From: a virus
Length of the DNA stretch: 50,341 bases
IMG/VR virus record: IMGVR_UViG_3300044632_001560
Coordinates: 1-50,341 of that record
Direction: 5' to 3' (one strand)
Position 1 is the first letter of the stretch. Each line of letters begins with the position of its first letter. The notes below the pieces were generated by a model, which was given only the letters and a program-made list of their open reading frames with translations, was not told the DNA's origin and did not search any database. Made by a program: the position numbers and the translations under genes. Below are positions 1 to 50,341 of this stretch, in pieces.

Positions 1-13
1 TTAAAATCCATTA

Positions 14-193
14 TTATTTTTCTTCTTTTCTTTTTTCAAGAATTTCACCTCTTAAAGTTTGTAATAATGATTTTAATTCTTGTGATGTTTTTCTAGCTCT
101 AGTCCCAGCACTATTATTCCCGTTATTGAATTTAGTGACATCACCTGAAAGAGACTCTGTTAAAGCTTTGATTTTTTCAATAGTTGTTTCCAT
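14..193 (-). CDS. Histone H1-like (Hc1-type) small DNA-binding protein
   Basis: A 59-residue reading frame starts at ATG 191-193 and ends with tandem TAA codons. The protein has an N-terminal amphipathic stretch beginning METTIEKIKALTESL, a central GNNSAGTRARKTSQELKSLL segment and a lysine-rich C-terminus (EILEKRKEEK). The 'GN.(A/S)AGTRARK.S.EL..L.....' core is the signature of the Hc1 histone H1-like proteins that are widespread in Bacteroidota and Chlamydiae, which bind and compact DNA. Its length matches the short Bacteroidota versions. It follows the 159-residue gene on the same strand with a 36-base AT-rich gap. A role in condensing phage or host DNA is inference; the family assignment rests on the motif. 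Confidence 0.8.
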   Translation of the reverse strand: METTIEKIKALTESLSGDVTKFNNGNNSAGTRARKTSQELKSLLQTLRGEILEKRKEEK

Positions 194-229
194 AAGTTTA
201 TTTTTTTAAAAAAATACTATTTTTTTTGT

Positions 230-709
230 TTATGTAAATCTAAATTTAGTACTTCGATTAAATGTTTTATAAATTGTTGTTATTAAATCTAAGTCGGATT
301 TAGTTATTACCGTTCCAAGTTTAAATACATCTTGAAAAAACTTAATCATTGAATCTTTGATGTATTTATTTTTTTGTTCGTAATAGATTTCAAATATGAA
401 GTCTTTAAGGAATACCTTGTGTTCTCCATCTTGTTCTATCATGATGTTTTCCTTTGAGAAGTTATTAACCACTTTATTCCAACACCATTCAAAATGGTCG
501 TCTTTTTCATCTTTGGTTAACCTAATTTTAGTTTCTGCGTTCTCATCTCCATCATCCCCTAAGTACGTATCCATAATCATAAGGACTAATGAAACAACAA
601 AATCCTGATAGACTTCGAGCCTTTCAAAAATTATATTATTAGATTCATACCAAAGACTAAACTCGTCTTCAGTAACTGGTTTTGATATGTAGTTAAAAAA
701 ATTCTCCAT
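230..709 (-). CDS. Hypothetical acidic protein
   Basis: A 159-residue protein beginning MENFFNYISKPVTEDEF. I do not recognise it. It is rich in acidic and aromatic residues, with a cluster DDGDENAETK around residue 55 and predicted mostly alpha-helical character. There is no signal peptide, and one mildly hydrophobic stretch (FVVSLVLMIMDTYL, about 37-50) is probably a buried helix. The start codon at 707-709 lies inside the 3' arm of a terminator-like hairpin (701-727). The next in-frame Met is at about residue 44, so the first ATG is preferred. It lies between the Hc1-like gene and a probable structural gene. Confidence 0.7.
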   Translation of the reverse strand: MENFFNYISKPVTEDEFSLWYESNNIIFERLEVYQDFVVSLVLMIMDTYLGDDGDENAETKIRLTKDEKDDHFEWCWNKVVNNFSKENIMIEQDGEHKVFLKDFIFEIYYEQKNKYIKDSMIKFFQDVFKLGTVITKSDLDLITTIYKTFNRSTKFRFT

Positions 710-727
710 AGGGATACTATGGAGAAT
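701..727 (-). terminator. Hairpin plus T-run (terminator or attenuator) overlapping a start codon
   Basis: A perfect 11-bp inverted repeat, ATTCTCCATAG / CTATGGAGAAT, with a 5-base loop. In the minus-strand direction it is followed at once by TTTTTT, which is the layout of an intrinsic terminator. It lies 28 bases after the stop of the 755-2233 gene. Its distal arm contains the ATG and second codon of the next gene (230-709), and the T-run encodes that gene's Phe-Phe. It may terminate the upstream transcript, or act as an RNA structure that sequesters the start codon. Confidence 0.6.
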
Positions 728-754
728 ATAATAAGATTTAATAAATCGTGTATG

Positions 755-2233
755 TTATTGAGTTTTTTTATTGTAACTCATAAGGTTCATAATTTTACTG
801 AACTCTTCACTAATTAAATTATTTTGTTCTTTTTCAAAAGTTGACTCTAACTTCATCATTAATTTACTTGCCTTATCCGTTTGTTCACCTGAAGAATCTT
901 TAACAATTGGTTGAGCGGATTTATTATAAGCCTTTCTTTTAATTTTAGATAACAAATTATCTTTTCTAATCTTATTTCTTTTTTTGTTAACATCGGATTC
1001 TCCTGTGTTCGCCCATCCTGGATTGTTACCAGTTCTTGAAGAACCTTCAATATTATCAGTTACCCATTTCTCGTCAGGATTTATTCCATCATAATCAATG
1101 TTTTCAAGTGCCGCAGCCGTTAAATTGTCCACATAATCATTAACCGCATCGGAAGGGATATAAGCCTTTTTATCCATTTTAGCCAATTGTCCGTTATTTT
1201 TTGGAAAAAATTTAGGGTTTGTATTGTACTGTCCCTTTGAACCATCTTTGAGATATTCTCTCATTTTTTTATCTACGTCTTTTAACGCGTCACTATTTTC
1301 TTTCTTATTCAATTTTGAAATTCTTTCATATTCAACTGTACCTTTAGCCTTACCTGAAAACTTTTCATTTTCTTTCGCTTCAATAACTAATTCCTCAATC
1401 ATATCAATCAACTCATCTTCAGTTAAATCCATTGTTGTGTTTTCAGTTAATGCTAATTTATACATAATTGACTCATTTTTAGCACCTGAGGTACCTTTCT
1501 TTCCCATTTTATTTACCGCTTTCTGAATAAATTTTTTAGCTTCTTCCAAACGGTCACTATTATTGGTTTTCGTCCCACTTTCATCCTCATCATCTTCCAA
1601 TTTTTGAGTTAAAAGACCAATTATCTCATCATAACTCATTTTTCCAAAATTTTTCTTTCCAAATCTTGGGTGTACATCATCCATACCACCTAACTCTTCA
1701 ATTTCAGATTTATTATGCTTTCTTAACATTTTAAAATCCTCAGAGTCAATTTTATTATTGTTATTTTTGTCTAACTTTTTTTGACCACCATATAGTTTTT
1801 CTTCTAATTCTGATTTGTCAACATAAGTTTTATTTCCAATTTTAAATTCACCACCTTTTTTGGTATCTTTCAATTTTTTTGTGAAAGCATTACCCTCGGT
1901 AAACTCGTCATTTTCTTTTTTCATTTCTTTATCTACATTTTTTATTTTATTCAACACTCCTTTTTTTGATAACATTATATCGTTACCTCTATCATCTTCA
2001 AAATGATAAGTTTGGGTTTCAGAATCACTCCTACCTTTTCTACCTCTACCTTTAAAAATTACTCTTTTAGGTTTTCCATTAACACTATCAAAAACATATG
2101 TCTGTTCATATTCTAAATCATAAGCATCAACTTCTAAAATATTAATTTTTTCTTCAAGTCTTGATGTCAATTCATTAATTTTGTCATCGATTGACTCATT
2201 CAAAATTTTATCTATGATAGTTTTCTTATTCAT
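755..2233 (-). CDS. Hypothetical charged, probable virion-associated protein with EF-hand-like loop
   Basis: 492 residues from ATG at 2231-2233 (MNKKTIIDKILNES). A longer frame would need a TTG and is rejected. The protein is very hydrophilic and lysine/glutamate rich, with likely helical N- and C-termini. It has a calcium-binding-like loop, DKNNNNKIDSEDF, at about residues 155-167 (D-x-N-x-N-x-x-I-D-x-x-D-F, as in EF-hand/dockerin loops). It contains a segment LALTENTTMDLTEDELIDMI, and the neighbouring gene has a similar LTLTENSTIKNIIKKL segment. The pairing with the next gene and the low-complexity charged composition resemble T4-like scaffold or internal-head proteins, but that is inference and the function is unknown. 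Confidence 0.65.
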   Translation of the reverse strand: MNKKTIIDKILNESIDDKINELTSRLEEKINILEVDAYDLEYEQTYVFDSVNGKPKRVIFKGRGRKGRSDSETQTYHFEDDRGNDIMLSKKGVLNKIKNVDKEMKKENDEFTEGNAFTKKLKDTKKGGEFKIGNKTYVDKSELEEKLYGGQKKLDKNNNNKIDSEDFKMLRKHNKSEIEELGGMDDVHPRFGKKNFGKMSYDEIIGLLTQKLEDDEDESGTKTNNSDRLEEAKKFIQKAVNKMGKKGTSGAKNESIMYKLALTENTTMDLTEDELIDMIEELVIEAKENEKFSGKAKGTVEYERISKLNKKENSDALKDVDKKMREYLKDGSKGQYNTNPKFFPKNNGQLAKMDKKAYIPSDAVNDYVDNLTAAALENIDYDGINPDEKWVTDNIEGSSRTGNNPGWANTGESDVNKKRNKIRKDNLLSKIKRKAYNKSAQPIVKDSSGEQTDKASKLMMKLESTFEKEQNNLISEEFSKIMNLMSYNKKTQ

Positions 2234-2262
2234 ACTATATAAATACCACAATAATTAGCTTT

Positions 2263-3126
2263 TTAGTTTTTAGAGTATTCTCTAATTATAATTTTTTTTA
2301 TAATTGACTCGTTAACTCCAAATTCTTTTGCCAATTTTTTAATAATATTTTTTATTGTACTATTTTCAGTTAAAGTAAGCGCATTAATATCTCCTTGATT
2401 ACAGTAAGGAAATTTCTTACATTTTTTTTTAACCTCAACAAATTTACCTCCAGGAATCTGTGTTTTACTTCTACCTCTCCACTTTTTTGGACTCATGGAT
2501 TTTGCTAAAAATGATGGTGTTTCATATGAACCTGAAGAAAATGAACTAGTCGCCTCTTTAGCTTCAACCTTTTCTAACTTATCATAATACTTTGGGTCCT
2601 CTGATAAGTGGTCTAAGGTTATGAGTTTAGGGTCCGCAGATTTATGTTCTTTTTCAACATTAACACCTTTGTTAAATTGTTTTTTTAAATCTTGATAAAT
2701 TTTTTCTATTTGTTCTTTCGATGGTGAGTCATTTTTTTCTTTAGCGTACTTTTTAGATAAGTCTCTTAATTTAGCCATAATAGTTCTTTCAGCTTCAGTA
2801 ATATTTTCTTGTACTTTACCTGACAGTGCGGTAACAAAAGCACCTGCACCTCCTGAAGATGCCGCCTCTTTATTCTCACTTTTCTTTTTCTTACCTTGGC
2901 AATGAGCTTTTTGACTAAAACCTTTAGGGTTGTTACAGTCTATACTTTTTTTGTACTTCTCAGACCATTTTTCATTAGTTTCACCTTTCTTCTCTTTTAT
3001 TGAACTGATGAAATCAGATTTAGTTTTAACACCTTCAATTGAGTTCAAATCGGAGTTTTGGGCAGAAGCCGCTGCAAATTGTTTGTTTAACTCACTTTTA
3101 AAATTACTTGCGATTTTGTTTTCCAT
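2263..3126 (-). CDS. Hypothetical phage protein with SIDC..PKGFSQKAHC motif
   Basis: 287 residues from ATG 3124-3126 (MENKIASNF). An upstream ATG would overlap the 81-residue gene by 46 bases and is not preferred; the chosen start leaves a 5-base gap. It carries two cysteine motifs that I recall recurring in proteins of marine and freshwater T4-like phages: SIDCNNPKGFSQKAHCQG (about 61-78) and VKKKCKKFPYCNQGDINAL (about 231-249). The rest is lysine-rich and hydrophilic, with an alanine/glycine-rich stretch (EAASSGGAGAF). The C-terminal 35 residues look like a helical tail. The paired cysteines suggest small metal-binding knots. It is probably a virion protein, by context and motif memory only. 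Confidence 0.65.
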   Translation of the reverse strand: MENKIASNFKSELNKQFAAASAQNSDLNSIEGVKTKSDFISSIKEKKGETNEKWSEKYKKSIDCNNPKGFSQKAHCQGKKKKSENKEAASSGGAGAFVTALSGKVQENITEAERTIMAKLRDLSKKYAKEKNDSPSKEQIEKIYQDLKKQFNKGVNVEKEHKSADPKLITLDHLSEDPKYYDKLEKVEAKEATSSFSSGSYETPSFLAKSMSPKKWRGRSKTQIPGGKFVEVKKKCKKFPYCNQGDINALTLTENSTIKNIIKKLAKEFGVNESIIKKIIIREYSKN

Positions 3127-3131
3127 TTTTT

Positions 3132-3377
3132 TTAAGCACTTCTTAGTCTTGGTTCCCACATTGACCTTTGTGTCCACATCAATTGGTAAAACTCTTTGAA
3201 TATTTTTATTACAATTTCTTTGGTCTCAGATTCTAGTTTTCCTCTTTTTAAATCTTTAGCAACCATATCTAACATTTTATCTTCAAACTGCCTAAGAGTG
3301 TTTGAATTTAAAAAGTCTTTAATCTCTTTTTTTACAAGAGTTTCAATTTCTTTTTTTTCACTTTGGGATAGAGCCAT
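3132..3377 (-). CDS. Small conserved phage protein, function unknown
   Basis: 81 residues beginning MALSQSEKKEIETLVKKEIK. It is a strongly helical, charged protein ending in an aromatic/basic tail (FYQLMWTQRSMWEPRLRSA). The C-terminal pattern 'KIFKEFYQLMW..R..WEP.L' looks like a natural end rather than a truncation, which supports this frame over the overlapping extension of the next gene. It has 6-base spacing from the upstream gene and 5-base spacing to the downstream one, consistent with co-translation. No catalytic motif is visible. Confidence 0.75.
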   Translation of the reverse strand: MALSQSEKKEIETLVKKEIKDFLNSNTLRQFEDKMLDMVAKDLKRGKLESETKEIVIKIFKEFYQLMWTQRSMWEPRLRSA

Positions 3378-3383
3378 AATTAA

Positions 3384-3989
3384 TTACTTTTTTACACTTG
3401 TCTTTTTTCTTGATGCTATCACTTTAGCCCACTTAGATTTAAATTTCTCGTAATAGGTTTGTAATTTTGTGATAGTGTTTAAAAAGTTATCATCAACCTG
3501 TAATGTGTCCCCTGTAATGTACAATCCGTTACTTTCACCTATTCTAAATTTAAATGTCATATCAAAATCAACAATTTTACCTGACCACTCAACATTATTT
3601 GAATATATTTGTAATGGACCAAAATTTGTTAAATCAGAAACTTCACTTACAAATTCATCCATAGTTTCTTGAAATACTGTTTTCTCTTCACTAGTAAGTT
3701 CGGTATCAGACTTTTTATTTCCGTAAATGATTAATACCCCTCCAGATATTCTATAAGCTTGGTCGTATTCATCTTTTGGGATTTCTCTATCAATGTCCAC
3801 ATCAATTTCATCTTCAATAGTTTTACCCAAATCGTATTTCTTAGTGATATCCCCTGTCGCCTCAAAATCCTCTTTAATAACATAGAGATTTTTAATATCT
3901 TTATTTTCTTTAATGTTTTGTTGATTAGAGCTAAGAGCCTGTCTTACTTTGGCTAAATGGTCTTTAATGTCATTATATGAATTCATCAT
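3384..3989 (-). CDS. Hypothetical protein, possible virion component
   Basis: 201 residues from MMNSYNDIKDHLAKVRQAL; the start is one of two adjacent ATGs at 3984-3989, and a longer start would be TTG. The first ~55 residues look helical and charged. The middle (YRISGGVLIIYGNKKSD through FDMTFKFRIGESNGLYITG) looks like alternating beta strands, and the C-terminus is a basic helix ending SRKKTSVKK. It overlaps the upstream amidase-fold gene by 17 bases. I do not recognise a family; the position in a block of probable structural genes is the only functional hint. Confidence 0.65.
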   Translation of the reverse strand: MMNSYNDIKDHLAKVRQALSSNQQNIKENKDIKNLYVIKEDFEATGDITKKYDLGKTIEDEIDVDIDREIPKDEYDQAYRISGGVLIIYGNKKSDTELTSEEKTVFQETMDEFVSEVSDLTNFGPLQIYSNNVEWSGKIVDFDMTFKFRIGESNGLYITGDTLQVDDNFLNTITKLQTYYEKFKSKWAKVIASRKKTSVKK

Positions 3990-4590
3990 TATCAAATTTT
4001 TTTGTTAAATATTCACAATCAAAAGATGGGTTTAAGTCCAAATATCTCTGATTAATATTACTTCTTATCAGTACACCTTCAAACTTACTGAACCCTTTTA
4101 CTTTAGTATTATGTCCAATAAACCTTTTTTTTATGTTATTTTCAGTACAAATTTTATCTAATAGTGGATAAATAACATTTTTTTGTTGTTCAGTAAAAAC
4201 GTCCCAATAAAGTTTATCTCTCCATTTTTTTTCAAAAACTTCTACTTCTTTATAAATATTACCAAAGCAGTCTTTGAAACCATTATTTTGTACTTCTTTT
4301 TCAAACCATCCTAAATTTTCTAAACAAACAACAATACTCTCATTATCTATTTCAGGGTTTTGAAAAAAATAACCGACATCAGTGTTATTCAATAATTGTA
4401 ACACTGTGCCGGTTTTTGTAATAATATAGTGAGGGATTTTAGAGTATTCTTTTAAATACCGATATTTTAAACTAATTAAATAATTTGTAATATCCCTATT
4501 AGTTGAACATAATATTATGTTCTTTTTATCGTGTGTACCAAGAGATTTGAAAACACCATACTTATCTACCGTAAATTCTATCGTTGACAT
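3973..4590 (-). CDS. Amidase_2-fold (N-acetylmuramoyl-L-alanine amidase-like) protein, probably degenerate
   Basis: 205 residues. The core reads IPHYIITKTGTVLQLL (about 52-67), then DVGYF, then SIVVCLENLGWF (85-96, Glu91), then FTEQQKNVIYPLLDKICTENNI (132-153) and RFIGHNTKVKGFSKFEG (156-172). This is the strand/helix order of the peptidoglycan amidase fold (Amidase_2/PGRP/T7 lysozyme). However, the usual first zinc histidine after strand 1 is absent (NIILCSTNRD), and the usual K..CPG/DPG context after the GH motif is missing. Catalysis is therefore doubtful and a binding or structural role is possible. It overlaps the upstream membrane-protein gene by 29 bases. Confidence 0.6.
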   Translation of the reverse strand: MSTIEFTVDKYGVFKSLGTHDKKNIILCSTNRDITNYLISLKYRYLKEYSKIPHYIITKTGTVLQLLNNTDVGYFFQNPEIDNESIVVCLENLGWFEKEVQNNGFKDCFGNIYKEVEVFEKKWRDKLYWDVFTEQQKNVIYPLLDKICTENNIKKRFIGHNTKVKGFSKFEGVLIRSNINQRYLDLNPSFDCEYLTKKFDNDEFI

Positions 4591-5428
4591 ATCTCAAAGA
4601 CCTTGGCGGATTTAAGGAATCGTTTATTGTGTTTTCCTCCAAAGTAATTTCTTTATTCTCATCATTATTCAAGATTGTTTCAGTATCTTCAGTAGTTGTA
4701 GAATTTTCAATATGCCCCATATATTTTTGGTTCAATAAATCTTGCAACTTATCTAACTCCTCATCAGATGGTCTAATAGGTTCTGTGGATACTTCTTCAG
4801 GTTCGTGATGAATAACATTAATAACCTTTTCTAATTTTTGTAAGTCCTCTTCTGTTGGTTTATATCTTATTTCTTCTTCTTGTTTAATTTTCTCCTCCAT
4901 TATCTTACGGGCATCCTCGGTAGTTAACTCCACTTTATCATTAACTTCTTCAACTACTGACTGATTTTTTTCACTAAATTTAACCAACATATGTGCGAAA
5001 GTTAAAGATATTATTGGTAATAATCCACCGGTCAAAAAAGATAAAATTGTTTTATGTGAATTTAAATCGTTTCTTTCAACACCCATAGTCTCAAATAATC
5101 CTCCAGTCATATCAATCCAATCTTTAAACGATTGCCCTGTTTCGTCAATATAAGTGAATGAAAAAAATATGTTACCTAACATTTGTATTAGAGTCACAAT
5201 AAAAAAGGGTAAGTAAACAAACCTACCCATATTAACAGAGACAGCCGCAAGTGCTGACAATGCAGCAATTTCAATACCAACAGACAAATAAATTGCCCAA
5301 GTAAATGGATTCGATAACCCGTAAAAAGAAGTTACATGGGAAATAGAAACAAAGGCAACAAGTAAAATCGGTATAACAAAAGCAGTTACGATAATGTTTT
5401 TTAGATTTTTAGTTAACCAATTTTTCAT
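4562..5428 (-). CDS. Multi-pass membrane protein with acidic coiled-coil tail
   Basis: 288 residues. There are about four membrane segments: IIVTAFVIPILLVAFVSI (12-29), FTWAIYLSVGIEIAALSALA (42-61), VYLPFFIVTLIQMLGNIFFS (71-90) and ILSFLTGGLLPIISLTFAHM (128-147). The remaining ~140 residues form a charged, helical, probably cytoplasmic tail rich in Glu. The topology recalls DUF2637/SpdB-like proteins, but I see no diagnostic residues. The gene overlaps the upstream 92-residue membrane protein by 4 bases (ATGA), so the two are probably translated together and may act together, for example at the cell envelope late in infection. Function unknown. Confidence 0.75.
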   Translation of the reverse strand: MKNWLTKNLKNIIVTAFVIPILLVAFVSISHVTSFYGLSNPFTWAIYLSVGIEIAALSALAAVSVNMGRFVYLPFFIVTLIQMLGNIFFSFTYIDETGQSFKDWIDMTGGLFETMGVERNDLNSHKTILSFLTGGLLPIISLTFAHMLVKFSEKNQSVVEEVNDKVELTTEDARKIMEEKIKQEEEIRYKPTEEDLQKLEKVINVIHHEPEEVSTEPIRPSDEELDKLQDLLNQKYMGHIENSTTTEDTETILNNDENKEITLEENTINDSLNPPRSLRYVNDRIYGR

Positions 5429-5703
5429 TTTTCTAATTCATTCTTATAATGATTTATTGGCACATTGTTTTTGTCAGATAATTCTTCAATCTCTAAAGTT
5501 TTCCAATTTGGAGTTTCTTTAATTAACTTAACCATCTCATCTTGTGTTACCAAAATATTGGATAGTGAATCTACTTTAGTTTTTAAAATTTCAACATCTT
5601 TTTGTGTTGATTTAACCTGACTTCCTGTTCCACATCCTTTAATGAAAATTAAGAATACTAAAACAAAAGTCGTAATCGGAAGATAATTTTTAATTTTGTC
5701 CAT
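5425..5703 (-). CDS. Small single-span membrane protein with coiled coil
   Basis: 92 residues from ATG 5701-5703 (MDKIKNYLPITTFVLVFLIF); the longer frame would overlap the sigma-factor gene and is rejected. It has one N-terminal membrane segment followed by IKGCGTGSQVKSTQKDVEIL and a heptad-like region up to about residue 60. The cysteine after the membrane segment (I-K-G-C) is a poor lipobox because of the Lys at -2, so a signal anchor is more likely than a lipoprotein. A spanin-like or envelope role is possible given the membrane partner gene that overlaps it, but is not demonstrated. Confidence 0.7.
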   Translation of the reverse strand: MDKIKNYLPITTFVLVFLIFIKGCGTGSQVKSTQKDVEILKTKVDSLSNILVTQDEMVKLIKETPNWKTLEIEELSDKNNVPINHYKNELEK

Positions 5704-5752
5704 AACTTTTTTTTTAAAATTTAAATATAAATAATAAACAATAAATACTTCA

Positions 5753-6577
5753 TCAGATATAATCGAACAACGATGAACTCTCATTACGTAACTTACGTAG
5801 AGCCTTTTCTTTAATCTGTCTAACTCTTTCTTTAGTTAGATTGAAATCTGAACCGATATCCTCTAATGTTCTAGGTGTACCTGAAATTCCATAATAGTCC
5901 TCAACAATTTGTTTTTCTCTTTCATCTAATATGTTTAGTATATTAACTAAACCATCTCGTAATTGTTGTGAAGTATTGAATACTTCGTCAGGTCTCATAG
6001 AATCCTTATTCTCAATCAAATCAATTAAAGTATCCCCCTCTTCATTGATTTGAGTCTCTAAGTTAATAGTGTATGGTAAGTTGGCGAATTTATCCTCCAT
6101 TCTACCGTCAGTTTTTTCAACTCTCTTTTTTTCTTTATGTAGGTCTTGAACAACGTTAACGGGTATACGAATAGTTCGTGAATGTTCGTTAAGAGACTGT
6201 AGAATTGATTGTCTAACCCACCAAACTGCGTAAGAAATAAATCTTAAATTTTTAGACCAATCAAAATTATTCAGAGCTTTCATCAATCCAATATTACCTT
6301 CCGCAACCAAATCAGGAAAATCAACTCCTTGATTTTGGTACTGTTTTGCAACTGTAATGACAAAACGTAAATTACCTTCTAAAATTTCCTTCTTAATTGA
6401 CTCTTTTTGTTTTTCTGAAATGTTTTCAGATTGCATTATTTTTGATAACTCCCTTTCTCTTTCAGGTGTCATCACTTTAATTTTCCTAATGTCTTTTAAG
6501 TAAAAACTAACTTCGTCTTGATTAATTGGAATTACAGATTGTTTATTTATCATGTTTAATTTATTTTGAGTATTCAT
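5753..6577 (-). CDS. RNA polymerase sigma factor, sigma-70 family (primary-sigma-like)
   Basis: 274 residues with a complete sigma-70 core: region 1.2 (DEVSFYLKDIRKIKVMTPER, about 21-40), region 2 (LRFVITVAKQYQNQGVDFPD then VAEGNIGLMKAL, about 70-102), regions 2.3-2.4 (RFISYAVWWVRQSILQSL, 112-129), region 3 (IPVNVVQDLHKEKKRVEK, 138-155) and region 4.2 helix-turn-helix (TLEDIGSDFNLTKERVRQIK, 237-256). This is a full promoter-recognising sigma factor that would direct host core polymerase to phage promoters, unlike the short T4 late factor gp55. The start overlaps the upstream stop by 17 bases; an alternative ATG at 6551-6553 avoids the overlap. A Bacteroidota-type promoter lies just upstream of the two-gene unit. 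Confidence 0.93.
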   Translation of the reverse strand: MNTQNKLNMINKQSVIPINQDEVSFYLKDIRKIKVMTPERERELSKIMQSENISEKQKESIKKEILEGNLRFVITVAKQYQNQGVDFPDLVAEGNIGLMKALNNFDWSKNLRFISYAVWWVRQSILQSLNEHSRTIRIPVNVVQDLHKEKKRVEKTDGRMEDKFANLPYTINLETQINEEGDTLIDLIENKDSMRPDEVFNTSQQLRDGLVNILNILDEREKQIVEDYYGISGTPRTLEDIGSDFNLTKERVRQIKEKALRKLRNESSSLFDYI

Positions 6578-7082
6578 TTAATAATTTGATTTCGTTTTCA
6601 GTTAATGAGTCAATACCTGATTCATTTATCTTGTCCAATAATTGGTCCAAAGTAGGTACTTCAACAGGTATTGTCTGTGGTTTAAATAATACACTAAACA
6701 GTTTTTCCATAGAATCACTGATATCACTATCCCCAAACTTAGGTATGTCAGTCATATCAATTGTAAAATTTGTGACTTTATTGTCTGACTTTTTGTCAGT
6801 TTCACCAAATAAATGACTATGAATGTCCTCATCCATAGAAAGAATCATATTATCATTTACAGGAAAAACAAAAAACATTGCGGTCAATTTAGTTATTGAT
6901 TCTTCAAAAAATTTACTAATTCCATCAGTATCCAATGAAGTTTCAAAGTTAACTATTATCCCAGCGTCTCCATATTGGTACCTTACGTCTTTTTTAGATA
7001 TTTGTGAGACACAATCAATTATTAATTTAATGTGAGGCTCAGTTTCCTTGTAATCCCCAAAAGCAAAAAGTATATATTCCAT
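6561..7082 (-). CDS. Hypothetical protein with DUF6576-like C-terminal motif
   Basis: 173 residues beginning MEYILFAFGDYKETEPHIK. The first ~90 residues alternate strands and helices in a compact alpha/beta arrangement; the middle is acidic. The last 31 residues, around LDQLLDKINESGIDSLTENE followed by IKLLNEYSK, match the short helical motif 'LD.ILDKI...G..SLT..E...L...S' that I associate with Bacteroidota proteins (DUF6576-like C-termini). It is co-transcribed with and overlaps the sigma factor, so it may regulate or accompany it, but no function is known. Confidence 0.7.
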   Translation of the reverse strand: MEYILFAFGDYKETEPHIKLIIDCVSQISKKDVRYQYGDAGIIVNFETSLDTDGISKFFEESITKLTAMFFVFPVNDNMILSMDEDIHSHLFGETDKKSDNKVTNFTIDMTDIPKFGDSDISDSMEKLFSVLFKPQTIPVEVPTLDQLLDKINESGIDSLTENEIKLLNEYSK

Positions 7083-7095
7083 AATTTTATTTCTA

Positions 7096-7127
7096 CAAAT
7101 ATACGATGAAAAAACAATATCCCCAAA
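7096..7127 (-). promoter_or_regulatory. Bacteroidota-type promoter for the sigma-factor unit
   Basis: Read on the minus strand, TTTG (7124-7127) is followed after 20 bases by TATATTTG (7096-7103). This fits the Bacteroidota consensus TTTG (-33) and TAnnTTTG (-7). The predicted start lies only a few bases before the ATG at 7080-7082. It sits immediately downstream of a terminator, as expected for the start of a new transcription unit. The -33 element overlaps the terminator stem. Confidence 0.5.
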
Positions 7128-7156
7128 GAATTATTGTGAAACTTTGGAGATATTGT
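7108..7156 (-). terminator. Intrinsic terminator at the end of the gp46-like gene
   Basis: Arms at 7114-7128 and 7142-7156 (ACAATATCCCCAAAG / CTTTGGAGATATTGT) pair over 15 positions, with one mismatch in DNA that becomes a G-U wobble in minus-strand RNA. The loop is 13 bases, and in the minus direction the stem is followed by TTTTTT (7108-7113). The stop codon of the gp46-like gene (7131-7133) lies in the loop. Confidence 0.75.
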
Positions 7157-9458
7157 CTGTTTTTGAAATTTTGATTACATTATCCGCCCAATTTGAAATC
7201 ATTGGGTTGTGTGTAATTACTAAAATGTTTTCAAAGTACTCTTTAATCTTAATAAAGAACTCATATACCATTTCCAAGTTGTCGTTGGAAATCTTTCCGA
7301 ACACCTCGTCAAATACTGTAATGTTTGGTTTTGGTAATGAACATACTTTGGCAAGTACCGCTCTTAGAGCGAGTGATGCAATGGTTTTCTCATACCCTGA
7401 ACCTGTTGTCATAAGTTTTTCAACTTGGGTATTGTTATCAATCATCCAAAACTCAACCTCATTCTTTTCACTAATACGAATTTCTAATCTGAAATAACAA
7501 GAGTCCTGTAATAATCGTTGTAACTCTGAATTGATAAGTGGCATCATGCTCTTCATAATTCTCTTAGCAATACCATTCTTACCGAACAATTCCAAGTACA
7601 ATTTATACTTCATTTCTTTTTCTTGTTCCTCAGCAATTTTAACAATTGTCTTTAAATTACCGTCAATTTTCTCCTCGTTTTGTTTAATTTGGAACTCTGA
7701 ATTGGAGATACTTTTTTGTATCTGTTCCAATTCTCTTTTTAATTCTTCCAACCTTAAATTTGCCTTTATGATTTGGCTCTCGATTTGCTCATTTGACTTA
7801 ATAACGTCTTGCATCTCAGAGTACCTTGATAGTTTTGACTCCAAAGTTTCTTTTTTAGTTTGGAATGTTTCTATTGTAGCTTGGTATTTTTCATAAACAA
7901 GTTTATTTTTTTCATACTCATCAAAGTCTTTTTTAAGTTTAACAAACCCCTGTTCTTTGTCGGACAATTCCTGCATTAGCCCTTGTATTTCGGTTTTTTG
8001 CATGATAAGTCCGTCAAGTTCTGCGATTCTAGATTGTGTGATTGCCGCGTTCATTAATTCAATTCCACAGTGTTCACATTTGATTCCACCACTCACAGAA
8101 CTTTTTAACTTTTCAATTCCTGAAATGTTCGTATCAACCTCAACTTTTTGCTTATAAGCCTTTTGATATTCTTCTTTAATCTTGTCGTGTTCACTTTCAG
8201 TATAAAACTCTGAAGGTTCAACAATCTTAATTGAATCTCTCAATAAAATGTTTTGTTTAATCTGATTTTCAAACCCATCAATCTCTTTTTGAGTTTGGTC
8301 AGGGTTCATTAGAGTAAGTTCTTTTTCAACAACAACTTTTGATTTTAATAAATTGTCACGATACTCCTGACCTTTATCAATACGTCCATTAACATCAACA
8401 ATCTTAGTTTGATTTTCCTTAATTGTATTTTTAATAGTTTCATTGGTAATGACTAACTCCTCATTCTGAGTTTTTAATGATTCAGTGTTGTAGATATTTG
8501 AAATCATAGACTTAGAAAATACTGAATAAATTTCTTTACCAGTTTCTTCTTTTCTTTTTAAGAAATCTAATCCTAAAAATCTTGATAAAACTTGTCCTCT
8601 TGCCGTTGGTTTAGCCTCAAGTAAATCTTCAAGGTTAGTACCTGTAGTTAAAATAGTCATTAAGAAGTCATCATAACTTCCAATAGATGTTTTGATGAAA
8701 TTTTCAGTTTCTCGTCTTTGTTCTCCAGTAAACTTAACTAATGAACCATCAGGATATTTCTTAAAGAAATCTAATTCAGTTTTAACATTCCATTCACCTG
8801 CCTTTGATTTTTTACGTTCAAGTTCTCGAACAATAATGTAATCCTCACCATCAATTACAATCTCACCACGAACAGATACTTTATCTTTATCTGAGTACCT
8901 ATTGAATACTTCCTCAGCCTTGTTTGTCTTGGTCGTAGTATTAAAGAATAAAAATAACAATAAATCAACAGATAGAACAGTCTTACCTCCAAAGTTAGGT
9001 GGGTCTGATTCAATTACAGTGATACCCCCTAACTTTTCAAAGTTAAGGGTTTGATTTTCACCGTAAGATAAAAAATTTGAAAACTCAATTTTCTTAATAA
9101 ACCACTTCTTGAATGTCCCAACCTCTTCTTGTTCAGCAATCATTTTGTTGTTAACTGCTGAGTCAATTTTTAGAATATCTTCATAAAGATTTACTTGTCC
9201 TTTAGATTCAAGAATGGATTTCATAAGTTCATGTTGGAAGTTTTCATCCATAATATTGAATGACACGTCAACATTGTCCTGAACTTCTTCACTCTTTTTA
9301 AGTTTTGTAATAACATTTACACTAGTTGTGTTATACTTCTTTTGGAAGTAATGTTTCACATTCTTTAACTTTTCTTGTGTGAAATTTTCGGGAGCATCCT
9401 CCCATACGACTTGTACATATGGGTTTTCAAACTTATTAAAATCCAAATCTTTAATCAT
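7131..9458 (-). CDS. 46: gp46/SbcC-like recombination endonuclease ATPase subunit
   Basis: 775 residues from ATG 9456-9458 (MIKDLDFNKFENPY), which is preceded by a purine-rich stretch and begins after the stop of the 61-residue gene. Longer in-frame starts at 9500 (ATG) and 9542 (TTG) would overlap that gene. An N-terminal extension of ~115 residues precedes an SMC/Rad50-type ATPase: P-loop region SDPPNFGGKTVLS (about 151-163), long coiled coils broken by a zinc hook KCEHCG (~460-465), signature TTGSGYEKTIASLALRA (~684-700), Walker B ITVFDEVFG (~713-721) and VITHNP (~747-752). With the gp47-like nuclease it would process DNA ends for recombination-dependent replication. The first Gly of the P-loop is replaced by Pro. 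It ends in a terminator. Confidence 0.92.
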   Translation of the reverse strand: MIKDLDFNKFENPYVQVVWEDAPENFTQEKLKNVKHYFQKKYNTTSVNVITKLKKSEEVQDNVDVSFNIMDENFQHELMKSILESKGQVNLYEDILKIDSAVNNKMIAEQEEVGTFKKWFIKKIEFSNFLSYGENQTLNFEKLGGITVIESDPPNFGGKTVLSVDLLLFLFFNTTTKTNKAEEVFNRYSDKDKVSVRGEIVIDGEDYIIVRELERKKSKAGEWNVKTELDFFKKYPDGSLVKFTGEQRRETENFIKTSIGSYDDFLMTILTTGTNLEDLLEAKPTARGQVLSRFLGLDFLKRKEETGKEIYSVFSKSMISNIYNTESLKTQNEELVITNETIKNTIKENQTKIVDVNGRIDKGQEYRDNLLKSKVVVEKELTLMNPDQTQKEIDGFENQIKQNILLRDSIKIVEPSEFYTESEHDKIKEEYQKAYKQKVEVDTNISGIEKLKSSVSGGIKCEHCGIELMNAAITQSRIAELDGLIMQKTEIQGLMQELSDKEQGFVKLKKDFDEYEKNKLVYEKYQATIETFQTKKETLESKLSRYSEMQDVIKSNEQIESQIIKANLRLEELKRELEQIQKSISNSEFQIKQNEEKIDGNLKTIVKIAEEQEKEMKYKLYLELFGKNGIAKRIMKSMMPLINSELQRLLQDSCYFRLEIRISEKNEVEFWMIDNNTQVEKLMTTGSGYEKTIASLALRAVLAKVCSLPKPNITVFDEVFGKISNDNLEMVYEFFIKIKEYFENILVITHNPMISNWADNVIKISKTDNISKVSQ

Positions 9459-9474
9459 CCTTACTCTCTCTAAA

Positions 9475-9660
9475 TTAAACGGTTTGCTGAACAGGTTCAT
9501 TGTTCTCAGTGGTTCCTGATTGAGCCTCTCTAATTTTTTCAATTTGTTCCATCATCGCTTCGTTCATCATTCTTTGATAACGTCTTTTAGCGTGTTCTAC
9601 TTTCATTTTCCAAGCCGCAACTTTCTGTTTGTGGTTTGGTCTTAATCTTGATTTTGGCAT
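9475..9660 (-). CDS. Small basic helical protein
   Basis: 61 residues beginning MPKSRLRPNHKQKVAAWKMK. The first ~35 residues are strongly basic and helical with regularly spaced Arg/Lys (VEHAKRRYQRMMNEAMMEQI), and the tail is short and polar. The composition suggests nucleic-acid or protein contact, but I recognise no family. It lies directly upstream of the gp46-like gene, 16 bases from its preferred start, in the recombination block. It is not a convincing ribosomal S21 homologue. Confidence 0.65.
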   Translation of the reverse strand: MPKSRLRPNHKQKVAAWKMKVEHAKRRYQRMMNEAMMEQIEKIREAQSGTTENNEPVQQTV

Positions 9661-9676
9661 ATATATTTGTTTTTAG

Positions 9677-10027
9677 TTATTTAATTTTACTTGGTCTATT
9701 TTCTTCGAACCATTCAATAAATCCATTTATTCCCCATACTGACCCTGAAGCCAATAATCCGTCAAAAAACCAAGAGAAATATGAGTTTAATTGGAATAAT
9801 TCGTGGGTAGGGGAATAAATAAATAAACCTAAGAAAAACCCAATCCATGTAGAACAACACATCATACATGATAAAATACCAGATATGAATTTAGATGTAT
9901 CAGACATAATCAAATCAGATTCCCCATATTCTTTTATGAAATTTCTCATTCCTTTAAAAATGGTACCATATACCATTATTGTGCTAAATCCGTAGGCTAA
10001 TATTGCCCATACAATAAATGCTGTCAT
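9677..10027 (-). CDS. Small membrane protein with CMMC motif
   Basis: 116 residues with about three membrane segments: FIVWAILAYGFSTIMVYGTI (4-23), FISGILSCMMCCSTWIGFFL (47-66) and FFDGLLASGSVWGINGFIEW. The motif SCMMCCSTWIGFFLG resembles the 'C..C...W.G' signature of DUF1360-like membrane proteins. It lies between the gp46- and gp47-like genes, which are normally adjacent in T4-like phages, so several small genes are inserted between them here. Function unknown. Confidence 0.7.
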   Translation of the reverse strand: MTAFIVWAILAYGFSTIMVYGTIFKGMRNFIKEYGESDLIMSDTSKFISGILSCMMCCSTWIGFFLGLFIYSPTHELFQLNSYFSWFFDGLLASGSVWGINGFIEWFEENRPSKIK

Positions 10028-10031
10028 AATA

Positions 10032-10484
10032 TTATAATTTATTTGTTAAGTTTGAATTTTTCATATAAAAAGCATAAGAAGTTTTTGTCAAATTTTCAAG
10101 GTCATTAACCTTACTTCTTAATTCTTTTATTGTTTCATTTTTATCTCCAAGTTGTCTATTAAGTTCCATGAGTGTTTCTTGAAGTTTTAAACACTCAATT
10201 TCTTTTTGGTTTTCAAGTTTACCTTTAAGTATATAAATTTGATTTTCAAGTTCTTCAATCTTTGAAGTATCCTCGACTTTTATTTCTCTTTCAAATTCTC
10301 TTTCAATTACATCAGGTAGGTTACCTTGATTTAATAATCCATATTTTTCAATATAATACCCTTTTCTCAAACATAATGTAATAAATCCATTTACATCATT
10401 TATTTCATTTAATTTACAAAATAAATTAATATCCTCAGAGTCTAATCTACTTAACTCAATAGTTAACGAGTTTTTCTTTTCCAT
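10032..10484 (-). CDS. Coiled-coil protein
   Basis: 150 residues from ATG 10482-10484 (MEKKNSLTIELSRLD); the longer start would be TTG. An N-terminal ~45-residue domain (IELSRLDSEDINLFCKLNEI then GFITLCLRKGYYIEKYGLL) may be a small ribbon-helix-helix-like fold. It is followed by a long coiled coil from about residue 65 to 130 (ELENQIYILKGKLENQKEIE ...), which predicts oligomerisation. It overlaps the end of the gp47-like gene by 29 bases, implying translational coupling. Function unknown; DNA binding is only suggested by the N-terminal pattern. Confidence 0.65.
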   Translation of the reverse strand: MEKKNSLTIELSRLDSEDINLFCKLNEINDVNGFITLCLRKGYYIEKYGLLNQGNLPDVIEREFEREIKVEDTSKIEELENQIYILKGKLENQKEIECLKLQETLMELNRQLGDKNETIKELRSKVNDLENLTKTSYAFYMKNSNLTNKL

Positions 10485-11235
10485 TTTCAATATCTTCGTA
10501 TGAGTTTATTCTAAAAGCAATAAATGGTTTTGGGTTATGTAAGTCAACAGTAACATATTCATCCTTTTCAACATCATAAATTCCATACCCATGTTTTGTA
10601 ATAGTTTCACCATAGTTTTGTACAATGGTTGAACCAATCATATAAGCTTTCTTTCCACCAGGTATATCAAAGATTTGTCTCTTATGGATGTCACCACAAA
10701 ATACCAAATCACATCCATCAAATTTTGAAGATTCAAATCCATCTTCAAATTTAAATCCTAAATTGGTTGTTAATCCTTGTACAGGACCATGGAACAATCC
10801 AATCTTAACTCGGTCTGATTTTTCAATCTCAGGTGGAATATTATGGTCCATAAGTGAGTACACACACCAATCAATATTTTGGTCAGGGTAAACACCTCTA
10901 TTTTTATAATAGACCACCATTTCATTTTGTAGTGAATCCACCACTGGAGTTAAGGCGTCCAATCTTTCCATATTATTTTCAAGGAAGTCATGGTTACCAG
11001 GTATTAAAATTGTCTTAGTAATTTTTGAACATTCTGTCAATACCCAAGCAATAAATTCAACAAGCTCAGGCGTCATTTGATTTTTAGAATGTACTAAATC
11101 TCCAGTAAAGACAATACGGTCAGGAGCAATATCTCTCCACTGTTTGAAGGCATCTTGTAAAATTCTCTTATACAAGTCGTGGTCTTTAAATAAACGAATG
11201 TGTAAATCACTGAAATGAATTATTTTTTTTATCAT
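10456..11235 (-). CDS. 47: gp47/SbcD-like recombination nuclease subunit
   Basis: 259 residues with the calcineurin-like metallophosphoesterase motifs in order: SDLHIR (9-14), FTGDLVHSK (43-51), IPGNHDFLE (78-86), IGLFHGPVQ (~145-153) and FCGDIHKRQ (~179-187). These bind two divalent metals and give the endo/exonuclease activity that pairs with the gp46/SbcC-type ATPase encoded two kilobases downstream. It is shorter than T4 gp47 (339 residues), lacking much of the C-terminal capping region. The start overlaps the stop of the zinc-ribbon gene by 4 bases. Confidence 0.92.
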   Translation of the reverse strand: MIKKIIHFSDLHIRLFKDHDLYKRILQDAFKQWRDIAPDRIVFTGDLVHSKNQMTPELVEFIAWVLTECSKITKTILIPGNHDFLENNMERLDALTPVVDSLQNEMVVYYKNRGVYPDQNIDWCVYSLMDHNIPPEIEKSDRVKIGLFHGPVQGLTTNLGFKFEDGFESSKFDGCDLVFCGDIHKRQIFDIPGGKKAYMIGSTIVQNYGETITKHGYGIYDVEKDEYVTVDLHNPKPFIAFRINSYEDIENGKEKLVNY

Positions 11236-11465
11236 AAGTCAAGTTTAGGTGAGTCTTGTGTGAAAGGATTTAATTCCTCATTAATATGTCCACACTTCAG
11301 ACAAGCGTAAGTTGGAAAAGGTACGATTGTGTCATTAGGCGACCCTGTCATTAGTTTTGGGACTAATTTTAAATAAGTAACTTCTTTGAACTGGTCAAAG
11401 TCACACTCGTCACATTTAACAAAGTTCATTTCTCTTAAATTAATTCTTGGTTTTTCTAAATCCAT
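11232..11465 (-). CDS. Small zinc-ribbon protein
   Basis: 77 residues beginning MDLEKPRINLREMNFVKCDE. Two cysteine pairs, KCDECDF (about 17-23) and ACLKCGH (about 54-60), are spaced as in a single zinc ribbon. The start codon directly abuts the stop of the 27-residue miniprotein (TAAATG), and the end overlaps gp47 by 4 bases, so it belongs to the recombination-nuclease operon. It may bind nucleic acid or a protein partner. No closer assignment can be made. Confidence 0.75.
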   Translation of the reverse strand: MDLEKPRINLREMNFVKCDECDFDQFKEVTYLKLVPKLMTGSPNDTIVPFPTYACLKCGHINEELNPFTQDSPKLDL

Positions 11466-11549
11466 TTATTTATTATTTTTAACAGTTTTTATAATATCGT
11501 AAGCAACATACACTGATATTGCAATTGAGATAATTCCAAATGTAATCAT
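11466..11549 (-). CDS. 27-residue single-span membrane miniprotein
   Basis: ATG at 11547-11549, stop TAA at 11466-11468. The product begins MITFGIISIAISVYVAYDII and ends KTVKNNK: one hydrophobic helix of about 19 residues and a short basic tail, giving an N-out/C-in prediction. It exactly fills the gap between two genes: it starts one base after the stop of the 72-residue gene, and its stop abuts the next ATG (TAAATG). The packing, correct composition and lack of any other explanation for this gap make it likely to be translated. Confidence 0.65.
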   Translation of the reverse strand: MITFGIISIAISVYVAYDIIKTVKNNK

Positions 11550-11550
11550 A

Positions 11551-11769
11551 TTATTCTTCGATAAACATTATTGTTTGTGAAATTGGTACTCTGAGTACCG
11601 GAATTGATGAGTAACCTGAAGGAACCATAATATTATCAATTCGTTTCATAACTTCATAGTATCCTTCTCTTACCTGAACTGTTGGTACGTTCTCGTAACT
11701 TTCGTGATGTAGGTCACCAAAATCAACGGTAACTTGTTTGTTTTTTGTGTAAAATGTTAGTTTAATCAT
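11551..11769 (-). CDS. Small beta-rich hypothetical protein
   Basis: 72 residues, MIKLTFYTKNKQVTVDFGDL at the N-terminus and VPISQTIMFIEE at the C-terminus. It appears to be all beta with two conserved-looking loops (HHESYENVPTVQVREGYYEV and MVPSGYSSIPVLRVP). No catalytic motif or membrane segment. It is the first gene of a tightly packed unit running into the miniprotein, the zinc ribbon and gp47. A weak promoter-like site lies upstream (TATATTTA, minus strand, 11776-11783). Function unknown. Confidence 0.7.
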   Translation of the reverse strand: MIKLTFYTKNKQVTVDFGDLHHESYENVPTVQVREGYYEVMKRIDNIMVPSGYSSIPVLRVPISQTIMFIEE

Positions 11770-11775
11770 AGTGTT

Positions 11776-11806
11776 TAAATATATAACTTTTTAAGTTTAT
11801 TGTCAA
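11776..11806 (-). promoter_or_regulatory. Weak Bacteroidota-type promoter candidate
   Basis: On the minus strand, TTG is followed after about 20 bases by TATATTTA (11776-11783), seven of eight positions of TAnnTTTG. It precedes the unit that starts with the 72-residue gene. The -33 box is incomplete, so the call is tentative. Confidence 0.25.
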
Positions 11807-12657
11807 TTTAAATAATCTTTTACGTTCATATTAAGAACGGTATCAATTACATCTTGTGGAACACGATATTCTTCATATTCTGAATCCTCACGCAATAATA
11901 CGACAATACATCCATATAACCTAATGTTTTCATATTTTGTCCCCTCTAACATTTTTAACAATAATTTACCATAAAGTGGTAGCTGAACATAATAATGTCC
12001 TAATGCAGTATTTGGATACTTCTGAAACGGACTATACATTGACTTTGTGAAATTATTAGCAACAAAGTTTTTAGGTTTATTTGTTTTCCAGTCGGTTATT
12101 AGTAATCCAAATTCATCACCTTTCTTATTAACCACTAACCAAATTTTATCAGGTTGTCCTGTGTAACCAAGTTCAGGATGCCCCAATACCATCTCAGTAT
12201 CTAATAAGACAACATCTCTACCTTCCATAAGTTTAAGATATTTTGACCCAGCGGATATCATACTATCCCCTTTTAATATTTGAGTAAAATCACAATCAAA
12301 AACAGGTTGTCTTACTTCTTTATAATCGCCATGTTTTTCAATTAATTTCTTTTCCAAGATATAGTGTACTCGACTACCCATATTTGTTGAGTAATCTCCC
12401 GCAGCCGCCCATTCCTCAATAAGTTGTTGTTTAACTACAGGGTCCCCTTTTGATTTTTTTTCCGCGGCTTCATCAGTCGGGAACTCAGGGTAAAACTTTT
12501 TTAGTACTTTTGATACTGACGGGAAAGAACTTTTAACTTCCCCATCAACATCTTTCATAAAATAAGTGTGAGTATCTTCAATAAAAGTTAACTCTAATTC
12601 ATTTCTTTTTTCTTCTAAAATCTCTCTAATCTCAAGAGCAACATTTTTTAAATCCAT
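11803..12657 (-). CDS. RecB-like PD-(D/E)XK nuclease
   Basis: 284 residues with the RecB-family nuclease motifs in order: GSRVHYILE (His98), DTEMVLGHPELGYTGQPDKI (Glu155, Asp170), ITDWKTNK (Asp189, Lys191) and YYVQLPLYGKLL (Gln225). This is the metal-binding core of a DNA exo/endonuclease. No helicase domain or iron-sulfur cysteines are visible, so it is a stand-alone nuclease and not Cas4- or AddB-type. It sits one base after the primase stop, so the two are co-transcribed, and a role in DNA processing during replication or recombination is likely. Confidence 0.85.
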   Translation of the reverse strand: MDLKNVALEIREILEEKRNELELTFIEDTHTYFMKDVDGEVKSSFPSVSKVLKKFYPEFPTDEAAEKKSKGDPVVKQQLIEEWAAAGDYSTNMGSRVHYILEKKLIEKHGDYKEVRQPVFDCDFTQILKGDSMISAGSKYLKLMEGRDVVLLDTEMVLGHPELGYTGQPDKIWLVVNKKGDEFGLLITDWKTNKPKNFVANNFTKSMYSPFQKYPNTALGHYYVQLPLYGKLLLKMLEGTKYENIRLYGCIVVLLREDSEYEEYRVPQDVIDTVLNMNVKDYLN

Positions 12658-12658
12658 T

Positions 12659-13555
12659 TTAATATTTCATTTCATAATAATAATCATCAATCTTACCTCT
12701 TAATTCGGCAACATCTGAATCTTTTGGTAGTTTTAAAACTTTAACTCTACCTCTTAACTTTCCACCATTTAATTGGTTGTATAATTTTTGGGCGTCTTTC
12801 CATGCGTCAGCGTCCAAACAAATAATCACATCTGATTTTGCATTGTCATAGATTGTCTCAAATAACTTTTCACTTAAAACTTTACCTAAAAGTATTACAG
12901 GATTTGGAACAAAGAATCCGTCGAAAACACCTTCACATAAATAAATTGTTTTATCCCAATCAATTAATCTTTCATTAAAAATTATCACTTCTTTTGGAGC
13001 TTCAGGATTTTTATATTTATTTTTTGTCTTAAACCAAGCTCTTGAAACAAAGTAGTTTAACTCACCTTCTTTATCATATGATGGTACAATAACCCTCCCC
13101 ATATACTCTCCTTCTGAAGCAAATCCAATATTATATTTTTCAATCATTTGGTCCGTTATACCTCTTGATTTTATATACTTTAGAGCTTCTTTGTGAGGAA
13201 TATGTAGTGGATTAATATCTTTAAATGATGTAAATTCTTTGGGTAGTTGTAATTTTGGAATAAACTTTTCTTTTACTTTTTGGTCTTCAGGTTTAAATAG
13301 GTCGTAAATCTTTCTTTGTCTTTTGGTACCAAATATGTCAATTAATTTTCCTAGCACTCCATGAGTTCCATTTGTTTCAGAACATGCCCAACATTTGTAG
13401 ACGTGTTCATTAATATTAATTTCTAAATTACCTTTATTTTTCCCATCATCACAATAAGGACAATTAAATGAAATTTGTCCTTTTGAAGAATAGAAATGTT
13501 TTTCTTTCCCAAAAAGGTCTCTCATCATATCCACCAATACTTCATTTTCGTCCAT
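12659..13555 (-). CDS. DNA primase, DnaG-type
   Basis: 298 residues. An N-terminal zinc-binding domain has CPYC (32-35) and CWAC (55-58). The TOPRIM catalytic core carries IYLCEGVFDGFF (204-215, catalytic Glu208) and VIICLDADAW (243-252, the DxD metal pair), preceded by a domain with GRVIVPSYDKEGELNYFVSR. It would make RNA primers for lagging-strand synthesis, as T4 gp61 does. It lacks a clear C-terminal helicase-binding domain. It is the first gene of the leftward replication unit; a promoter-like site lies directly upstream. Confidence 0.92.
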   Translation of the reverse strand: MDENEVLVDMMRDLFGKEKHFYSSKGQISFNCPYCDDGKNKGNLEININEHVYKCWACSETNGTHGVLGKLIDIFGTKRQRKIYDLFKPEDQKVKEKFIPKLQLPKEFTSFKDINPLHIPHKEALKYIKSRGITDQMIEKYNIGFASEGEYMGRVIVPSYDKEGELNYFVSRAWFKTKNKYKNPEAPKEVIIFNERLIDWDKTIYLCEGVFDGFFVPNPVILLGKVLSEKLFETIYDNAKSDVIICLDADAWKDAQKLYNQLNGGKLRGRVKVLKLPKDSDVAELRGKIDDYYYEMKY

Positions 13556-13560
13556 ACCAT

Positions 13561-13591
13561 AAAATATAATAAAAAAGTTATTTAAATCAAA
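13561..13591 (-). promoter_or_regulatory. Bacteroidota-type promoter for the primase unit
   Basis: Minus strand: TTTG (13588-13591), 19 bases, then TATATTTT (13561-13568), which fits TTTG-N19-TAnnTTT(G) except for the last base. The predicted transcript start is only a few bases from the primase ATG (13553-13555), as at the other promoter near 7100. It lies in the 77-base divergent gap between the leftward and rightward genes. Confidence 0.45.
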
Positions 13592-13632
13592 CTACACAAA
13601 CTTTTTGTTACTTCTATATTTATTTAAAAGTT

Positions 13633-13857
13633 ATGGCAGTTCAAGTTACGGTTAATAATATAACGGGGTCAACTCCGTATGATGTATATCTTTGTGACAC
13701 TTCACAAACAACTTGCATTTATATTAATCAAATTACCGATTCTCAATTACCATATAATTTTATAATACCACAACCATTTGATACTCAAAGTAATTATATT
13801 ATTAAATTAATTGATGTTTATGGGTGTGTGATAATTAATAATTTTAATGTAAGTTAA
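13633..13857 (+). CDS. Stand-alone NITG/PY/CD module protein
   Basis: 74 residues beginning MAVQVTVNNITGSTPYDVYL. The pattern 'I.NI(T/S)G..PY.(V/I)..CD......C', later 'P', and 'V....GC' near the end is shared with the N-terminal domains of the proteins at 23131-25500 and 33578-34675, where it is fused to proline/threonine linkers. The 'G.PPY' core and terminal 'GC' resemble one SprB-type beta-sandwich repeat. Here the module stands alone, and its stop codon overlaps the start of the 1455-residue protein by one base (TAATG). It is probably a fibre-tip or attachment subunit partnered with that protein (inference). Confidence 0.75.
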   Translation: MAVQVTVNNITGSTPYDVYLCDTSQTTCIYINQITDSQLPYNFIIPQPFDTQSNYIIKLIDVYGCVIINNFNVS

Positions 13858-16800
13858 TGGCTTTATTACCAGGTTATTATAAAGTAAATAGATGTTGTAA
13901 CGGTGTATCTCAAACTCAGTATGTTCTTTACGCCCCTAGCGGTATTCCTGACTATACTAATTACTTAGGTGATACTATAACTGTTCAAACAGGTGAAGTA
14001 TATATAATTGTAAGTTCAGGTTTCACATCAGGTGATTGTGGAATAATTGTATCCTCACTTCCAGGACCTAATCCATCTCTTTCAACATACACTTGGTCTG
14101 GGTTTGTAGGTAGTGGTGGTTATGGACCGTGTGCAAGTTTAACTAATAGTTGTGCTAGCTGTACTGTTTGTAAATCGGAGTTTCTAATTTGCGAAGATTC
14201 CGGTGGAGCTGCCACCACTCCGACACCTACACCAACAAAAACAAAAACTCCGACACCAACAAAAACTCATACCCCAACAAAAACAAAAACTCCATCAGTT
14301 ACACCTACTAAGACCCCTACCAAAACACCTACCAAAACACCTACCAAAACACCTACCAAAACACCCACACCAACAATCACTCCAACTAACGGATTTGTTG
14401 ATTGTACAATTTATTTAATAGACGCTAACGCGGATAGGATTATGACACTTAATCCTAGCGCAAATACATATAATCTTTTAGGAACTCTAACACCTGCGTT
14501 ATCTTCAAACGATGTCGCAGTTTCATCAAGTTATCTATATACTTCAAACTTAGGTAATACAATATACCGATATAATAAGACAACATTAACACTTGTTAAC
14601 ACTATTACAACAACAATTACGTTAGGTAGAGGTTTAGCAAGTATTAGTAATAATGTGTTGATTTGTAATTCAAGTAATTCAATTTATGAATTAAATGTAA
14701 GCACTTCAACAGCATCCAACACATTATTATTTCAATTACCAACAGGTTATTCAATCACAGGTGATTTAATTAAAACTTCATCAAACACGTATATAATGTC
14801 TGTAACAAGTAACACAGGTGTTAAGTACTTAAATGAATATGATGTTTCGGGTAATTTACAAAATTCGGTAAATTTAACAACTTTGGGATTGACTCAAGTT
14901 GAGGGTATCGCAACTCAAGGTAATAGTTTATTTTTAGTAAACAATTATTCAGTATATAGATTAATTTATAATGGTTCAAGTTTCCAAGTTATTTTCTTAT
15001 ACGACCTAATAAATGGTCAATCAATATCAGGAGCAGGTTCTTCAAGTCCTGGTTGTAACACAATAACATTAAATTACTTAATTAGTAACCCTGTTACACC
15101 AACTCCAGGTCCTACTCAAACTCCAACACCTACACCATCTTCAACGTCGGTTAATAAAAACGCTTATTATATATTACAAGAATGTTGTTCAGGTATTAAT
15201 TACCAAGTGACAGGCGTAAATTGGGTAGGTCAAAGTGTGGTTCCATCAGTTGGGATGACAGTTCATATGTCAATTAAAAATTTGTCATTAGGAACTGAAA
15301 TTACAAGTTGTTTTGTTCTTATTTCATTCTCAACAGTATTCAATGGAACGTTACCTCTTTATGGTCCTCCAACAGTCGCTTCAACTACAATAACAAAATA
15401 CGGAGCGAATGATTGTGCAACCTGTTTGTCATCTGAAGGTATTACATGTGTTACACCAACACCTACACCTACAGTAACTAAGACTCCGACTAAGACTCCG
15501 ACTAAGACTCCGACTAAGACTCCGACTAAGACTCCGACTAAAACTCCAACTCCTACTCCTACATCAGGAACTGACTCTTGTCCAATTTATGTTAATGCAG
15601 GAAAAAACATTTACATTAACAATCCAATCACAAATACAACAACATTAGTTGGTCAATTGGTTGGTGGTACAAATCAAGGTCCTGATTTGGCAGTATCTGA
15701 TAATTATTTTTTCAGTTACCTTAACCATGTCATCTCAAGATATAATAAACAAACATTACAATTTGTCGATTCGAGAACATTAACATATAATGGTAACCCT
15801 TTTTATTTAGGCGCAGGGTTAGATTCATTAAATGATAATTTAATAATAACAGAATCAAATGGTATTTTATATCAAGTTAATTTATTACCAAATCCCGCAA
15901 CAATAACTGAATTATTTCCATTAGGTGACGGTACAGGAATATCCTACTTAAATGGAGATATTTTAAAATTGACAAATGGTAAATATATTACAACAGAATA
16001 TCAAACAGGGGGAGGACCTGTAGCGTATTTAGTTCGTCAATATAGTTCAGACAACTCAGGGACTATTGAAGTTGAAATAAATGTTGGTAGTTTAGGGTAT
16101 AACGACATTTATGGAATCGGTATTAAGGCGGGTAATATTTATCTTTATCGAGGCAATAGTTTAGGCCAAGTATTACAATTAACATATAATTCAGGGTCTT
16201 GGGTATTAACCCCTGCAGGAGGCACTAGCGTATACAATCAAGGAGCTGCATCATTAATTATTTGTAATACAGTATCATTAAGTAATGTTCAAGGTAATCC
16301 ATCACCTGCCCCCGCACCAATACCCGCATCCCCAACACCAACGATTACACCAACTAAAACAAAAACTCCAACACCAACACATACATCAAATTTAGCTCAA
16401 GCAACATCTACACCAACCCCAACAAATACACCAACAAAAACAAAGACTCCAACACCAACAAAAACAAAGACTCCAACACCAACACCAAGTACAACCTCGA
16501 AATCAATAAAACCAACATCAACACCAACAAGAACCATTACCCCAACTAAATCACAAGTTTGTACTTCACCAAACATATTATCAGCAGTTTATTTAGGTGG
16601 TGACCAATTTTATGTAACTTGGGAGACTACTACAGGTAATTGTAACATTGTTACTTTATATTATTCTTTTGATGATATAACATATTCATCAAGTACCTTT
16701 GGGTGTGGTCCGTCAGTGACAATAGCCGCGTCAGGATATTTGACAGGTCCATTATATTTATACACATTAATTACTTGTACAGGAGGAGGTACCGCATCTC

Positions 16801-18224
16801 CTTCAAAAGTATTTACAACAACCGCAGTTGCAGTAACTCCAACAATTACCCCATCAAACACCCCAACAAAGACACCGGCTAAAACATCTACCCCAACAAA
16901 GACACCAACCGCAACTTTAACTTTAACACCAACAAACACTGTCACACCTTCAATTACACCAACAAATAACCCAACACCAACAGTTACAAGAACAAGTGTA
17001 TCTTTTAATACACCAACACCAACACCAACAAAAACTGTAACCCCTTCAATCACACCTACAATTACTCCAACAACATATACCACATGTCCATTACAAGTTT
17101 ATACTGTATACACTAACGACCCATCGTATTCACAATATGATGGAGTTTATAATTTAATAAGTGAATGGAATGGACAATCTTATTATTGGAACTCATCAAG
17201 TCTAAATGTAATTTATTATAATACAGGGACTACAAGATGGTGTTTATCACAAACTTTAGATGGTCCATGTGTATTAGAAGGTAAGAGTCCTTGTTTTAAT
17301 AAATGTCCTGACTTATGTGATGACATATTATATATAGGTCTTGTAACACCAACACCAACACCATCCGATATTACATGTTCTGATTTTTGGTTTGAAGCAC
17401 AGTTTGAGTGTTCCGTTGATGGTAGTGGGTCTTACCCAGGATTGACTCCAACACCCACATTAACACCTACGGTAACTTCAACACCTACGTCTACTCCAAC
17501 ACCCACACAATATTGTTCAGGTAAATCAGTTGACGTTTCCGCAACAACAATAACTATATCTACCTCACCAACTCCAACAAAAACACCAACACCGACACCA
17601 CTACCGTTTGACGTACCAATTGCCGGTACTGTTACTTATAACTCGTTTGAACAATTTTTGTTATGTCCAATCTCTAAAAAATTAGTAGATTGTAATTCTG
17701 ACCAAATATTTTATGTTACAGGTAGTTTAGGTGAAGTCCCAATTGGAGCAGTAGTATCAGTTTATATTAATAATATTAGTTACTGTGTAACCTATGTTGA
17801 TGTTGTTAGTACCGCACCAACACATTCACTAACTTCAGTGGCATCTGTTGATTTATTAAATTGTGTATTCTGTACACCAGGTATTAGTCCTTCACCGACT
17901 CCAACGTATACTCCAACACCAACTCCATCCTCAACATTAACACCAACTCCATCATTACAAGCTTACACGTATATTTATAGAGTTTGTAGAAGTTATCCAC
18001 TAAGTCCAATTATAGTAATACAAACACAACCAGTTCCAAATGTATCATTAGGTCAAGGATTCACATCTCAACCAACTTCGCCTTCACAAGGTAAGAAAGT
18101 AACATTTATAAATGTAATTCCAGGTTGGAGCCCTAACTATCCTGCAGATATTGTACACACAGGTAACTATTTTGGGGTAGCATCGAATATATCTGACACA
18201 CCAAACTGTCCTCCATCGACATAA
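13857..18224 (+). CDS. Giant modular fibre/adhesin-like protein with Pro/Thr linkers
   Basis: 1455 residues built as beads on a string. It begins with a ~110-residue cysteine module (YKVNRCCNG ... CASCTVC), followed by a TPTPTKT linker. Next is a ~225-residue beta-propeller-like domain (about 180-405), then a second cysteine module (YYILQECCSG), then a second copy of the propeller-like domain (about 572-805). Further linkers separate an Fn3-like domain (~900-990), a 'WCLSQTLDGPC..SPC...CPDLCD' domain (~1080-1160) and C-terminal modules ending in VASNISDTPNCPPST. No signal peptide is apparent. The large size, linkers and shared modules with the minus-strand fibre genes indicate a virion surface protein. 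It is one of only two plus-strand genes in the window. Confidence 0.8.
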   Translation: MALLPGYYKVNRCCNGVSQTQYVLYAPSGIPDYTNYLGDTITVQTGEVYIIVSSGFTSGDCGIIVSSLPGPNPSLSTYTWSGFVGSGGYGPCASLTNSCASCTVCKSEFLICEDSGGAATTPTPTPTKTKTPTPTKTHTPTKTKTPSVTPTKTPTKTPTKTPTKTPTKTPTPTITPTNGFVDCTIYLIDANADRIMTLNPSANTYNLLGTLTPALSSNDVAVSSSYLYTSNLGNTIYRYNKTTLTLVNTITTTITLGRGLASISNNVLICNSSNSIYELNVSTSTASNTLLFQLPTGYSITGDLIKTSSNTYIMSVTSNTGVKYLNEYDVSGNLQNSVNLTTLGLTQVEGIATQGNSLFLVNNYSVYRLIYNGSSFQVIFLYDLINGQSISGAGSSSPGCNTITLNYLISNPVTPTPGPTQTPTPTPSSTSVNKNAYYILQECCSGINYQVTGVNWVGQSVVPSVGMTVHMSIKNLSLGTEITSCFVLISFSTVFNGTLPLYGPPTVASTTITKYGANDCATCLSSEGITCVTPTPTPTVTKTPTKTPTKTPTKTPTKTPTKTPTPTPTSGTDSCPIYVNAGKNIYINNPITNTTTLVGQLVGGTNQGPDLAVSDNYFFSYLNHVISRYNKQTLQFVDSRTLTYNGNPFYLGAGLDSLNDNLIITESNGILYQVNLLPNPATITELFPLGDGTGISYLNGDILKLTNGKYITTEYQTGGGPVAYLVRQYSSDNSGTIEVEINVGSLGYNDIYGIGIKAGNIYLYRGNSLGQVLQLTYNSGSWVLTPAGGTSVYNQGAASLIICNTVSLSNVQGNPSPAPAPIPASPTPTITPTKTKTPTPTHTSNLAQATSTPTPTNTPTKTKTPTPTKTKTPTPTPSTTSKSIKPTSTPTRTITPTKSQVCTSPNILSAVYLGGDQFYVTWETTTGNCNIVTLYYSFDDITYSSSTFGCGPSVTIAASGYLTGPLYLYTLITCTGGGTASPSKVFTTTAVAVTPTITPSNTPTKTPAKTSTPTKTPTATLTLTPTNTVTPSITPTNNPTPTVTRTSVSFNTPTPTPTKTVTPSITPTITPTTYTTCPLQVYTVYTNDPSYSQYDGVYNLISEWNGQSYYWNSSSLNVIYYNTGTTRWCLSQTLDGPCVLEGKSPCFNKCPDLCDDILYIGLVTPTPTPSDITCSDFWFEAQFECSVDGSGSYPGLTPTPTLTPTVTSTPTSTPTPTQYCSGKSVDVSATTITISTSPTPTKTPTPTPLPFDVPIAGTVTYNSFEQFLLCPISKKLVDCNSDQIFYVTGSLGEVPIGAVVSVYINNISYCVTYVDVVSTAPTHSLTSVASVDLLNCVFCTPGISPSPTPTYTPTPTPSSTLTPTPSLQAYTYIYRVCRSYPLSPIIVIQTQPVPNVSLGQGFTSQPTSPSQGKKVTFINVIPGWSPNYPADIVHTGNYFGVASNISDTPNCPPST
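14212..14390 (+). repeat. Pro/Thr linker with perfect 12-base tandem repeats
   Basis: The region encodes a TPTPTKT-type linker. Between about 14315 and 14368 the unit ACCTACCAAAAC is repeated in tandem about four to five times with almost no divergence (T-K-T-P). The 12-base unit keeps the reading frame, so copy-number change would alter linker length only. Confidence 0.8.
15452..15566 (+). repeat. Second Pro/Thr linker with perfect 12-base tandem repeats
   Basis: About five perfect copies of ACTAAGACTCCG (positions roughly 15477-15541) encode T-K-T-P. They use different codons from the first linker's array, so the two arrays expanded independently. Confidence 0.8.
16306..17075 (+). repeat. 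Pro/Thr linkers flanking an Fn3-like domain
   Basis: Two linker tracts (about 16306-16555 and 16831-17075) made of degenerate ACACCAACA-type units (T-P-T) lie on either side of a folded domain. They are less uniform than the two upstream arrays. Confidence 0.7.
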
Positions 18225-18257
18225 TAAATCGTAGTTTACACAACACATTAAATAAAA

Positions 18258-18279
18258 AAAGGGTCCTATTGGACCCTTT
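18258..18279 (-). terminator. Strong intrinsic terminator between convergent transcripts
   Basis: Perfect 9-bp stem AAAGGGTCC / GGACCCTTT with a 4-base loop. In the minus direction it is followed by TTTT (stem end included, a run of seven T), the classical layout. It lies 20 bases beyond the stop of the RuvC-like gene, at the end of the long leftward operon. In the plus direction the stem is followed by a mixed A/T tract, so it may also stop the 1455-residue gene's transcript, less efficiently. Confidence 0.85.
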
Positions 18280-18298
18280 AAAATTTATTAATGTTTTT

Positions 18299-18892
18299 TT
18301 ATTTTGAATTAAAATAACTTAAAACAACAGTATATGCATCTGTCATATCAAAGTTCTCTTTCTTTAAAGTATTGTTTCGAGTATATAACCAAGTTATTTG
18401 TGGTTCACGTTTCGCAACTAATTCCCAAATAACTTGTTTCTTATCGATGTCTTTCGGATACCCACCAAATAAAACAAATTTACCTTTATCATTTTCTTTA
18501 ACCAATTCAGGAAATGCGTTTTTTCTAGAGTTATATGTAGATATGTATTCAGGTACTATACCTAACACATCATAAACCTCTTTAGTAATTAAAGTATTAT
18601 ATCGTAATAAAGTACCAATTGTGTAAACATTATTAGAATTAAGTAATGGTTCCTCAATAACAACTTTAACAATACCTAAGTTTTTATATTGTTCTAATTT
18701 TATTTTAAATAAATCAGATTTTTTTAAAAGCTCTTCTATTTTATCCTCAGATTTTGGTTTTGGTTGTGGGGAAATATGAGTTAATTCCAATAACTCTTTA
18801 GTTTGTAAATCAAAAAGTGCCCAACCTATTGTTTTGGTAGACACATCTAATCCTAATATTTTAGGATTGTTTTTAAGTTCTTTTTTTGACAT
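18299..18892 (-). CDS. RuvC/RNase H-fold nuclease-like protein
   Basis: 197 residues. ILGLDVSTKTIGWALF (about 12-27, catalytic Asp), VKVVIEEPLL (~75-84, Glu) and a C-terminal DMTDAYTVVLSYF (~181-193, Asp pair) are the acidic motifs of RuvC-type Holliday-junction resolvases in the RNase H superfamily. It would resolve branched DNA before packaging. The start codon overlaps the stop of the 727-residue structural gene (TAATG), so this DNA-processing gene is carried as the last cistron of the structural operon, just before the terminator. Confidence 0.8.
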   Translation of the reverse strand: MSKKELKNNPKILGLDVSTKTIGWALFDLQTKELLELTHISPQPKPKSEDKIEELLKKSDLFKIKLEQYKNLGIVKVVIEEPLLNSNNVYTIGTLLRYNTLITKEVYDVLGIVPEYISTYNSRKNAFPELVKENDKGKFVLFGGYPKDIDKKQVIWELVAKREPQITWLYTRNNTLKKENFDMTDAYTVVLSYFNSK

Positions 18893-21075
18893 TAAAAATC
18901 GTATTTAATCATTATCTGCTGTATACCACTTCTTTGAGTGGGTCTTTGCATTTTTGATATAAAAATAAGGTCATTCTCAGAATCGTAAAGACCGATTTCA
19001 TTAAAATATGGAGTTAATGAATTATTCCAAGATGGATTACTACTATTCATAAACATACCCGAAGGTAAATTAATCCTATATTTCATTTCGTATATTGTAG
19101 CTTGGATATCTGTTTCAATATTTCCATAAAAATAATATTCATCTCCAAAATTTAATTCCCCTGTACTTCCAACAGTCGGTAAGTAAAGAACACTACCCAT
19201 GTCATGTGTTGGTGCGTTATCATATAAAGTAGATGTAATTGTAAATGTACTAGCCGTTAGTCCTTGAGGTGTGATATACCCGTTAACTGTATATCCACTT
19301 AATTGGTCAGTAAAATCAATTTCTTTCCATAAATTTGGATTCGGTCTATCTCCAGTAGTAACTTTCTGAGCAATCACATAAAATTCCTCGGCAACGAAAC
19401 CAACAATCCCGTCAGTGTTCATACATCCAAATTCATTACCAAAAATTAATGAAACATCCATAGAATAATTAGTACATCCACTTGTTGGTCCTATAATTTG
19501 TTGGTAATATTGACAATGTAATGAACTAGTGAAAGTTGAATTATTATAGAATCCATATGACACCCATAATGTTTCTGTCTCCGCACTTAATACTCCGTCA
19601 CTATTTATATCCCCATTACATATATTAGGAGCAGTTAATGTTAATTTTGGAGCAGGTAACGTCCAATTCCTATTCGATTTATATGATAGTATCGCAATTA
19701 TTTCAGGGTCATCAATTACAACCAATTGGTCATCAGGGAATACTTTACCAATTCTGCTAGGTAAACCTGTAGATGTTGAATGATTATCCCATAAAGTATA
19801 ATATCTAATACCAGGGTTATTCATATCTGAATTTTTTGACGATAATAGTAATCCTTGTTCCATAAATCCTCCACCATTTACAGGTGGGTCAATATAAAAC
19901 GTTTCACCTGAACAACAATTAGTACCCTTATGCCACATTACTGTAGGTATATGTAATTTAAAATTTCTAGCTTGTCCCGTTTCACCTGGATTATTCACGT
20001 CGTATTCCTCAACCGCAAATTTTTCACCGTAAAAATTATTAATAGATTGATTAGTGAAATGTATTACCGCGATAGATTTTTGTTCTTCAGGTGTCACTAT
20101 TATTTTTTCATTATACGAATTATAATAATAAACATCAGTAGTTGCTGATTGTCCTAAAGAAGACATGTAACCTAAATATTCTTTAGTCCCAATATAGTCT
20201 TTTGAATTATAATAATTATAATCTTGGTATATTGCATTATTTAATCCCGCAATACTTTCAGACCATATTATATTCATATTCCATATAAGTGAAGAAATTT
20301 GGTCAGTATAACATAGTGATTCATAATTAACAACATCATCATTCCAATGTCCAGCCGGAGTTATTGTATCATATAACTCAGTCATACCTGAAGGGTATAC
20401 CATTAATCTAGAATTTGCAGTAGTTGTAATATTTGTAAAATTAACACAAGGTCTATCTAAACCAATTAAATTGCTACCTGAATCATAATAAGTAACTCGA
20501 TATGTTAGAGTAGGGTAACAAGATTGATAACATGAACAAAGGTCCGTTTGATTATAAAAAATTGTTATTAAATCACCAATCTCAATAGTTCCATTTGCAG
20601 TAGTATCACACGCCAATGGATTTGAGGAAGCTTCTACTAATATACCACCGTCAAGTAGTGTTGTATCAGTATCAAACTCGCTATTAATAGTATACGCTGA
20701 ACAAGGTTGTACATACCAACATGTTGAGTCTCCAGAAAAAAACCCTCTAGGTTCCGCAGTATTATATATTGATACATATTCAGATTCCATGTAAGGTATA
20801 CCATATGTGTTACCTGAGGTACCTTGCATGTAATATGGGTATTTAATATAATTTTTAGTAGATTGAGGGAACCCTGTATTATTTTGAGCATTATATGGTG
20901 GCATCAAAATTTTTGAAGTGGTTGACACTGAATTTGTAACACCGGTATAAGATACCTCACTATCCCCTACTTGGAAATACTGTATATTTAAACTACCTTG
21001 CGATATCTTTCTTCTCCCAACATCTGTAATTCTAGTTGAAATTAAACCTGATGTATTTTGTAAAATATAACCCAT
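18892..21075 (-). CDS. Fibre/baseplate protein with P2 gpH-like end motif
   Basis: 727 residues. The N-terminus (MGYILQNTSGLISTRITDVG, then RRKISQGSLNIQYFQVGDSE) resembles the baseplate-binding N-termini of tail-fibre-associated proteins, 'TD.GR..L..G...I.....GDSE'. The C-terminus, FNEIGLYDSENDLIFISKMQ with RPTQRSG, resembles the 'EIGLYD..G.L......P' motif of phage P2 gpH-type fibre N-domains. The interior is Cys/Tyr-rich, and a calcium-loop-like NGDINSDGVLS lies at about residue 480. It is the last structural gene before RuvC. A role linking fibres to the baseplate is inferred. Confidence 0.7.
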   Translation of the reverse strand: MGYILQNTSGLISTRITDVGRRKISQGSLNIQYFQVGDSEVSYTGVTNSVSTTSKILMPPYNAQNNTGFPQSTKNYIKYPYYMQGTSGNTYGIPYMESEYVSIYNTAEPRGFFSGDSTCWYVQPCSAYTINSEFDTDTTLLDGGILVEASSNPLACDTTANGTIEIGDLITIFYNQTDLCSCYQSCYPTLTYRVTYYDSGSNLIGLDRPCVNFTNITTTANSRLMVYPSGMTELYDTITPAGHWNDDVVNYESLCYTDQISSLIWNMNIIWSESIAGLNNAIYQDYNYYNSKDYIGTKEYLGYMSSLGQSATTDVYYYNSYNEKIIVTPEEQKSIAVIHFTNQSINNFYGEKFAVEEYDVNNPGETGQARNFKLHIPTVMWHKGTNCCSGETFYIDPPVNGGGFMEQGLLLSSKNSDMNNPGIRYYTLWDNHSTSTGLPSRIGKVFPDDQLVVIDDPEIIAILSYKSNRNWTLPAPKLTLTAPNICNGDINSDGVLSAETETLWVSYGFYNNSTFTSSLHCQYYQQIIGPTSGCTNYSMDVSLIFGNEFGCMNTDGIVGFVAEEFYVIAQKVTTGDRPNPNLWKEIDFTDQLSGYTVNGYITPQGLTASTFTITSTLYDNAPTHDMGSVLYLPTVGSTGELNFGDEYYFYGNIETDIQATIYEMKYRINLPSGMFMNSSNPSWNNSLTPYFNEIGLYDSENDLIFISKMQRPTQRSGIQQIMIKYDF

Positions 21076-21104
21076 ATATAATAATTATCAAAATCTAAAT
21101 TTTA

Positions 21105-23078
21105 TTACCCTCCAAAAAATTGTTGACCTAAATTAACTGAAACTTGAACTATGTCATTACCTATCGATACTGTTGAACAAGGTGCGTTATAAAGTTTTAT
21201 GTTTCTTAATTGGTATTTCAATAAGTATTCATACTTTTTATTACAAGGAAATACACCATTTGGTTTATTACCTATTAGTATTGAATGATTGAATGATAAA
21301 TCGTATGTATCGGTACTAATCATTTGTAGACCATTATACATATCAACATCTAATACAATTGTTTTACCTGATAGGGCTCCTTTACATCCCGCTAATGGGA
21401 AATTAGTAATACTCTGAGGTTGTACCACAGGTGTCTGTAATATTGAATTTTTTTCAACTGAATTACTTGTTCCCCAATTATAATAGTCTGAAGAATTATA
21501 TTGAGGTGATTGGGTTATTTGACTTGTAAAACTTAAATCAAATTCAACAATAACACCGCTAGGTAATGATGGAGTGATTGTAATTTGTGCTAATCTACCA
21601 TTTGTAATAGTTGTAGTATATATCGAAGATGGATTAGATGTCCAATTTGTAGTTGTGTAGTTCCCTGTTGGGTTACCAACAAAATTAACACTTATAACAT
21701 AATTTTGATTTGCAATTTGTGGTACTGTTACACCAACATTAGATGTATTACTGTTATTATCCATAACATACAACGTGTAATTTCCTGATACCAAATTATT
21801 AAATAATGGAGAATTTTGATAAGTAATGTTATCAATTGAATATGTATACGGTGAAGAACCTCCGTTCGCAGTTGATAAAATACTTCCATTGTTAGTACAC
21901 GCACCGTTAGCCGTATATGTCAATGCCAATGGTTGAGACGAACAAGTACCCTCAGTTACTATAACTGGTCCATTTACTGTATTTCCAGCACCTAAGAATG
22001 TCCAACCATTATTAGGTATCGATGACGTTGTTGTTGTCCTTAATTGAGGAGTTTGGCTACCACACATTACTAATCCAATGAATTCCCAATAACTACCATT
22101 ATGTAATATGAAATATTGTCCATCTTCAGAAATCCAAGAGTAATGAGAATTGTATGTTCCATTATTAATAAATGTAATCAAATATGACTGTTCACAGTAT
22201 GTAAATGACATACATAGATTTGGAATTACAGGATTACTTCCCACACTTCTTGATGGAGTCATAGTTGGCGTAGTGGTAGGAGTAGTGGTCGGTGTAGGTG
22301 TCGGAGCATAAAATCCACAAGTAGTTGTGGATGAGAAATCTCCGTAATAATCTGTAACCACCGCAGTATAAAATCCATAACTAACATTATTTAAAGTTTG
22401 TGAAGTTTGACCATTAGACCACTGTATTGTATATGGTGGTGTACCTCCTGTTATAAATAAAGATAATATACCGTCACTTGATGTTGAGGTACTTGGTTCT
22501 TGAACTGTCTGACATTGTACCTCCATTGGATAAATGGTAATAATATCACATTCATTTCTACCTGTAATACGTAAACTTGCGGTTATTTCAGGATATGGAG
22601 TTCTAGATACTGAAACAGTTGGTGTTATTGTCGGAGTGACCGACATTGTAGGTGTGACAGTTGGAGTTCTTGTAACAGTTGGGGTCGGTGTAAATCCCAT
22701 ACTTTTAGTTGGGGTAGCCGTTCTTGTTGGTGTTGGAGTTTTTGTTTTTGTTGGTGTTGGAGTTTTTGTTTTGGTAGGGGTTAAAGTAGGAGTTCTTGTA
22801 ACCGTAGGTGTTGGGGTTGGGGATGTTGCACAACAAAATCCAGGAGCTTCGGAACAATTATTAAGTCCATTTAAAACTATTTCCGCAGTATCCGCACCAT
22901 AATCATAACCTGAAGATGATGGACCTATTAAATTTTCAATTACAAAACAAAAACTTGGTCCTTCAACAGTATTAATATACCACATCTCACCAACCTGTCC
23001 TCCACTTGGCATGTTGATGATATATTGAGCTCCGTCACAACAACTAACAACTAAATAATTATATGGTGGTACAAACAT
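21105..23078 (-). CDS. PT-linked modular fibre protein with SprB-like repeats
   Basis: 657 residues. An N-terminal cysteine module (YLVVSCCDGAQYIINMPSG ... CSEAPGFCC, about 8-85) is followed by a long TPTPTVTRTPT linker (about 85-165). An SprB-like repeat (GILSLFITGGTPPYTIQWSN, then TAVVTDYYG) comes next, then a short linker (TPTPTTTPTTTPTMTPS). A Cys domain and a second SprB-like repeat (NGGSSPYTYSIDNITYQNSP, then SGNYTLYVMDN) follow, ending in a ~190-residue C-terminal domain with no motif I recognise. Like its neighbours it is probably a receptor-contact fibre. The module order mirrors the plus-strand 1455-residue protein. Confidence 0.75.
   Translation of the reverse strand: MFVPPYNYLVVSCCDGAQYIINMPSGGQVGEMWYINTVEGPSFCFVIENLIGPSSSGYDYGADTAEIVLNGLNNCSEAPGFCCATSPTPTPTVTRTPTLTPTKTKTPTPTKTKTPTPTRTATPTKSMGFTPTPTVTRTPTVTPTMSVTPTITPTVSVSRTPYPEITASLRITGRNECDIITIYPMEVQCQTVQEPSTSTSSDGILSLFITGGTPPYTIQWSNGQTSQTLNNVSYGFYTAVVTDYYGDFSSTTTCGFYAPTPTPTTTPTTTPTMTPSRSVGSNPVIPNLCMSFTYCEQSYLITFINNGTYNSHYSWISEDGQYFILHNGSYWEFIGLVMCGSQTPQLRTTTTSSIPNNGWTFLGAGNTVNGPVIVTEGTCSSQPLALTYTANGACTNNGSILSTANGGSSPYTYSIDNITYQNSPLFNNLVSGNYTLYVMDNNSNTSNVGVTVPQIANQNYVISVNFVGNPTGNYTTTNWTSNPSSIYTTTITNGRLAQITITPSLPSGVIVEFDLSFTSQITQSPQYNSSDYYNWGTSNSVEKNSILQTPVVQPQSITNFPLAGCKGALSGKTIVLDVDMYNGLQMISTDTYDLSFNHSILIGNKPNGVFPCNKKYEYLLKYQLRNIKLYNAPCSTVSIGNDIVQVSVNLGQQFFGG
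22612..22829 (-). repeat. Pro/Thr linker repeats
   Basis: Degenerate 9-12-base units that on the minus strand encode T-P-T-x and T-K-T-P, for example the repeated plus-strand string TTTTTGTTGGTGTTGGAG. A second short tract of the same type is at about 22254-22307 in the same gene. Confidence 0.75.
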
Positions 23079-23130
23079 AATTTTCTATATAATAAATAAT
23101 ACTAAATAAGTTTTATGAAAAATAAATCCA

Positions 23131-25500
23131 TTATGGTTTTACAGTTACAGTCCAATTGTATGGGGAATTTTTTAGGGCCAAATAATATGGGTTAGATAAA
23201 CCACCTGTCGGGGATTCAGGTTGTGGGATTGACGTTCCAGTAAATAATAAAGTTTTATTTGTTAATGTATTAGCGGTCGCCAATTTATAAAAATCCTCAA
23301 GTAAGAAATCTACCGCAGCCGTTTTTAAATCTGTCCTATAGAAATATCCGTAAGTAAACCCTGTCAGAGCCGAAAAAGAATTAGTCCATCCTGATAAATT
23401 AGTAGAAAGAGTGATATTAAAATTTTTCAGAGTTTTAGGAAAATTTCCTTGTATAAAATCTGACGAATCTTTAAAACCAGTTGAGTTCAAAGACAGAGTT
23501 ACTAAATTTGTAACCGCACTTAAATTAGTCGCAGCACTTAAAGTCAAATTAACACCTAAATTAATATTAGTCGCCCCTGTCATTAATCCAAAATTAATAT
23601 TAGTAAGATTATTATTATTAAAATCGATTGTTCGTATTGAAGACGGGAAGGTCTTAGTCCATCCAGTTAATCCAACTCTACTTATATCAAAAGAATTCAA
23701 ATTTGTAGAACCTGTCAATTCTTGAGACCATTCAGGTATATAGTTACCAATCACAAATTGATTTTCGATTGAGAAGGTCACTAAAGATGTTGGAATATTA
23801 CTAGTATAACCCGTTAAATCATTATTTTGTAATTCTAATGTTTGAATGGAGTTAGGAAAAATTGGGGGGATTGAAGTTAAATTATTATTATTAAGAGATA
23901 GTGTAACTAAACTTGTGTTTCCTGAAATTGAATTAAGGAATGAGGTGAGACTATTTTCACTAAAATCTATAGTAACTATTGACGTTGGGAAATTTTTAGT
24001 CCACGCAGTTAGTCCAACAGAGTTAGCCAAAAATGTTTGTAAATTTGTCGCTCCCGTAATTTCAACATTCCAAGTAGGTAATGAAGGGTTCCCAGTCCCT
24101 TTATTAATATTAAAGTAATTCATGGACGTTGGGAAATTAGAAGTATACCCTGTAAAATAATTACTATGAGCGGTTAGGTCAGTGATAGAATTCGGAAGTA
24201 TAGGTGGTAGTGTATTTAATTGGTTTCTATCAACTCTTAAATTGGTCAATGATGTGCAACCTGATATAGTTTCAGTAATACTTGTTAAACTATTGGTATA
24301 TAAATTTAATTGTGTCAAACCTGTATTATTTGACAAATCAGGTGAGAAATATCTAAATGAGTTTACACCTAAACTAAACCCTCCCTGTTGTTGTTCCATA
24401 TCAATTCTGGAAACTTGTGTTGGGAAATTTGTTGTCCACCCTGTAAAACGATTTGCATGTAAGTCAATCCTTGAAACCGTAGTGCTTGAACTTAATGGTT
24501 TTATAAAATTAATATCACTTAATTGTCCATTATCATATATGTAAATAACACCTCCGCTTTGAGGTGGGGCAAAGTTAAGATTTGTCAAACTCGAGTTATT
24601 TGTGATAACAAGTGATGCGGGTCGTGAAGTTGTAGTATATCCCGAATAATTAATAGTCGCCGAAGTAAAATTATTATAACGATAATAAACATTCTGTAAC
24701 TGAGTAATAGATGTTGGATTTAATATTTCAAAATCAAAAGTAGTTGCCGAGTTGTATTGATAAGTAAAAACATCAAAGGCGTTTGTCAATGCAAATTTAA
24801 AAGTATCGACAGTAGAATTAGTGATATATATTCCGTCTAAACTAGTAAATGCAGTAAAGGTATAATCATTCACAAAAATTTTAGATATTTTATCAACATA
24901 TATATCCCTTAAACCGTCAGCGGAATTTGGAAAAGTAGGTGAACCATATCTTAAATCATATATTGTTGTAATATAATCTGAAGGTACATAACTTTTACTT
25001 AATGCGACTAAATTTGTAGCGCCAGTGTAAGAAGGGTTAGTAATTGAATAATTTAACGGAGCTGTCCCATCTCCAAAATCTACCGTAAATTTACTATTTA
25101 ATTTAGCGTTTAAAGTTATTGACTGAGGGTTCGCTCCATTAATATTTTGAACTTGGAAATATGGAGGTACAGGTACTGATTTAGTAGGTGTTATAGATGG
25201 AGTAATACTTGGTGTAATTGTTGGTGTCGGTGTCGGCCCTACAGAAGTGGCAGTTGGGGTAGGTGTTGGTGTAGGTGTGGTAGGTACAAATTGAATTTCT
25301 TCACAACCTTCTGAACTTTGTACTGAAACAATCACAAATGGTAAACCTGACCAATCGGATGGGACATCAACATATATTGTTGGAGGTACATATGATAACT
25401 CATATGCCGCAAGAAAACAATTATTATTGTTATTATCGCAAACAGTTATCTGATAGGGTGGGGTACCGCTTATATTTGGGATTGTTATGTAGCAACTCAT
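23131..25500 (-). CDS. PT-linked fibre protein with leucine-rich repeats
   Basis: 789 residues. The N-terminal NITG/PY/CD module (YITIPNISGTPPYQITVCD) is followed by a TPTPTPTATS linker (about 78-112) and a PKD-like strand pair (KFTVDFGDGTAPLNYS). A long run of leucine-rich repeats follows (about 200-740), with units such as TSLTNLRVDRNQLNTLPPIL and TSLVTLSLNNNNLTSIPPIF, alternating with 'FTGYTSNFPTS' turns. The C-terminus, NPYYLALKNSPYNWTVTVKP, looks like a folded end. Leucine-rich repeats are protein- or glycan-binding scaffolds and are uncommon in phage fibres, so this could be the receptor-binding part. TATATTTG lies directly before the ATG. Confidence 0.75.
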   Translation of the reverse strand: MSCYITIPNISGTPPYQITVCDNNNNNCFLAAYELSYVPPTIYVDVPSDWSGLPFVIVSVQSSEGCEEIQFVPTTPTPTPTPTATSVGPTPTPTITPSITPSITPTKSVPVPPYFQVQNINGANPQSITLNAKLNSKFTVDFGDGTAPLNYSITNPSYTGATNLVALSKSYVPSDYITTIYDLRYGSPTFPNSADGLRDIYVDKISKIFVNDYTFTAFTSLDGIYITNSTVDTFKFALTNAFDVFTYQYNSATTFDFEILNPTSITQLQNVYYRYNNFTSATINYSGYTTTSRPASLVITNNSSLTNLNFAPPQSGGVIYIYDNGQLSDINFIKPLSSSTTVSRIDLHANRFTGWTTNFPTQVSRIDMEQQQGGFSLGVNSFRYFSPDLSNNTGLTQLNLYTNSLTSITETISGCTSLTNLRVDRNQLNTLPPILPNSITDLTAHSNYFTGYTSNFPTSMNYFNINKGTGNPSLPTWNVEITGATNLQTFLANSVGLTAWTKNFPTSIVTIDFSENSLTSFLNSISGNTSLVTLSLNNNNLTSIPPIFPNSIQTLELQNNDLTGYTSNIPTSLVTFSIENQFVIGNYIPEWSQELTGSTNLNSFDISRVGLTGWTKTFPSSIRTIDFNNNNLTNINFGLMTGATNINLGVNLTLSAATNLSAVTNLVTLSLNSTGFKDSSDFIQGNFPKTLKNFNITLSTNLSGWTNSFSALTGFTYGYFYRTDLKTAAVDFLLEDFYKLATANTLTNKTLLFTGTSIPQPESPTGGLSNPYYLALKNSPYNWTVTVKP

Positions 25501-25521
25501 TCAAATATAAATACCAATAAA

Positions 25522-26346
25522 CTACATATTTTTAGGGTACTTAAAAATCTCGTTATACCACCCATAATTATTATAAATCCAATCACAAATATCTGAACCT
25601 AAAATTTTTTGAGCATCCGATGGTAATAACTCTAAAGTCTTTTTTATCTTATGGTCCCCAAAAATACCATACACTTCATCATCTTCTTTTGTTATTTGTT
25701 CAATGTTTTCAAAATCATGTTCAAAATAAGGTATTTCAAAATATTCATAAATTTTTCTCATGATTAAATCGGGATACAAACATAAATCCTCATACTTAAC
25801 AAACATCATATTTTCATTAATACCTTGTCTGAAAATTTCTTGTAGTCTTTCAATCGCCATACCAACAGGTTGTGAGTTTGCCCATATGTCTATTCTTTTA
25901 GGTGTTGATGTTCCTTTCAAATCCGAATGATTTACAATCCCAAAATCTTTGTGCTGATTTTTTCTAAAGTTTTTTTCCATAGAGGTATAGATATCTCTAA
26001 GGTCTCTCACCATACAAACAACTTTTGGTTTATCAACAATTTGTTGTAAAAATCCATAATGGACACCCCATCCTCTACTTTTATCAACCACATATTTTTT
26101 ATCAGTAATACTTTCATAAAAACCAGTTAACCCCTCTTTACAAAAAGATAAAAATGCGTTTTTCATAAGTTCAGGGTCCTGAGCTTTGAATTCAGGTGAA
26201 TTACTATAGTTTGCTCTAGCCGCGTACACTAACTCTAAAACACCACTTGTTGGTGTTGCGTATATGTCAGGGTTTTGAGCTAAAATGTTTTGTAGTAGAG
26301 TACTACCTGCTCGTGGTAGTGAACTCTGAAAAAATAATCTTTCCAT
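25522..26346 (-). CDS. Sulfotransferase
   Basis: 274 residues from ATG 26344-26346 (MERLFFQSSLPRAGSTLLQN); an upstream TTG start would overlap the SET gene. The 5'-phosphosulfate-binding loop SSLPRAGSTLLQN (8-20) and the 3'-phosphate region VVCMVRDLRDIYTSM (109-123) define the PAPS-dependent sulfotransferase fold; VVDKSRGWG (86-94) and FVKYEDL are also typical. It would transfer a sulfate from PAPS to a hydroxyl on a glycan or protein. It follows the SET gene by two bases and lies in a cassette with a glycosyltransferase among fibre genes, suggesting virion or host-surface modification. Confidence 0.85.
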   Translation of the reverse strand: MERLFFQSSLPRAGSTLLQNILAQNPDIYATPTSGVLELVYAARANYSNSPEFKAQDPELMKNAFLSFCKEGLTGFYESITDKKYVVDKSRGWGVHYGFLQQIVDKPKVVCMVRDLRDIYTSMEKNFRKNQHKDFGIVNHSDLKGTSTPKRIDIWANSQPVGMAIERLQEIFRQGINENMMFVKYEDLCLYPDLIMRKIYEYFEIPYFEHDFENIEQITKEDDEVYGIFGDHKIKKTLELLPSDAQKILGSDICDWIYNNYGWYNEIFKYPKNM

Positions 26347-26348
26347 TT

Positions 26349-26735
26349 TTAATATATTTTTTTTACTGATTCCCAATATTCTTTTTTTCCATATGATGTA
26401 CAAATTTCTTCACCTGGCTCAATATCTTTAACCGCAATAAAATAATACATTCCATTATCTGAATCACATGTCCATGTTGCATTATTATCATCACTATGAT
26501 TGTAAATACACCCATACCCAAGAGGTATTGCGTACTTTATTGGAGATGCCCCACAAGGATATGAGAAACGATATTTTAGTAATATATCATCGTTTGACCC
26601 TAAATCTGTTTTGAAAAAAATTGAATAACAGGTTTCAATTATTTCATCTTTTAATATTTTTTCAATCGCGAAAACCCCAAATCCGTGAATTGGGGACGAT
26701 TTCACTTCAATTTTATTTGGTATCGGGATGTTCAT
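26349..26735 (-). CDS. SET-domain protein (probable lysine methyltransferase)
   Basis: 128 residues, the size of a minimal SET domain as in the chlorovirus vSET protein. Motifs in order: SSPIHGFGVFAIE (13-25, the G.GVFA cofactor motif), YNHSDDNNATW (78-88, the NHS cofactor/substrate motif) and IEPGEEICTSYG (105-116, the GEEI...Y motif). A post-SET zinc tail is absent. Family members use S-adenosylmethionine to methylate protein lysines. It overlaps the upstream glycosyltransferase gene by 23 bases and is followed closely by the sulfotransferase, so all three are co-translated. Its substrate is unknown; candidates are the Hc1-like protein or Lys-containing PT linkers. Confidence 0.85.
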   Translation of the reverse strand: MNIPIPNKIEVKSSPIHGFGVFAIEKILKDEIIETCYSIFFKTDLGSNDDILLKYRFSYPCGASPIKYAIPLGYGCIYNHSDDNNATWTCDSDNGMYYFIAVKDIEPGEEICTSYGKKEYWESVKKIY

Positions 26736-27603
26736 TGTTACTTAAAGAATTTAATATGTTCTCAATGTCAAACATTTCAAACTCATCATTATATGGGAAT
26801 TCCAAAGGTTCTCCCATTATGTTAAACTTGTTTAAATATGACATTTTTAATTCTGGTTTTTTTGTGAATTGGTTTGAAACAATATTTTTATTTGTTTCAT
26901 ATCCAAATACTTTTGGTGAGTTAACAATCCACAAAACTGTGGATTCTAATTTTAGAGCTCCCGCAACATGTTGACCAAAACTATCCATAAAAAATCTTTT
27001 ATTACTTATCGCAATTAAAGTTGCAACTGACCTAAAAGTATCAGTGACAGGGATTGTATTAGCGAAAGATGGTTGGTCTTCTCTTTTCAGGTGAAAAATA
27101 GTGTAACCATATTTAAATTTTTCAATCACACTTTCAACAATATGGAATGGAATGTCACGAGCCCAAGAGTATTTCAAATTTTGTTCAACCCCTCCATTAG
27201 TTTGAATAACCATGATTGGTTTATCAGTTGTGTATTTTCTTGAAAAGAAATTAATCTCTCTCTCAGTTAGATATATGTTTGGTTGTTCACCATTATATTC
27301 TAAATCAAATAGTTTACACCAAGTTTCAATTAAATGTTCTGTTTTATTAATATGGTTAGTTTCAAGGTATGGGTCATGAGCCAAAAGTTTGAATTCTTTA
27401 TCTTCAATATAGTCAGAATAAAAATAAGAATGTTCACCAAAATTAAACGCTCGGTCAACATGTGGATTGTTTAAGAAAACATCAGGATATCCTGAGACAA
27501 CAATAAGTTTAGAATTTGGGTATTTTTTTTTAATTACTTCGGTAACTGCGGTTGCCAAAATACATTTACCTATACCACCATTAATTTGGAAAATTATATT
27601 CAT
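26713..27603 (-). CDS. Glycosyltransferase, GT9/heptosyltransferase-like
   Basis: 296 residues from ATG 27601-27603 (MNIIFQINGGIGKCILATAV). The N-terminal Rossmann glycine loop QINGGIGKCILATAVTEVIK and the C-terminal RFFMDSFGQHVAGALKLEST (the 'DS..QH.A.AL' nucleotide-sugar-binding signature) match the ADP-heptose:LPS heptosyltransferase (GT-B, GT9) pattern. It would transfer a sugar to a glycan or protein acceptor. It follows the giant S74 fibre gene with a 37-base gap that contains an 18-bp palindrome adjacent to the start codon. Its position with sulfotransferase and SET genes suggests a modification cassette for fibres. Confidence 0.75.
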   Translation of the reverse strand: MNIIFQINGGIGKCILATAVTEVIKKKYPNSKLIVVSGYPDVFLNNPHVDRAFNFGEHSYFYSDYIEDKEFKLLAHDPYLETNHINKTEHLIETWCKLFDLEYNGEQPNIYLTEREINFFSRKYTTDKPIMVIQTNGGVEQNLKYSWARDIPFHIVESVIEKFKYGYTIFHLKREDQPSFANTIPVTDTFRSVATLIAISNKRFFMDSFGQHVAGALKLESTVLWIVNSPKVFGYETNKNIVSNQFTKKPELKMSYLNKFNIMGEPLEFPYNDEFEMFDIENILNSLSNNEHPDTK

Positions 27604-27620
27604 AATCAAAGCTTTGATTA
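27603..27620. promoter_or_regulatory. 18-bp perfect palindrome at the glycosyltransferase start
   Basis: TAATCAAAGCTTTGATTA is a perfect palindrome whose first base is the last base of the start-codon triplet (27601-27603 on the plus strand). Such a site could bind a dimeric regulator, or fold in mRNA next to the start codon. No T-run follows, so it is not a terminator. Confidence 0.4.
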
Positions 27621-27640
27621 AAATATAAAATATGTATTAG

Positions 27641-30600
27641 TTATTGTGAAGATGAATTTTTAAGTAATTCAATTTCTTTTTCAAGTTTTTCAACTCTTAA
27701 TATTGTTTCTTGTAATGATTTAACTGTTAGAGATAAAATACCATCATAATCTAGTCCGTATGTTCCGTCTTCTTTTTCACCATCGCCAAGCACTAATTCA
27801 GGGTATGCAATAAGTACATCTTGTGCTACAAAACCGTGTCTTGTTGTACCACTATAATCTTTATATTCAAATTTAACAGGTTTTAGATTTAAAATATGTG
27901 GTGTGATTTCATCATTAATATACTGAACATTTATTTTTCTTCTTAAATCGGATGTTCCACCTCCTGGTGTACTTAATACTCCGGCATCCGTAAGTGAGAG
28001 TATAATTGTACCATAAGTGCTGTTAACGACTTCAAGTCCTCCTGTACCATTCACTCTAAAAGTTTTATTTGGGTTTGTTGCACCTCCTGAGTTATTGGTA
28101 ACTCTAATAAAATCTATGTAACTAGCGCCTCCGACTGTTCCACTTCCACAAAATGTGGTTAACGCTCCTACGGAACTACCGCTTATAGTTATACTTCCTT
28201 TTGTTCCTGAAATAGTACCAACAGAACCGCTAAAACTTGGAGAGTTAACTGAAGTGGTTCCACAAAAATTATTAGAATAGAATGTACATGCCACAGAAGC
28301 GGTTAATCCACATCCAGCAGCGAATGAAAAATTAGACGACACAGTATTTCCACTACCTCCAACAATACCACTAAATTGACCTGTAACCGAATTACACCCT
28401 CCTCCACCAACAAATGAATTTAAATTAGATATCCTATTACAGAATCCACCATTAATTACTGAACAATCACTACCTGAAGTAACCGCATTACAAATACCAC
28501 CACCAATAAATGAGTATGAAGTATGACCAGAATTATTAGCACCTCCTAAAACAGATGTTGAGAATAAACAAGAAATATTATTTAAACCTCCTCCTAATAC
28601 TGAATAACACCCATTTGATATCCCTTGATACCCCCCTCCTAAAAACGCAAAGTCACAACACGCAGAATTTTTAAACCCTCCACCAATTGTCGTACTTTGT
28701 CCTGAAATAACATTACATTGTCCTCCACCAATAAAAGAATAAGAACAACAACTTCTATTACATTGTCCTCCACCAATAAATGACCAAGCACCTATTGTAC
28801 AATTTAATTCACCTCCAACTACAGTAACATAATTACCTGTAAGTCCTGAGTTTCTAAGACCACCACCTATAAATCCTGCAACACTTGAATTAGTATTCAA
28901 ACATCCCCCGCCAATAGTTGAATATTTACTACTTGAGGTGTTACCACATCCTCCTAAAACCGCACTATAACCTCCAGAAACAGTATTTGAAATCCCACCT
29001 AAAATAGATGAATAAGAACCAGTATTAATAGTATTCCCTCTTCCACCAACAATTGAAGAATAGCTTGATGATACTGTGTTACAAGCTCCCGCACCAATAA
29101 ATGATGTCCCACCACTATTAGAGTTACAACTTCCAGCACCTATAAATGAATTACCTCCTGAACCAATATTACAACATCCTCCAACAACAGTAATTAAAAA
29201 TGTAGAAACGTTAGCACTTATAATATTACAACACCCACCACCAATAAATGAAGATGGTCTTGAAACTATATTATTTCTATTACCACTTACAATAGTAGAA
29301 TAACAACCACTATTAGTATTACCACTTCCAACAAGTATTGAGCCGTAATATGCTAAATTACAAATACAGTTACCAATTCCATTAACAACAGTTGAGTAAC
29401 ACGCATTTAATGTATTACCACTACCATTACCCACAAATGACCAATCAGCATTGTTATAATTACAATAACCGTTAACAACCGTTGACCCGCTTCCTGTCGT
29501 ATTATTTTGAAATCCATTTCCAATAAATGAAAAAGTTCCTGATGATTGAGTTACAGCACCTGATGGTGAAAATACTAAATTGTTCCAATCAGGTGTACCT
29601 CCACAAGTTCCGTTACCAAAACCACTACCAATAAATGACCAAACACCTGTCAAATTTTTAGCTGCCCCACATATTCTGTTTGATGTCCCTCCACCAATAA
29701 ACGAATGAGATGAAAAACAAATAATATTACTATTTCCATTTATTATTGATGTATAACCCGACGTTGTAACATTATTATGACCTCCCATAACATGACTACC
29801 ATTACCAACAAAACCGTAAGTCACATTATTAATCTGATGTCCAAATCCATTAATAACAGTGGTCGCGTAACTACCACAAACAAAACTATTAGTACCTCCA
29901 ATAATTTGATTATAAGAACATCCTTTATCATTACCATCAATAATTTGAGAGCAATTGGTGTTCATTTGTAATGAAAAAGTATTACGCCAAATACAAGATG
30001 ATGTTGAATTACCGATTAAATTTGAGTCCCCACAAATCCATCCCCCACATTTACCAACGTTTCCATTATTACTTATTATTGTTGAGTGTGAACCACATAT
30101 AATACTTCCCCCATAGGTAAATCCTTTACCGGCATTAATAATTGCGGAATAATTACCACTTATAGTATTAGAGTTACCATTACCTATATAAGAGCTACAC
30201 CCCGAAACAATATTGTTATAACCATTAGAAATGAATGACCCTGTTGTGTTTGCTGATAATGTATTACCACTACCATTACCTATAAATGAGTATGTTGACG
30301 TATTAATTGTATTACCACTACCATTAATAATACTTGAAAAACAAGAGGTTTTACCACATATGTTATTCAAACATCCATTAGTGATGGTGTTAAAAGAAGC
30401 TCCTTGTGATAAATTACATATACCATTAATTACACTACCATATCTTGATGAGACAGTATTACCAATACCGTTACCAATTAATGATGAAACAGACGATGAG
30501 GTATTTCCGGTACCATTAATAATTGAACCATAGATATTACTAGTGGTATTGTTCCTACCACCCCCTATAAAACTATATGACCCACTTGTTGTGTTTTTAT

Positions 30601-33565
30601 ACCCTCCACTAATAGTTGATGAAATAGAACATGCGGAATTACAACATCCATTTAGGATTGTTGTAAACGTTCCAAGGGAACTTACTAAATTATTAAATCC
30701 GTTTAAAATATTTGATGTATCACCTAAAACCCTATTTAAACATCCATTACCAATAATTGTATACGCAAATTTTGAACTTGCTCCTGATAGAATGTTTGAA
30801 CATCCCGCTAAAATTACACTATTACTTGTATTACCCGTATTTGAGGAACCATTTAATATTGTAACATTCGCAAATGAAGGAGTGATAATATTTGACTGTC
30901 CGTTAAGTATTGATGACTGATTTCCACAAGAACAGTTTAAAGTACCACCACCAATAAACGAAGTACAACCTGATACAATATTTCGGTATCCCCCTGATAT
31001 GGTTGAGTAAATTCCTGACGAGGTATTAAATCTACCACCAACTACTGAGCTATAAGAACCACAAGAAAAGTTTCTATACCCTCCTGATATGGTTGAATAT
31101 ATTCCTGATGAAGTATTACATTTTCCGCCAAGAACAGATGAACAAGCTCCATAAGCACAGTTATTAATACCCCCACCAATTGTTGAGGTTAGTCCTGTTG
31201 CTGAGTTTGAACTTCCTCCTCCAATAAATGAACAAGTTCCAACAGCATTATTACCAGTACCTCCAACAACCGCACTATGAGTTCCACAAGAATTGTTTTT
31301 ATAACCACCTAAAATTGATGAACATCCTCCTACCGCACAGTTAAAATAACCACCACTAATAGTACTAAAGTCACCATACGAAATATTTTTATAACCACCA
31401 CCAATAGTTCCTGAGCTACCTGTGACACAGTTTACTTGTCCACCTGCGATAACACTATTAACAGATGTTCCGGTATTTAATTGTCCCCCTCCAATAAATG
31501 AAGAAGGTCCGTTTGAATAGTTTTTATACCCCCCACTTACGGTCGCACACCCTCCATTAGCCCAATTACACTTACCACCCCCAATTATGGATGAGTTACC
31601 TGAAGCACAATTTATTAAACCTCCTAATACAGAAGAGTAACAACCACTTGAGGTATTTTTATACCCACCACCTACTATTGAATAATCGCAAGTTGCAGTG
31701 TTACTATTTCCTCCACCTATTGTCGACCAAAAACAATTTGCAGTGTTAACACTCCCTCCACCTATTGTCGACCCATTTCCATTTGTAGTGTTACCATTTC
31801 CTCCACCTATGGTTGATACCGGCCCAATTGACTCATTATCTTCACCTCCACCTATTGTCGACCCATTTCCTGTTGCGCAATTTGTATGCCCCCCTCCAAT
31901 TGTTGCGTAATATTGAGAACTAATACTATTTACATACCCTCCATTGATGGTATTGAAACATCCATAGATACCTACGTTATTAAGATTAATAATTGGAGTA
32001 CTATATACATTTGACCCAGTATTCACTGATAAATCCAAACAAGTATACCCCCCACTATATGATGAATTAGTAATATCACCTTTAATTAAATTACCATCAT
32101 AATTATTAAAAAATTGGACAGTGTCACCATTAGGGTATAACGCTGTAACATCCCCACTAAGATATACTCTATTATAACCAGAATTCGTACAATATAGATT
32201 TGAATACGTTATACCCTTACCAATAATATTAGAGACTCCACCATTAATGTTACCAGCATAAGATTTAACAATATTACCTAATCCTCCTAAAATTGAGGAA
32301 GCCTGTGATTCAACACTATTATAGTTACCCCCTAAAATTGAGGAGCACACACCTTTACCAGTAACTATATTACATTTACCACCACCAACAGTTGAGTATT
32401 CACTACTTGAGGTGTTACCTTGTCCTCCACCTACGGTTGAGTAATAAGAACTTGCGGTGTTACCTTGTCCTCCACCTACAGTTGAGTTATTACCACTTGC
32501 GGTGTTTTGATATCCCCCACTTACGGTTGAGTATTTACTACTTGAGGTGTTTTGATATCCCCCACTTACGGTTGAGTTATAACTACTTGCGGTATTACCA
32601 ACTCCACCACCTACGGTTGAGTTGTAACCACTTGCAGTATTACCAACTCCACCACCTACGGTTGAGTATTTACTACTTGAGTTGTTTTTATATCCACCAC
32701 CAACAGTTGAGTATTTACTACTTGAGGTGTTACAATATCCCCCACTTACGGTTGAGTTATAGGAACTTGATGTATTACAACGTCCACCACCTACGGTTGA
32801 ATAAAATCCACTTGATGTATGAAAACCTCCTCCTCCGATTGTTGAAAAATAATTACTTGAGGTGTTACCTTGTCCTCCACCAACAAATGAATAATTACCT
32901 GAAGCGGTATTACCTGAACCCGCAAGAGCACCTCCAAAATCACCCGCAGCCGTATTATTAACCCCACATCTTATTGTGGAATTAATTCCTGTACCTGTAA
33001 TATATAAAGTACTTGCGGATGAGGTACTTCCAGTTGAACCGTATTTTTTCCAAATAGCGGTAGCGTGTGTTGCGCCTCCAACACCTTCAATAGTCGATGC
33101 CGTCCAAGCGTTAATGAAGTTTTGACTTGCAACAGTCGTATTATTAATTGTGGTTCCAAAATCATAAAATGTAATTGCAGTAGTTGCAGTTACCGCAGAC
33201 CATAATGATTCGTAATTATCAATTCTGAATTGGTACACTTGGTCGTCTTCATAGACGTAAGCCAACATACCCAACCTTTTTCTTCCCGAAGATATATTAT
33301 CAGAATTAAGTGTTAGTACATCAGGTGAAAATACCGCACCAGTCCCCTTTGTAAATTGTATTGGTATGGTATTACCACTATACTCAATTGGTCCAAATGT
33401 TGCAGATGGTATTGTATATACTAAATCAGTAAGATTAAATACCTCCATGTACCCACCAACTCCAAGTACTGAAAAATTTGTTCCAAATGTTTCGGACCTT
33501 TCAACAGATTGTACTCCATTTAATTGTTCTGAACTTATTGGGTTTTTATATGGGAATGTAGACAT
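27641..33565 (-). CDS. Giant repeat-rich trimeric fibre with C-terminal S74 chaperone
   Basis: 1974 residues. An N-terminal attachment domain (1 to ~195) precedes a very long array of ~15-residue repeats of the form ST(V/I)GGG.xNT(A/S)SGxY (roughly residues 200-1735; about 90-100 units by estimate, not counted). One non-repeat insertion of about 100 residues lies near residue 430-530. This resembles the left-handed beta-roll/prism repeats of trimeric adhesins (YadA head/Hep_Hag). After a linker comes an S74 intramolecular chaperone: TSDLRRKINV (Ser1872 is the expected self-cleavage residue), TRHGFVAQDV and a final coiled coil (ETILRVEKLEKEIELLK). It should fold as a trimer and release the chaperone. 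Probably the main long fibre. Confidence 0.88.
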   Translation of the reverse strand: MSTFPYKNPISSEQLNGVQSVERSETFGTNFSVLGVGGYMEVFNLTDLVYTIPSATFGPIEYSGNTIPIQFTKGTGAVFSPDVLTLNSDNISSGRKRLGMLAYVYEDDQVYQFRIDNYESLWSAVTATTAITFYDFGTTINNTTVASQNFINAWTASTIEGVGGATHATAIWKKYGSTGSTSSASTLYITGTGINSTIRCGVNNTAAGDFGGALAGSGNTASGNYSFVGGGQGNTSSNYFSTIGGGGFHTSSGFYSTVGGGRCNTSSSYNSTVSGGYCNTSSSKYSTVGGGYKNNSSSKYSTVGGGVGNTASGYNSTVGGGVGNTASSYNSTVSGGYQNTSSSKYSTVSGGYQNTASGNNSTVGGGQGNTASSYYSTVGGGQGNTSSSEYSTVGGGKCNIVTGKGVCSSILGGNYNSVESQASSILGGLGNIVKSYAGNINGGVSNIIGKGITYSNLYCTNSGYNRVYLSGDVTALYPNGDTVQFFNNYDGNLIKGDITNSSYSGGYTCLDLSVNTGSNVYSTPIINLNNVGIYGCFNTINGGYVNSISSQYYATIGGGHTNCATGNGSTIGGGEDNESIGPVSTIGGGNGNTTNGNGSTIGGGSVNTANCFWSTIGGGNSNTATCDYSIVGGGYKNTSSGCYSSVLGGLINCASGNSSIIGGGKCNWANGGCATVSGGYKNYSNGPSSFIGGGQLNTGTSVNSVIAGGQVNCVTGSSGTIGGGYKNISYGDFSTISGGYFNCAVGGCSSILGGYKNNSCGTHSAVVGGTGNNAVGTCSFIGGGSSNSATGLTSTIGGGINNCAYGACSSVLGGKCNTSSGIYSTISGGYRNFSCGSYSSVVGGRFNTSSGIYSTISGGYRNIVSGCTSFIGGGTLNCSCGNQSSILNGQSNIITPSFANVTILNGSSNTGNTSNSVILAGCSNILSGASSKFAYTIIGNGCLNRVLGDTSNILNGFNNLVSSLGTFTTILNGCCNSACSISSTISGGYKNTTSGSYSFIGGGRNNTTSNIYGSIINGTGNTSSSVSSLIGNGIGNTVSSRYGSVINGICNLSQGASFNTITNGCLNNICGKTSCFSSIINGSGNTINTSTYSFIGNGSGNTLSANTTGSFISNGYNNIVSGCSSYIGNGNSNTISGNYSAIINAGKGFTYGGSIICGSHSTIISNNGNVGKCGGWICGDSNLIGNSTSSCIWRNTFSLQMNTNCSQIIDGNDKGCSYNQIIGGTNSFVCGSYATTVINGFGHQINNVTYGFVGNGSHVMGGHNNVTTSGYTSIINGNSNIICFSSHSFIGGGTSNRICGAAKNLTGVWSFIGSGFGNGTCGGTPDWNNLVFSPSGAVTQSSGTFSFIGNGFQNNTTGSGSTVVNGYCNYNNADWSFVGNGSGNTLNACYSTVVNGIGNCICNLAYYGSILVGSGNTNSGCYSTIVSGNRNNIVSRPSSFIGGGCCNIISANVSTFLITVVGGCCNIGSGGNSFIGAGSCNSNSGGTSFIGAGACNTVSSSYSSIVGGRGNTINTGSYSSILGGISNTVSGGYSAVLGGCGNTSSSKYSTIGGGCLNTNSSVAGFIGGGLRNSGLTGNYVTVVGGELNCTIGAWSFIGGGQCNRSCCSYSFIGGGQCNVISGQSTTIGGGFKNSACCDFAFLGGGYQGISNGCYSVLGGGLNNISCLFSTSVLGGANNSGHTSYSFIGGGICNAVTSGSDCSVINGGFCNRISNLNSFVGGGGCNSVTGQFSGIVGGSGNTVSSNFSFAAGCGLTASVACTFYSNNFCGTTSVNSPSFSGSVGTISGTKGSITISGSSVGALTTFCGSGTVGGASYIDFIRVTNNSGGATNPNKTFRVNGTGGLEVVNSTYGTIILSLTDAGVLSTPGGGTSDLRRKINVQYINDEITPHILNLKPVKFEYKDYSGTTRHGFVAQDVLIAYPELVLGDGEKEDGTYGLDYDGILSLTVKSLQETILRVEKLEKEIELLKNSSSQ
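28330..32970 (-). repeat. Coding array of ~45-base repeats in the S74 fibre gene
   Basis: Repeats with the plus-strand core CCTCCACCTACGGTTGAG or diverged forms recur about every 45 bases, matching the ~15-residue protein unit. Units between about 32390 and 32880 are nearly identical at DNA level, while those at lower coordinates are much more diverged and often carry Cys codons. This suggests recent tandem expansion near the protein's N-terminal end. Confidence 0.8.
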
Positions 33566-33577
33566 ATACTATAATTA

Positions 33578-34675
33578 TTAACTTACTGTATTTCCTTTAA
33601 AATATATATCGGAAGTATTCAATAAATTAAAGTTTGTTGATGGGTAAGTTGTATAAACCCTATATGTCGTTTGAGGTATTGTAGTTCCACTGTAAGTAAA
33701 ATAATAAGAATATATTGTTGGTTCAGTATTTACAGTTGTTGGTGGCATAGATGGACTTGATGTACTATAATCAATTTTAGTTTGGTATAATCCATTAGTC
33801 ATTCCTGTTGGAATCATCCATGTGTACCACGCTTTACCTGAAACAGTGTTTTTATCGACTTTAGTTGTTTTGAAATTATATGCAACAATAGCATTACCAA
33901 ATGAATCATTTCCACCAGTTGTTTGTGGAACATCCTGATTTATGATTGATGGGAACAATCCTGATGTCCATCCTGAGAAATCGACATAAATGTTTAATTG
34001 TTGATTAAATTTATTTTGATTAAGTGCAGGAGCAGTACTATTTGTAAATCCATAGAATGTCTGTGAGTTATCGTACATCCATTGTCCAATATCCGTACTA
34101 CCACTTTGAGGTTCAATGAATAAGAACGCTTTAGTTGGTGGTAACGGAGATAGTGACGGAGTAACACTAGGAGTATTTGTTGTTGTTGGAGTTTTTGTTT
34201 TAGTCACAGTCGGAGTAATGGTCACAGTAGGGGTGTTAGTCGGAGTCGGTGTTGGAGTTTGAGGAGTTGGTGTCGGGGTTGACGTAGGAGTTGGTGTTAA
34301 AGCAGTAGGAGTAATAGTTGGTGTAGGAGTTTTAGTTGATGTAATACTTGGTGTTGGGGTATTAGTTGGTGTTGGGGTAGGGGTTTGGTTAGTTGGTGTA
34401 ATTGTAGGTGTTGGGGTAACAGTTGGAGTATTTGTATTGGTAGGTGTTGGGGTAAACATACTTAGACTACTTTCACTAATACATCCATTCGCATCATAAA
34501 CCCTTACCACAACTACCGGAGCAGTATTATATGGTGCAGGTACTGATAATACTAACTGTGGAGGTATGTAAGAATCGTAGTACGCAATGGTTTGACAATT
34601 AACTTTAAAATAATCACAGACCTCCACTGTGTATGGAGGTACTCCTGTTATGTTATTTAAAGTTATAAGACACAT
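33578..34675 (-). CDS. PT-linked fibre protein with NITG/PY/CD module
   Basis: 365 residues. The N-terminal module ([20 protein letters not shown] ... YDANGC, about 1-65) is paralogous to those at 13633 and 23131. A ~110-residue Pro/Thr linker (about 74-185) follows, then a C-terminal ~180-residue domain starting [20 protein letters not shown] and ending [10 protein letters not shown]. The C-terminal domain appears to be beta-rich with many aromatics and has no motif I recognise. The start is 3 bases from the stop of the SprB-repeat gene. Likely another fibre or fibre-tip protein. Confidence 0.75.
34130..34455 (-). repeat. Pro/Thr linker repeats
   Basis: Degenerate plus-strand GGTGTTGGGGT / GGAGT units encode T-P-T-x on the minus strand. 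This is the longest uninterrupted PT linker in the window at about 110 residues. Confidence 0.75.
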
Positions 34676-34678
34676 CTA

Positions 34679-36886
34679 TTATGATTGACAATCAATGTCG
34701 TATTCTATTTTTAAATCAATAGTTATGTTTAAGTCTTGTAATATATCATAACTTAAATTACAATCTGAAGATATTACGACAATGTTCATAGAAGAATCAA
34801 TAATAACATTCCCTACACCATAAGCACCGTTTAATGATGATTGTATTGCACTTATAAATAAATCGTCAGTCGGAGCATTAGTTAAAGAATTAGATGTATA
34901 AAATTGGGTGGCATACACTTGAGAACCCAATGTCACCTCAACAATAAAATTGGCATAATTTAAAATACAATTTGACCCATTAGTCAAATCTAAGTATCCT
35001 TCATTATACATTTGTATTATTCCTCTTTTTTGATTTGAGGTTTCGGTAAAAGTCTGTTGACAAATGTTAAAAACTTGATAAGAAGAACTAACTAAACTAC
35101 CACAACTTACTGAGACTGTTTTAGTTAAAACACAACCATTATTATCTGTTAAAGTTAAACTATATAAATCACTAGTTAATCCTGTTAAATAAATGCCTTC
35201 CTGAGTACCAATAGAGATAAACCCATCGATAGTACTTGCGCTCCAATAAAAATCAAATGGTGGGATTCCTGAATTTATAATTGCACTTGCAGTACCTTGA
35301 GCACCTGTACCACATCCTGTCGAATACAAATCAAAATTAACTTCAGATTGATTTGTTAAAACGCTTGTTGCCGTTTGTGTACATCCACTTTCATCCGTAA
35401 CAACAATTGAATAGACTCCAGTTGTAAGTGAACTAAAAGTATATGAAGTGTCATTTGTCGGTCCATAACTTTCAATACCCACTAACTCATATGTAAAAGT
35501 TGTAGAATTTATTGGTGTGATATCAACCGTTATAAATCCGTTATCAGAATTACAAGTAGTATCAATTGAACTAACATTAATTATAAAGTCATTTGATTGT
35601 TCAATAGTGTAGGTATCGGTGTATTCACAACTTCCTAAATAATCAGAAATAGTTAACGTGTATGTATCGGCAGTTAAATTTGTAAACTGATAATTGTTTA
35701 CTTGTGTAATAACAGTATTTGAAATACCATTACTATCCTCTAATGTATATGTAAATGGTGAGTTACCTATTAAATTAACTGATAATGAACCATATGATGT
35801 ACATGTCACATTGTTTGTAACAACAGATATCACATTAAAATTACCCTCCATTGGGACTTGTATATCTTGTGAAAAATTACAAAGAGCCAAATCAACTATT
35901 TGTACTGTATATGTGTTAGCAGCTAAGCCTGAAAAAGTATACGTCGTAGAATAACTTATTGCCGAGTCACCATTTGATAGTATGTAATAATACGGAGGAG
36001 TACCTCCTGAAATATTTAATGTCACAGTACCATCATTTGAGAGACAAGATGCTTGTGTGGATGTATAAAAATTTAACCCTAAAGGCGGTACTGTATTAAT
36101 TATTGCGGATTTAGTTACTTGACATCCAGTTGAGTCCGTAACTATCACACTATAACTACCCGCGGACAATCCACTAACAGTAGTTGCAGTAATACTTGCG
36201 TTCGGTACATTTGACGACCATTCGTACAAAAATGGAGGTTGTCCTGTATTACCAGTAATAGTAAGTTTTCCGTATCCATTATTACATGATGAAGCATTCG
36301 CAACAAGTAACCCAAAATCAAACTCTGAAGAATTTCTTATAATACAAGTTTGACTTGAACACTGACATCCACCATAATCAAAAAGTGTTACCTGATATGT
36401 TCCGGCAGATAACCCATCAAAAAATGCCGAAGTTGAAACTTGAGGATTTGAATATAAGGGTGGAGGTGCCTCTTGAGTCACAACAGTAGTTAGAGCACTT
36501 GTAACATACACACCTTCTCGATATAAATAAACTGTACCATACGAAGGAGCGTAAGCGGTAGTGGCCGTTAATGAACCATTAGGTAAATTACATGTAGTAT
36601 CTTGAACATCTATTGAAACACAACATCCTGTGTTAATATAAAAATTAATGTTAGTTGTGTTATTTACCGGAATTGATTGGTCACTTACATAAAAACTATA
36701 AGACCCTCCTGATAATGAAGTTATCGTAGTTGCACTACCAACCAATACAATTGGTGATAATGCAGGTGATAACCATGTTATAGTATAATTAGGGGTACCT
36801 CCAAAAATTGTAAGTCCAACCGCACCTGATGAATTGCTTTGACAGTCACCTGTGATTTGTAATTCATAATTTAACGTTATCGCCAT
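34679..36886 (-). CDS. SprB-repeat protein (seven repeats), probable fibre or baseplate adhesin
   Basis: 735 residues. About seven ~80-residue repeats follow the SprB pattern: 'C....G...(V/L)...GG.PPY.Y.W......', then 'L.(A/S)G.Y.(V/L).(V/I)TD..GC'. Examples are GGTPNYTITWLSPALSP, GQPPFLYEWSSN with SAGSYSVIVTDSTGC, GGTPPYYYILSNGDSA and SGIPPFDFYWSAS with YSLTLTDNNGC. SprB is the flavobacterial gliding adhesin, so the repeats look acquired from, or shared with, a Bacteroidota host. The last ~145 residues (from YQVFNICQQTFTETS) form a different domain, perhaps for virion attachment. Its start overlaps the stop of the 1014-residue baseplate gene by one base. Confidence 0.85.
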   Translation of the reverse strand: MAITLNYELQITGDCQSNSSGAVGLTIFGGTPNYTITWLSPALSPIVLVGSATTITSLSGGSYSFYVSDQSIPVNNTTNINFYINTGCCVSIDVQDTTCNLPNGSLTATTAYAPSYGTVYLYREGVYVTSALTTVVTQEAPPPLYSNPQVSTSAFFDGLSAGTYQVTLFDYGGCQCSSQTCIIRNSSEFDFGLLVANASSCNNGYGKLTITGNTGQPPFLYEWSSNVPNASITATTVSGLSAGSYSVIVTDSTGCQVTKSAIINTVPPLGLNFYTSTQASCLSNDGTVTLNISGGTPPYYYILSNGDSAISYSTTYTFSGLAANTYTVQIVDLALCNFSQDIQVPMEGNFNVISVVTNNVTCTSYGSLSVNLIGNSPFTYTLEDSNGISNTVITQVNNYQFTNLTADTYTLTISDYLGSCEYTDTYTIEQSNDFIINVSSIDTTCNSDNGFITVDITPINSTTFTYELVGIESYGPTNDTSYTFSSLTTGVYSIVVTDESGCTQTATSVLTNQSEVNFDLYSTGCGTGAQGTASAIINSGIPPFDFYWSASTIDGFISIGTQEGIYLTGLTSDLYSLTLTDNNGCVLTKTVSVSCGSLVSSSYQVFNICQQTFTETSNQKRGIIQMYNEGYLDLTNGSNCILNYANFIVEVTLGSQVYATQFYTSNSLTNAPTDDLFISAIQSSLNGAYGVGNVIIDSSMNIVVISSDCNLSYDILQDLNITIDLKIEYDIDCQS

Positions 36887-39800
36887 TAATTACATGCTAA
36901 TGAAAAGTTTATACCCACGTTTAAATTAAACGTTTGGTTTAAAAAATCTTGCCCACAATCCAAATTCTGTACATACAAAATAGAATTACTTATATAATAA
37001 TTTAAATTATAATTATTAAGTTGTGGTAAATAAGTCTGTAAAGCACTTACCCATTGACTTTGTGTTGGGAATGAATCACTATTATTTAATCCATACCCAT
37101 CAAAAAATGATTGTTGGATTAATTGATTTCCTCCTACATTTATATCAACATACCACGTACTATATAAACTATTTAAATCACAATCATTAAATGTCAATCC
37201 AATTTGACTTAAATAATTATTTAATGTCTGATACAATACATCCGCAAATGAAGGTACTGAAGTTAATCCATTACTCCATGGATATATTGAACAACTAATT
37301 GTTTCGTAATTACAATCATAAGAAAACAATGGTCCCGTAGCATTACAAGTTTCACACGGTATTGGTATAATCTCACATCCTTGTTGTCTTCGGTATACGT
37401 ATTTTTGTCTATGAAATACTGAATTTTCTAATTTAACACCAGTATTCCAAATCGTTGTTGCGGGAACCATTTGTTCCACTAATCTAATCCAATAGTCCCC
37501 TAACCCTTCAACATATTCAATTAATTTTTCATACGTGAATTGATTTGTTGGTATATTAACGGTTTCATTAGATAGTAAGTATTGCCAAAATATAGATTGT
37601 AATTTAGGATATCCTCCTGTTTTACCATCAGAGATAAATAATCTATCTCTAACATTTATCATATTCTTTATAAAATCTTGAGCAAATTCAAAAAATGTCT
37701 TTTTTTGAGGTTTAGGATTGATTACTGTTCTGTCAAATTCAAACCCACAATAAACTAAACCGTTAACTCCAGTACCCGCACTATAATTACAGTCACCAAG
37801 ATTAAATCCATTTAATAAGTTTGCGGAAGAAAAATTAGGTAATCCGGTACTTGGTATTGGATAATTTGAAGTTTGGGAAATATACCAAACGTCGTATAAC
37901 AATCCTTGTGCGGGGTTTAAATATAAATCAACATTTTTAACATTAATAACCAATCTATCATCTCCAACATAATAATCTGAATTAAATCCAGCGTCAGAAT
38001 TTTGTCGACTAGTATCTGTAGATACCCAACTTTTTCTATTGTCTTTAGTTTTCTGTAAACCAAATCCAAGATTTAAATAAGGTAAATTTTCATATCTTTG
38101 CAAATATGGTAACCCATAAGTGAATGGAGATAATTGAGTTTGTACATTAAAATTTTGTCCTGTAAAAACACTTGTAGTATAGTTTATAATTTCCGAACTT
38201 CTATGAACAGGTGTAGATTCAAACCACCCCGCACCTATTTGAAAATAATAACTTTCACTAGGTTCTACCATTGATGGATAACCTTGACTGTCCACAGGGT
38301 AATCATTTCTTGTAGTATCAGTTTCAATAACAGTATTTGTTATTGTAAAGGCGGTGTATATATTACCTTGTATTGAATAAGTTGTTGAAGAGTCTAAAAC
38401 AACTGATTGTTGTATGTATGAACCTCCTGCGATTAATTCGTACCTTTGATTAAACTCATTTATATTAATTTTTTGGTCAGCTACGTAAACAGTCTCGTTA
38501 AATTCAACAACTGCGTCAGGAGCCCCGATTAATCTTAATAAACTTTCAATAGATTTTCTTGTACCCTTTGACTTAAATAGATAAGCTGAGTTCATTATCA
38601 AATTTCTAAAATATTGATAATTTAATTCATCGGGAGTAGGATTAGAACTTATACCATCAAACAATGGTGTTGGATTTGTTGTAAATAAAGAATCTAAAAA
38701 ATTGTCATTAGTTATAGGTGAAATATCCGTATTCCACCCTAAAGTTTGAGCCAAATTTTTTAACAACTGTGATGGTATATCATTACCAATATTATAATTA
38801 ACAGATGTCATGTTGGCCAAAGCATCAATGAAAACTCTTGTTTCATCAAAACTTCTACCATAAATTTTTAAAACTTTATCAACTTTTTGGTCTTGGGTAT
38901 CAAACTCTACAAGTGAATCGGTAACTAAGAATCTAGCAATTAAATTAGTTTTGTAGCTATCAAAATTTTCAGCAATTTCATTTAACTTTTCTAAATAAAC
39001 CGTGAAAGAATCAGTTAAAATATCTAAATTCCATTCCCCAAATAATGGCCATGTAACTTTATCTGTAGAATTATACACAGTACCATTATCACTTTCTAAA
39101 GGTACTGTAAATTGAGAAGTGTATATTGGGGTTGTTGACCTATCTAAAATAAATTTATCAACATAGTCTAATTCTAAATTAAATACTCTATTAACAACAT
39201 CATCATTTGGTCTTATAATTAAATAATCATAACTGATTGGATTGTTATCAAATGGATTACCTTCAACAAACACGGTTAAAGTTCCCGCAGTTAAATTACT
39301 TGATGGAGTTATATTATTAATTGGATAATTTTCCCCGTTTATAACTAAAATGTAATTAGGATACTCAACTGTTAAATTTCTTAAATCCGATACTTTAATC
39401 TCTCGAGATGATAAATTAACAGTCGCATTAGTAGTAAAGTCAATATTAAATGGATTTGATATTGATTCAATATCAATCTCAAATTCTGTCACATTATCAT
39501 TAGGGTCAAATATTATATTATTTGCAGTAACCCCACTTGTAAAATCAGGTCTATTTTTACTTATCTCTAAAGCCGCAGGAAAATAATTTACAATGTGCTC
39601 AACAGAAGAAGAAAGTCTTTTATTAAGAGGTCCATATAACGTAAAACTAGTAACTTCACTTAAATCTATATTTGGAAAAACTTGAAAATTATTTGATAGG
39701 ATTGACCTACTTTGTTCAATTGTTGTATTTAAACTCTCTAACGAAATTGGATTTGAAAATACTCCAGTCTCAAAAGTTCTATTAGACTTTTCAGTTACTG

Positions 39801-39930
39801 AAGTCGTAAACTCAAAATTACCTTGAGTAAACCCTCCACCTTGCACTAATTGGAACCCCACCAAATTGTTGGAGAAAGTTCCAGAACCAGCGGCGGTTTG
39901 GGGTGGACATGTATACTTAGTAACAGCCAT
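36886..39930 (-). CDS. Baseplate protein with P2 gpI-like region
   Basis: 1014 residues. The stretch LLKNLAQTLGWNTDISP through YFRNLIMNSAYLFKSKGTRK and SIESLLRLIGAPDAVVEFNE (about 385-485) resembles the tail protein I/baseplate region of contractile-tailed phages, where a helical 'LA..LG.......R....A......KGT...I..ll...G' pattern is typical. The N-terminal ~370 residues are beta-rich and the C-terminus is Cys-containing (CEIIPIPCETCNATG). It lies after a J/gp6-like gene in transcription order and before the fibre genes, the same J-I-fibre order as in P2-like and T4-like clusters. A baseplate wedge or fibre-docking role is likely. Confidence 0.7.
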   Translation of the reverse strand: MAVTKYTCPPQTAAGSGTFSNNLVGFQLVQGGGFTQGNFEFTTSVTEKSNRTFETGVFSNPISLESLNTTIEQSRSILSNNFQVFPNIDLSEVTSFTLYGPLNKRLSSSVEHIVNYFPAALEISKNRPDFTSGVTANNIIFDPNDNVTEFEIDIESISNPFNIDFTTNATVNLSSREIKVSDLRNLTVEYPNYILVINGENYPINNITPSSNLTAGTLTVFVEGNPFDNNPISYDYLIIRPNDDVVNRVFNLELDYVDKFILDRSTTPIYTSQFTVPLESDNGTVYNSTDKVTWPLFGEWNLDILTDSFTVYLEKLNEIAENFDSYKTNLIARFLVTDSLVEFDTQDQKVDKVLKIYGRSFDETRVFIDALANMTSVNYNIGNDIPSQLLKNLAQTLGWNTDISPITNDNFLDSLFTTNPTPLFDGISSNPTPDELNYQYFRNLIMNSAYLFKSKGTRKSIESLLRLIGAPDAVVEFNETVYVADQKININEFNQRYELIAGGSYIQQSVVLDSSTTYSIQGNIYTAFTITNTVIETDTTRNDYPVDSQGYPSMVEPSESYYFQIGAGWFESTPVHRSSEIINYTTSVFTGQNFNVQTQLSPFTYGLPYLQRYENLPYLNLGFGLQKTKDNRKSWVSTDTSRQNSDAGFNSDYYVGDDRLVINVKNVDLYLNPAQGLLYDVWYISQTSNYPIPSTGLPNFSSANLLNGFNLGDCNYSAGTGVNGLVYCGFEFDRTVINPKPQKKTFFEFAQDFIKNMINVRDRLFISDGKTGGYPKLQSIFWQYLLSNETVNIPTNQFTYEKLIEYVEGLGDYWIRLVEQMVPATTIWNTGVKLENSVFHRQKYVYRRQQGCEIIPIPCETCNATGPLFSYDCNYETISCSIYPWSNGLTSVPSFADVLYQTLNNYLSQIGLTFNDCDLNSLYSTWYVDINVGGNQLIQQSFFDGYGLNNSDSFPTQSQWVSALQTYLPQLNNYNLNYYISNSILYVQNLDCGQDFLNQTFNLNVGINFSLACN

Positions 39931-40838
39931 TAAGCGATTATATTATCGTAACTTTTACTGAAATCAATGTTACCATCTCTGTCTTGTCTAACCTCATAAA
40001 GAAGTTCGTTAAATTGGTCTCTAATTTCGTATAAGTTATATTGTTTATATATGTTATTACTTGAGTCGTAAATAGTGTAAATACCGTCATCCATTGATTT
40101 AGTCTGATTACCGTATAACGCTAAGGCCAGTGTTGAGGCATCGTGTTCAACTATTTCAACATCTAAAGTAATAGGATTAAAAAATGTATTTGTAATTATA
40201 ATATCTTGACCAGGTACCCCAATATATGGAGTCGCATTTGGTTTATTTGTCGGAGCCGATGATGGAGTTAACGTACAGAAAATCAAATTAGATGCGTTAT
40301 CAACGTATCGATATCTAACAACTTTTTGTTGTGTTGTTGTTAAATTTTGTGTAACAGGTTCACAATAAAAACTTGAAGTTATGTACCTGAAGAAATTAGG
40401 TACTTTTGACCCATCGGTATTTAAGTACTCAACCCTAAATCCAACTAAACCTTGTGTGACAAATTTGTTACGATATTGACTTGGTACATTTGAAATGTCA
40501 ATTACTATACCTTTAACATTTGGTAATGAAGATAAAACACCACAATCACTTATTTCAGTTCTAATTTGAACAGGTCTTAAATATAATGTATAAATACCTA
40601 ATTTATTAAATTCATTTGATGGTAACTTTAAATTATATAACCCGCCTAAAATTTCAACATTAGGATTTCCACCTGTGTTATTGTTATTAAAATACGGAGT
40701 TAATAAAGTAGACGCATCAAGTTTTTTTAATACAAAATTTTCAGTATAGTCTCTTGATGGGGTATAATGAAGTATTATTTCAACATCCGCGGGTGAAACA
40801 TCTGATGGTCTAATTGTACCGTATGAACCTATTGCCAT
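39930..40838 (-). CDS. Baseplate/virion structural protein, unassigned
   Basis: 302 residues beginning MAIGSYGTIRPSDVSPADVE, an N-terminus reminiscent of other structural proteins in Bacteroidota phages. It is beta-rich with few charged clusters. The C-terminus (YEVRQDRDGNIDFSKSYDNI) ends cleanly one base into the next start. No enzyme motif, membrane segment or signal peptide is visible. Its place in an uninterrupted run of overlapping structural genes is the reason for the call. Confidence 0.7.
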   Translation of the reverse strand: MAIGSYGTIRPSDVSPADVEIILHYTPSRDYTENFVLKKLDASTLLTPYFNNNNTGGNPNVEILGGLYNLKLPSNEFNKLGIYTLYLRPVQIRTEISDCGVLSSLPNVKGIVIDISNVPSQYRNKFVTQGLVGFRVEYLNTDGSKVPNFFRYITSSFYCEPVTQNLTTTQQKVVRYRYVDNASNLIFCTLTPSSAPTNKPNATPYIGVPGQDIIITNTFFNPITLDVEIVEHDASTLALALYGNQTKSMDDGIYTIYDSSNNIYKQYNLYEIRDQFNELLYEVRQDRDGNIDFSKSYDNIIA

Positions 40839-40840
40839 AA

Positions 40841-41941
40841 TTAATATTTTTTAATTTTGAAGAATTTATATCCGTATTTAATCAAATCACCCATATTCTG
40901 TACCTCACCTAATCTTTGTGTTTTTTCAATACCCGAATCTTTCCCTCTTTCAATAAATACATTTGAGTAGATTTCCGGCTGATTAATTACTCCTAAAAGA
41001 TACTCATTTTTAGTAATTGCCGATTGAATTAACATTTCAGATGTTAATCCCCTACTTTGTACATACAATATTGTTGTACCATCATTAAAATCATAGTAAT
41101 CAATATTATTAATTGTATACCCAGTGTATGTACCATTAGGGTCAATTCCAAAAATAACTCCTTTGTAAATTGAATTAATTCCAACACCTGAATATATTGG
41201 TTGATTAACTACGTATTTTTGAGGTCCATAAAGAGATAATTCTGAAAGTTGTGATTTTGTACTTGCAGTAACATAAAATGGTACTGAAATATAATTTGAA
41301 CTTACTTGTTGTGAAATTGTATTTTCAGCATCACCATTAAAAATAAAATTATAACTGACGGGAATGTTGGACCATGAGCCTCCTTGGGGGGTAAATGTCA
41401 CCTCACCGTAAGGGTTATCATTAGGTATTAATTCATACGGGACATTTACTTTTTTTTCAACTTCAATTATACCCCACGGATTTTTTTGTATTAATTTAAT
41501 AGTATATGTATAAGGTACTGAAAGATAGGTATGCGAAACAGGTGTTGGAGCAACAACAGAAATAGTTTGTAATGGTGAACCATCACCCCAATCTACTTTA
41601 TATGTCGATTCTGATAATAATTTTTTCTGACTCATTTCAGATGTGTTAAAGAATTCCACCGCATATGACCCATCTGTTTGTGTAAATAAAAAATTAGTAA
41701 CGACATCCTTTTGTAATAAATCACCATCAAACCCATCATAATATCCGTAATCAATACCTGTTTGAAATAATGAAATCGGTAAACTTAAATCTGTTAACAA
41801 CGAGTTTCCGTTTGTACCACCACTTAAAATTTCAGTCATGCCCGATATTACACCATAAGATACGTTATCAACAATAACTGTTCTAACATCTCCGGTAATA
41901 ACTTCAGGTGAAATTTTATATCTATAATATTGAGTTTCCAT
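40841..41941 (-). CDS. Virion structural protein with PKD-like domain
   Basis: 366 residues. Residues about 120-170 (YKVDWGDGSPLQTIS ... VSHTYLSVPYTYTIKLI) carry the 'DWGDGS......HTY...G.Y.' signature of a PKD/Ig-like beta-sandwich, a common interaction module. Flanking regions are beta-rich with frequent Gly/Tyr. It overlaps the upstream 263-residue gene by one base. Probably part of the baseplate or fibre attachment complex; the exact role is unknown. Confidence 0.7.
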   Translation of the reverse strand: METQYYRYKISPEVITGDVRTVIVDNVSYGVISGMTEILSGGTNGNSLLTDLSLPISLFQTGIDYGYYDGFDGDLLQKDVVTNFLFTQTDGSYAVEFFNTSEMSQKKLLSESTYKVDWGDGSPLQTISVVAPTPVSHTYLSVPYTYTIKLIQKNPWGIIEVEKKVNVPYELIPNDNPYGEVTFTPQGGSWSNIPVSYNFIFNGDAENTISQQVSSNYISVPFYVTASTKSQLSELSLYGPQKYVVNQPIYSGVGINSIYKGVIFGIDPNGTYTGYTINNIDYYDFNDGTTILYVQSRGLTSEMLIQSAITKNEYLLGVINQPEIYSNVFIERGKDSGIEKTQRLGEVQNMGDLIKYGYKFFKIKKY

Positions 41942-42732
41942 TATGGGTTAACATATTCATAAAGATTTATTGGCGAAGTTACTGTACCTATTGCATTATT
42001 ATTATTATCAAAATATTGATACGTATAATCCGAGTAATCTAAAACAACTTTTAAAAAAGAATACTCATCAGGATTAAAATTATTATTAGTAAATGTCGTT
42101 GGATTAATTGTTAAAAAACTTTTAAATTGTCCTTTAGTCCCATCAAAAAATTTAAAACTTACATAAAATTCATTTATGTTTAATAGTGTCGGGTCTGACA
42201 AAAAATAAATAAAATAACCTTCTTTATCTTTTAAATAATCTAATTTTAAATATGGTGTCTTTAAATTAACAAACCCATCATTAGCGTACCAACTTGGGAA
42301 TATCTGTTCTGAAACTATTTCACCTTGTTGTGTGGGTATTATTAATGTAAAAATTATTTTTTGTTTCTTTTTTTCACGAGAATCATAAAAATCTAATTTA
42401 TAGAAAGAATTTGAAAATGAATTTGTATTATAATAAATCTGTTGGTATTCAAATATTGGTGAGTAACTTAGAACCCATCCATCTGATGGTCCTCCATAAA
42501 AATTAAATTTAAAATTAACACTAGATGCGGTATATACAATAGATGGTGGTTTAAATTCAAACCTTGCAATTTCATAATTTTTAGGAGTTCCAATTATTTC
42601 ATTAACTACCTCATCTTGAATAACTTCAACCCCCATATCTAAACCTAAATAAGTATTGTCTGTTTCGACAGGAAATACTAATTTATATTCATTATTTGTA
42701 TTTTGTAATATTTTAAAATTATTCACAATCAT
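41941..42732 (-). CDS. Virion structural protein, unassigned
   Basis: 263 residues beginning MIVNNFKILQNTNNEYKLVF. It is dominated by aromatic and Asn-rich beta segments (for example FNFYGGPSDGWVLSYSPIFE and YSFLKVVLDYSDYTYQYFDN). No catalytic motif is visible. It overlaps the 595-residue gene upstream by 14 bases and the 366-residue gene downstream by one base, so translation is coupled. A baseplate component by context only. Confidence 0.65.
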   Translation of the reverse strand: MIVNNFKILQNTNNEYKLVFPVETDNTYLGLDMGVEVIQDEVVNEIIGTPKNYEIARFEFKPPSIVYTASSVNFKFNFYGGPSDGWVLSYSPIFEYQQIYYNTNSFSNSFYKLDFYDSREKKKQKIIFTLIIPTQQGEIVSEQIFPSWYANDGFVNLKTPYLKLDYLKDKEGYFIYFLSDPTLLNINEFYVSFKFFDGTKGQFKSFLTINPTTFTNNNFNPDEYSFLKVVLDYSDYTYQYFDNNNNAIGTVTSPINLYEYVNP

Positions 42733-44506
42733 CCGATATTGGTTGGTTAATAAAGTTTATGTTATTGTTTGCAATGTTTGACCCCTCAGGTAAAATTTTA
42801 AATAGAAAATTATTATGTATATAATGACTATTATTTGTAAACGGATTATCAACTCCAACATTATTAGCGTCAATATACCCATAAGGATACAAATCTCTCC
42901 AACGATACTCTTGTTCTGATTGCGAATAAAACGCGTAATCAGGAATATCAACAACATTTTCAGTTATTGGAGCAGTCTCAATATAGTCAGAAAAAACTCT
43001 AAGAGTGAATTTATAATGTGGTTTATAATAATAACCTTTTGGATTAATTTGTGACGCGATTGTCGCATTATCATCTATTAATATACTTCTATTTAAAACA
43101 AATTTGTGATAAATTTCAGAAATTTCTCTTTCTTTTTGTTCAAAATCATTCCACTCACAAAATGCACCATCTAAAAAATCACCAACATTTAAATCATCAT
43201 TATAATAAAATGTAAAAGTATTACCATTATCAATTTTTTGATAACTTGAAACAGTTATTGAGGTGTCGGAATTACTATTATTTGGGTTTCTTCTCCAATA
43301 AGGTGATAAATTTTCATAGTCAATATTAAATTCCCATCCTTGTTTAAGAGAAGTATTACCTTGGTTAACTGGTTCATTAAACCACCCAAACGAACCTTTA
43401 TTTATTATTGTATAATATAACTCAGTTAACGGTCTGTTTTGATTATCTTTAATTGTATTAATATCAATTTTAAATTTATTAGTTAAATTATAAACTGTAG
43501 TACCTTCTTTAAACGCAACTTTATTTAAATTATTTGTAGTTAAAGCGGCTGGGAAAAATTTACCATTATCTGAAAATATTTGTCTTTCAAACCCCGAGGG
43601 AGTTATTACTAAATTTTCATAATCATTTAAAATAATATGTTCTCTAATATAATATTTTGATGTTGTCTCAGTTAAATTATCAGGGTCAATAACCCTTTTA
43701 AATGTACCTATGGTATCGGTATTTAAAAAGTTATTTAAAAATCCTATATTTTGGATTGAGAAGTAATATTCTTCAGAACCAACGGTTTCATTTCCTAAAT
43801 AATAAACTTCAAATATATTTGTGACAGTGTTATTTGATGGGTTTGTATACGATACCGATAATTGAACACTTTCCCCAACTGACAATCCGTGTTTAACAAA
43901 ACACTCAAACGTTATTAAATTTTCACCATTAATTTGAGAATAGTAAGTTTTAAATGGAATTCCATCGCCAACAGTCCAATTAAGATAATAACCATTATAG
44001 TTTGAAAGAGTTTTAGTATAGTTATTCCTACACGGATAAGAAATGTAAAAAGACCAATTTAAAATATCAGATTTATTTTGAGGAAATAAAATGTGAGGAG
44101 TACCAAATGTGGTGTAACCACTTACATTATAGTCATTCCTTGTTAAATCAAATTCTTTAAACTCAGGATACCCTCCCCAATAACCATCATAATTAGGTTG
44201 GAAACTTAATTGCTGATAGTAATTTTCATTAATATAAAAAAGATTATTTCTAAATTGAGTATAATTAGTTTTACCAGTATACGTATTTTGAAAAATTACG
44301 GAAAACTTTGAGGATAGATTAAAATTAGTCGACTCCTGTCTCTCCTTATCAAAGACATCGTTTAAGAAAAGATTATAGTTCCTATCATACTCAATGACTT
44401 CTTTTTGTTTAGATTGTAGACTTATGTCAACATAACTATCCAATTCAGGAGCCCCCTGAAACCTTTCAGTAGGTAGGACAATAGATATTTTATTATCGTT
44501 ATTCAA
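42719..44506 (-). CDS. Virion structural protein initiated at TTG
   Basis: 595 residues, Tyr/Asn-rich and beta-rich, beginning (M)NNDNKISIVLPTERFQGAPE. The frame is bounded upstream by TAA directly before the TTG at 44504-44506. There is no ATG anywhere in the frame, because the protein contains no internal Met, so a non-ATG start is required; TTG is the best placed. The start overlaps the stop of the 1794-residue gene by 8 bases, so re-initiation is plausible. No domain is recognised; a baseplate role is inferred from neighbours. Confidence 0.7.
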   Translation of the reverse strand: MNNDNKISIVLPTERFQGAPELDSYVDISLQSKQKEVIEYDRNYNLFLNDVFDKERQESTNFNLSSKFSVIFQNTYTGKTNYTQFRNNLFYINENYYQQLSFQPNYDGYWGGYPEFKEFDLTRNDYNVSGYTTFGTPHILFPQNKSDILNWSFYISYPCRNNYTKTLSNYNGYYLNWTVGDGIPFKTYYSQINGENLITFECFVKHGLSVGESVQLSVSYTNPSNNTVTNIFEVYYLGNETVGSEEYYFSIQNIGFLNNFLNTDTIGTFKRVIDPDNLTETTSKYYIREHIILNDYENLVITPSGFERQIFSDNGKFFPAALTTNNLNKVAFKEGTTVYNLTNKFKIDINTIKDNQNRPLTELYYTIINKGSFGWFNEPVNQGNTSLKQGWEFNIDYENLSPYWRRNPNNSNSDTSITVSSYQKIDNGNTFTFYYNDDLNVGDFLDGAFCEWNDFEQKEREISEIYHKFVLNRSILIDDNATIASQINPKGYYYKPHYKFTLRVFSDYIETAPITENVVDIPDYAFYSQSEQEYRWRDLYPYGYIDANNVGVDNPFTNNSHYIHNNFLFKILPEGSNIANNNINFINQPISDDCE

Positions 44507-47500
44507 TTACAATTTCACTATCAACATATTTTATGTAGAATAAATCTACGGCAGTTCTACCTCTTTTTAATCCAAAATAAAAATGATAAGGTGAACCAAC
44601 TGTATATTTGTCTTCAGTTATATTACCTAAATCTTCTCTTAAATTACCATCACTATCTACATTATAAATAAACCCTTTCATGTATTTTGCCTGATTAGAT
44701 TCCGCCATAAAATATCTTGAGGTATTTTCGGTCCTGTCTAAGTACTGTATATTTCTTTGGAAGAATGTAGTGGTATTACTATTTATTGGTTCTGTGTACC
44801 AATCATTCTTATGCGAGCCAAAAATAACTTCTCGTCCTAACAAAGGATATGGAATATTAATCCCTAACGGTAATTCTAAAAATTCAGCCCTTGTCATATA
44901 ATCATTTTGCCATTGATAAAATGGTACAGATTGACTTGGTTGAGTATATAATGTAACATCGTTTGGTTGAAATGGTAATTGAGCGTTTTGATTCCACACA
45001 ATTCTTTTAGGTGTAATTGCATCTCTTTTACTATTATCACTATTAAAGAAAATACCTATTGTGAATTTTGCCGGTGTTAAGAGTGCTGCAACACCGCCTG
45101 ACGCCAATGCAGTTAACAATACATTAATATCAAAAAGATTATATATTGGTATAATTCTTATCGAGTTTGCTGAAGGGTATCCTGCAGGATTAAAAGGTTT
45201 AACACCATATTCCGAATTAATTGAAATCATTTGTGCTAAATCCGCATTTACTTTATCTGGTTCTCTTGAGTTTCTATCTCCAAAAAAGTTTTTAGTGGGG
45301 TCTCCTCCACCAACTACTAAAAGTATTCCAGGATTTACTATAGCCAAACTTATCGCAACAAATGTGTTTACGGCCTGTTCATAAGCAGTTTCAATTTGTC
45401 TAGATGCTACAAAAAAATTAACAATATCTGTAATATCTCTAAAACTTGATGGTGTTAATGTATTTGCAATATACCCTGAATATCCAACACCTTGAACTAA
45501 TTCTTGAGTGTAACTAGTTATTGGTCCTAAATTTATTATTGTTGTTGGAGTTTTTAAATTCCTATAGTTCCCCCTTACATAATTATTTAATCCCGCAATT
45601 TCATTTCTTTGTCGAGTCCTACCGCCTATAAAACCATATCCGTATCTATACGGACTACTTCTATAATAATAATTTTTTGAGTCTTCATGAAAGACAATAA
45701 TATCTTCACAATATCTTCTGACAGGAAACCCGTCGTTATTTAATTCAGTAATACTATAAAATGTTGGCATAAATAGGTTACCACTAACCCAATTATTAAA
45801 GAAATGATACTGAATACCTTCCATACATAAAAATAAACTTGTTAAAGTTCTTTTATACCATTCATTAATCCTGAAAAAATCCCAAGGAATACCAATAATA
45901 GGTATAGTAACTAATGAATAACATCCTTTACCATTTTGAAAATAAGGTATTCCTAATGGTCCTGTGGTACAGTCAGGAAAATCATCAATTATAACAACAC
46001 CATCATTATCAATGTTATAACATTTCAAAGGTACCGCACTTGCACATTCACTAAAACTTGCAACTACTTGGTCATTCAACGCCCCTAAAGTAGAACCGTC
46101 AGAAAATAAAGCGTTTTCTAATTCAATACCATCAACACTACTTGAGGAAGCGTACACTTCACCTGTATCAGAAATCCTAAATGCTGAGAAATTTCTATTT
46201 TGGAAAAATAAAAAATGGTTACGTTGAGCGGTAGTGGTGGTAGTAGACGTTGGTAGTCTGTCTGAACGAAAAACAATATTTGTAGGATTATCTATTAAAG
46301 TTTTACCAAAATTACCATAGGTTCCAGGAGGTGTACCATTTAAATAAGATGGTGAATAATATACTGACCTACTTTTCTTCCATTCATTATTATCACCACC
46401 AAAATGCATATACATAAAAGAACACCCGTCAACTGAGTCACCTAATAAACCATTATCCGCATAGTGTAACATATATGCCGAACCTCCCCAAGTACTTCCA
46501 CCATTCTCACCAACACCATTAACAAGTGCATTATCGTTAGGTTGTGGAGGAAATCCCCATTTATCATCACCTTCCCATTCATAGTGAGCGGTAAAAGCAT
46601 TACATCCATACCCAGTACTTGCCTGCATATCTTCTTCACATTGTAATGTTTGACCTTTCATTTTCACAAGAAGATAACCTTCGGAATTTTGCCCTACTTG
46701 TAACGAATTCAAATTTGTTGATGATGTTTCCCATGGTATAACATTAAATGCATTAATTAAACTTGCATCCATACTACCATAGTATTTAGTTAATTCAGTC
46801 TGAAATGGTTGGAACTCAGTTCCAGGTTGGAAAAACCATGACGGAAAAAACATTCTTCCTCCGAATTGGTCAGCCGAATTATTATTAACAATTTGATTGT
46901 GTCGTACTGACCTTTTTTTATTACCTGTAGAGGTTCCTCCTGGTTGTACAGGTATGTTTAATTTAAACATTACATCTTCACCTCCACCAACCACAACTTG
47001 CCCATAACCTCTATTTAATATACGACTTATGTCGTATTTAATTTTATATTTTGGAGAATAAGGGTCAACACCTCTAACCATTATCACTATTTTTGAATTT
47101 GCTAATTCAGAAAATGAACTTTCATTACAAAAAACTGTCCCCTTAAATTCGGCTTCAAATTGCGATTGATTACCCGCAGTGTCTTTAGCAAACATTACCG
47201 ACATTGGAGTTTTAAATATTCTATGATAAAAAGTTCCATGGGAACTTAAATCACTAGCGGAACCATTACCTAAAGAAATAAATTGAGAATACGTAATTGC
47301 GGTTACAACTTGGAAATATTCCATATCAAATCTATACCTAGCAAATGTTAAGTATTCTTCAGAATCTTTAAGTGGTAAATTATAAACTTTAGTACCTGTT
47401 AAAGTGTTATTATCTAAAGTACAATAACTTACAGTTATCGACGTTGCAGACGTTGAGGTTCCTGATATCTGATATAATCCGTCAGCAGTTTCATTAATTC

Positions 47501-49883
47501 CTAATTCAAAATTAGGGTCAGTAGATAAACTTGGGTCTTGGAATGTAATTAAAGCCCCTGGCTGATAAATGTCATCACACCCTTGTATTAGTGTAACCAA
47601 TACATTATCAGTGTGGAATTGATTTCCGTTTAAATCAGGTTCAACATATGTTCTAATTGCCGTAGATTCCCTAAAATATTTTTGTTTTGTATTAGATAAA
47701 TTTATTCTCTCGGCAAACGTTAAACTGTTTGAAAATAAAAATTCTCTTTCATCGTCATAAGTTAAACCTCCTGTAGCCCACGGTGAGTTATATGCAGAAG
47801 TTGGGATTCTGGCACTACAATTCCCACCTGAATTTGGTAAACCGGCAATTACTTGTGGAAAATTTTGTTGTTGTTCTCCAGGTATGTCAAGTGTTGGAGT
47901 TACTGCCCCTCCATCATTTAATGGGAAATGACAACTGTTTCCTAATTCAGAAAGAAGTGCTCCAGCCGCTGAGTTTGTATATTCTTGTGAGTTTTCACCT
48001 TCTTTACATTCACAAAAAGTACATTCATTTTCAGATTGTAATAATAATGGTAATGGTATTTTTTTTATTCTTAATTTATCCCAAATAATTCTTGATAGTT
48101 CAGCAGGAGTCTTTTTTAATGGATTATTTAACGGAGCTCCAGGAGCTAAGAAATTAACTACCGCAACAACCGCGGCAATAAAGTAATAAATTGGCGCGTA
48201 AATTAACCAAACAATTATTTGTAATATAAAGTTTACAATATACAAAACCAATGAAATTGCATGCATTACAACAACTAGTGGGAATAATAAAAGTTTCATT
48301 ACAGATAAAATATACCTAAATAATAAAAACATTATATTACTACCTCTGTACGCATCATTTACAGGATATTTGTTATTTTCAGCACTACAGTCATCATTAA
48401 GAATATTTTTTATACCTATAAATCTTAGTTTATTACCATTTTTGTATTTATCCATTAATTGTGAAACAGTATAAACTTTTTTAAATTCAAACAAATAAAA
48501 TCTATCTTCACAATTAATTGCATCTTGTATCATTTCTAACCCCTCAGATGTCGTAGGGTCTCCGTAATCGTACCAATCTAAACTGAATGCATATGACTGT
48601 TGGTATCTTAAATAATTGTCGTTGGTAGAATACTCAGGATAAAATGCCGGGTTCTCATCATCATTATACGTATTTCCAGGCTCTCCCCATCCCCATTCTT
48701 TAACATTAGGTACTAAAAAATAAGCCCTTCTTGTTTGTTCAGATAATGAAGGAGATTGATTCCATTTTATTTTAAAACGGTATTTTCCTTTAGTTGGTAC
48801 ACCAATTGTTGGGTCTGTAGATATTACTTGCTCTCCAAACTCATTTGTATAGATGTAATCTAAGTTCATTGGTACTTCAATTAACCAAGCACCATTTTCA
48901 TCTATTAGATACCCATCATTTTGTAAATTATATTTTTCTAATTGAGGGTATCCAAATGTTACTGAATTTACATCAGTATCATAATTAATTGTTTGTCTTA
49001 TAGCCAAAATTTGTCCAGGACCTGTAACTAAACTACAAAAATCTCCAACTTTTTTATCTATTTTACAATTATTATCAATTTTTGCCTCATCTATTGTACT
49101 CATTATTGAACCCATAAACACCGCAGTTGGTGTTAGGTCAATATTAGCTTCAGCAGTTAAATCAAAATCTGTTCTTGTAATAGATGGTTGGCAAATTTCT
49201 TCGTTACCCCATAAAGGTAAAACTTCAACTTGTTTTGTTAAACTTATAATTTGCGGTAAACTATTTAAGTTTGTGGAATCATTAAATTTAACACCTGATA
49301 CTTGTCCCTCAGTTGCTAATCCAATTCTTATCAAATCTTGTGGGTTTAATGAGAATTGTCCAATATCACTTAAATCTAAATCTAAAAATATAGTAAACGA
49401 CCCTACAGGGACACCAAAAATCATGTAGTCACCTGAATCATTAGTTTTTACAGTAAATTTATAGTACTTATCGTATACCTCATAGTAACTTTTTTCTTTT
49501 AAAATTTCTTCTCTTGTTGGAAAACTTCCAGTTGGTACGTGTCCTGAATGTGATTGTTCTTTTGGCAACAAATTATATCTATAACCATTAACATCTAAAT
49601 CTGAAATATTCTCATATGGATAGATATTAGTTATTTCAGGATTTTGAGCATCCTCATCACTTAGTGGAATAAAAAGTGAAATTTTAACATTTGGAACACC
49701 AAAACCATTATTTGCAAAGACCCTACCACAAATAACACCATAGTCTGAGCAAACTCTAGTATATACGTCTCTTTGGTATATTTTTAGAGACAAAATTTCT
49801 AACACTTCAAAATCTTGTTGTAGGTCTACCTGAACTGATTTATCAACACCTACTTGTGTTCTTACTCTATATGATGAATTCAT
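44499..49883 (-). CDS. Very large virion protein with internal hydrophobic block
   Basis: 1794 residues. The N-terminus includes a carboxypeptidase-regulatory/CnaB-like beta domain (VICGRVFANNGFGVPNVKIS, ~49-68, and DSGDYMIFGVPVGSFTIFLD, ~148-167). Residues about 515-580 form a long hydrophobic block with perhaps three membrane-type helices (MFLLFRYILSVMKLLLFPLV, then VVVMHAISLVLYIVNFILQI, then a further segment), followed by a Cys cluster CTFCECKEG. The remaining ~1200 residues are beta-rich with many Asn/Tyr. It follows the J/gp6-like gene and precedes baseplate genes. A baseplate protein or one that inserts in the envelope during injection is possible, but unproven. Confidence 0.7.
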   Translation of the reverse strand: MNSSYRVRTQVGVDKSVQVDLQQDFEVLEILSLKIYQRDVYTRVCSDYGVICGRVFANNGFGVPNVKISLFIPLSDEDAQNPEITNIYPYENISDLDVNGYRYNLLPKEQSHSGHVPTGSFPTREEILKEKSYYEVYDKYYKFTVKTNDSGDYMIFGVPVGSFTIFLDLDLSDIGQFSLNPQDLIRIGLATEGQVSGVKFNDSTNLNSLPQIISLTKQVEVLPLWGNEEICQPSITRTDFDLTAEANIDLTPTAVFMGSIMSTIDEAKIDNNCKIDKKVGDFCSLVTGPGQILAIRQTINYDTDVNSVTFGYPQLEKYNLQNDGYLIDENGAWLIEVPMNLDYIYTNEFGEQVISTDPTIGVPTKGKYRFKIKWNQSPSLSEQTRRAYFLVPNVKEWGWGEPGNTYNDDENPAFYPEYSTNDNYLRYQQSYAFSLDWYDYGDPTTSEGLEMIQDAINCEDRFYLFEFKKVYTVSQLMDKYKNGNKLRFIGIKNILNDDCSAENNKYPVNDAYRGSNIMFLLFRYILSVMKLLLFPLVVVMHAISLVLYIVNFILQIIVWLIYAPIYYFIAAVVAVVNFLAPGAPLNNPLKKTPAELSRIIWDKLRIKKIPLPLLLQSENECTFCECKEGENSQEYTNSAAGALLSELGNSCHFPLNDGGAVTPTLDIPGEQQQNFPQVIAGLPNSGGNCSARIPTSAYNSPWATGGLTYDDEREFLFSNSLTFAERINLSNTKQKYFRESTAIRTYVEPDLNGNQFHTDNVLVTLIQGCDDIYQPGALITFQDPSLSTDPNFELGINETADGLYQISGTSTSATSITVSYCTLDNNTLTGTKVYNLPLKDSEEYLTFARYRFDMEYFQVVTAITYSQFISLGNGSASDLSSHGTFYHRIFKTPMSVMFAKDTAGNQSQFEAEFKGTVFCNESSFSELANSKIVIMVRGVDPYSPKYKIKYDISRILNRGYGQVVVGGGEDVMFKLNIPVQPGGTSTGNKKRSVRHNQIVNNNSADQFGGRMFFPSWFFQPGTEFQPFQTELTKYYGSMDASLINAFNVIPWETSSTNLNSLQVGQNSEGYLLVKMKGQTLQCEEDMQASTGYGCNAFTAHYEWEGDDKWGFPPQPNDNALVNGVGENGGSTWGGSAYMLHYADNGLLGDSVDGCSFMYMHFGGDNNEWKKSRSVYYSPSYLNGTPPGTYGNFGKTLIDNPTNIVFRSDRLPTSTTTTTAQRNHFLFFQNRNFSAFRISDTGEVYASSSSVDGIELENALFSDGSTLGALNDQVVASFSECASAVPLKCYNIDNDGVVIIDDFPDCTTGPLGIPYFQNGKGCYSLVTIPIIGIPWDFFRINEWYKRTLTSLFLCMEGIQYHFFNNWVSGNLFMPTFYSITELNNDGFPVRRYCEDIIVFHEDSKNYYYRSSPYRYGYGFIGGRTRQRNEIAGLNNYVRGNYRNLKTPTTIINLGPITSYTQELVQGVGYSGYIANTLTPSSFRDITDIVNFFVASRQIETAYEQAVNTFVAISLAIVNPGILLVVGGGDPTKNFFGDRNSREPDKVNADLAQMISINSEYGVKPFNPAGYPSANSIRIIPIYNLFDINVLLTALASGGVAALLTPAKFTIGIFFNSDNSKRDAITPKRIVWNQNAQLPFQPNDVTLYTQPSQSVPFYQWQNDYMTRAEFLELPLGINIPYPLLGREVIFGSHKNDWYTEPINSNTTTFFQRNIQYLDRTENTSRYFMAESNQAKYMKGFIYNVDSDGNLREDLGNITEDKYTVGSPYHFYFGLKRGRTAVDLFYIKYVDSEIVIE

Positions 49884-49897
49884 GTTATTTTTTTAAT

Positions 49898-49917
49898 AAA
49901 TAGTTTATGAACTATTT
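49898..49917. promoter_or_regulatory. Inverted repeat upstream of the 1794-residue gene
   Basis: AAATAGTT-TATG-AACTATTT, a perfect 8-bp inverted repeat with a 4-base spacer, sits in the 50-base gap between the J-like and 1794-residue genes. No T-run follows in either direction, so it is more like an operator or RNA hairpin than a terminator. TATTTATT-type bases adjoin it. Confidence 0.3.
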
Positions 49918-49933
49918 TAAAAAAATAAATAAC

Positions 49934-50341
49934 TTACGAAAAATTGACAGTTTGGAAATTCTTAACTTGAACTGTAATATCTCTATTTGGGAACCTTACT
50001 TGATATATTTGACTCGGTTCCGCAAATAACGTGTCATCAACCAATGATATTTGTTTCGTATTAGAATTTGAATAACTCATTGAGGTTTGATTTGATGAAT
50101 ACTCTCCTCCAACTTTGTTAAATACCACAACATCAGTGATACTTATCACACCATTTAAACTTTGAATTTGTCTTTTTATCTCAGAAATATAAATGTTTTC
50201 TCCCATCTCAATGTTAGCAGGACTCATATAAGTTGATACAATATTAACTATTGAAGAGATGACATTCCCTTGGTTTTGACTTGAGTCTAATACAACACTA
50301 ATTTGAAACGCCAAGTCAACAACTTGTGCAGATTCAATTGA
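49934..50341 (-). CDS. Baseplate J/gp6-like protein, C-terminal part (cut by window end)
   Basis: The frame is open to the right edge of the window: the codons preceding the apparent TTG start at 50312-50314 continue without a stop, reading SIESAQVVD before the leucine, so only the C-terminal ~136 residues are seen. The pattern 'FQISVVLDSSQNQGNVISSI ... YMSPANIEMGENIYISEIKR ... LNGVISITDVVV' matches the C-terminal domain of baseplate J/T4 gp6-type proteins (an I..v..Y.....G..i..s.i...i....GV..v). This fits the order J, then wedge genes, then fibres. The rest of the gene lies outside the window. Confidence 0.65.
   Translation of the reverse strand, partial: SIESAQVVDLAFQISVVLDSSQNQGNVISSIVNIVSTYMSPANIEMGENIYISEIKRQIQSLNGVISITDVVVFNKVGGEYSSNQTSMSYSNSNTKQISLVDDTLFAEPSQIYQVRFPNRDITVQVKNFQTVNFS

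Follow-up and report, generated by a model that had tools for sequence, protein, structure and literature searches.

According to a passage of PMC4358343, the heptosyltransferase TibC / BAHT heptosylates the repetitive surface proteins TibA and AIDA-I, and Asp-110 of TibC is described there as the catalytic base. In mycobacteriophages, glycans are carried by virion proteins, on capsid and tail-tube C-termini (Freeman et al. 2023, cited in PMC12619734). OM43 phages have sulfotransferases, and the function of phage sulfotransferases has been called unclear (PMC10580990). The Synechococcus phages S-SKS1, S-SRM01 and S-SCSM1 also encode sulfotransferases, 27-30% identical to the one described below, and Chlorella virus PBCV-1 encodes a small stand-alone SET protein, vSET. 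The locus analysed here differs from the mycobacteriophage case in that repeat fibres are the proposed targets and in that a sulfotransferase and donor-synthesis genes accompany the glycosyltransferase, and from PBCV-1 in that its SET gene lies in a phage fibre region. A search of the published literature, covering open-access papers but not preprints, found no such cassette. Its best explanation, which we hold with moderate confidence, is a fibre-linked glyco-sulfation cassette, one of probably two, in a large tailed phage that perhaps infects Bacteroidota.

The DNA that was analysed, hereafter the window, comprises 50,341 nt (positions 1 to 50,341 of IMG/VR record IMGVR_UViG_3300044632_001560). 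Its relevant features are as follows.

1..2713, minus strand: left edge of the window; identity with contig G002 is 100% here, and G002 runs on into a second cassette.
21105..23078, minus strand: second PT/KT-linked fibre-like protein, with SprB repeats (PF13573 5.6e-8).
23131..25500, minus strand: PT-linked fibre-like protein, the downstream neighbour; weak leucine-rich-repeat matches (LRR_8 E 5.5e-4, under the Pfam cut-off).
25522..26346, minus strand: PAPS-dependent-type sulfotransferase, 274 aa from ATG; PF13469 5e-18 and PF00685 8.7e-12, both above cut-offs; PRxGS motif.
26349..26735, minus strand: small SET-domain lysine methyltransferase-like protein, 128 aa; PF00856 1.1e-13, above cut-off; residues 8-123 align to vSET 1n3j.
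26713..27603, minus strand: GT9-fold glycosyltransferase (GT), ATG start; assigned by AF2 model and fold comparison.
27641..33565, minus strand: giant repeat fibre with a C-terminal S74 chaperone (PF13884 5.8e-8) and a repeat motif; the proposed substrate.

A preliminary description had recognized a glycosyltransferase, a SET methyltransferase and a sulfotransferase between the giant S74 fibre and PT-linked fibres, and both the identities (Pfam for the SET protein and the sulfotransferase, fold for the GT) and the placement are borne out. It had also called the three genes overlapping or abutting, which holds with one amended boundary: GT (27603-26713) and SET (26735-26349) overlap by 23 bases, and the start of the sulfotransferase has moved. 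The best starts are ATG 27603 (GT), ATG 26735 (SET) and ATG 26346 (sulfotransferase); the last is most likely correct, rather than TTG 26403, because the ORF is 274 aa long from that Met in relatives L005-L009 and L051, and the ORF from TTG 26403 is not present in relatives such as L005. The SET and sulfotransferase genes are therefore 2 bases apart. Over 11 pairs (four relatives each for GT and sulfotransferase, three for SET), dN/dS was estimated at 0.02-0.19, and dS exceeded 1, hence was unreliable, in 9 of them; because of these values and the recurrence of the same gene order in other contigs, the cassette is not a chance arrangement. The identities of the sulfotransferase, the SET protein and the APS kinase discussed below are secure, and that of the GT is at the level of fold.

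The GT identity rests on predicted fold because the window protein has no Pfam match at E 1 and no NCBIfam match; one of 33 family members matches PF01075, at E 0.046, short of the cut-off. Classing the GT by sequence failed in other ways as well, with no useful match in the PDB and a 3.4% probability in hhalign against WaaF, although that alignment still pairs the C-terminal DSxxxH motif. The AlphaFold model (pLDDT 85) was matched by fold comparison (VIA) to 3tov (Z 23.2; rmsd 3.2 over 271 aligned residues), WaaF (21.6), WaaC (19.9) and TibC (19.4), with GT9 chains at Z 19-23 overall, three plant NDH-supercomplex chains at Z 18-19, and all remaining folds at about 11 or less. The GT thus shares a GT9-type fold with TibC, from which it differs in lacking the N-terminal barrel (the model aligns from TibC residue 95), in belonging to a family without the iron finger (no column has Cys in 90% of rows), and in having Lys where TibC has its catalytic Asp. 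That Lys ends a GGxGK motif and is invariant in 33 rows, and it is likewise present in all 79 proteins of a second set that overlaps the first. G12-D13 is invariant in WaaF, WaaC and WaaU; Lys takes the position of D13, the Asp after GxG that we take to be the catalytic Asp of WaaF and WaaC, in 33 of 33 GT rows, an equivalence set by position from the start Met rather than by residue-level structural alignment. Ordinary heptosyl transfer is therefore doubtful.

Neighbouring genes bear on the donor. In three relatives (L013, L046, L053), genes of three families come after the APS kinase gene; those of L013 have HldE kinase (TIGR02198 3.6e-39), HldE adenylyltransferase (TIGR02199 5.3e-26) and HldD (TIGR02197 2.4e-49) as best matches, all under the curated cut-offs. 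The HldE kinase model matches 3 of the 51 contigs bearing the sulfotransferase, below its cut-off, and is not specific by itself because all 14 control genomes match it too. Searches with profiles built for this analysis found HldE/HldD-like genes in 5 of 43 further contigs located through the GT (L119, L123, L124, L144, L154). Together with the GT9 fold, these genes point to ADP-heptose as a candidate donor; since they occur in a minority of contigs, other phages would need ADP-heptose from the host.

The sulfotransferase family is uniform, with PF13469 above cut-off in 51 of 51 contigs. P11, R12, G14 and S15, R114 and S122 are invariant in 32 rows; we take PRxGS to be the 5'-phosphosulfate loop and the Arg...Ser pair (R114/S122) to be the 3'-phosphate motif. 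At the stretch aligned with GEETR of protein-tyrosine sulfotransferases, whose Glu is presumably their catalytic residue, the window protein has no Glu. Interrupted sulfotransferase genes were seen at L054 10001-10808 and L082 8735-9550.

The sulfotransferase query retrieved 54 viral loci, to which mechanical ORF calling and clustering were applied, and 51 whole contigs. Loci were counted as testable with at least 900 bases upstream for the GT, at least 3 kb downstream for APS kinase and nucleotidylyltransferase, and at least 6 kb for DUF2061. Almost every contig is a fragment, and there are near copies among them (46 distinct sequences in 56 members of the sulfotransferase cluster), so that the counts are not of independent events. 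In 49 of 50 testable loci a GT is encoded upstream of the sulfotransferase, no more than three genes away, the single miss being the most distant member (L055, 48% identity); downstream lie genes for an APS kinase (42/49), a nucleotidylyltransferase (36/49) and a DUF2061 protein (29/40). The reverse test gave a similar picture: among the best 80 of 277 relatives found with the GT alignment, counted on 43 contigs outside the sulfotransferase set, a sulfotransferase lies within nine genes downstream of the GT in 37 of 41 testable contigs and an APS kinase is present in 25 of 38, the four contigs in which no sulfotransferase was found being L116, L120, L151 and L165. A protein of about 110 residues (family F6), with no Pfam match above cut-off, is often encoded just before the GT (L023 8694-9071 and relatives) and is common to the bacterial locus L080. 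An FkbM-type methyltransferase gene (PF05050 8.5e-15) directly follows the sulfotransferase gene at L041 10831-11628, and likewise in L039, L040 and L042.

The APS kinase (family F3) matches PF01583 above cut-off, has the P-loop and DGD motifs, and matches solved APS kinases by profile at E 1.4e-17; two members scanned do not reach the NCBIfam APS kinase cut-offs. It is above the Pfam cut-off in 44 of the 51 whole contigs. Among the seven others, G000 and G001 end before the site where G002 has the gene, G015 and G016 carry a member of the APS kinase cluster, and the member in L016 matches PF01583 if scanned alone; whole-contig searches found no APS kinase on G005 (222 kb), G040 (111 kb) or G052. 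The nucleotidylyltransferase (family F5) has NMNAT and PPAT as nearest solved structures, and one of two proteins matched PF01747, at E 0.21, below cut-off; these matches do not establish it as an ATP sulfurylase.

For the window's virus, PAPS genes very probably lie beyond the window's left edge. Contig G002 matches the window's left edge and also 15.2 kb around the trio at 99.96% identity (17.9 kb compared in all), and a second cassette starts on it about 3.1 kb past the left edge, outside the window. This cassette (L070 5825-12464) consists of a 1127-residue repeat protein (repeats identified by eye), a sulfotransferase (PF13469 8.4e-18), an APS kinase (1.2e-18), a nucleotidylyltransferase, DUF2061 and a GT 39.5% identical to the first. 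Given this near-identity, the window's virus very probably has two cassettes and one set of PAPS genes. In G002 and G003, whole-contig searches place the PAPS genes about 30 kb from the trio; no second sulfotransferase was found in G003. Loss of PAPS genes in the window's lineage was rejected, as these genes lie about 30 kb away in both contigs and G002 is 99.96-100% identical to the window.

The candidate substrate is the repeat fibre upstream. S74 domains occur on 25 of the 51 contigs and are lacking from 26; on the 25, an S74 domain lies upstream of the sulfotransferase, on the same strand and within 3.5 kb, at 21 of 26 places. The S74 fibre of the window has 80 matches to the repeat motif, whereas its shuffled versions average 6.17 and reach 14 at most. 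The motif itself was composed with the window fibre in view. Applied to the best upstream ORF at each of 46 loci, it scores above every one of 200 shuffles at 34 loci and fails at 12; in the control, 8 of 338 downstream ORFs taken singly pass, a count not equivalent to one of best ORFs. The upstream-fibre cluster (F0), found in 35 of 43 loci, is linked partly by repeats, and the S74 and motif tests were therefore used alongside it. The window fibre is 15.5% Ser, 9.6% Thr and 11.4% Asn, with 2% Lys; a profile scan of it matched S74 only, with no beta-roll match. Among repeat proteins of other loci, the one in L080 matches a beta-roll model of grass antifreeze protein and the one in L079 matches YadA head and S74, and the fibre repeats may accordingly be of beta-roll shape.

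Similar arrangements occur in other viruses. In the cultured Pelagibacter phage HTVC112P, a GT of the same family overlaps an annotated tail fibre gene by one base, and in the single-cell marine virus AG-345-L05 (L075 3582-19497) there are repeated fibre-like and oxygenase-like ORFs, recognized by eye, the fibre-like ones interleaved with two sulfotransferases and one GT. The sulfotransferases of S-SKS1 and S-SRM01 lie beside repeat proteins (by eye), in stretches where scans found no GT of the cassette family and no APS kinase. Evidence against virion decoration includes distant sulfotransferases away from fibres, as in S-SCSM1, where the gene lies among others annotated as endonucleases or in DNA metabolism, among other annotations, with no annotated fibre beside it, and cellular loci without the GT: L084 and L085 (Synechococcus single cells) and L086 have a close sulfotransferase, and no GT of this family was found in the stretches scanned.

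One scan of a genome collection yielded 15 cellular loci, nine of them close (52-61% identity), of which five come from contigs assigned to four Bacteroidota MAGs; binning of these contigs could be wrong, and their other neighbours look, by eye, like housekeeping genes. The Bacteroidota loci L080-L083 resemble the phage loci in having a GT and a sulfotransferase (57-59% identity) behind a repeat protein. L080 (2427-11747) encodes CysN, CysD, an F6-like small protein (E 2.5e-20), the repeat protein, an NHL protein that bears a secretion-tail domain, GT, sulfotransferase and a fusion of DUF2061 to a full-length APS kinase; L081 (2524-10816) encodes APS kinase, CysN, CysD, a repeat protein, an NHL-like protein (by eye), GT and sulfotransferase. 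They differ from the phage loci in the presence of CysD and CysN (L080, L081), in the DUF2061 fusion of L080, in the sulfotransferase of L082, which is split over two ORFs, and in phylogeny, the four sampled Bacteroidota rows forming their own group (100/98) in a tree that does not settle the direction of transfer.

These comparisons bear on whether the enzymes might instead act during infection on a surface glycan of the host, such as LPS or capsule, perhaps as a block to superinfection, with fibre adjacency reflecting the clustering of receptor-related genes. The GT9 relatives WaaC and WaaF are LPS heptosyltransferases, and further glycosyltransferase or sugar genes lie nearby in places, for instance a gene of the GT25 family in L052 and another in the bacterial contig L081; we nevertheless consider this explanation unlikely, because the enzymes adjoin fibre genes in most viral loci and the Bacteroidota locus pairs them with a repeat protein and sulfate-activation genes. 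Virion decoration, as put forward in the preliminary description, is favoured by context, since at most viral loci the neighbour of the GT and sulfotransferase is a repeat or S74 fibre, and an APS kinase usually accompanies the pair; the PT linkers that it had named as the target fare less well.

PT linkers and the SET gene are confined to part of the family. The closest solved relative of the window SET protein is PBCV-1 vSET (1n3j, E 8.3e-13), with which it aligns nearly end to end. In the window, in L002-L009 and in L051, a SET gene separates the GT and sulfotransferase genes, and SET lies within two genes of the sulfotransferase in 9 of 50 testable viral loci; six sulfotransferases sampled from this group fall into a single clade (support 98/97). 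The idea that the three chemistries act as one unit was hence rejected, and the SET gene is a clade-specific insertion whose product is probably a lysine methyltransferase acting on a virion or host protein. Seven of 51 contigs show the TPTPTPT coding pattern, and all seven are SET-bearing (7 of 10, versus 0 of 41 others). In the window, a TPT coding pattern lies at 25253-25278, inside the neighbouring gene 23131-25500. Separately, a 1455-residue ORF with PT repeats lies at 13857-18224 of the window, on the strand opposite to the fibre genes. A SET relative of a different cluster was noticed at L064 7695-10381, near an HldE-like kinase and a sulfotransferase-like protein (by eye only), and part of the SET clade has five further genes past the DUF2061 gene (L007 10905-15929), some glycosyltransferase-like by eye; the one scanned had no Pfam match at E 0.01.

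PT linkers were rejected as the general target, as the GT-sulfotransferase pair is common without them. A narrower proposal, that the PT linkers of adjoining fibres are the substrates and that SET methylates linker lysines, draws on their adjacency in the window, on the lysine-rich composition of some linkers and on the restriction of PT repeats to SET-bearing contigs, so that SET might act on these lysines; a single SET clade cannot tell such a link from shared descent, and the whole trio recurs in G007, G008 and G009, which lack the TPTPTPT pattern and so, to the extent that fragments can, count against PT linkers as the target. As an account of the cassette we regard it as improbable. It is very improbable that the sulfur genes feed host sulfate assimilation in the manner of ordinary auxiliary metabolic genes, with the sulfotransferase and GT as unrelated neighbours: a passage of a virome survey does group viral cysC with sulfur-assimilation pathways (PMC13288924), but the APS kinase gene lies few genes from that of the sulfotransferase and, where it is the next gene, usually overlaps it by 4 bases.

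Under the favoured explanation, a fibre-linked glyco-sulfation cassette, the GT9-fold enzyme would add a sugar, plausibly heptose from ADP-heptose, to Ser/Thr/Asn-rich turns of the adjoining beta-roll-like fibre, and the sulfotransferase would then sulfate the added sugar, or a fibre hydroxyl, using PAPS. The phage APS kinase would boost PAPS, for the window's virus from the second cassette outside the window; its nucleotidylyltransferase neighbour may activate sulfate, and a DUF2061 protein is frequently encoded nearby. From these data we infer the roles of the nucleotidylyltransferase, DUF2061 and SET proteins, together with the host, the timing of expression, the fibre as substrate, the heptose donor, the order of the steps and the benefit to the phage.

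More tentatively, and with considerable doubt, phages and Bacteroidota might share a portable system in which a Lys-type GT, a dedicated sulfotransferase and the system's own PAPS supply coat beta-roll repeats with a sulfated sugar, a minimal NMNAT-like enzyme replacing ATP sulfurylase in the phages. If the portable system is real, this would, to our knowledge, be the first virus known to produce a sulfate donor of its own and to use it for sulfating the virion. If the favoured explanation of the cassette holds, phage sulfotransferases and viral cysC can belong to one pathway of fibre modification, and a share of the genes now counted as auxiliary metabolic genes would be virion-maturation genes.
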